The notes beneath the pieces were generated by a model that saw only the letters and a list, made by a program, of their open reading frames with translations, was not told the DNA's origin and did not search any database. A stretch of 64,000 nt of DNA. Origin: Cephalotus follicularis. Taxonomy: Eukaryota > Streptophyta > Magnoliopsida > Oxalidales > Cephalotaceae. Location: NCBI GenBank assembly GCA_001972305.1, contig BDDD01000062.1, positions 164,845 through 228,844 on the forward strand, given 5' to 3'. The first letter of the stretch is position 1. Each line of letters opens with the position of its first letter. This document shows positions 1 to 64,000 of this stretch, one piece after another. A program made the translations under genes and the position numbers.

Positions 1-2107
1 TGAAGAGTCCGAGCACAGCAAGAAGAAGAAGCAGTCGAGAAGAAAGAAGGAAGCAGTAGAGCCAGAGAAAGGGCTAGCAGAGAGAAGAAAGGACGTAAGC
101 ATCCGAGGAAGTAGCAACAACTGTGAGTGGGACATCCTTTCCTTTAAGCATTTTATTTGTTTATCTCATGTTCTTTGAGAATCCTTCTCCTCAGCTCCAG
201 TTTTGAGTAAGTGAGTTTTGGATGGGAAATCGTTTTTTCCTAAATGTCTTATGTTAATCATTCTTTCTAAGTGAAGAGCTTTCCCAATGTAGAAATGTTC
301 AGTCCCTTTACATCGTTCATCACCAGATGAGATAACGTGTACGTGTTCACCCCCTCCTCAGTGTACCTATTGTCTATAATGGGTTATTGAGCGAGTCTGC
401 CCCCGGGTTCCATACCTGGATCCCCTTACACTGTGGCTAGGACAGTGTATAGCGTTGAGTGCAGCCGAGCACACAGGTACAAAACTCCGTCCTCCTCGGC
501 CTTCTCATCGCTAGGGTGAGAAGACGAGCGAGTCTATCCCCGGGTTCCATACCTGGATCCCCTTACATTGTTGCTAGGATAATGTATAGTGGTGAGTACA
601 GCAGAGTTAAGTTATCAGGTGTATCATTACGTAGAGCCCTTCAGTAGGTTTTCCAGAGGAGGACCATGTCCTTGGGCTTTTAGTCCCAAACACAGTATCA
701 AGTAAAGAATAGTAAGTCTAGATGAGAACACAGGTTCTCGGCAGATAAGCTGCCCAACTCGGCATAGGCTGAAGTTTTATCCAGTTTACGGCATAGGCCA
801 GGGATCAGCTCAGTTCAAGCCACTATAAGTTGGCAACTATATTACCTAATTAGCAAGGTAAAGCATAGCAACGAAAATCCAGTTCCCATTTTAGTTTTCT
901 CCTCGGGTATTAGCCGAGAAGGACCCCAGTCCTTTTCAGATCTCTGTCTTTTGTTAAGTTGTATTCTTATGTTAATTCAGTGATCATGAATATTCTAACA
1001 TTAGTTAAGCAGAGAAAGCAGTATGTTTTTCAAGTACTTTGAGCTATTCTTTATTGTATGCCATGGCATATATGTTACTACAGCCCTTTTCCCCAGTTGA
1101 GATAGTTGTTCTTGATCATGGTAAGTTTTCTCTAGTGCATTCCTTTTTAAAGAATGCATCAGGGATGTTTTGTTCTCTTTTCACTTAATCAGTTGGACTA
1201 ATCCTGTCACAGACTCTCTTGCAGATCAGCAAGTCGGAGGAGAGCCTCCAGTTCAGTAGTAGAAGCTTTAGCAATGTAGTTTTGAGCTCAACACCTCGGG
1301 ACGTCAGCTCGGGCATTTAGATATGCATTGCATTGAGCATTCTTTTGGGTTTCCTTACCTCCTTTTGTTGAAAGGGTAGCATAGAGTTTTTGTTTAAGAT
1401 GATATTCTTCTCTTGTAAAGAAAAGCAAGTTATGTATTTTTTTGCCGGGCAGAGAAGGCATGCTCCTATGTTATAGCCAGGGATCAAACAAGTTATGTAA
1501 TTATGATTTTTGTATTTGATATGGATGTTTAGAGTTTATAGATTTGTTTACCTTATGTTTTCATGGATATTTCATGTTTGAGTTTGGTGATCCCAAGTCA
1601 GGCCGAGGAACCAGAGAGTCCTCGGGTTTCCTAGTGGGAATAGTTAAGCAGACCTGAGAAGAAGTTTTAAGTTTAGATGTTTTGCCAGAGGAGAAAGAGC
1701 CGAGGCCAGGGAGTGTCCTCGGGTTTAGGTTAGCCTTGGTGTTAAAGTGTTTGTGTGAGGAGTACGTAAGTGTTCTCCTCGGACGTTTGTATGTTGAGTT
1801 GTTTTATAGCGCTACTGTTTCCTTAGGTTAAGCGGTGCGTTTGAGTTATGGTTAAGTATGTTGGGTTGGCAGAGGAGAGAGACCCGAGGACATGGGGCGT
1901 CCTCGGGCACATGTTGTTATGTTTAGTAAGCAGGTGAGAGATACGTGGGTGCTCTCCTCGGGTAGTGTAAGTTTGAGAGGGTTGTTGGCTGTGGAGTGCC
2001 ATCCCCGGCAGGTCACGTGTCCCATAGCTAGAGCGGGAGAGGGTCCTGACAATATCGATAAAATATTTAAGTCATCCCAAGTCTTTGGTTTGAAATCTCT
2101 ACTGTAG
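1..2107. other. Unassigned repeat-like non-coding DNA
   Basis: No conserved protein domain is visible here. The first ~175 bases can be read as a lysine/arginine-rich frame open to the left edge that ends at a stop, which could be the tail of a coding region outside the window. The rest has many CCTCGG / CCGAGG motifs, a compositional trait shared with the Tat-type elements further right. It also contains a direct repeat at 389 and 526. It abuts the copia fossil at about 2108, where that element's reverse transcriptase signature begins, so this block may be a piece of another LTR element lying against or inside the copia copy. I could not define ends or a target duplication. Confidence 0.4.
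389..592. repeat. Imperfect direct repeat, 137-bp period
   Basis: A ~66-bp block starting GAGCGAGTCT at 389 recurs at 526 with a few substitutions. Both copies contain CCCCGGGTTCCATACCTGG. The period is 137 bp. Confidence 0.7.
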
Positions 2108-4700
2108 GTAAACTTTCAATAAAATATCATCAACATACACAATCAACAGAATCCTCCCAACATTATAGGAACGACATAATACAGAATGATCACCACTACA
2201 ACGCAGCATTCCAAATTGAGTTACAACATCAGTAAAGTGACCAAACCACATCCGAGATGACTGTTATAAACCATATAATGACTTCTTAAGTTTACACACC
2301 ATCCCTAACTCCCCCTTAACAATAAACCCAGGGGGTTGCTACATATACACCTCCTCTTGTAAGTCCCCATGTAGAAAAGCATTCTTAACATCTAGTTGAT
2401 ATAAGGGCCAATGATGAGAGGTTGCAAGAGAGACAAAAATTCTAATATAAGAAAGTTTAGCAACATAGAAAAAGTATCCAAATAATCAACCCTATATGTC
2501 TGTGCATATCCCTTTGCCAGAGTGAGATAATGCAGAGGAAACAGACTTAGGTATAGGATATGAGTCAACAGTAGAAAGAAAAGAACAAAATGTAAGTGAC
2601 GGACCAGAATAAGATACAAATGAAGAAATACAATGCTGAGTATAACTGCGCTTACATTTTCTCAAAGCTATAGGAAGTGCATTTGGATCCACAGAGGAGT
2701 AAGTAGTTGGCAAAGTGGTAGAGTCAGGGTCAACTGTAGGAAGGAAAGGACGAGGACGAGTATGATGGGTAAATAATTTACGAATCTCTGGACGCGGTCT
2801 AGGAAATGGATATGGTGGTGATGGAAATGGCTGGGGAAGATGATGTTGTACAATATATACTAGAAAGTTATCAGTAAACTTTGATTCAGTAGAAGACTCT
2901 ATTTGGTAAGGGGTAGACTTAAAGAAAGAAACATCACCAGGCACAAAATATCGATCAAGATCGTAAGAGTAACATCGATAACCTTTTTGAGTGCGAGAGT
3001 ATCTTAGAAAAATATATTTGAGAGCTTTATATTCCAGTTTGGATACACACAGACGGTGATCTTAAACATAACAAACACATCCAAAGATATGTGGAGGTAA
3101 TGAAAACAAAGGTTTAGAAGGAAAGAGAAGCGAATATGGAATACTACCACGAAGAACAGAGGAAGACATACAATTAACAAGATAACAAGCAGCTGAGACA
3201 GCATCAGCCCAAAAAATTTTAGAAACCTTCATAGTATACAATAAAGTTTGAGTAATTTTCAATAAATGGTGATTCTTTCACTCAACAACTCTATTTTATT
3301 GTGGAGTATATGAACAAGACGATTGATGAATTATTCTATGTTGAGTCATGAAATCAATAAAAGAAGTTGAAAAATAGTACTCCTTAGCATTATCACTACG
3401 CAACGTACGAATAGAAATACCAAACAGTGTTTTAATCTTAGCTACAAAAGAACAGAATATGGAAAACATGTCAGAATGATTTTTCATTAAACAAAGCCAA
3501 GTAGTTCGAGAATAGTCATCAACAAATGTAATAAAATACTTAAAACCACGCTTTGATGCTACAAGACACGGTCCCCGAATATCATAATGACCTACCTCAA
3601 ATGGATTCATAGATTGCTTATTGACTCTAGGTAGGTAAGGCAAACGATGGTGCTTCCCAAACTAACGTGACTCATTCTAAACTCGATAAAGAACTAAAAC
3701 TAGGGACTAATCTCTTTAGAATTTCCAAGGATGGATGACCCAAACGATAATGAGTCTTAAGAGGCGAGTCCACAGTGGAACAAGCAAAAGAGGCTAGAAT
3801 AGAAAAGGAAGAGTCTTCAAGAAGATACAATCCTCCTGACCCTCACCCTCTACCAATCATCTTCCTTGCCAAATGATCCTGAAATACACACGAATCAAGA
3901 TAGAACATTAAGAACAGTTAAATGCTTTAGTGAGTTTACTAACAGACAAAAGATTGAAAGGAAATTCTAGTAAGAAAAGAATTGATGATAAAGACAATGA
4001 AGGACTAGGCAAACAGTGCCAGTGCCCTTAACAATGGTAGTGGATCCATCTGCTAAGATGACTCCTAGAATAGATGATGAATCATGAAAAGAAGAAAATA
4101 TACCTGAAGTCCCTGTCATATGGTCTGAAGCACCTGAGTCAATGACCTAGGTTAGATTAGTTGAGGAAAGACAAGCAGTGGCATTACCTCTCTGGCCAAA
4201 AGTAACTATAGAAGAAGAAAATGATGGCTGCTGTGTAATATGAAAACTCATCATTATAGGTGATACAGACCAAAAACTCATCATCAAAGTCAAGACGGCG
4301 CTGGACCAGGATATTCCGTCACCGGAGATGTAGATTGGCGCTGAATTAGGAAGATTCCCTTATCGAAGTTGGCTATCGGCGCTTAAAAGATATGATCGGC
4401 GTTGGATAGATCAGGACGAACGTTGAAGAAAAGGTTCACCGGAGAGGATGACTTGCCGGAGATGAAGATTGACGCGGCTTGATGCAATTAGGGTAGGTTT
4501 TGGCAGATTGAACGGACGTACGACTGCAGGAAGGACGTGCTGCGACGTGGCGCTAGGGTTTGGGTATCTAGGGTTTTCTTTTTCTTTTTTTTTCTTTTTT
4601 TTTCTTGCTTCTGCTTTGTTTATTTATTTATTTTACTTTTTTTAAAAAAAAATTAAAATTATCCCAACCTTCTCTAAAACCATGTAGAGTGGAAAGTCAG
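2108..4700 (-). mobile_element. Ty1/copia retrotransposon fossil, broken
   Basis: Translation of the minus strand gives copia pol in the usual order for this superfamily (integrase before reverse transcriptase). Integrase core lies around 3062-3643, with FVDDYSR and TLRSDNAKEY and the serine-proline style region after it. The reverse-transcriptase YVDDIL-type signature sits near 2110-2135 at the left border. Around 4672-4684 the minus strand reads a degenerate form of the initiator-Met tRNA primer-binding site common in plant copia elements, so the 5' LTR side is probably just beyond 4684. The copy is clearly broken, with many small breaks and missing parts. The lineage was not resolved. It looks old, but no LTR pair could be compared for dating. 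Confidence 0.8.
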
Positions 4701-6988
4701 AAAATATTTCATTCACATAACATTATTAGGCGTAGGATTACATATTTATAATATAGGATTACTAATGAGCCAAGCTCATTAATCCACTAATTATTCTGAC
4801 TTGTCTGGCTGTTATTTCTAGTAGTGTAATATTTCGTTCTTGATCAAAAGTTTTGGACACTATAAAATCTGGTGGTTTATTTCCAACACGTTGGTTATTG
4901 AAATAGACTTGGAAAATCATTGTTTGTCCAATCAAATCATTGATCATTGTTGGAAGTGTTATTAGTTTATCATTTCTTTCATAAGAATGAGTTTTTTGAG
5001 GCTTTGCCGATTATCATTTGAGCTTACTTATCAAACATGATAAATATAATTCTGTCAGATTCATCAACAACTATTAGATAAAGTTTGTAACTGCATACAA
5101 ATTTTTTTTGTAGTTATAATAAAGTGAAATATCAATTTAATAAGAATGAAGTTAAATATATTGTAAATACCGAAAAAATATTGAATATACTATGTACCTT
5201 GGATTGTTAAGTTCTTTTAGTTCCTCATGGTCATTGCATAATCACTTAGTAGCGCCCCATTTTTTTTTTTTTTTTTTTGCGCAACTATTGCATCGAGGGC
5301 ACAGTAGTAAAAGCCATCATTGTGTTGTGTCAATGTTCACAATCATTGCTTAACATGTAAAGTGCATTCCCTCTAAATAATATTGTGTTTAAATACAAAT
5401 ATTATGTATAGATTTTAATGTCAATGTTGGCATTTTAGCAGCTCGTGGATATTTTTCCTATTTGGGTTCAACCAATTTGGTCTTGTAGGTGCAGGTATTA
5501 GTTCAACATTTCAGTTACTTTGTTGTAAGCTACAAGACACCAAATGAAATAAAGAATTGGTTTTAACATGTTTTATATATAGTAATAAATGATTTTTAGG
5601 GATATTGAGTAAAATACCGTTCCACAAAATCTTTGCGTTGTGGAATTGATGGAATTATGTGGTATGTGGTAGATGTAGAGTTATTGACGAAAAGAGTTTG
5701 TTAACATTACTGAATCTTTTTTATTAGAATGTTAAGAGATGCTAAATATGTATGTTGTTTATTATTTGTTGTTATTGTTACTGACCTTTAAATTGCTTCA
5801 CTCGCATTCCTGTGAAAACAACAACAAACGAGGTGGCAGTCTTGAATTTGTTTTAAGGTCTTATGAGACAATTATACCAATTGAGACTGTTTCTATATGG
5901 CAATTATACTAATTGAGGGTGTTTCCATGTGGCAATTTCTTAAGATTTCGTGTTAAAAATTTAGAGTTGAATTTATTTATTTATTTATATATACTGTAAG
6001 AGATTAGATCAAATGATAACCATACTACCCCGTAAGCACTACTAACTTCATTCACTACATGTTTACGGGTTTGCTGATGATTATTGTAGTCAATAATACT
6101 AGATGTTTTAACACTTACACCAATTTTTACATCCTAATTCATTTGGTTAAAAAGATGTCAAAGATGTAGTTGGCAAAAGGAACTTAGCAACATTAGCTTA
6201 ATTAGACGAGAAAACAGATGCTAAAGTTGGCAGAATGGTCCTGACGTCCTGATCTGACCAAGAGGTTCTCAATACTAGTTTTGAAGCCATCTCTCCCATC
6301 GTTACCTGTATATGACTACTACTCCTCCAGAAACTCTTCACTCCATTTGATTTGGCTTATCTAAGCTCGATAAAGAAACTTCAGGACTTCGACAACCACA
6401 CTCGTTTGTATGTTTGTGGGTTACTGGATTTTATGCAACACATATCTAATTTTCCGTGGCTAGGTTCGAGTATTGGTCCTATTGGTGGAAGGCAACTGCA
6501 TCCTCAGTTTCTCAAAAGATTTGAGCTGGGGCGCGGCTGCCCTCCTATTTTATTGGTCCACTTTTTCTTAATTTGCTTTTTGAACAATTCATAGTATTTG
6601 GTATTTTTGGTGCATCAGTTTTCCATAATTTTACGGTGAAAATGAGTTTAATATATCTGCAATTTGTTCGTAATTTTGGGTGGCTGAATAATATACCACA
6701 AAGTCATGCCACCCTGATGGAACATCCATAATGTAGCTACCAAAGAGAGTAGGAGAGTAATTGTTAGTGTCCATTGTGTTCAAGTGAATACAGTGACACA
6801 GTGTAGTTTTGGAGGTTTAGAGAATCATGACATTGAGAAGAGGGTGTTAAACAATGGACAATACACTAAACCATGTTGCAATTAATTGTTACAAATACAG
6901 TACGGCAGTATAATTGATTTTAGGAAAAGATGTGGCCCAAGTGGTTTAGAAAATAATAATAATAATAACCAATGCCATCGTAGTAGAC

Positions 6989-7211
6989 TTTCATAGCTAA
7001 AGGTTCAGATTTACTGCTGAAATTGGGAGAAAGCATAGCCTGAGAGCCTGCAGTCATTGAGATCCGTAAATTATGATAAATATTTGTGAAAGATCATGCA
7101 GGGCATGTATTTCATAGCTAAAGGTTCAGATTTGCTGCTGAAATTGGGAGAAAGCATAGCCTGAGAGCCTGCAGTCATTGAGATCCGTAAATTATGGTAA
7201 ATATTTGTGAA
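6989..7211. repeat. Two-copy direct repeat, 121-bp period
   Basis: The ~102-bp block beginning TTTCATAGCTAAAGGTTCAG occurs at 6989 and again at 7110, nearly identical (one or two substitutions), with a ~19-bp spacer. The near identity implies a recent local duplication. Confidence 0.9.
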
Positions 7212-7451
7212 AACTGAACCCGCTGAATTCGTACATTAATATATGTTTTCTAGTGCCATAGCTTTTTCCAGTAGGACATATAAGAAATTGTTCAAAAAGG
7301 GAATCGTTCTCACAGCTCACCAAGGCATTTACATGTAACAGTTTGTTTATCATAATGTGAAACTATCTAGCAATAATAATCCCCTAAATACAAAATTGAA
7401 ACAGTAAGTAGATTTCTTCATCAGACAATGCTGTCCAAAGAACTTTAAATG

Positions 7452-7577
7452 GTTTGTGATTGCAAAAATACATAATTAAGCAAATGTCTTAATGATGCAA
7501 TGATGTCCAATGACAGTTTGTGATTGCAAAAATACATAAAGCAAATGTCTTAATGATGCAATGATGTCCAATGACAG
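7452..7577. repeat. Two-copy tandem repeat, 64/61-bp unit
   Basis: The block GTTTGTGATTGCAAAAATAC to CCAATGACA occurs at 7452 and again at 7516. The second copy lacks three bases (CATAATTAAGC versus CATAAAGC). It is an adjacent head-to-tail duplication in the intergenic region beyond the 3' end of PEX1. Confidence 0.9.
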
Positions 7578-8160
7578 CAATTAGATGATGACATTTGTTT
7601 GCAAAATAGCCTGTGAACTCTCTTTCTGCCAGATTTTTTCTACTATCAGTCGCTAGGTGAAAGCTGTGAAGTTCATAATAAATATCATCTTGTTATTATA
7701 TGAATTTTCAAAACAATTCAAAGACCCAACACGCATCTACTTTTTTTTTTCTCATTGGTTTCTTTAATTAACTGATAAATATCAGTTATTCTTCTCATAT
7801 TTCTTCTTGAAGAGATAAAGTATATTTAATTAATAGACAAAGAACAGAATTACAAAGAAACAAGTCAGTTCAGTCATCCACACCTATTCTGTTAGCAAAT
7901 AGGACAAGGGAGAAGGCAAGGATAGAGTACCAGATCTTTGCCTTTGTTAATGGCGAGTGGAACAAGACAAGGAAATGCTGGTGGGCTGTGTTCAGTGGTG
8001 TGATTAGTCGTCAGGGTTTGCTGGCAGCTCCAGTAATGGTTGATTACACAGATTAAAGAAGCTACAACGATGTGGCGGTGGGGGTTACAACTTTAGTGGT
8101 GTTTATTGATTCCTCATCAGTGCTGCATCCTCCCACCCATACTGGCTTCATACTGGCAAT

Positions 8161-8464
8161 TATTTATGATATTAAAGTTATTATATTGTTTTCTTTGGAT
8201 AAAAGTATGTAAGGTTGACAGAAGGGGCCATGCGAGTGCTCAAGCACTGGCCACGTGTAGGTTAGGTCTCTGAGGCCCGTCATGTGGTTTTGAACCCTTT
8301 CACTATTACACAAAGTCCCTTTAGATGGAGAGAGAAAACCCAGTTCTATGCTTTGTGCCATATTTATATATAAGAATATAGAAAGAGATAATGGATAATC
8401 TATCCAGAATACCTGCTAGAAAGCACACATCAGGAAGAAGGGGTATCAATGGTTTTAAAACTTG
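8161..8464 (-). other. Probable PEX1 3' UTR / downstream flank
   Basis: This is the 304 bases after the PEX1 stop codon on the minus strand. The sequence is AT-rich and has no second coding exon. I see no unique polyadenylation signal, so the UTR end is not fixed; A-rich TATATATAA stretches near 8360-8375 are candidates only. Confidence 0.4.
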
Positions 8465-22678
<14,214 letters not shown>

Positions 22679-22991
22679 TGATGCAAAGAGAGTGTGACAA
22701 GCGAGAGAGAGGGAGAGATATTATTATTTTTTATTATAAGCACTGAAAATGAAATTAATTTGCTTTGCTAGTCCACAGGATTATAAAATTATTGTAAGGA
22801 AATCCCAAATCGTGTGAAATTTTTCACAAGTGTCTAACTTATGAAAAAAAGTGTATTGTGTATCGTCCAACTCGTAACGAAATATGATTCAAAGATATGT
22901 GTGTAATATGTTTTTGTAAAAATATCTTAATTAAGTTTTAATTTAACGTTTAATATATATATATATATATAAATTTTTAATGTAACATAAC
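22679..22991 (-). promoter_or_regulatory. PEX1 5' UTR and core promoter region
   Basis: The 313 bp between the PEX1 ATG and the nearest LTR. On the minus strand the bases just upstream of ATG form a CT-rich stretch (+ strand GCGAGAGAGAGGGAGAGATA), like the pyrimidine patches of plant core promoters. A TATAATAA-like sequence lies around 22731-22738. A TA dinucleotide run is at about 22951-22971. The transcription start is not known. The short distance to the retrotransposon LTR means the host promoter either is compact or overlaps LTR sequence. Confidence 0.55.
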
Positions 22992-23856
22992 TGTTGATAC
23001 AGAAATCCTTCTCTCAACAGTATCTTACGTGGAAGATTTTAATTTGTTAAGAGGAACGCTCAAAAAGGATGTCTGGGAGGAAGACGTCGATCTCTGATTC
23101 CTGCACAAAGTAACAAACTGGTGGAAGGTCCAAGAGGTTGTTCTCCCGAGGACACTCCGACGCTCAAGTTAGACAATGTGCAGAGGATATAAGGTTCTTT
23201 ACAATGTAAAAATGGCTGACCTTTGATTTGTGTTTGATTCTTGTATTTATAGGGCTGGTTTGTAACTGTCTGAGCGTGAAAAGCGGAGGTGATAGTTGTC
23301 CCCTAAAGAAATGCCGAGGATCTCGGGATTTTCCTTATCTCCACCTGATTTATCGCTACCTTCCTTACTGGTAGTTAACTGTATCTTATCTTCTATATTT
23401 GGAAGATATGGATCCCTGAAAAGTAGGCTAACTTCATGGCTTCATTCCATAAATGAAGAGGGGATCCTTTGCCACAGATCTGCCGAGGAGGCGAACTGTA
23501 GTGATGCTAGTGAGGTAATCAGCCCCTTGCTTCAAGGTCTTCATCGTTTAAAGTTTCTCCATAGACTTGTGCTTGAAGTGAGTGGTCTTCTGCTATGTAG
23601 CCGAGGAGGTTCTCAGCACTGATGCTACAGAGGGGGTCCTCGGCCATGATGCCGAGGAGAGTAACCTTTGCGTAGCAACCGCGGGGTGGGTCTTCGGCAC
23701 CTATGCCGAGGAAGAATTCTTCTCATGTTACTGTTTTCGTAGCTAATAAGCTTCCTCTGACTTGAGTTCGTACAAACTTTAAAACTCTTGGACACTTAGC
23801 TGTGTTTGCGGAGGACACATGTCGTTTTTGGTTTAATTCAACTTTTTTCCATATCA
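22992..23856 (-). repeat. 3' LTR of element A
   Basis: On the minus strand it begins TGATATGG directly after the purine tract GGACCAGGGGGG and ends ...GTATCAACA, giving canonical TG...CA ends and 865 bp. Element B's LTR starts with the same TGATATG and ends ATCAACA, showing family relationship. It lies upstream of PEX1 in the same transcriptional direction. Confidence 0.8.
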
Positions 23857-24259
23857 TATGCCCCCCTGGTCCTTCTTCTCTGGCCTTGGTCAGAGGAGGA
23901 GGAGCAGAGTTGAGAGCCGTGGCTCAGGCCAAACTCCTCTACAAAGCTTCCTGCTAGCTTTCTTGTTTGTGAGCGAGCCGAGATCGTATGTATTGCCTTG
24001 GATGATCCTCTGATCAAAGCTGAATGTGCCTTGACAGAGGACCTAAATCTGCCTCCTTGTTTGCATCTGTCCCGTCTAACGGGCCTCGTGTTACGGGCCC
24101 AAATCATTGTAGTTAAGTAGCGTATTGAGCACAACTTACACCTGGCATAAGCAGAGCGTTTCCCGCCTCTGTCTCTTCGTCTCCTGCGCTCAATATGTCG
24201 GTTCACTTCTCAACCGCTAGATCTATGCTAGATGGAGGGCCAGGATTCAAGCTCTGGCC

Positions 24260-24267
24260 TATAAAAG
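24260..24267 (+). promoter_or_regulatory. TATA box, candidate promoter of the antisense ORF
   Basis: TATAAAAG lies about 220 bp upstream of the ATG at 24482, on the strand of the additional ORF and opposite to pol. A consensus TATA box here suggests the accessory ORF of element A has its own promoter. Confidence 0.5.
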
Positions 24268-24481
24268 GAGTCCTACTTCACTGAGCCAACCTTTTACGCC
24301 TTCTAATTTCTTGCCAACACCTTTGAGAGTTCTTGAGATCTCCAGTTTCTTCAGTCTTCAATCTTCTCCTTCCAGCCGCTCTTCATACCAGTTTCTGGGT
24401 AAGTTGACTGTCTTTTTGTAGCTCTATGCCACATCTAAGTCCTTTCTAGCTTTTTCTCTCGTTCTCTTTGTGTCGACATTG

Positions 24482-26825
24482 ATGGCCAGAACCAAACAAA
24501 CTGCTAGGGCTTCTCCTCCCTTAGAGGTCGAACCCCTGGCCATGGTGGTTCCCCCCGCCAAGAGTTCCCTTTCCTCTGAAGGTAGCCTGGGGGCTGCGGT
24601 GGGTGACCCCACTATTCCCGTTAATGAGGCTGACACCCCTGCCCCTGATTGCTTTGGTGTCAGCGCTCTTTCTCGCGATGAGGTGCTTGCACTCTCTCGC
24701 AAGTATAATTTCCCTCTTGGGTTGAGATTTAGTCTCCCCTCGGATCCTCGGATGGTCACGGAGAGCAGAGAGGGTCTCTTCGCTGTCTTCGAGGGTGCTC
24801 TCTCTCACAGTCTGAGGATCCCAGTACCCTCTTTTGCCCTCTCGGTCTTGGAGACGTTTAATCTCCACCCTTCTCTTCTCCAACCCCAATCTTGGAGTTT
24901 CATTATAGGTTTCTTAGTTAGATGTATAGAGTCCGAGGTGAACGAAACAGTGGGATTATTCAAACATTTCCATGTAATCTCGTCCTAGCCAAGGAAACGT
25001 GGCTATTTCTTTAAGTCGCGTCCTGGCATAAAGAAACTTCTTGTCAAACCTACCCAATCCATCAAGAACTGGAGGAGGAGATATTTCCTCATAAAAAACT
25101 TTGAGGGGTTCACTCTCCCTGTCTGGTGTGATTCCGTGGAAACTACACGTCTCAACAGGAGGCCCTTATTGACAACGGCCGAGAACATTGACTTCGACAA
25201 ACTCATACACCTGGAGCCCGAGGAGGTGAACTCTGTCGTGGTCGAGGAGTGCCTGCTCCGAGTTGGGCTGAGTGTAGTTCCCAACCACTCGGCAGAGGTT
25301 GAGGAAGCCTCAGGGGGTGGGGGATCCTCTGATAACTCCATGCCTCAAGAGATGGGGGAAAATTGTATAAGCTTTCGTCTCCTCCGTCTTTCTGTCTTCG
25401 TATTCCTTCTGGTTTGATTTTAAGTTACTAACTTTCTTAACCTCTGTTTATGCAGCAATGGCTTCTCGCCGTGGATTCGACGCTCTTTTTAGTGCCACCA
25501 AAATCAGCAAGCCTTCCTCTACAGCGGTAGACAAGCAGAAGGCTGCCGAGGAAGCAGCCAAGCAGAAGGAGAAAGCCGCTGCTGAGGGGGCTAAGCAGAG
25601 GGCAAAGGCCGCCGCTGAGGGGGCCAAACAGATGAAGAAAGCTGCAGTTGCGGCCAAGGAGAAAGGATCCAAGCGTCCTGCTGGAGGGCGTTCCTCTGGC
25701 GGTCCTCCTCGTCCCCCAAGCAAGAAAGGGAAACTTATATCCGAGACCGAGTTGGATTCTATCCTCGGCCGGACCTCAGACGACCCCATCATCCTGCATC
25801 CTCCTCGGGACATGGAGAGGATGATTGAGGAGCTGGAGGGGGTTGGGAATGGCTCCTCCAGCCTGGATACACCGTTCGCCCTTAGTTCTCTATGCCTCTT
25901 CCCAGACGAGCTGAAGGAGAGGAAGGATTGGTCCAACAAGGACCTAATCCATAACTCTCTACGGAGCCATTTCGAGGTAAAGGGTGATCCTCTTCTTCTG
26001 TACCTTACATTCTTTATGTGTTCTCTGTTCTCATTCTTGTCTTCTTTGCAGGCTCTGAATGACCATCATCTCTTGGTCGAGAACTTCTCGATCATTTTGA
26101 GGAGGTATGACAAGGCGAGAGAGGAGCTGATGGTGGAAATGGAGACTTCTCAGGTGGCCAGAGCTCAACTTGAGGAAGTCCTCAGGGCCCAGGAGTCTGC
26201 TATAGAGGAAAGGAACAAGGCTGTGCTGGAGAAGGACCAATTGATAAATGACCTCTCCAAGGTTAGCGATCAGTACCGGACTCTGTAGCAGAAGCATGGG
26301 GAGTCCATCAAGAAGCATGAGGAGTTGCGGGCCAAGGCAGTGGAGGACGCCCTGGCAGAGTTCCAATCCTCGGACGAGTTCCATATCTTGATGGAAGCCT
26401 CCGTGGAGGACTTCAAAGCTTCTGAGGCCTTTAGCGAAGAGGTCTTCAAGGAATCTGCCGAATACTATCGTCGGGGGTTCTACACTTGCAGGAATTGGGT
26501 CAAGACTCTGCATCTAGAGGTTCCTTTGGACTAGGTCGCCTACTGCTCAGCTGCCAAGGCTTTCGATTACTATCCTGACGGATACGAAGCCGAAGAGCTG
26601 AAGGCCGAGGAAGCCTTGGAAGGGAGTGCTGGCCTTGGGGCCGAGGTAGAGGAAGGGGAAGTCCTGCCTGCTTCTGAAGGCGTTCCTCCTCCTGATCCCG
26701 CGTCGGCCTTGGCTTCTCTGTCTCTCTCTTCGGATCTTGTCACTCCCCAACCTCCTCAAACTAGGCCTTTTGTTCCTCCCCCTCCTGAGGATGAAACCTC
26801 TACTGATGCTCCTTCCTTAGCTTAG
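24482..26825 (+). pseudogene. Antisense additional ORF of element A (Transposase_28-like, H3-like N-terminus)
   Basis: Reading frames on the strand opposite to pol encode a protein of the putative gypsy-type transposon class (similar to Pfam Transposase_28). Near the N-terminus are LSRKYNFPLGLRFSLPSDP and, after the conserved ETFNLHPSLLQPQSWSFIIG, a WRRRYF-type region. Next come a lysine/alanine-rich low-complexity stretch (~25500-25680), coiled-coil-like segments rich in E/K/L, and an acidic Pro-rich tail. The first residues are Met-ARTKQTARAS, nearly the histone H3 tail. The copy lies in several frames separated by breaks or intron-like spacers and is treated as a fossil. Its molecular role is unknown; additional ORFs in Tat elements are known from several plants without an assigned function. 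The same ORF occurs in element B. Confidence 0.75.
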
Positions 26826-27600
26826 TTTTTGTAGGCTAGCTTTTTCTTCTTTTTTGCCTTGTAATAATTTTCCTTTTTCCGCACTTGTAATCTTCAATAT
26901 GTGAATAAAGATAGACTTTTTGCATTCTCTGATTTTGTCTTTATTTTTTGTGTTGCGAGCTTGATGTATTTTCACTTGGCATGTATGTTTACAATCCCCT
27001 TAAGGATTTTGCACACTGGATCCTCTGACTTCCCGTAGAAGCAGACACTACTCCAAAAGGACTTAAAGTAATTTATCAACGATATTAATAAAAAACCTTT
27101 TGTATCCTCGAACTTTACCCTCGATTGGTCCCTCATGTTGTGTGCTTGAGCTTTGTGTGTATACATGCACTGATAATCCCCTTAGGACTTTTAACTTAGC
27201 CCAAATCATTAGCTCTTCGTAGATGAGAACACTTAAGCCTGGCAATCCTCGTAGGACCCTTTACTTTTAAAAGTGCTTAAGTAACTGTAACCCAGTCTTC
27301 AAAAATTTTTTATTGTACTCATAGATTGAGTTCTTGGTCTGCTCGGTCAAGTTCCTATGGGTTTCCCGAGGAGAGTATCGTCTGACCTATTAGGTTTTAG
27401 GACAGGTCGGCTGAGTTTGCAGTCCACTTAGGGACACTTGTATTAAAGTTCTCAGTCCGACGAGCTTGATCGTTGCGAGTTCCCATGGATTCGCCTTTCA
27501 AGTCACGACTTTAGGTCTGGTTGGACAAGTTCCTATGGTGTTGCCGACTAGAATTTGCTCTCTGAGGAGTCTTAGTGCTTCCTTGGAAGTCTTAGGGTGT

Positions 27601-27696
27601 GCTCCTCGGAAGGAGTCTTCTGCATGCTCCTCAGAAGGAGGCTTCAGTGTGCTCCTCGGAAGGAGGCTTCAGTGTGCTCCTCGGAAGGAGGCTTTT
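27601..27696. repeat. 25-bp tandem repeats between pol and the extra ORF (element A)
   Basis: Four copies with GCTCCTCGGAAGGAGGCTT-type core start at 27601, 27626, 27651 and 27676. They lie in the non-coding spacer between the converging pol and antisense ORF. Element B has a comparable array at the equivalent place. Confidence 0.85.
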
Positions 27697-27993
27697 GAGG
27701 ATGCATCCTTGAATGCTTTCTCGGATGCCAGTTACTCTGGTCAGTTTGGGACCTCGGCTTGTGTTGGTTTTCCTTTTGAGGGTTAGTCTTCGTAAGACCT
27801 AGGAAGCTTTGGATCTCTAGGTGCCCCCTTGGGGGCATGATCCGAGGTGCTTAAAGCAAAGACTGAGGGAGTTGATCGGTGGTTGTTCAGAGGTTTGAGG
27901 ACATGAACATTGGACCTCCGTCCCTTGCAAACTTGGAAATATGACATTGAACACAAATTTTAAAAAATTCTTCATTCAAGACACATCTTACAA

Positions 27994-30900
27994 TCATTGA
28001 TAGTACTTTCTCAGATGCTCGGCATTCCAAGCTCTGGAAATCTCCCTACCCCCCAAAGTTTCAAGTTTGAATGTTCCTGGGCGGAGGACCCTTTTGATTT
28101 TGTATGGCCCTTCCCAGGCAGGGGCTAGCTTTCCTCTGGTACCGGTAGGATCTGCAACGGTTGAGTTGCGTAGGACTAGGTCTCTTTGCCTTAGTGGTCT
28201 GGGGCTTACTCTTTTGTTATAGTAACGGCTTATCCTCTGCTGGTAGGCTGCAACTCTGATAGCAGTTTTGTCCCTGAGCTCTTCCACTAGGTCGAGGAGG
28301 CACCTAAGACCTTCTTCGTTGTTGTCTTCAGTAAAGTGTACAACTCTTGGTGATTGTACTCCAATCTCCACCGGTATCATGGCTTCAGCTCCAAAACAAA
28401 GGCTGTATGGGGACTCACAAGTTGTGGTCCGAGGAGTGGTTCTATATGCCCATAGTACACTTGGTAGCTCATCTGTCCATCTTCCTTTGCTGTCTTCTAG
28501 GCGCTTCTTCAAGCCCAAGATGATTTCTCTGTTGATCACCTCGGCTTGACCATTACTTTGAGGGTAGGCTACTGAGGCAAGCCTATGCTCTATCCTCCAT
28601 TCCTTGCAAAAATCACGGAAGGCTTGGCAATCAAACTGTTTACCATTGTCTGAGACGATTGTCCTCGGAACTCCAAACCTACAGATGATTGACTTCCATA
28701 CGAAGCTCTCCGTGTTCTTCTCAGTAATTGTGGCTAGAGGTTCTGCTTCCACCTACTTGGTAAAGTAGTCCACTGCTACAATGAGAAACTTCCTCTGTCC
28801 TGAAGCCATGGGTAGTGGTCTAATGAAGTCCATTCCCCATTGCGCAAAGGGCCATGGGGCCGTGATAGACGTCAGAGGTTGAGAAGGTCTTCTGCTTATG
28901 TTTGCGTTCCTCTGACACTTGTCACACTTCCTTACCAGGTTTATAGCATCTTGATGCATGGTTGGCCAGTAGTAGCCTTGCCTCAACAGCTTGTGAGACA
29001 GTGTCCTGCCCCATGTGTGGTTACCACAAATTCCTTCATGGACCTCCCTTAGGGCGTAATCAGCCTCTGAGTGGTTCAAGCACCTCAGCCAAGGAAATGA
29101 GAAGGATCTTTTGTAGAGGATTCCATCTCAGAACTGGAATCTATTTGTTCTGTAGACCAGCTTCCTCGCCTCCACGGGGTCCTCGGGCAGGATCCCGTTC
29201 CTCAGCCAATTGATAAAGGGAGTCATCCAGTTTGGCTCCTGTGGTACATCTATGTCCATCACGGCCACTTCAGAGATGGTCGGCCTGTCCAGGTAGTCTA
29301 CTAGCACGGTTTGATTTTTCTCCAACTCCTCTACCGTGGCTAGTTTTGATAACTGGTCTACTCGGACGTTCTCTGCCCTGGGTACTTTCACAATCCTTAG
29401 AATTTCGAATGCTGACTTCATGCCCTGAAAATGGGATAAGTATTTTACCATAAGGTCTTCTCTGGCCTCATACTCCCCATTCGCCAGACCAACCACTAGC
29501 TGAGAATCACTAGAGGCTTCTATCTTTTGCACCTCCAAGTGCTTTGCAATTGTCAGTCTAGCTATCAGAGCTTCCCACTCAGCTTTGTTATTTGTAGCTT
29601 TGAGCTTGAACCTCAGAGCATACTCCAACGTCCAACCATATGGACTTGTCAATACTAGCCCTGCCCACTGCCAGTGAGGCAGGACGAACCGTCCATGGAT
29701 AGCTTCCAAATTCCCCTCTCGCTCTCGGAGGGGTGCTCCTCCATACACTCCGTAGGTGTATTATCTCCAATAAAGTCGGCCAGTACCTGTGATTTGATTG
29801 CTGGTCTGGCTTCGAACTTCACATCATACTCACCTAGTTCGACTGACCACTTAATTAACCTGCCCGAGGTGTCAGGTTTGGCAAGAACTTGTTTGAGTGG
29901 TTTGTCAGTCACAACCTTGATTGTATGGGCTTGGAAATATGGGCTCAATTTTCTGGCCGAGATGATCAAAGCATAAGCATACTTCTCCACCTCTGGGTAC
30001 CTCCCCTCTGCATCGTTCAGACCCTTGCTCACGTAGTATACTGGCTTCTGAATTTTTTCCTCTTCTCTGACTAGCACTGCACTCACTACGCCCGAGGTGG
30101 CCGCAAGGTACAAATAAAAGTCTTCCCCATCCTTGGGTTTCGAGATCAGAGGAGGGGGAGCCAGGTATTCCTTCAACTTGTCGAAGGCTGCTTGATAGTC
30201 GTCTGACCAGGAGAATCCCTTAGGATCTCTAAGTATTTTGAAGAAGGGAATGCACTTCTCTGCTGACTTTGACACAAACCTACATTAGGGCTGCAATCTT
30301 CCCATTTAATCTTTGGACATCCCTGATGGTTTGAGGTGGCCTCATGCTTTGAATTGCCGAGATCTTCTCTGGGTTAGCCTCTATCCCTCTGCTAGAGACC
30401 ATGAACCCGAGGAACTTTCCCGAGGTGACCCCAAATGTGCACTTGGACGGATTGAGTTTCATATTATACCTCCTCAGTACCTCAAACGTCTCCTCCAAGT
30501 CTTTTATGTGGGGGCTCCTGGCTGGGGTTTTGACGAGCATATCGTCTATGTACACCTCCATATTCTTCCCAATTTGAGGCTTAAAAATTTTGTTCACCAG
30601 GCGCTGGTAGGTGGCCCCTACATTCTTCAAGCCAAATGGCATAACCTTGTAGCAGTACATGCCTCAGTCTGTTATGAACGCTGTCTTGTTCTCATCAGGC
30701 TTGTACATGGGGATTTGATTATATCCCGAGTAAGCGTCCAAGAAGCTTAATATTCTGTAGCCCGAGGTTGCGTCTACTAGCTGGTCTATCTTTGGGAGAG
30801 GGAAGTGATCCTTTGGGCAAGCTTTGTTGAGGTCTGTGAAGTCTATGGACATCCTCCATTTGCCATTGGCTTTTTTGACTAGCACTGGATTCGCCAGCCA

Positions 30901-31370
30901 GTCTGAGTAGTGCACTTCTCTTATGAATCCTGCCTTCAGCAGCTTGCTCACCTCCTCTGCTATTGCCTGCTACCTCTCTGGGGCAAAGTTCCTCTTCTTT
31001 TGTCTGGTCGGGGGCCTGGCTGGGTCCACGCTTAGATTGTGAACCATTACGTCTGGGCTGATCCCAGGGAACTCCTCTGCCGACCATGCAAAAACATCTT
31101 TATCCTCTCAGAGGAATGTTATTAACTCCCCCTTCTCTGCCTCTCCAAGTTGTGAGCCAACTTGGAACACTTTCTCACTGTTGCCCTCTTCCATGGGCAC
31201 TTGGAGCACATCCTCAACAGGCTGTGGACACTCTGGTTCCATGTCTCCTCTGAGCTCCACGTTTGCTATGGGGAGAACCTTGCCCTTGCCCTTCCCCTTG
31301 TCCGAGATGGCAGTTTTGTAACATTGCCTTACTGCCTCTTGGAAAGTTCCTCGGGAAAGTTCCTTCAGAT
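27994..31370 (-). pseudogene. pol of element A (RT, RNase H, second RNase H, integrase)
   Basis: From high to low coordinate: a protease-RT linker, reverse transcriptase (~30280-30951, with MSIDFTDLNKACPKDHFPLP and the catalytic VYIDDMLVK), gypsy RNase H (~29700-30275, with YVSKGLNDAEGRYPEVEKYA), an archaeal-type RNase H (~29128-29650, with SSDSQLVVGLANGEYEARE), the integrase zinc domain with CDKCQRN (~28753-29079), and the integrase core plus C-terminal part (~27994-28752, with VSDNGKQFD and YPQSNGQAEVINRE). The domain order is that of Ty3/gypsy, and the second RNase H points to Tat. It is broken, with a handful of breaks. Confidence 0.88.
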
Positions 31371-31791
31371 CTACAGACACTTGGTCAGACCATTTACAAT
31401 ATGAAAGGATAACGCTCCATAACGCCAGAGCGCCAAATAAGGTAACGGTGCTAAATCCTCGGCTGTTTACTATGGGTACAATAATCATCTCTGCAAGCAA
31501 GGGAGTTACAACCAAGTTCTATAAATACTATAAAGCAACACTTTACACATGTATATCATTTTTAGACTTAAAGAACATTTGTGTTTTCTTCTCTGTTCAC
31601 TGCCTGACTTAAGCATCGAAGAGTCCTTGTGAGTGAAACCTCCTAGACCTTCGACTAGTTTGTTATTTCTGTGCATGGAGGATCGTAAACACTCAACCAT
31701 ATACCGTTCTCAGAGCATTCAGTTCGTTTCCCTCTACAAATCAAACTCTTCCACGTAAGGGACTGTTTTAGTATTGATTTTGACATCAATA
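31371..31791 (+). repeat. 5' LTR sequence of element B
   Basis: Aligns with the 3' LTR at 48409-48908 and ends ...ACATCAATA where the 3' LTR ends ATATCAACA. A primer-binding-like GTTGGAACCGTTTGTGGG follows at once. It lies against element A; the border between the two is placed only to within about 20 bp. Confidence 0.75.
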
Positions 31792-31838
31792 GTTGGAACC
31801 GTTTGTGGGAAAACGCAACAAGAAGTCATTGTGCTCAT

Positions 31839-33518
31839 GCCTGCGAGAAGAAACACTAACTCTACAACCACCAGCAGCCAAGCACCTGAGAATCAACCTC
31901 CTGCTGTCGGTCAAGTCACCGCTACAAAGCAGGCTCCCATCACTAGCGAGCAATTCAACTAGCTGCTTCAGGAAATGGGGCGTCTTACAACTCTGTTGGC
32001 CAATAATATAGCCAGCCAAAACTAGGCTGGTCAGAGCAGACTAGCCATCCAGGATAATGCTGGTCCGAGTAGGCCAGCCACAGAAGTTCAACAGCCCCAT
32101 GGGGCCAGGTGAAACCCGCCACGGAAGGCCATGCGCCCTCCAAGGCGGTTAGAGGTTGATACATCTCTGAGGAGGAGAACAGAGATTGAAACATCTCTAA
32201 GGGTGGAGTCTTCAAGTGCTAGGGATTGTAGTTACAATCCCCAAGAAGACCTTCCCGATCAAGACCCAATGGAAGAGGATTACTCGGTTGAGGAGGAGAC
32301 CCGAGCACGTTCCTACGCTTCTTGTAGGATAGGAACTCGCCCGAGGAGCAGGTCAAACCACTCAATCAGGCTTGCAACGGGTACATATCAAGTTTCTAGT
32401 CGGATCAACAATATTGACGATGTGGAGCAGACCATGAATAGAAGGTTTGCCAAGATAGAGAGGAGGCTTAGAGAAGCAGAGCATTCGAAGGGGTACCTGT
32501 CCGAGTTACAAAATATCAACACCACTCCTTTCACACCCGAGATAATGAAGGAGCGTATCCCAAGGGGATTCCAATTCCCGAGTCTCAAGGATTATGATGG
32601 GTCCACGGACCCAATCCAGCATGTACGCTACTACACACAAATCATGCTAGTTCACCAAGCCTCGAACGCGGTCATTTGCCGAGGATTCCTGACAACATTG
32701 ACTGGAGTAGCCCGGTCATGGTATTCTACTCTACCAGTGGATTCGGTGGTGAATTTCGAACAGTTTACGAAACTGTTCGTTACCAAATTCCCCAACAACA
32801 CCACACAGAGAAGGAATTCAAGTCATTTGATCAATGTGGTACAGGGAAAGGATGAGTCCCTAAGAGACTACCTCACCAGATTTAACAAGGAGTCTCTGAC
32901 AGTGAAGGATTTAGAACCGTCTTTCGCCCTGACAGCTCTGAACAGCGGGTTGAAAGGCAACTCACCTTTTACCTTCTCTCTTATGAAGAAGCCTGCTCAA
33001 GATATGGCTGACCTTCTCAGAAGAGTCGAGAAGTATGTGAATGCAGAGGAGGCAATGACCGCTAAGAAGCAGAAGACTTCTTGGTCGGGCCATCAGGTGG
33101 AGAAAGATGAGCATTCACGAAGTGCTCCAGGGAAGAAACATAAGAGAAATGAGAGGTCAGAGTAACCAAAGATGACCTCATGCATAAGCTCTCCAAAAGG
33201 GAGGAATCCCCAAAAATGGGAACACCAATTCTGAACTACAACAATTTTGCTCCTCTTTTAGAGTCGCGTACCAGGATTCTGGTAGTGGAAAAGGACAAGG
33301 TCCCGATCCAGTGGCCAGCAACATTGAGATCCGCACTGGAGAAGAGGGACTCAAACAAATATTGCTGGTACCATTGTGACCATGTGCACGATACAGAGGA
33401 GTGTAGGCATTTAAAGAATCATATTGAGGACCTGATTCGGAAGGGTCATCTAAGAAAATATCCTGACAGAAATGCTCCGCAGCAGAGAAGGGATCGCAGA
33501 GAAGAAACTCCGCAACAA
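31839..33518 (+). pseudogene. gag of element B
   Basis: It begins MPARRNTNS after the primer-binding site. The central retrotransposon gag domain is recognised by IPRGFQFPSLKDYDGSTDP, ARSWYSTLP and SLRDYLTRFNKES (~32550-32900). Further on, a CWYHCDHVHDTEEC zinc-knuckle-like motif followed by a basic tail (33360-33500) is typical of Tat gag, which binds element RNA in the virus-like particle. A few breaks are present. Confidence 0.82.
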
Positions 33519-34015
33519 GAATTGTTAGAAAGAGTTTGACCTGTCAAGCCACTAGGTGGTTCGATGTACTTGTACTCTGCTCATGATATATACAGTCTTG
33601 CTCTATTCATGTTACATTGTGCAAATTATATTTTATTATTGGCATAAACCGTATATATTTTATCACATAATTGAAGCATGACACTGCTTGCATATATGGT
33701 GTCCTATCACATCAAAGGGTTGGTTGTCGAGCCAAGGGCTATGAGAGCGACTTCCTTATTCCCTGTGACTAAACTGTTCCAAGTCATAGGTTCACTTATT
33801 TGGGGCATTCGTGAACCGGACAGACTTGCAGTATTGTGCTTGCTCTCGCGAATGGGAGGGTATAGTATCTCATTGCCACTTGGGTTGAACCCTAAAGCTA
33901 ATGCGGGGTGCTTGCTGGGAGCATGTACTTTGAACTTGACCCACCATGGGAATTCTACTTGGATGGTCACATATCCTGTGTCAGTGGAGTTTCCCATCTG
34001 AGACAGTAGTGTATA

Positions 34016-36360
34016 GAAATGAAGTAGAGAAACAAACGAGAAAGCCCATTAAAACACTTCGATCAGATCGAGGGGGCGAATACCTGTCTGCTGAGTTCCA
34101 AGATTATTTTAGAGATAATGGGATTCTCTCACAATGGACCCCTCCAGGAACACCACAGCATAATGGTTTGTCCGAACGGAGGAATTGGACATTGATGAAT
34201 ATGGTCCAGTCCATGATGTCTTTTGCAGACCTCCCTTCCTCATTTTAGGGTTATGCACTGGAAACATGTGCATATGTCCTTAATTGGATTCCTTTGAAAT
34301 CCGTTCCCTCCACTCCGTACCAGGTATGGACATGGAGGAAACCTAGCCTAAAACATTTGAGAGTTTGGGGCTGTCCAGCTCACGTTAGAAGGTTAGAACC
34401 TAGTACGCTGGAGGCACGATCAGATCGGTGCCAGTTTATGGGGTATCCCAAAGAAACGATGGGATATTATTTCTACCATCCCAGTGAACAAAAGGTGTTT
34501 GTTTCGTGTACTGCAATTTTTTTGGAGAAGGAATACCTACTCGCAGGAAGCAGTGGGAGCAAAGTGGAACTCGAGGAGTTGCCACTGGAAGAAATACCAC
34601 AGAACGGAAAGGAATTAGAGGCTAGTACCTCTAGAGACACATATGAGATTAGATCCCAGCATGAGATTAGATCTCATACAGGCACTCCTCAAGTAAGGAG
34701 GTTAGGCAGGGTTTCAACAGCGCCAGAGAGATATGGTTTTCTCGTCAAAGGCACTGATGAACCCAACATCATTGAGGATGATGAGCTTGCCAACTATCAG
34801 GAAGTAGTGCAAGGCACTGATTCTGCTGCATGGTTAGATGCCATGAAATCCGAGATGGATTCCATGTACGCCAACCGAGTTTGGAACTTGGTCGAAACTC
34901 CCGAGGGCATAGTGCCTATTGGTTGCAAGTGGATCTTCAAGAAGAAGATTGGTGCAGATGGAAAGATTAAGACATACAAAGCGCTATTGGTAGCGAAAGG
35001 GTATAGACAGTGACATGGGGTCGATTATACCGAAACTTTCTCACTAGTTGTGATGCTCAAATCTATTCGGATTTTGCTTGCTATTGCCGCTCATTATGAT
35101 TATGAGATATGTCAAATGGATGTTAAGATTGCGTTCTTAAATGGACATCTTGAAGAGGACATTTATATGTCCCAACCCGAGGGGTTTACATCCACTGAAT
35201 CTTCGCACATGGTGTGCAAGCTTCAGAGGTCGATATTTGGCCTAAAGCAAGAATCTAGGAGCTGGAACATACGTTTTGATTAGGCTATCAAGTCTTTTGG
35301 CTTCATTAAAAATGTAGATAAGCCTTGTGTCTATCGAAAATAGGAAAACTCAGGTATCACTTTCTTGGTGCTATACATGGATGACATTCTAATCATTGGG
35401 AATGATGTAGGGATGTTGTAGTCCGTGAAAGTATGGCTAGCCAAGAACTTCTCCATGAAGGATTTGGGAGAAGCCTCCTTCATACTTGGTATAAAGATCT
35501 ACAGAGATAGATCTAGTAGGTTGCTTGGGCTTTCCCAAAGCCAGTACATCAGCAAAGTGCTGAAACGATTCAGTATGGAGAATTCCAAATGGGGCTTATT
35601 GCCAATAGGCCATGGAATTCAACTTTTCAAGAAGATGTCCCCGCAGACATCTAAGGAAAGGACAGTCATGAGTCGGATACCCTATGCTTCGGTTGTGGGA
35701 TCGATCATGTATGCCATGCTGTGTACTAGGCTTGATGTCGCACATGCCTTGGGTATGGCAAGTCTTTTTCAGTCCAATCCCGGTTTGAAACACTGGGAAG
35801 TAGTCAAAGGGATTCTTAAGTACCTTAGGATGACTCAAGATGCCTTCTTGATCTACGGTGGAGATAGTGAGTTGAAATTGGAGGGATACACTGAATCCAA
35901 TTTCAATAGTGGTCCAGATGATCAGAAACCAGTGTTGGGATATGTCTATATCCTGAATGGCGGTGCTGTGAGTTGGAGAAGCTTAAAACAGGAAACAACA
36001 GCAGACTCCACAACGGAAGTAGATTATATAGCAGCCTTAGATGCTGCAAAGGAAGGTGTTTAGATGCGTAAGTTCATAGCTGAACTTGGAGTGGTTCCAA
36101 CCATTAATCGTCCTGTAGTCCTCTACTGTGACAATAATGGGGCTGTTGCACAAGCCAAGGAGCCCAAGTCTCACCAGCGTTCCAAGCATATCCAGCGGCG
36201 TTATCACTTGATCTGAGAGATCATTGACAGAGGAGACATTGTATTAGAGAGGGTTGCCTTAGAGGAAAATTTAGCAAACCCACTTACTAAAGCTCTTAGT
36301 AGTAATATATTTGAGCGTCATCGGAGTGTGATGGGCTTGAACTATAGGGCTTCTTGGCTT
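34016..36360 (+). pseudogene. Copia pol remains (integrase, reverse transcriptase, RNase H)
   Basis: Integrase core with TLRSDRGGEYLS and TPQHNGLSERRN (~34050-34250), and the GCPAHVR region (~34370). Reverse transcriptase shows WNLVETPEGIVPIGCKWIFK (~34880), QMDVKIAFLNGHLEEDIYM (~35110) and LYMDDILIIGN (~35370). RNase H carries AEVDYIAAL-like residues (~36020) and a C-terminal region near 36240 that resembles the usual KHI...RDIV...G motif. Fossil; the order is standard for copia. Confidence 0.88.
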
Positions 36361-36378
36361 GAGGGCCAAGTGGGATAT

Positions 36379-38418
36379 TGTTAGAGAGAGTGTGACCGGT
36401 CAAGCCACTAGGTGGTTCGATGTTCTTATACTCTGCTAATTATATATACAGTCTTGTTCTATTCATCTTACATTGTGCAAATTATATTTTATTATTGGCA
36501 TAAACCATATATGTTTTATCACATAATTGAAGCATGACACTGCTTACATATATGGTGTCATGTCACATCAAAGGGTTGGTTGTCCAGCCAAGGGCTATGA
36601 GAGCGACTTCCTTATTCCCTGTGACTAAACTGTTCCAAGTCATAGGTTCACTTATTTTGGGCATTCATGAACCGGACAGACTTGCCGTATTGTGCTTACT
36701 CTCGCGAATAGGAGGGTGGGGTATCTCATTGCCACTTGGGTTGAACCCTAAAGCTAATGTGGGGTGCGTACTGGGAGCATGTACACTGAACTTGACCCAC
36801 CATGAGAATTCTACTTGGATGGTCACATATCCTGTGTCAGTAGAGTTTCCCATATGAGACAGTAGTGTATAGACTCTACGAGTTTAGCAAGTTCTTGATC
36901 GACTTGTCTGATCCTTAGACCTGAGTGGCTACTGTGCATTTCATAGAGACTGTCTGACTTTTATTTTTTCCCTATCCAGTTCTTTCGCAGGACTGACAAA
37001 CATGCAGCTTTTGGGTCTTACAGGATTTATGTGAATGTAAGTGAGTGCGCAGCAAGGAATCGTCACACCTGATGTGAGAGTGATTGGCTCTATAATATCT
37101 GTATTCATTGTGGAATTTGAAATACCGGGTCAGGTTATGGTGAGCTGGAACCTAGGGTTTCTAGAAAGGCTTGTCGATAGTCATAATGGTAAAATACGGA
37201 TTTATAGATACCGACATATCTAGGGTTGACACGTATCCTTACCCTAGGCCATGATCGGAGCCGAGAATGATGAGGGATTATAGTACACGGTAACTGTTGT
37301 CAAGATAAAGTATCGGATGTATCGGAAACGGACTTAATTGTGGAAATTAATCAAGAGATTAATTTACACATATGGAATATGATAGTCATAGGTTCAGGGT
37401 CTTAAAAGTAGTCAAGGACTATTTATAGTAAGATTACTTAAGAGCAAGGTGTCTTAGTAACACACCATCGTTACTGATTAATTCTGGACTTTTGGGTCCC
37501 GCCTCACGAGTATATGTATCAGATACATATATCGTATTGTTTTATAACGTGTGATGACACATGTTATATTGTGGTGTATGAGTGATGTTATGTGACTAAT
37601 TAGTTGACATAATATGCTAATATGTTTTTGGTATTAATTAATAAATAGATTATTAATTCTCTTATTAAGTAATAAATAATAATTGAATTATTATTTATCT
37701 TTCTTTTTATTGACTGCTGCATGTGATCAACATGTTGGTTGTTAGACAACCAATATAATAAGTAGCCAAATAAATATAACACGTTAAAACATTTCTTCTC
37801 TTATCCATTCCATATGTCAACGTGACAAAATGGAAAAAGGATTTGCATTCAAATGGAATGAAATCCTGATAGCACGTTTGGTTGTTATCATCTTATAATT
37901 GGGGAACAAATTCTGGGGATAAGGAGAGAGAAGTTAAAAATGTGTGAGGAGAGGCTGGATTTTAAATGAGAAGAACCTGGACACTTTTGACATGAGAGAG
38001 TGTGAGTCTGGTGTTTTTGCTTCTTAGAGAACAAAACAGAGAAAAGAGAAAATATACCAAAACATACCACTACTTGATTTCTATAGCTGGTGTATTGTTT
38101 TCATTGAGGATTACATTCCTTATATTGATCCTAGTCTAGGATTATAAATATAGGTTTCGGTTTATTTGTTATTCCGCTGCTGTTCGTTCCTGAGTGAAAG
38201 CTTGAAGTCTCAGAATGGATACTTGAAGGAAGGAGTTGGTTGCTTGGTATAAACTCTATCCTTCTATGAATGTTTATTTTGTTTATCTGGATTGTTGATT
38301 AGCAATCCTAGGTTGTTTGTATTCGTTTATGGTGTTAGATAATGGATGTTCTTTGTTTTGAGCCACTTTAATGAAAATTAATGCCTAAAATGACCATAAA
38401 CTCAGTTTTATTCTTACA
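36379..38418 (+). repeat. 3' LTR of the nested copia element
   Basis: 2040 bp, TGTTAG...TTACA, directly followed by the AGAAT target duplication. Its first ~490 bp match 33523-34015. Confidence 0.88.
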
Positions 38419-38423
38419 AGAAT

Positions 38424-39028
38424 AGCAGCAGCAGCCCATGGGTGTGATACACACCATCTCTAGAGGGGTTGCATCTGGTTACGACTATATCAGGGCTCGA
38501 AAAGCCTATGCTAGACAGACCTTTGCTGTGCAACAATACAAGCATAGCAAAAGGTTGAAGTCATGTGGAGAAGAGGAGGTAATATCCTTCTTAGAGGTGG
38601 ACTATGAGGGAGTACGTCTCCCTCACGATGATCCAGTGGTGGTGACTCTTCAAGTGGAATTATTCACTATGAAGAGAATCCTTATTGATAGTGGGAGCTC
38701 AGCGGATATCCTTTACAAGGATGCTTTTGATCAATTGAGGATACCCGCCAACCAACTGAGGCCAGTGAAGACTCCCCTAGTTGGTTTCGTAGGAGAGATG
38801 GTCCATCCTCTAGGATCCATTGACTTGTCAGAGTTACGGGCACGACACCACGCCAAACCTAGGTACAAATGACATTCCTGGTAGTTGATACGCCAAGCCC
38901 GTACAATGCTATGGTCGGGCGACCATGATTAAACTTGATGGAAGCAATAGTGCCGACAAGGCACTTATTGGTAAAGTTCCCGACCAGGTTTGTGTGGGAG
39001 AAGTCCAAGGAGACCAACAGATGACAAG
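38424..39028 (+). pseudogene. Protease region of element B
   Basis: After the copia insertion the gypsy coding sequence resumes with GVIHTISRG, a motif common upstream of the Tat protease. The aspartic-protease signature ILIDSGSSADILY follows at ~38670-38710. The sequence then runs up to the solo LTR at 39029. Fossil with a few breaks. Confidence 0.82.
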
Positions 39029-41195
39029 TGTTAGGTGAGATGACCCGACAAGCCATTAGATGGGATGTCATATTGTATCGATCCATGAATATAAACGATC
39101 TTATTCCTTATATGAAATGTTCTAATTTGTTATGACAATATCATTTGTGTTTTATCAATTGATTGAAGTAGTTTATTATTTACCTACGTACGCTTATGAT
39201 GCCCTGACATAAGGTTGGATGCCTAGCATGGAGGCTGTGAGATTGGTTACTTTATTCCTTATGTCGAATTAGTTCCAAGTCATAGGTTCACTTTGTGGGC
39301 ATTAGTGAACCGGATAGACTTGCACGTATGTTGCCTGCTCATGGAATTGGAGGATGGATTCTCTCACTACCATCTGTGTTGGACACTAGGGTAAATACGG
39401 GGTACGCACTGAGAGCGTGTACACTGAACAGGACCCACGTGGGAGACACTGTTTGGATAGTTGCTATTCTCGTGTCAGCAGTACTTCTACTTGTTGCGGT
39501 TGTGTATAAGTGTTAGTCACTTAGCGAGTTCTCAAACTCGTCTGATCCTTAGACCTGAGCGACTGCTCTATATTGTATGGAGACGATTATGCTTTGATCT
39601 CCACCTTACCCAGTCCTTGCACAGGGCTGGCAATCGGGTGGTCTTTGGGTATGATCGAATCTATACGAATATAAGCGAGTGCGTAATAAGGGATTGTCAC
39701 ACCTGAGCGAAGGTGATCGATCCTATCATGGTCTGATTGTACTTTGGACTTATGAAATCCTTGACCAAGGTTGAGGTAGATTGGAAATTAGATTTTCGGA
39801 GAATCTACCAAAGGTCCTAGTAATAATCCGATATTTTAGGAGTTGAGGTATTATCTAGGGTTGACACATATCCTTACCCTAGACCTCAATCGGGGTCAAG
39901 TATGACAAGGGATTATAGTACACGTGAACCGACAACTTAGAAAATCTAGGTTAAAGATTGTGTAATAAATTATGGGAAAATTAATTAGATTAATTTTTCC
40001 CATCTGGATAATATTAGATATTATTCAGAGAGCATTTAAATTGATCTATGATAATTTAGAATGGCTAGACCGAACCCTAGGGGTATTTCTATAATTTATG
40101 ATCACCTCCGATTTTAACCAAGATTTTTTATTGTCCCTGCTCAATCATGATTAGTTCTTTAATATGCTGGACATATTAAGTCTTGGTGTTAAATATCGGT
40201 TAAGTGGATTTTACATTTTATGTATATACATTTGTTTAATCTTACTTAATCAATATTTTGAAGGGTACATGAAATCACTAAAAGAGTTAGACTCAATTTG
40301 CTTCACCTGCCAGTCAAAGCATCAACACCTTCTAGGAAGCGTCGACACTTAACACTTGTATAGGCGTCGTTGTCTTTTAGAAAGACGTCGACGTTTAGTG
40401 CCATGTTTTATATAGGCGTCAACGCTTTTGTTGAAAGCGTTGACGCTTTGTGCGAGTTGTGCAACATGTGCACGATCACACATCATGGGCACATTCTCTC
40501 TCTCATCCATTGCCATTTTCTCACGTCCCTACATGATATGTACACATAGGGATCATGGTTTTGAACCCCCGGGGAGTTAGCACCATGATCCCTAGTGTAT
40601 GGGAGAGTGGGAGAGAGGGAAAGAAGGCTGGTGAGATGCAAAATCTGCAGAAAACTAGTTGATATATAAGAGAGTTTTTTGCTGGGCAAAGTGTGTTCGA
40701 AGTTTTCTCTGCAAATTGTGAGTTCTTTACACTGATATACACCAAGCAATTGCTTGTCTAGGGTGGATTCATTTTGGCTAAGTCTTGTCAACACCAATTT
40801 ACTCTTCTTAAGCCTAGAGAGAAAGTGAGAGCATATTGTTTTTGTTTTTTGCTGGTTGGAGTAACTTCTGTACCAGGGACTTTGGGAGCAACTAGTTTGG
40901 TATCTTCCCAAGCGTGTAGCGGCAGAGAAAGAAGGAGCCATCACCCGTTGGTATATCTTCTTGTCTCCCTCTCTTGTTGCCATGCTTGTGTGTCACCTTT
41001 GCTTGCCATTGGTGACACTAATTCTATTAAGTTGATGATGTGGTGATCCTTATGACTTATGGTCTTGCCATAATGGACTGTTTTGTTTATGTTAATGGTG
41101 GTTTTCCGCTGCATATTATGTTTAAAAGTTTTGTTCTACACCTGTTCTAGCTAAGTCCATTTGTGGCATTGGAAATGGTTTTTCCGTTTCCATCA
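39029..41195 (+). mobile_element. Solo LTR nested in element B
   Basis: 2167 bp with TGTTAGG start and CATCA end, flanked by ACAAG (39024-39028) and GCAAG (41196-41200), a 5-bp target duplication with one mismatch. Element B coding sequence continues on both sides. It contains the AAGTCATAGGTTCACTT and GTGAACCGG-type blocks that also mark the copia LTRs of this window, so it is a copia-type LTR of a related but different family. No internal region is present, as expected after LTR-LTR recombination. A cluster of GCGTCRACG-like motifs sits at 40330-40450. Confidence 0.8.
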
Positions 41196-41200
41196 GCAAG

Positions 41201-44200
41201 ACAGTGTTATAAGACTGCCATAATGGACAAGGGGAAAGAGAAGGCCTTACCCATAGCTAATGTGGAGCTCAGAGGAGAAGTAGAACCCAAGCATCCACAG
41301 CCCGTGGAAGATGTTGTGCAGGTGCCTTTAAAGGAAGGCAATGCAGAAAAAGTTTTCCAGGTTGGCTCACAACTTGGAGAGGTGGAGAAAGAGGAACTAA
41401 TAACGTTCCTCAGAAATAACAGAGATGTGCTTGCTTGGTCGACAGAGGAGATCCCAGGGATCAGTCCAGAGGTGATGGTGCATAAGCTGAGTGTAGATCC
41501 AATGAGGCCTCCGACCAGGCAAAAGAAAAGAAACTTCGCTCCCGAAAGGCAACAGGTGATAGCATATGAAGTAAACAAGCTATTACAAGCAAGGTTTATA
41601 AGGAAAGTGCAATATTCTGACTAGCTGGCGAAGCCGGTCCTAGTCAAGAAAGCGAATGGCAAGAGGAGGATGTGCATAGATTTTACAGACCTCAACAAAA
41701 TTTGTCCAAAAGACCACACCCTCCCGAATATTGATCAATTGGTGGATGCAACATCCAGTTACAGAATGCTAAGCTTCTTGGATGCATACTCGGGCTATAA
41801 TCAAATCCCTATGTTTGGGCTAGACGAGAATAAGACAGCTTTCATCACTGATAGGGGCATGTAATGTTACAAAGTTATGCCCTTCTGATTAAAGAATGCT
41901 AGGGCGACCTACCAACGATTGGTCAAAAAAAATTTTGAACCTCAGATTGTGAGGAACATGGAGGTTTATATTGACTATATGCTCGTCAAAACACCAGCAA
42001 AGAGTCCTCACATTAAAGACTTGGAGGAGACTTTTAAAGTACTGAGGAGATACAAAATGCGTCTCAATCCTTCCAAGTGTACTTTTGGGGTTACTTCTGG
42101 TAAGTTTCTCGGGTTTATGGTTTCAAGCAGAGGAATAGAAGCCAACCCAGAGAAGATTTCGGCAATTCAGAGCATGAGGCATCCTCAATATATCAGGGAC
42201 GTCCAGAGATTGAATGGTAGAATTGCAGCTCTTAGCAGATTTGTTTCCAAGTCAGCGGAGAAATGCCTTCCCTTCTTCAAGTTGTTAAAGAATCCCAAGG
42301 GGTTTCTTTGGTCTAAAGAATGTCAAGCAGCCTTCCAGAAATTGAAGGAATACATAGCTTCCCCTCCTTTGATATCAAAACCAAGAGATGGGGAAGACTT
42401 GTATTTGTACCTTGCTGCAACATAAGGCGCAATGAGTGCAGTGCTAGTCATGGAAGAGGATAAAGTTCAAAGGTCAGTATATTATGTGAGCAAGGCTTTG
42501 AATGATGCTGAGAGGAGGTACCCAGAGGTAGAGAAGTATGCTTATGCTCTGATTATTGCGACAAGAAAGCTAATACCGTATTTTCAAGCCCACCGTATCA
42601 AAGTTTTGACCGACAAGCCACTTACACAAGTTCTAGAAAAGTCAGACATGTCAGGTAGATTAGTCAAGTGGTCTGTCAATTGGGCGAGTATGATGTCAAG
42701 TATGAAGCCAGACTAGTGATGAATCACAGGTCTTGTCCGACTTTGTAGGAGACAATATACTTACAGAGTGTATGGAAAAGGACTCCTCAGAAAATGAAAA
42801 GGGGTTATAGAAGCTATCAGTTGATGGATCATCCTGCATGGATCATCCTGCATCTCCGGAAGTGGAGCGAGCTTGGTGCTAACTAGCCTTGATGGATGGA
42901 CCTTGGAGTACGCTCTGAGATTTGGGTTTAAAGCTACAAATAATGAAGCAGAATGAGAAGCTCTGATCGTCGGACTAACAATTGCAAAGCACTTAGAGGT
43001 TCAAAAAATAGAAGCCTCCAGTGATTCTCAACTGGTGGTTGGTCTGATGAGTGGAGAGTATGAGGCCAGAGAAGAGTCCATGGCTAAATACCTAGCCCAT
43101 GTACAAAATTTGAATATCGCTTTCCAAGTCTTCCGGGTGTTGAAACTTACCAGAACAAATAACGCCAAAGCAGACCAGTTGTCAAAACTAGCTACAACGG
43201 AGGAATTAAAGAAAAATCAGACTGTGCTAGTAGATTACCTGGATATGCCCACCATTTTAGACATGGACGTGATGGACATCGATGTACCACAAGAGCCAAA
43301 CTGGATGACTCTGTTCATTAGTTGGCTAAGGGATGGAATTTTTCCAGAGGACCCAGAGGAGGCAAGAAGGTTGGTATATAGATCCAACCGTTACCAATTC
43401 AGAGAAGGAATCCTCTACAAAAGGTCTTTTTCTTTCCCTTGGTTGAGATGTTTGACTCTTTTAGAGGTCGACTACGCACTAAGGGAAGTCCATGATAGAG
43501 TATGTGGAAACCACACGGGGGGCAGAACCTTGTCCAACAAATTGTTGAGACAGGGTTATTTCTGTCCGACCATGCACCAAGATGCCATCAACTTCCTAAG
43601 GAAATGTGATAAATGCCAGAGGAATTCCAACACAAGTAGAAGACCTTCACAGCCTTTGACATCGATCACTGCCCCTTGGCCCTTTGCACAATGGGGAATG
43701 GACTTCGTCCGACCATTACCGGTGGAGACAGGGCAGAGAAAATACCTCATTGTGGCAGTGGACAACTTCACCAAATGGGTAGAAGCCGAGCCCCTAGCTA
43801 CAATAACAGAGAGGAATACATAAAGTTTCGTCTATAAGTCAATCATTTGTAGATTTGGAGTCCCAAGAGTAATTGTCTTTGATAATGGGCAGCAATTTTA
43901 CTGCCAAGCTTTTCGTGACTTTTGCAAAGAATGGAAGATTGAGCATAGGCTTGCTTCGGTAGCCTACCCCTAGAGCAATGTCCAAGCAGAGGTCGTTAAC
44001 AGAGAGATCATCTTATGGTTGAAGAAACGACTCGAAGATAGCAAAGGAAGATGGACCGAGGAACTACCAAGTGTGTTGTGGGCTTACAGAACCACTCCTC
44101 AGACCATAACTGGTGAGTCCCCATTCAGCCTTTGTTTCGGATCAGAAACTATGATACCGGTGGAGATTGGGGTGCATTCCCCTAGAGTGGTGCATTTCAA

Positions 44201-44536
44201 TGAAGCTAATAATGAATAAGGGTTAAGGAATCTCCTCGACTTAGTGGAAGAGCTCAGAGATAAGGTACAATCAGAGTAGCAGCCTATCAACAGAGGGTGA
44301 GTCGTTATTACAATAAAAGAGTAAACCCCAGACCACTAAGGGAAGGAGACCTAGTCCTCTGTAATATGGCAATAGCTGATCCTACCAGCACCAAATGAAA
44401 GTTATCTCCTAATTGGGAGGGGCCCTACAAGGTGAAGAAAGTGCTCAGACCTGAAACATTCAAACTTGAAACTCTAGGGGGCAGGGATATTCCTAGAGCT
44501 TGGAATGCCGAGTATCTAAGAAAGTATTATCAATGA
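41201..44536 (+). pseudogene. pol of element B (RT, RNase H, second RNase H, integrase)
   Basis: Order as in element A: RT with DFTDLNKICPKDH and DAYSGYNQIP (~41680-41820), followed by a clear NPSKCTFGVTSGKFLGF block (~42065-42120). RNase H shows YYVSKALNDAERRYPEVEKYA (~42480). The archaeal-type RNase H shows SSDSQLVVGLMSGEYEAREE (~43020). The integrase zinc domain shows CDKCQRNSN (~43605) and its core shows FRDFCKEW-like and NREII segments (~43900-44010). The C-terminal part ends near 44536 with AWNAEYLRKYYQ. It is closely related to element A's pol but more decayed, with perhaps ten breaks. Confidence 0.86.
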
Positions 44537-44836
44537 AGATTGTAAAGTGTACAAACATTCAAGAATGTCAATACAAAGAATATTTTCTTCAAACGGAAGT
44601 TGCATAGTTCCAAGTTTGCAAGGGACAGGAGGTCCAATGTTCACGTCCTTAAACCTCTGAACAGCCTCCGATAAGTTCCCTAAATCAAAAGCTTTGATAC
44701 AAGCTTGTCAGACCACACTCTCAAGGGAGTAATCAGAGCAAGCCTTTATACAGGACCAGGGCTCACCAAGTCTCGAACAGACTAAGTATAAAAGTAGACT
44801 AATATCTAGAACAGACCAATGTCTATCATCCGAAAA

Positions 44837-44996
44837 GACTCCCATCCGAGGAGCGCCAAAGACTCCCATCAGAGGAGCACCGAATACTTCTATGGGAGTA
44901 GTACTAAAAGACTCCCAATGGAGCAAAGCTAAAAGACTCCTAAGGGAGCAAAGGATTTCGAAGGAAGCAATCAAAAAGACTCCCAAGGAAGCAAAT
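44837..44996. repeat. ~25-bp tandem repeats between pol and the extra ORF (element B)
   Basis: GACTCCCAT/GACTCCCAA-type units ending in GAGGAGC or GGAGCA start near 44837, 44861, 44910, 44935 and 44978. The position matches the array of element A, and the unit has a similar purine/pyrimidine layout when read on the other strand. Confidence 0.65.
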
Positions 44997-45639
44997 GTAG
45001 GTCGGCAAAGCCATAAGAACTTGTCAGACCAATTAAATATCGTAACTTGAGAGGCGAACCTATAAGAACTCGCAACGATCAAAGTTGTTGGACTGAGCGC
45101 TTTAATACAAGTGCTCCTACGAGGGTTGCAAGTTTAGATGACCTGGTCAGAAAAATATCAGACCAGACGAGACCCTGGTTTGCAAATCCATAAGAACTTG
45201 TCAGACCAGACCTAAAACTTGGTCTGCGAACACTTAAGAACTCGCAAAGACCAAGTCTCTTTGCCTAAACGCTTTTGATACAAAGTGTCCTACAGGGACT
45301 AGAAAGCTTAGATAACCTAATATGAAAAATATCATACCACTACAAAAAAAAGTCTATAAATAACATAGACTAAGTAAAAATTCCTAAGGGAATTACAAAA
45401 TCTCGAACGAAGCAAAAGAAGTTGCATTTTTATTGTTCAGAAACAAAAAGTACATTACATTAGCAAAGTACTACAAAAAGCACAAAGGCAAAAAAGAAGA
45501 AAAATTCTACTCTAAGATTCGTCCCCTGAAGGGATGTTATGCACAGGAGGGGAATAAGGCACTTGAGCATCCTCGGGCAAAGGTACAAAATTGGGATCCT
45601 CGACAGGATCAATGTAAGGGACCAAAGCTCTTGGATGAT

Positions 45640-47881
45640 CTACCTAGGTGATTCCGCAGATCCCCTAGCACGACGTTGTTCCTCCTCGTAGGCCTGAAGA
45701 GCTTTCTCTTCTGCTACATCAACCCCATCAAGAAAAAAGTCAAACTTGGCTAATAACGGATCACAAACGATAGAATCCAGAGGAACCTCCGGATGACGGC
45801 TGATTAAGTTGCAGCAGGTGTAAAATCCCCTGCAATAAAGCGCTGTAGATTCCTTAAGGACTTCCTTAGTAAAACCTTCAGAGGCCCTAAAGTCGTCCAC
45901 GGCTTTGGTCAGAGCACCACGAAACTCGTTCAAAGCTTTGAAATCCATGAGGGCTTTGTCCACTGCCTTTTTAACCCGAGTTTCATCCCTATCTCGGTAA
46001 CCGGAGAACTTCTCATCTAGAGCATGCAACATCTCACTGATGTGCACAAGATTCTGGTCAACCTTTCTTCTCTCTGCATTCTCTTTTTCCAGAGCTTTGA
46101 GATCTTGCCTCTTCTCCTCCATAACAGACTCTTAAGCCCCGAGCACCTCCTCTAGCTGGGCACGAGCCTCATCAGCTAACCTCTTGAGCTCTGAAACCTC
46201 AGTTTGAAGTTGCTCAATCAGCTCACAATCGTCCTTGGCGTTCCCGAGTATGATGTAGGCATTGTTTAGAGCATGAAAAAGAAAGCTCAAAGTTAAAGGA
46301 ATAACAGAGAGTTTACTTAAAGAGAAAATAAGAGGAAGTTATAAACCTTGAAGTTGCTCTGAAAGATATGGGTCCAAACTTGACTAACGAACCATTTTTT
46401 TCTCGCTTCAATCTTGGTGAGGAAGAGGCACAACCTACGAGCTCAACTGCAGCCAAGCTAATACCCGAGCTACCGAGTTCTTCAAGCACCTCTTTTACTC
46501 GGCCGAGGTCCATGGGCACGTCAGGGCCGACAGGTTCCCGAGGACTCACCTCAAGAGTGCTTTTTCGAGAATAACCCTCCCCATCTTTCCTACTCTTCTT
46601 ATGCTTTTTGGAGGGAAGAGATGGTGGGTCTTTGGTGATTCTCTTGCCACGGGCATCTCTTACCCTAGCGGCCTCAACAGCCGCCCTAGCATCAGCCTTA
46701 GCAGCAGCAGCATCAGCCTCCTTTGCTGCTCTCTTCTTTTTTGCCGCAACAACTTTTTGCAGAGCTCTTTGCCTCTCCTCCTTGGAAGCAGCCCTCGCTT
46801 GCTCCCTAGCAGCCCTCAAAACATTGATAGTAGGTTGCCAAGATGCCATTGTTGCACGGGACCAGAAGAACACAGTAAAAAATATAACAAGAAATAGAGA
46901 TCGAAACAAAAATGAAGACATATATGCAGAGGAAGTGAGGAAGGCTTAATACAGCTCTCCCCATCGTTAGCAGGCGAGGACACGGGTTTTTCTCGGATAT
47001 TTTGAACCCCTTCTCTCTTTACCCCCGCGGGGACCTCCTCTTCCTCATCCAAGTGATCTCGCCGACCTGAGGACATGCTCAACCCAACTCAGCGCAAACA
47101 GTCCTCCCATATAGTGGAGTTCACCTCCTCTGGCTCCAAAGCAGAAAGCTTCACCAAGTCTGCCTTCTTGGCTTCAAACAAAATTGTCCTCTGATTCAGG
47201 CGTTGGATATCCAACGAGTCATGCCATTGGCAGGGGGTAAAGCCGGGGAGATTCCTGATAATGAAATATCTCCATCTCCAGCCTTTGACAGACTTTGTAG
47301 GGTCCACAAGCAGCTTCTTGGTCTGACTAACGCAAGACTTTGAAATAGTATCTGCGCTTTCCAGGAGAAGCATTGAGGAGGTGGAATTCTTTGAACAGCC
47401 CCACCGTTGCGATCACCCTCGTTTCCAAACACTTCACCAAGAAGCCTATGATGAAGGCCCATGATTGAGCTTGAAGCGATGAATGGTGAATATGGTAGTA
47501 TCTCAAAATTGCTATGGAAAATGGTGGAATGGGAAGCCTCAAGCCTTGCAACAACGAGTCTTCAAAAACAACAAAGAGGTCAGGTTTGCTCTCTGTGGCC
47601 TCCTTGGGATCTCAGGGAAGCGAGTATATTAAGCTCCTCGGGAAGCAATATTTCTTGGCTAGCTCCTTCACTTTTTCAGGGTGGAGCACACTCCTATAAA
47701 AGTGGGACTTAAAAACTTGGGCCCTAACCTCAGTAGAAATGACATATGGGGCACCCGCAGCTATGGCTTCCATGTCCTCCGTGGCGCCAAGAGGACACTC
47801 GACGACAGTGACTTTTCCTGCTGCACGACGCACTTCCTCAGCAGTCCTGATATATCTGAAGGTTTGCTTAGTCCTAGTCAT
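45640..47881 (-). pseudogene. Antisense additional ORF of element B (H3-like N-terminus)
   Basis: Counterpart of the ORF at 24482-26825, again opposite to pol. It starts Met-TRTKQTFR, then LAKKYCFPRSLIYSLP parallels the A copy's LSRKYNFPLGLRFSLP. Next come PFSIAILRYYHIHHSSLQAQSWAFIIG and VKGWRWRYF (Transposase_28-like), a long Ala/Lys/Arg-rich stretch (~46650-46850), and coiled-coil segments with GFYTCCNLISRHPEVPLD matching GFYTCRNWVKTLHLEVPLD of the A copy. It is broken into several frames. Function unknown. Confidence 0.75.
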
Positions 47882-48408
47882 CTTGAGATTTGTGAAGAGG
47901 AGAGAGAGGGACAGAGATTAAGAAGCCGAGAAAAACCCTGGAAAGACCCAAAGAGTTTTACGAGAACAAACAAGGTAACACAGATTACTGAGAGTAGCAT
48001 AGTAAAATTTCAAAGAGAGATTGGGTTGAAGATTGGGAAAGCTGCAAGATTTGAGTGCACAGAAGCTTTGAAAGTTTGAGAAGCGTAAAGGAACTTTGTC
48101 AAGAAGAAAGAGCAATTTAAAGAACCCTAGATCGCGTTCAGACCTTTAGATCTCTGCTGAATTAAACGGTTGAGATGAACCCGTCAAATCAGACGCGGGA
48201 TACAAAGAGGTTATGCCCGACAACTGAAAGGACATAAAACGAAAGTGACTTTTGCTCTGCCGTATCATAACTATGCCAGATATGGGCAAATTGAAAAGGC
48301 CAAAATGACTTAGCAGTCCTAATCAAGCACCAAAGCCCTGCTCAAAGCCAAGCCATTAATGGTCTTCCTCCTCTACCAAGCCCAGAAAATGAAGACCAGG
48401 GGGGCATA

Positions 48409-48908
48409 TGATATGAATTTTTTTTTGTATAAACAAAACTGCCACGTGTCCTCTAAAAAAACAAGACAAGTGTCCTTCAGAGCTATAGACACGTGGTTAG
48501 ACCATTTACAATCTGAAAAGATAACACTCCATAACGCCATAGCGCCAAATAAGGTAACGGTGCTAGATCCTCGGCTGTTTCCTAGGGGTACAATAATCAT
48601 CTCTGCAAGTCAAGCAAGAGAGTTACAACCAGGTTCTATGAATACTATAAAGCAACACTTTACACAGGTCCGCCATTTTTAAACTTAAAGAACCTTTGTG
48701 TTTTCTTCTCTGTTTACTGTCTGACTTAAGCATCGAAGAGTCCCCAGGAGTGAAACCTCCTGGACCTTCGACTAGTTATCTATTTGTGTGTAGGGAGGAT
48801 CGTAAACACTCAACCCTATACCGTTCTCGGAGCATTCAGTTCATTTCCCTCTACAAATCAAACCCTTCCACGTAAGGGACTGTTTTGGTGTTGATTTTGA
48901 TATCAACA
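48409..48908 (+). repeat. 3' LTR of element B
   Basis: Begins TGATATGAATTT right after the purine tract GACCAGGGGGGCATA and ends GATATCAACA; 500 bp with TG...CA ends. It pairs with 31371-31791. Confidence 0.85.
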
Positions 48909-50363
48909 ATTCACAAAATAAGATTTGTTATAATTCATAATGTTAAATTAATCATCATTGTTGTTTGCGATAAAAATAAATAAATAAATTATATTTGACG
49001 CTAAATTGAAATTTTGTATATGTTAGACTCTAAATTGAAACTTTTGTATATTTTGGACGCTTGATTGTGATTTTTTCACAAAAATATGACGCATGTGTCA
49101 TTTATTGAATAAAATAGTCAAAACAACATCATTTTAAGTTATATTCCATTAAGTTAATAACGAAGGTTGATGATAGATGTCAAATTGGACACTTTTGATA
49201 AGTTGCACATTTAATTAGGAAATTTTCAAGTTAGACGCCAAATTGAAAATACAACTACATTTGAAGAGGTCGATTTGAGATTTTCCCTTATTTTAATATC
49301 ACGCTAAATAGAGATTAGAATGATGGCAATACGAGTCATGACATGCGAATTCGACCTCAATCCAACACAATAATAACTTAAATGAGTTTAGTATAAATTT
49401 TGTTGAGTTATATTAGTATTAACTTATATAATTTCATTTGAGTTTCACTCATATTCGAGTCAACCTACTAAATACGACACGAACAGGACTCAAACACGAT
49501 AAATACACGACTCGTTGATACGAATTGCCACCTCTAATGCTCTGTGTCTGCGTGCTAGTTTGGGTGTAACATATGGTGCGGAGTTAGCCTAAAAGTAAAG
49601 AATAATGATACTATCGTGAATCTTTTACAACACATATGCCCATAGCCATGTATGGTTAAAATGGCTACAAACTCATCTCAAGCAAAACGTTTTCTAACCT
49701 GCCTAGAAGGCTCATTTGGAGAGTCCTCCTAATTGACCCATCGGTCATAAATCACCCCATTTAGCCATGTATGACTAATTAATTCTCAATCACATATCGT
49801 AAAAGATTTATAGTTCTTGTGAAGAAGGCTCATTATCTCAAGTCCCTTCATATTGACCTTTTGGCCAATTTCGCTTCTTTATTGCCTCTTTTTATCTGCA
49901 AGGATCTCGGGCCTTTCTTACACACACCTGACTCTCAAATGTCATAAGTTCATGGATTTATAAATGCCCCAGCTTACTTTCATCTCATATCACACAATTC
50001 AAGGGGACATGAACATTGTCCGCCATCGTATTTGTCGTAGGCCATTTAGGCCATAAGCATTTACTTGCTCATTGTGGTGGTGTTTTACCCTTGTAAACCA
50101 TCGAGGAAAACATGTGGTCGACAAGCACCAAGCTGCCCATACAGCATGGTACCTGAGAACTGCAAATCCTAATGTAAGTTCCAAGAGTTCGTCACGGATA
50201 GCTCAATTGAAATAGCTCCATAAGCTTTTATCTCAAAATTTACTCGCTCATCTTAGCCATGTGTGGCTTTGTCTTATAACTCGATAGTCGATCTCGTTGC
50301 TTTAGACGCCACTCTTAGAGCATAAAGTTTTTGTATATTTATGATCGAGGGTCTACAAACAAT
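48909..50363. other. Intergenic DNA between element B and the CACTA transposon
   Basis: No coding region recognised. The first ~400 bp are AT-rich with repeated short phrases such as CTAAATTGAAA and TTTTGTATAT. A MITE-like segment is listed at 49320-49538. The rest is unremarkable single-copy-looking sequence. Confidence 0.6.
49320..49538. mobile_element. MITE-like segment
   Basis: The left end reads TGGCAATACGAGTCATGAC, and the right end, reverse-complemented, reads TAGAGGTGGCAATTCGTATC. Both share GGCAAT-CG and resemble the termini of a widespread small plant repeat rich in ACACGACACG. The interior is AT-rich and non-coding. The ends are imperfect and no clean target duplication was found. 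Confidence 0.4.
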
Positions 50364-50380
50364 CAGTACAAAAAAAATAG
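50364..50380 (+). repeat. CACTA left terminal inverted repeat
   Basis: CAGTACAAAAAAAATAG, preceded by AAT. Compared with the right end it has G for C at the third base and one extra A. Confidence 0.88.
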
Positions 50381-50394
50381 CCAACAGCTAGGGC

Positions 50395-50640
50395 ATCTCC
50401 CCTCCCGAAGCCCTCGCGGTTGGCTCAACCGCGAGGGCATAAAGAGGGTACATCACCCTCGTCGTTGTTCTCCTCGCAATTATTTGAACGAGGGTACAGT
50501 GAGGGCACAGCGAGTGTAGCTTCCCCTCGCCGTCAAGTGCCTTCGCCACACGCGAGGGTTAAGACCCTCGCAGGCAACTCCTCGTGGCTCCCGTGTCCCC
50601 TTGCAGTGCCCTCGCCATGGCAGGGATGTGGCGAGGGTAC
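50395..50640. repeat. CACTA subterminal repeat region, left side (continues 53157-53235)
   Basis: At least ten copies of CCCTCGC or its complement GCGAGGG, several in head-to-head pairs such as CCCTCGCGGTTGGCTCAACC followed by GCGAGGG. The array is cut by the solo LTR at 50641 and resumes at 53157 with CCCTCGCCATG, ATGGCGAGGGTA and GATGCCCTCGCCATGCCCTC. Subterminal repeats of this type bind TNPA in En/Spm. Confidence 0.85.
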
Positions 50641-52181
50641 TGTTAGATTATGGTGTCCCTGCAAGCCACGAGAAGGCTGTAGACATATGTAGTTGACATA
50701 TGACACACTCTTGAATCGTACATTCTTAGGTCCATTCGTGTTCTATTGTGCATATTTAATAAACATTTGGCTATATGTATTATCCCAAACAGTCTAAACG
50801 GATCAGTTGATCACCATGTCGACTGAGTACACATATAGCGCCCTGTCCGTAAAGGGTTGGATCTCGTGCCTAAGAGGTTACGAAAATGAGATCCTTAGTC
50901 CCTTGTGACAAAAGTTCCAAGTGATAGGTTCACTTTCTTAGGGCGACTGATGAACCGCAAAGACTTGCCGTGTTATACTTGCTCAGAATGATAGAGGATG
51001 ATGGATCATCTCATTGCCATTTGGGTTTTACCCTATAGCTGATGTGGGGTGCGTGCAGAGGCATGACACTGAACCGACCCACCATTGGTTATCTATTTGG
51101 AGAGTCAACACCTCTGTCAATAGAGTACCTAATGTCGCGGTAGTGTTTAGTCAAAGAGGACTAGTAGATCATACGTGATTTATGTTATGTCCTTAGACCT
51201 AAGCGGCTGGCATGCATTGTGTAGTAACTGCTTGGCTTTGATTTCTGCCTTCCCTAGCACTAGCCATGTGCTGGCAAAAGGGTTGTCTTTCAGCCTTGTA
51301 AGAGCTGCATTGAGATGTATTGGAGAGTTCTCAAGATGGGATCGTCACACCCCTGTTGAGGGTTATAGGCTCTATAACATCTGTGACTATTGAAAACTTA
51401 ATGTCCCGGTCGGGCACTGGAAGATTGGGAACGAGAGGTTTCCAGGATATTTTCCATAGTCTCAATGTGTTCATGGAATCATAGTTATCGTGGTTTTACC
51501 TAGTGCTGACATTAATCCAAACCCTAGTCCGCGGTCGGAGCTGAGATGACGAATGATATGCGACTCATAAACCGATGACAGTGATAAAGCATTGGGGAAC
51601 CGGCTAACGAATGATAGACGTAGTATTTTGTTGTCCACGGATCCGAGAGTGATTAAAGATCACATCGGGGCTATTAGCTGGATAGTCGTTCCAGAACTTA
51701 GGGATGTTCTGAGAAATTTATCATCGTACCAGAATTCCACCGGGCTTTCGGATCCCTCCTGATTATTGGATAAGTGACGCATGCTGCACACATGCTTGCG
51801 TGGTGGTAAATATAGTTTTTAACTAGTATATATTAATTTGACATTTGTGGTTTGTTTTTCTCTCCACGAATTGTCTTATTGATATATAAAGAGATTTTAT
51901 AGCCGGAGCATGATTTAATTAAATGCAAGAGTTTAATTAATAAAGAGAGAAACTTAATTTTAAAGTGAAAGAGTCTTTCAAATTTTAATATAAGGAGAAT
52001 TTTAGCATGTGTAAATGAACAATTTTATTTTTTGTCCTTTTTCACACTAAAAAATGTCGAGCTCGTGCGTTTTTGGCGAGAGAGAGCGCACTACGCAGGG
52101 GCTCTTTTCGGCTGGAGAAAAAGAAGGCGCTTCACGCCGGTGGCCGAGGAAGAGACGTGTGACCTCCACGGTACGCCTCCT

Positions 52182-52230
<49 letters not shown>

Positions 52231-53151
52231 ATTTTCTCCTTCTTTATCTCCCTGGTGGCAGTTTGCATTTTTACTGTTTCTTGCTCCCGGCGTCTCTTTC
52301 CGCCACTGATGATCTCTATAGGTGGAGCCAATCAATGGCTCTATCTATATTGATCGTTGTTTTGCGTTTTCCGTTTGTGTTTTGGCCAGTTTTTGGTTGT
52401 TGAGTTTACTCTGTCGAGTCAACGTGTCGGCTGTTGTGACTCAGCGTTCTGCGCCGAGTCACGGCGAGTCTCAGGTTTAGGCACTTAGATCGGGTGGTCT
52501 ATGGTACGGGGTTGCAGTGGGCGGACTTGCATTCGTCGAGCGAGTCGACTCATTGAGTTCGACTTGTCATTCGCTGTGATCGCCCGTTTTGTGGCGAGTC
52601 ACAGAGGGTCTCCATCGTCTGCGTGGAGATCGGGGTTTTTGGAGGCTGGTGCTGGCGCGGTTGGTCCGTGGCGAGTTGACCTGGATCGCTGAGTCCAACT
52701 CAGCAAGTTACCTCCACTGCCGGCAGCGCAAGGGCGTTCCGGGGCGCTTCTCATTAAGTCTCCACTGGATATGGGTAGATCAGCACTTCTGGAGTCCGTT
52801 AGTGTCTTGGTCGGCGTTCTGACAGGCTAGCCGAAATCTGGGGTTGGTCCGGTGATGGGATGTGGCTGCTGCAAGCGCGTAGCGACAAAGTGGTGGAGCC
52901 TCCAATGTTGGTATGGTCGCTTCCCTTTTGTATTTATGATAAACGATGTGTATTCGATTTATTGTTTTTGTGCATGCTTGGTTTAGTTTAGTTTGATTGA
53001 ACATTAAAAAGAGATCCTTGGCATATTGATTATGGTAGTAAAATGTTAGTGTGAACCTTGACATCTAATCTTGGTGTTTTGAAAAATTAAAATTATACAC
53101 ACTAGTATCCTAGACCCAAAATCGACCGGGTCCCCTCCTGGGTTTCCAACA
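50641..53151 (+). mobile_element. Solo LTR nested in the CACTA left end
   Basis: 2511 bp, TGTTAG...CCAACA, with perfect 5-bp target duplication GGTAC (50636-50640 and 53152-53156). It has the blocks GTGTCCCTGCAAGCCACGAG near the start and AAAGGGTTGGATCTC further in, both shared with the minus-strand solo LTR at 57729-60231, so the two belong to one family. No internal region. Short frames on both strands at 52047-52400 come from the CT repeat and are not genes. Confidence 0.9.
52186..52228. repeat. (CT)n microsatellite inside the solo LTR
   Basis: About 21 uninterrupted CT units. Confidence 0.95.
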
Positions 53152-53559
53152 GGTACATGCCCTCGCCATGTCAAATTCCTGCAAATATTATGAGGGCATG
53201 GCGAGGGTAGATGCCCTCGCCATGCCCTCACCATTCTGCAGATCCTACTGATGAAAACATCAGCAGAATTTATTCCCCATCCAAGCAAAAGCCTACAATT
53301 TATTTTTCAGCAGCCACAATGACAGTTCATATTTCAATTGTCCCATAGACTCAATCCATAAATGCTCAATGAAATATTTAATTCATATTGAAAAAACAAA
53401 ACAACTTAATTTTATATCATACTTATAAAAGTGTAATAAGTTTACAAATAAACAGTTATAAACTGTATCAAAATCAACAAAATAAAGCAAACTACGATTT
53501 AGAATCGCTATGGTCTGAGTCTGGAGATGACTAGGAGAGTGGCACCAGTTCTGCAGCGT

Positions 53560-54893
53560 ACTCTAGTAAGATCTAAATCATCCCGGCTGCGTACCATCTA
53601 AGCGGCCACCATGTGGGTCAGCCGAGTCATTTGAGCCATCTGAGCTTACAACGTCGTATGAATCTGAGACATCTATTGTCGTAGGTTTGTGACCTCCTCG
53701 AGATAGCCTGCGTCTGTCCCAGGTCTAGCATATGGTGGTTGTGCAGTGAAGGGGTGACTTTGATTGTCCATTGCTGATGGAGCATGAAGTACTTGTGGTA
53801 GCATCTTCATGGAAGCCATGTAGTTCCCCAAGCCACGGATCTTTCCTTTTCACGTACCTCCGGTTGCCTCTATCCATGCCATGACGTTGAAAGGCCCCTC
53901 CGCATTATCTGACCCACTAGCAGCCTTGTACTTCTCCTACAAAAAATACAAGTTTAATCAGCTAATTAATTAACATATAAATGGTAATTGACATATTTAT
54001 TATAGTTTGTAACTCACCACCCTCTCCACTGCAATAGGAGGTGGAAGAATGTCCTCCTTCACCTTCCGATGGGTGTGGTAGTATACATCCACAATCGTTT
54101 TCTCCTTGGCCTCCTGCAAGTCAAATGCTATTTCGTGAGATGTTTGAAAAACAAATTAAGTTTATTAATCACCATAGTTACAAATTAAGTTTATTACTTA
54201 CCCCAATCTTAAGTTGTCTCTCCATCGTGTAGCTATCGCCAATGTAGGTGGCATGTGATTCGTTCGCTCTATTGGTGGCATTTTTTCTTGCCCTATTATG
54301 AAAATCCTCTGACATCCAAATGTCCACCATCTGATCCCACACTAGCTCTGGTATCTCTGTTGGGCAATGCTGTTTGCACTCAGGACTCATCTAATGCACA
54401 CCAGCATTGGTCATTGACTTATTTCTAAATTTACGCATCCACGTTAGGTAATTCTCCTGTACGTAATTGTGGAATGCAGGTTTGCTATGAGCATTAGATG
54501 ACAGAAAGTGGAAGTACTCCTACAAAATATCAATGTCAAACAACAACGAAAATAAAAATATCTTGAATAATATTAATTGTTAACTGAAACAGTTTTACTC
54601 ACCAGTAACTTCTCCCACAATAGTTCCTTTTCTGAATTAGGCCACTGGCTCCACGTGGTCCAAGGGTGCAGTATTCTGGCCTTGATGATGACCGCTATAG
54701 TGTTCTTCACATCCATGTCCTCAAAACAGCTGCAATTAAACAAATATTAGCACCAATATGATAATTTAGTTTTGACAAAAAGTACTGAAATTACTTGTTG
54801 CTTACCTATTGGCACTGATATGACGAACATGTCGAGAATCCTCCACCCTTTGTGGGGGCAAGTCCACTCCCCTACTAGCTCCCCTCATCCGTC
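53560..54893 (-). pseudogene. CACTA TNPA-like protein gene (Transposase_24 type)
   Basis: Several minus-strand exon-like blocks give conserved segments of the plant Ptta/En/Spm protein class: a block with VEDSRHVRHISAN (~54810), one with WPNSEKELLWEKLL (~54620), then ENYLTWMRKFRNKS (~54430), PELVWDQMVDIWMSEDFHNR (~54300), ATNRANESHATYIGDSYTME (~54230) and ending around VDVYYHTHRKVKEDILPPP (~54050). A Q/P-rich tail with LHAPSAMDN runs to ~53690. GT/AG-like boundaries separate the blocks. Proteins of this class bind subterminal repeats and help excision. In-frame stops occur (for example just before MSPEC at ~54393 and in the tail near 53850 and 53660), so it is probably inactive. Exact exon ends are not settled. 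Confidence 0.7.
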
Positions 54894-57728
54894 ACTGATA
54901 AGAGCCTGATTCAAAAACTTGGTTACGTTTGACTGTAAATATGTATAACAAAATATAACAAAAAAGCTTCAACAATACGAAAAATAGTTTAAGGTGAAAT
55001 ATTGTGACATAATAAATTTCCTTACTAGCATTGGTAACATCGGTATCCTGCTCCCGTGTGTCTAACTCCATGTTGCCAACTCGAAAAGCGTAGAATCGGA
55101 AGCTGTGGTGGAAACTCCAGCAATAAAGGAACATGTCACCTTGCGTGGCATCTCTGCAAGAACTCACTGTATTTAAAAACAATACAAATTCTATACAGTT
55201 TTCTACTATATATTATCAAATTATAATGTCATGCCAAATTAGAAGATTAAAAATACTATTGCAAACATCCTTTACTACATATACTATTAACTTACAATTT
55301 AATCTATGTTATCAATATCCATGTAGTGTAGACTATCGGAATCATATTCCATCATTTCGTCCTCCTCATCCGTGTCAGAATTCTCCTATTTCCATTCATC
55401 TTCCTCATCATCCGTGTTGTCATGGTCCGACGTAGGATCCCTTCTTTGAACATTTGGAGGCAATACTACCTTCTCCCCTTCCCCCATCTCCTCGAAGGGA
55501 ATCATCACTTTCAAGACTTACATTATCTACAAATGACCGTATTGGCCTACTGTCGACATCTTCTTGCAATGTCAATTCCATACCCAAATCGTCGCCATCT
55601 TCTTCTTCATAATCAGGAAGGATATAAGCATTCCTGGGTTTCATTTTTATTACAGTAACCCACCATTGTACCTATGATCGTTGGAAACGCTGGATGCGTA
55701 GAACACTTGCATAGCTTGACTTACCAGCATGAACGGCTCGTAAGTAGGGAGTTATTTTTTTTTTTTGGGTTCAAATGAACAATCCCAAACTCATCTACTA
55801 GAGTACCTCTCTTTAAAGTGTTAACCCAATCACACTTGAATAAAACAACTTTGTTTCTTTTCCATAGAAATCAAACTCTACAACGTCGTCCAAGGCTCCG
55901 TAGAAGTCACTACAATTATCATTCCAAGTGCCCCCTTTGATCATGGCACCCTAATTTTGAGTTGTTGAGGTCCTCGATGAATCTTTGGTGTGAAATTTGT
56001 ACTTGTTGACGACATACCCCTTCCATGACCTTACTTTCGTACTAGGTCCACTTGCTAAATTTCGTACACAGGCATCAACTTCCTTATCGTTCTTAACCTA
56101 TTAAGTGTGCAATGTATACACACGGAATAGAGAAATCAAAATCAGCAATTAAAAAATATGAAACTGATAGACGCTTTGTTGATGGAGTGTGCATTACTTA
56201 CACGGCCTTGAAACCATTTAGCAAAGTGTGCATCGCGTTCTTTTTTAATTTGTTTGGAGGTAATATTAGAATTTAATTCACTAACTAGTTATTCGTACTC
56301 ACTACAACAAAGAATATAAGTGAGATTACATGTTCAAATTAGACAATTCGTATAAATAAAGTACAAACTTAGTACAATATATATGTGTACTTACTCAACC
56401 AGAGGGTTGACTTCATAACAGTTCAAAAGGATGTACAAATATGCAACGTCATCTCTTTTATCTGCCTTGCCCAGTGCTTTACCCGGATGACTAAATATGG
56501 ATAGCAATCCGTTATTTGCAACGACGCCCCCATCGCAGTTTCGATCAAGTCTATTCTACCTTGTCGGGACATCAGGTTCGAAATAATACAAATAAAATGT
56601 TGTCAACTCGCGAACAATGTATGCCTCGGCAATCGACCCTTCCACGCGAGATTTGTTCTTAACCATCTTTTTAAGATCGTACAACTCTCTACAATTAAGT
56701 ATGTAATTAGAAAACATGACACAGAGATGAACATTCTCATAAAGTGCTTTAACAAGTACATGTACCTCTCAATTGGACCCATTCGCGTATTATGAACTGA
56801 TCCACATACTTTCGCTTCGTAAGCTAAGTGGACGAGAAGATGTTCAATCGAATCAAAAAACGATAGAGGAAATATCTTCTCCATTTTGCAAATTATTTGA
56901 ACAATGTTACTCTGGAGCAAGTCCATCTTCGCAACACTGTTCGACGTTGAGCATATATTCCGAAAAAACTCACTGACCTCTGTCAACACAACAATGATAT
57001 TTCTTGGTAAGTATTCAGAAAATGCAATCGGAAGAAGCCTCTGCATGAAGACATGCAATCATGGCTCTTCAAACCCGAAACCTTACACTCTGAAATATTC
57101 ACACACAGAGATATGTTTGAGGCATAGCCATATGGAAACCTAATCTTTGTCATCCATTCACATACTTGTTTGACTTGTTCATTGTTCAATGAATATTTTG
57201 CTGGCGGCAGTATGAACCGCCCATCCACCTCTTCTACATGCAATTCAGATCTTATTCTCAACTCTTTTAGATCAAGTTGAGCTTGTAGGTGGTCCTTTAT
57301 TTTTCCCTTCACATTCATGACCATGCTGAATATATTTTCAAATACATTCTTCTCGATGTGAATGACGTCCAACTTGTGTCTGACTAGTACTTTAGTCCAA
57401 TAAGGAAGTTCAAAGAAGATACTTCGTTTTGTCCAATTGTGTACTCTCCCGAACCCAGGAATCTTAATAGCTGGTACACCTTTTCCAAACACAACTTCAT
57501 TCAACTCGGAGAGTTGATCCTCTACCTCTTCCCCTGATAACCTCTCCATACCCACCTAGGTCACCTGTTGACCCTTTAAGAATTTGTGATTGTCTCTTCT
57601 AAATTGGTGGTCTGTGGGAAATAATTGACGATGATAGTCAAACCATGAACATTGCTCACTATGCTTCAATCTAAAACACTTAGTTCGACCCATGCAATAG
57701 GGGCATGCCAAATGACCATGAGTACTTC

Positions 57729-60231
57729 TGTTGGGAGTGCACGGCCCGAGCGCAGCGGAAGACTTTACAATTCGGACTTAGGGGTTAAGGGCCGATTAAC
57801 TTTAAAATTCTCTCAATTGGTTAATCCCCAAGCAATTGGATGCCCCAACCTAAGTCCAAAAGGTCCCAATAAATGCCAAGGAACATCTAATCAACATCCA
57901 ATTAAACCGAAACCATAAACCCAAGTATTGGGCATAACGGGTTGATAAAACTATGCTTGCCATAAACCCTAGGATTGAACACTAACAATGGCTCACAAGG
58001 AAAAACACACAAAACCCTAGCCATAGCCCAATCAACCCTCACCCACATCATCCCTAACCATAAGAGATGAAACACAAAACAATACAAGGGAAAACCATGG
58101 AGGTTTTGGCAAGGGTTTCACACACCCATATCAAGACCCACTGCCATGGCGCCACAAGAGGGGGAAGAAACGGATTCTTACCGGAGGTGAAGACTCCTTC
58201 CTTCAGGAAAGCTCCCTCTACATTTTATCCCCAAAAACCCAAGCTCCTCCAAGCGAATCCTTAAGCCACGTATGAGGAGGATGAAGGCCAAGTGTTTAAA
58301 CCTAGTCCAAATCACTCTAGGTAAAGATAAGAAGCAGTATGCAAGTTATCTCCACCTATTATGACGTTTGAGTGGTGAAAGGAGGCTTGAAAAAGGCTGC
58401 TTTAACGCACCAGGCGACACAGTCATCGACGCGTAGGAGATAGACGTTGACGCGTACGAGAGCAGGTAGAAGAGATCACACAGGATGGAAGAGAGAGAGA
58501 GAAAGATTCAAAGTGTGTTCAGCAAGTTTCTCTCAAACTATTTATAGTGCTGACTTTCTCTGTCCTCTTGGCGTCAATATATACGCAATGGCGCCCACGT
58601 GTACGCATCTCACATTATGAAATGGCGTCAATGCCACAGATAATACGAGACATGTGCATAGTGTCATTTGTCTTTGCGTCAATGCCAAAACCCCATGGCG
58701 TCAACGTGTAAAGTCCTTGGTTTTTCCAGTGTTAACACAATGCTCTCCATAGCGTCAACTCCCAGTGGACTTTCTAGTTTAGACGTCGACGTGATGCCCT
58801 CTTGGCGTCGACGTGTAAAGCTACTGGTTTTTCCAGTGCCAACGCAATCCCTTCGCGTCAACGCCCAACAATCCAACTAGACATAGGCGTCAACGCATAC
58901 TCACAGCGTCGACGCCAAAGACAAAGAACAATCTAATATCTTATGTTTCCAAATAAGCCTTCGCATGGAATATTTCATCGTGGCATTACACAGACCTAAA
59001 TCCATGCAAATGAAATACTCACTAGCCAAACAACATATTCCCTGATGTTGTCCTTTCACTAAATGATATGTGTCCCGCCACATATCAACCTGTTCAAAGT
59101 CAGGCAGGACCCGAAAGCATGTCGATCTTCGGTATGATGATAAATTCCCAGTGCACCCTATCATCTGGTACGAGCACTCTAACAGTACACCTACTATTAG
59201 AGCACCCCTGGTGTGAGCGCTAGTCACCCCCTGGATCCGTGTATTACCACGTCTATCAATCATGGTCCGAATAGCCATACGCTTTATCCAGTCATCGGCA
59301 TATGTGTCATGTTTACCTCGTCATACATGGCTCCGATCACAGCCTAGGGTTTGGATGAATGTCACCCCTAGTAGTGCTGTGATAGCTATAGATCTATGAT
59401 CGCACTAAGACTATCGGCGGACCTCCCACGGGAACCTCTCGTTCCCAGTCCACCTATGCCTGATCAGGACTTTTTAGTCTGCAACGTACATAGACAAATA
59501 GAGCCGATCACCCTCTGCCCGGGTGTGACGATCCCATCTTGCTTACTCGCCCATACATCTCAATGCAGCTCCCACAAGACCCAAAGACAACCCTTTTGCC
59601 AGCACCTGGCTAGTGTTGGGGAAGGCGAAAATCAAAGTCAAGCAGTCACCACACAATGCATGCTAGCCGCTCAGGTCAAAGGAGACAATGCAGGCTATAG
59701 ACCTACTAGTCACCATAGACTATACACTACCGAGACCATAGGAATTCCATTGACATTGGGTATAGCCTATCCAAATAGGTTTCCTATTGGTGGTTCAATC
59801 CAGCGTTATGCACTCTAGCATACACCTCACATTCAGCTTTAGGGATTACCCCAATTAGCTACGAGATAACCAATCTCCACTTCTAACCCGGGAGCAAGCT
59901 TCACGTGACAAGTCTTCACGGTTCAACAATGGCCCTTAAGAAAGTAAACCTATGACTTGGAACATTCGTCACAGGGAATAAGGATCTTATTCTCATAGCC
60001 ATCTCAGTAAGAGATCCAACCCTTTGAACATGACAGGACGCTATTATGGCATATAGTTAATTACGTATAATTAGTCTGTTCCTTTTGGTTGGTTGGGATG
60101 AGCCACATAGCCTTGTCAATATATAAAGAAGCACATAGAATATAAAAGGAATTCATAATTGTATTAAATTAAGAGTGTATATACAACTAAGAAGCCATCT
60201 CGTGGCATACAGGGACACCCCAAATCCAACA
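57729..60231 (-). mobile_element. Solo LTR nested in the CACTA transposase gene
   Basis: 2503 bp. On the minus strand it begins TGTTGGATTTGGGGTGTCCC and ends ...CCCAACA. A perfect 5-bp target duplication ACTTC flanks it (57724-57728 and 60232-60236), and transposase coding sequence continues on both sides. Same family as 50641-53151 but in the opposite orientation. No internal region is left. A dense set of GCGTCRACG motifs lies at 58425-58915. Confidence 0.92.
58425..58915. repeat. GCGTC(A/G)ACG motif array inside the solo LTR
   Basis: About a dozen exact or one-off copies of GCGTCAACG / GCGTCGACG / CGTTGACGC, for example near 58427, 58445, 58570, 58624, 58676, 58698, 58751, 58782, 58804, 58854, 58886 and 58905. 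Spacing is irregular and the full form GCGTCGACGC is a perfect palindrome. Confidence 0.85.
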
Positions 60232-62636
60232 ACTTCAACCTGACATGATTCCATAGGCAGGAAAGCCACTAATCGTCCATATTAAAGCTGCCCTAATCTG
60301 AAAGTTCTTCTTGCGTGACGCATCATAGGTTTCAACTCTAGTTTCCTACAACATCTTTAACTCGTCAACAAGTGGACGTAGAAACACTTCAACATCTTTC
60401 CCTGGGCTTTTCGGTCTAGGTATAATCAAGGACAAAAACATGAACGGCTTTGTCATACACAACCAAAGTGGAAGATTGTATGGGAAAACAAAAACAGGCC
60501 AACAAGAGTAAACACTACTACTAATCCCAAAAGGACAAAGCCCGTCTGTTGCTAATCCTATTCTAACATTGCCAACCTCTACAGCAAAAGATGGAAAAGT
60601 AATATCAAAGTGCTTCCAAGCTTCACCGTTAGCCGAGTGTACCATTCCCACTTCGTCACCATCGTTATCCTTCATCTTCTTACTATGCCACCTCATATCA
60701 GTAGATGTTTTATCTGATTGAAACAACCTCTAAAGTCTTAGTGCCACTGGAAAGTGATGCAAAACCCTGTAAGGTACGTGTTTCTTTCTTTTTCCCCCAC
60801 CGCTATTTTTGAATCTAGGATGATTACATGTTGCACACTGTGCAGCACACTTGTGCTCCTCGTAATACAACATACAATCATTGACACATGCATCTATCTT
60901 TTTATAGCCTAATCCGAATGTCTTCATAATATGTTTCAGCTTGTAATAAGACTCCGTCAACTTCTCATCCTAAGGCATTTTGCTCTTAACGATATGAAGA
61001 ATTTCCTCAGCCCCTTCGTTAGGTATCCCATACTTGGACTTGACATTCATGAGTTGCATCATCATAGACAGCTTGGTGTGTTTTTTATAGCCATTCCACA
61101 ACGGTTCACTGCATCCTTAAGCAGGTCATAGAATTTCTTTGTACTAGGATTCGGAAGTACATCGGTTGGCTCGTCATCTTCACGAGTATCAAACTCGAAC
61201 CTCCCAGCATCCATTACGAGATCAACAAAAGGATTGCTCGGACCTGAGAGGTCTGGCTGCTCTACTGTAGCCCGACGACATTCCCTCCTTTCTCCATGTT
61301 GATCCCATAACATGTAATCAATGGTGAAATTGTTCTTCAACAAATGTAAGCACACTTCATATTGAGTTCCAAATGCCTTTAAATTGCAACGATTGCTAGG
61401 ACATTTTATCTTACTATTCTAGAAAAACTCTTCGTTTGAGAAAACAAAATCTAGAAAACCAAGCATACCCCTATTAAATTCCTTAGTTAGTAACCCTCGG
61501 ACAATCCGCTTACGTATCCAACTCCTGTCCACAGACATTTTTTCTACAAGTAGGGTAGAAGATTGTTAGATTCAAGTATTCTTTTTTCAAAATGCATTCT
61601 CCAAAGTGTATCTCACCACCTAACTCTAAAAGGTATGGCCCTATCTCATTCCCGATTACATACCTCCACTAATATCGTTATCACACGTACATAGTTCACT
61701 CCGAGAAAATTTCGGCAGTATCTCCCCACGGTTCCTCAAATACACGAATTAAACGATTTAATTATACATTCGAGGAACATGTTTAAGGAGTGTAACCGAA
61801 ACTTTCTTGAAAAAAAAATATGTATGCAAAATCACGATATATCTTACAATGGACGTACGTAGGCGAGAACTGTCCGAATTGGACAATTCATGATCACCCA
61901 TATTGAATAAATCATGAACTGGAATCTAAAATTTCTCTCGACTTTAATCATAATAGGTAACTACACTATACAATAAATTTAAACATTATCAACACTCAAC
62001 TTTCATTTTAATATAAAATCTACTAGATACTTAAATAATACTTTTAAAAAAAGATACTTCAATAATAGTTTATCTATATGATTCGAGCAAGCATTCACTT
62101 CTCACTTATCTATTACAACATTATGCAGTATACCATGAATATAAATGCATGTTTTAATAAACCTAGAAGAATCGGATATCTAAAACAAAGTACCATATCA
62201 ATTATTACAACAAACTGTATATATATTTGTAAATTAAAAAAACTAATAAAAAATTAAATTAAAAAAACATGATGGAAGAGAGGAGCAGATTCGGCTACCC
62301 TGTGCGTGCGGTTGTGAGCGGCAGTCCGTAAGAGGTGCTGTGCACGGTAGGGCTGTGGGTGCGGTGGAGAGTAGGCTCGATCTGGTTTATGGCGGTGCAT
62401 GCGGAGCTGATGTGCGGCGCGTGCGGTGGAGTGAAGGTGCTTTGTGCTACACGAACTGGCGGTGGAGTGGAGGTGATCTACAATATTTTTGGTAAAAATG
62501 GAGAAAAGTATGTAGTGCGACCATGAAAGAAAAAAATATAAGGAAAGCCGGTAATGTAGGGTTACGCTTTTTTAAAATAAGACCGGGGAAACTAGCCAAC
62601 GGCGAGGGGAGTAAGTGCCCTCTGTTGTCCCCCTTG

Positions 62637-62653
62637 CCTATTTTTTTGTAGTG
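62637..62653 (-). repeat. CACTA right terminal inverted repeat
   Basis: Plus strand CTATTTTTTTGTAGTG, i.e. CACTACAAAAAAATAG inward, followed by the AAT duplication. Confidence 0.92.
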
Positions 62654-62916
62654 AATGTCACCCAAAGCTTCCAATAGCATTAAATGACATAGAACGCAAT
62701 ACTTCACATCCCAAACTCGTAATCGAGCCAAAACCTCGCTTGAGTTGAACCCAAGGTTTAAAAGATCTTTGTCAAGCCTGACTATAGTTCGTTGGGAGTA
62801 GCGTATAGATGAGCATGGGTGCTGGAAGGCTCTATATGAGATATCGTAGTGAAGATAACAGTATGAAGCTTAAAACATAACCTAAAGTTGAGTTTGAGTA
62901 TAAGTGGGGGGGTTCC
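62654..62916. other. Flank between the CACTA transposon and an LTR-like block
   Basis: No gene seen. The last bases, AAGTGGGGGGGTTCC, form a purine-rich tract directly before the TGTCACACC start, as a polypurine tract before a 3' LTR would. It may be the very end of an internal region. Confidence 0.4.
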
Positions 62917-64000
62917 TGTCACACCCCGCTTGCATTAACAACATACAACATGGAAATTTAACAAACATCCAGCTTATACAGAGAACAATAAAAATTAAAA
63001 CTTTTGATTAAACATCAAACTTGTGGAAGCATTTAACTATAAGCAGAAAGCAAACGAAACCATGCGTCCCATACCACATGATCCCCACAACATCCACAGT
63101 AAAGCATTGTTTAAAAAGCCCACAAACGGAGCGTGATCCAAACGTTGATACAACAACCTCGTTAAACATTAGTACATGAACCAAAGTATAACATGTTTAC
63201 ACACTGCTTTACAAAACACTTAAAACATAAAACTCCATCACTTCACTGTCTGATACAGCCATGCCCGGCGATATCCAAAACGCAGCATCAATCTGCAACA
63301 GTAGGGGGTTAGCCTTTGTCCTCACTCGACCAAAGTCATAAAAGCGACATAAGATCAACAAAACCAAGGTATGAATGCAACATGATGCAGTACATACTAT
63401 ATCTCGATACATATATATAAATATAGATATACATATGCCAACCCACGATGTCACAGTATCACGATGCACAATAACACGATATCACATTTCAGGGTTCACA
63501 ATCACGTCCCAAAAGGACTACACAAATCTCGATAGGTACGAAGAGCGTCGCCAACTCCTGACCCCAACGTCGTACATCCCGTCATCGGCCCCGACTCCGG
63601 ACGGCACGAAGCAGGTCACGATGCAGTGAGTCACCCAGCCAACTCCTGGCCCCTGAGTCGACCCGACCACTAGTCATCGTTGGCATCTCCGCCATGTAAC
63701 TAGTACGGTCATAATCACAATCACAATCAGCAATCACAGTCAAGCTCAATCACAATCACAGTCATCTCGATGCTCAAAACAATTTTCCAAGTAATTTATA
63801 AAACAAAATACTTGAAAACAAGCTCATTTTCACGATGTCACGGTTCTCGGTTCTCAATATCACAAAACTCGGTTCACGGTGTTTTTGGAAGTCATTTTCA
63901 CGGTTCGAAAATATATATTTTCTCAAAACATACATTTTCGTGTAAAGTAATGATTTACATTAAATTACAATGCACTTCCAGAAAGGTGATATAACAGTTC
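62917..64000 (+). mobile_element. Putative LTR start (Ty3/gypsy Tekay/Del-like), running off the window
   Basis: Starts TGTCACACCCCGCTTGC, a start remembered for many plant Tekay/Del LTRs, immediately after a G-rich tract. The remainder is non-coding, with repeated short phrases (CAATCACAATCACAGTCA near 63720-63760; CCAACTCCTGRCCCC at 63550 and 63640; CACGGTTCTCGGTTC near 63840). The other end is beyond the window, so neither length nor terminal pairing can be tested. Confidence 0.4.

Follow-up and report, generated by a model that had tools for sequence, protein, structure and literature searches.

The window we analysed, a stretch of 64,000 nucleotides of Cephalotus follicularis contig BDDD01000062.1, contains two decayed LTR retrotransposons, here called element A and element B. 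Element A is read on the minus strand and element B on the plus strand, with the following landmarks:

23850-23866, minus strand: polypurine-tract-like GGGGGGCATATGATATG of element A, taken as the border of its 3' LTR; an identical 17-mer lies at 48399-48415 on the plus strand in element B
27329-31334, minus strand: pol region of element A, with 75% DNA identity to 41194-45219 of element B
30280-30660, minus strand: reverse transcriptase (RVT_1) of element A, from a domain match
31357-48906, plus strand: element B, with LTR-like copies at 31357-31789 and 48468-48906 (89% identical), gag at 32131-33165 and, at 41194-45219, the part of pol homologous to A

The identity of the two pol regions, taken over 4066 aligned positions, is read as an old separation of A and B. 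The 17-mer of both elements sits inside a 57-bp match of 86% identity, and this is the sole match between the 3' end of element A and the LTR of B. In element B some 8 kb separate the end of gag (33165) from the pol part shared with A (41194), and B's own pol may begin earlier.

Both elements carry an accessory open reading frame (ORF). In element A it runs on the plus strand from 24482 and lies antisense, between pol and the 3' LTR side, since the reverse transcriptase and pol, and the polypurine-like tract, flank it on the opposite strand; the earlier note had called the frame antisense to the element, and the minus-strand RVT_1 match bears this out. Element B mirrors this layout, with its accessory frame on the minus strand from 47881, the polypurine-like tract on the plus strand and the LTR-like copy at 48468-48906 beyond it. 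Judged by these features, element A is a decayed Tat/Retand-type Ty3-gypsy element and the frame is its antisense accessory gene, containing the PF04195 (Transposase_28/TRP28) domain. The assignment of both elements to the Retand/Tat lineage follows from PF04195 together with the layout, as described in the available passages of PMC11963269 and PMC6317226. There, Retand is placed within the Tat clade (Neumann 2019, PMC6317226) and treated as a non-chromovirus lineage (PMC11963269), and 97% of the Retand clusters with recent activity are reported to contain TRP28 antisense ORFs, whose domain is predicted to bind DNA (Vicient 2025, PMC11963269); Lotus japonicus is named there as a Retand host. 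The parts of the two accessory genes are as follows:

24260-24267, plus strand: TATA-box-like TATAAAAG, a candidate antisense promoter beginning 222 nt before the ATG of element A, between the polypurine-like tract and the ORF
24482-24508, plus strand: H3-tail-like N-terminus of the element A accessory protein, MARTKQTAR, from translation and a six-frame scan
24482-25364, plus strand: predicted exon 1 of the element A gene, with PF04195 at residues 103-166, broken by an in-frame TAG at 24986-24988; donor GTATAAG at 25365 placed by frame continuity
25456-25976, plus strand: predicted exon 2, MASRRGFDALFSATK..., lysine/alanine-rich, after the acceptor TTTATGCAG; its ORF is 25458-26288
26052-26825, plus strand: predicted exon 3, ending SLA-stop, with in-frame TAGs at 26286-26288 and 26532-26534
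47855-47881, minus strand: H3-tail-like N-terminus of the element B accessory protein, MTRTKQTFR, from translation and a six-frame scan
47342-47881, minus strand: first part of the element B accessory ORF, homologous to exon 1 of A, with PF04195 on 47342-47611 (E=1.9e-9, 38 bits), broken by a TGA at 47614-47612

The uninterrupted ORF of element A (24482-24988, plus strand) has 168 codons. The Met at 24482 is the first in frame, as no other Met lies between it and the closest in-frame stop, 21 codons upstream. The gene looks spliced, as the donor at 25365 and the acceptor ending at 25455 keep the frame into the second ORF; 25977-26051 is probably another intron. With the in-frame stops listed above, the element A copy is broken. 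A similar intron donor is seen in both accessory genes (25360-25460, plus strand, and 46952-46850, minus strand), with GTATAAG following a T in A and GTATTAAG following a T in B; the expected acceptor of the B intron reads GCAA where A has GCAG, and appears lost. Within exon 2 of A, 25458-25700 (plus strand) is lysine/alanine/glutamate-rich and repeat-like, and the counterpart in element B (about 46850-46600, minus strand) is also rich in A, K and R though poorly aligned to A. Upstream of the two starts, B has only TTTAAATT at -240 as a counterpart to the TATA-like string at -222 in A.

With matches admitted up to E=1, exon 1 of element A hit a single Pfam family, PF04195 (E=2.8e-9; 37.5 bits, cutoff 26.2). 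The scan of element A took in exon 1, the exon-2 ORF and 24989-25417, and no histone domain was found in these parts. AlphaFold2 was given exon 1 of A, cut at its stop, together with two pieces of B, and the resulting model (mean pLDDT 40.3, pTM 0.25) was too poor for use.

The start of the element A protein is of a different kind. The histone H3 tail, as given in the earlier note, reads ARTKQTARKS. Translation of 24482-24514 (plus strand) gives MARTKQTARAS, agreeing with the earlier reading of an H3-like peptide that is in register with the start codon. Past the Met, H3 is matched at nine of ten residues, the one mismatch being Ala for K9, and ten of 11 agree when the Met is counted. The likeness thus stands at the exact N-terminus of the protein. 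When the first 20 residues were compared with PDB sequences by phmmer (E up to 10), a single match was returned, Histone H3 (7uqj_G, E=1), with residues 1-12 on 1-12; the whole protein of 168 residues gave 0 matches in the same search. Under a first-order Markov model of the window (2521 ATGs, both strands), an ATG followed by ARTKQTAR is expected 8e-8 times, and an ATG directly followed by RTKQT 8e-4 times. In the six-frame scan of the window only two sites reached at least five of nine matches to MARTKQTAR, and these are the starts of the A and B accessory proteins. The B start agrees with H3 at 7/11 residues, Met counted, and its first 20 residues had no PDB match by phmmer at E up to 10.

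The two accessory proteins, which share the PF04195 domain, are 43% identical over 181 aa, and their comparison allows the constraint on the tail to be examined. In a global BLOSUM62 alignment with gaps, residues 1-9 match at 7/9 positions, and residues 10-57, which may be slightly over-matched by this procedure, at 10/48. Windows of nine residues starting at residues 10-49 have at most four matches, against seven for the tail, and windows in the conserved domain past residue 57 have up to 8/9; the tail is conserved like the PF04195 domain, and no more than it. In the codons for R, T, K, Q, T and R, A and B show five differences, all of them at third positions, while every first and second position is identical. 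We relied on these plain codon-position counts because NG86, applied to just the nine codons of the tail, gives a pS >1, a few-site artefact. Saturation of synonymous sites is seen across the whole of exon 1 (pS 0.81), and residues 10-57 show a dN of 1.05 and a dS of 1.61. When eight residues were drawn at random from residues 2-60 of B, the observed 6/8 matches were reached in 16 of 1,000,000 trials. Chance is disfavoured both by this draw control and by the Markov expectation for ATG plus ARTKQTAR.

The DNA before the two ATGs behaves differently. The 260 nt directly upstream show no similarity between A and B, 701 of 1000 shuffles doing as well. When the comparison was extended to 400 nt before each start, the top local alignment scored 30, a score reached by 2/200 mononucleotide shuffles and, in a second run, by 3/1000; the aligned patch, at about 24173-24217 in A and thus ahead of the TATA-like site, may represent promoter sequence that has been conserved. 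Because the changes in the six shared tail codons are synonymous only, the neighbouring residues have diverged, the observed match is rarely reached in the draw control and the 260 nt upstream are dissimilar, we conclude from the sequences that selection acting on the protein preserved the tail peptide during at least some of the time that separates A and B. This conclusion concerns 2/2 copies in the window, both decayed and from one genome. The earlier note had named relatives without the motif, or unconstrained codons, as what would speak against it; the one relative found here favours it instead, with the motif in register and its six shared codons changed at synonymous positions alone.

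Which part of H3 is imitated can be read from the residues common to both copies, namely R2, T3, K4, Q5, T6 and R8 in H3 numbering. In B, Ala1 is replaced by Thr and A7 by Phe, and the positions of K9-S10 are A-S in A and Y-I in B. The kept residues, R2-T6 plus R8, surround K4 and belong to the part of H3 held by H3K4 readers and erasers. The initiator Met is normally cleaved off when Ala or Thr follows it, and some H3 readers have a tight pocket for Ala1. Of the proposed exposed Ala-Arg-Thr-Lys end, Arg-Thr-Lys is kept in both copies, but Ala1 is Thr in B and is not strictly conserved. As the K9 site is absent from both copies, the idea is narrowed to readers and erasers of the H3K4 type and away from competition for H3K9 enzymes. 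A decoy for enzymes of the SUVH/KYP type is unlikely, since neither copy has the ARKS box on which H3K9 enzymes act. In the available passages of one study (PMC6327041), the PHD1 domain of KDM5A is bound by an H3 1-10 peptide, which raises enzyme efficiency, and JMJ14 was crystallised in complex with a 7-mer H3K4me3 peptide; from these peptide lengths, a tail as long as that of the accessory protein could work if its N-terminus were free. The same passages report that an N-terminally acetylated 21-mer did not bind KDM5A PHD1 at the concentrations used, and by analogy an acetyl group on the initial Ala or Thr would probably prevent binding by PHD domains.

With this in mind, one may consider that selection has maintained a mimic of the H3 N-terminal tail on the antisense TRP28 accessory protein of the two Retand-type elements, a reading that we regard as evenly balanced. 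According to this reading, the accessory protein would be expressed and its initiator Met removed, leaving a mature start of (A/T)-R-T-K-Q-T-x-R, and the roughly 50 poorly conserved residues between the tail and the PF04195 domain would serve as a flexible leash. The protein would presumably be nuclear, a location published for the related Grande GENE23 protein, and its tail would there occupy pockets of the H3K4 type, be they those of PHD or BAH-PHD readers, of JMJ14/KDM5- or KDM1/LDL-type demethylases or of the WDR5-type subunits of COMPASS. The PF04195 domain or the basic parts may meanwhile bind element DNA, RNA or integration complexes. One outcome could be that an H3K4-type complex is brought to the element for its transcription or targeting; another, that the protein acts as a decoy weakening a silencing that depends on H3K4 demethylation. 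Recruitment and decoy cannot be told apart from sequence. A wider and more tentative extension, which we would currently bet against, is that TRP28 proteins of Retand elements in eudicots and monocots alike share a selected H3(1-8) mimic that commandeers or blocks the reading and erasing of H3K4 by the host.

Several other explanations deserve weighing against this mimicry of H3. The most serious, although we hold it to be rather unlikely, is that RTKQT is conserved for another job, for instance as a basic nuclear import signal, for binding of nucleic acids or a partner, or as an N-terminal processing or stability signal, and that its likeness to H3 is coincidental. The string is short and basic, the likeness was picked out by eye, and only about six residues are kept, H3 positions 1 (A/T) and 7 (A/F) differing between the copies. 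However, a generic basic signal has no need for the exact T-K-Q-T and for R8, and one would expect it to show conservative swaps (K/R, T/S), yet the six kept codons have changed only synonymously; moreover, RTKQT, for which a place directly after an ATG is already expected at only 8e-4 per window, is seen one residue later in both homologues. The absence of any constraint, with the likeness due to chance or to two copies of recent common ancestry, is the least probable of the alternatives. The codons are few, and a patch lying farther upstream than the 260 nt likewise exceeds chance similarity (the 3/1000 shuffles above), but the saturated synonymous sites, the diverged neighbouring residues and the draw control largely contradict it.

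Two further explanations accept that the likeness to a histone is real. Plant CENH3 tails can start with MARTK, which favours imitation of the centromeric histone, whereby the element or its protein would be steered to the centromere machinery. In the same vein, the CENH3 of Chlorella sorokiniana has the N-terminus MARTKQTKPSPSKRGA, used as its antigen peptide, which has ARTKQT in common with element A (PMC11005252). Against this, both copies retain the R8 of H3, while positions 7-8 are Lys-Pro in the Chlorella CENH3, and element A matches H3 itself at nine of ten residues; we consider this explanation improbable. Still a little less credible to us is the idea that an ancestral element took up the promoter and first codons of an H3 gene, a captured 5' end that has since eroded and plays no mimic role at present. 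It would account for the nine of ten H3 residues in A and for translation beginning at the same Met, but exon 1 has no Pfam histone match, 0/7 histone-promoter octamer and hexamer strings occur in the 600 nt upstream of either start, and the constraint persisted while the synonymous sites of exon 1 became saturated. A captured histone gene as such is likewise disfavoured by the missing promoter strings and by PF04195 as the only Pfam match of exon 1, which fits the earlier statement that this is not one. The interpretation of the tail as an H3 mimic, as that note had framed it, is thus supported in part: this holds for the peptide, its register, the constraint between two divergent copies, the domain and the antisense position, whereas translation, Met removal, a free N-terminus and reader binding would be its predictions, and the strict conservation of Ala1 is lost.

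The accessory proteins of A and B resemble the Retand TRP28/PF04195 proteins, including Retand ORF4, and the related Grande GENE23 in having the PF04195 domain and in lying antisense between pol and the 3' LTR. The GENE23 protein is nuclear and its gene is transcribed from a promoter upstream of it (PMC7264820). Unlike the proteins of A and B, those in the available passages of PMC11963269 and PMC7264820 are described with no mention of an H3-like N-terminus. As the function of TRP28 antisense proteins is stated there to be unknown (PMC11963269), a conserved H3 tail would provide a concrete and testable hypothesis for it.

Histone mimicry is known from viruses and cells, influenza NS1 being one case. 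EZHIP has been termed an oncohistone mimic (PMC6513997, available passages), and with both of these the accessory proteins share a short histone-like peptide in an otherwise unrelated protein. They differ in that the peptide stands at the extreme N-terminus, matches the K4 end of H3 (residues 1-8) and belongs to an accessory protein of a plant LTR retrotransposon, as a putative mimic. A parallel may also be drawn with the chromodomains of chromovirus integrases (PMC6317226, available passages), where a retrotransposon protein also engages the H3 methylation system, putatively so for A and B; these chromodomains read methylated H3, whereas the A/B protein would present an H3-like ligand. If the mimicry is real, LTR retrotransposons join the genetic parasites that imitate histones.

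None of the literature matches listed describes a retrotransposon accessory protein with an H3-like N-terminus, which is not proof of absence. The string MARTKQT is present in literature text, in passages that include a CENH3 antigen and an EZHIP-H3.3 fusion, and MTRTKQT and four other variants had no matches there. Further relatives were sought in viral contigs (with the exon-1 protein, the A/B alignment and an RT fragment), in prokaryote genome contigs (with the A/B alignment and the RT fragment) and in plasmids (with the exon-1 protein), none of which is a plant collection, and none were found.

The surroundings of the two elements hold other repeats. One family, with about 67-94% identity among its pieces, occurs at 33521-39924, partly inside element B, and at 50822-51625 and 59245-60048. 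At 56606-57046 and 60349-60696 (minus strand) lie what look like remains of a CACTA-type transposon (Transposase_21, E=2.7e-39; DUF4218, E=2.6e-21). Towards the other end of the window, an ORF at 8430-8948 (minus strand) presumably resembles the C-terminal AAA part of the plant peroxisome protein PEX1, so that a host gene may flank the elements.
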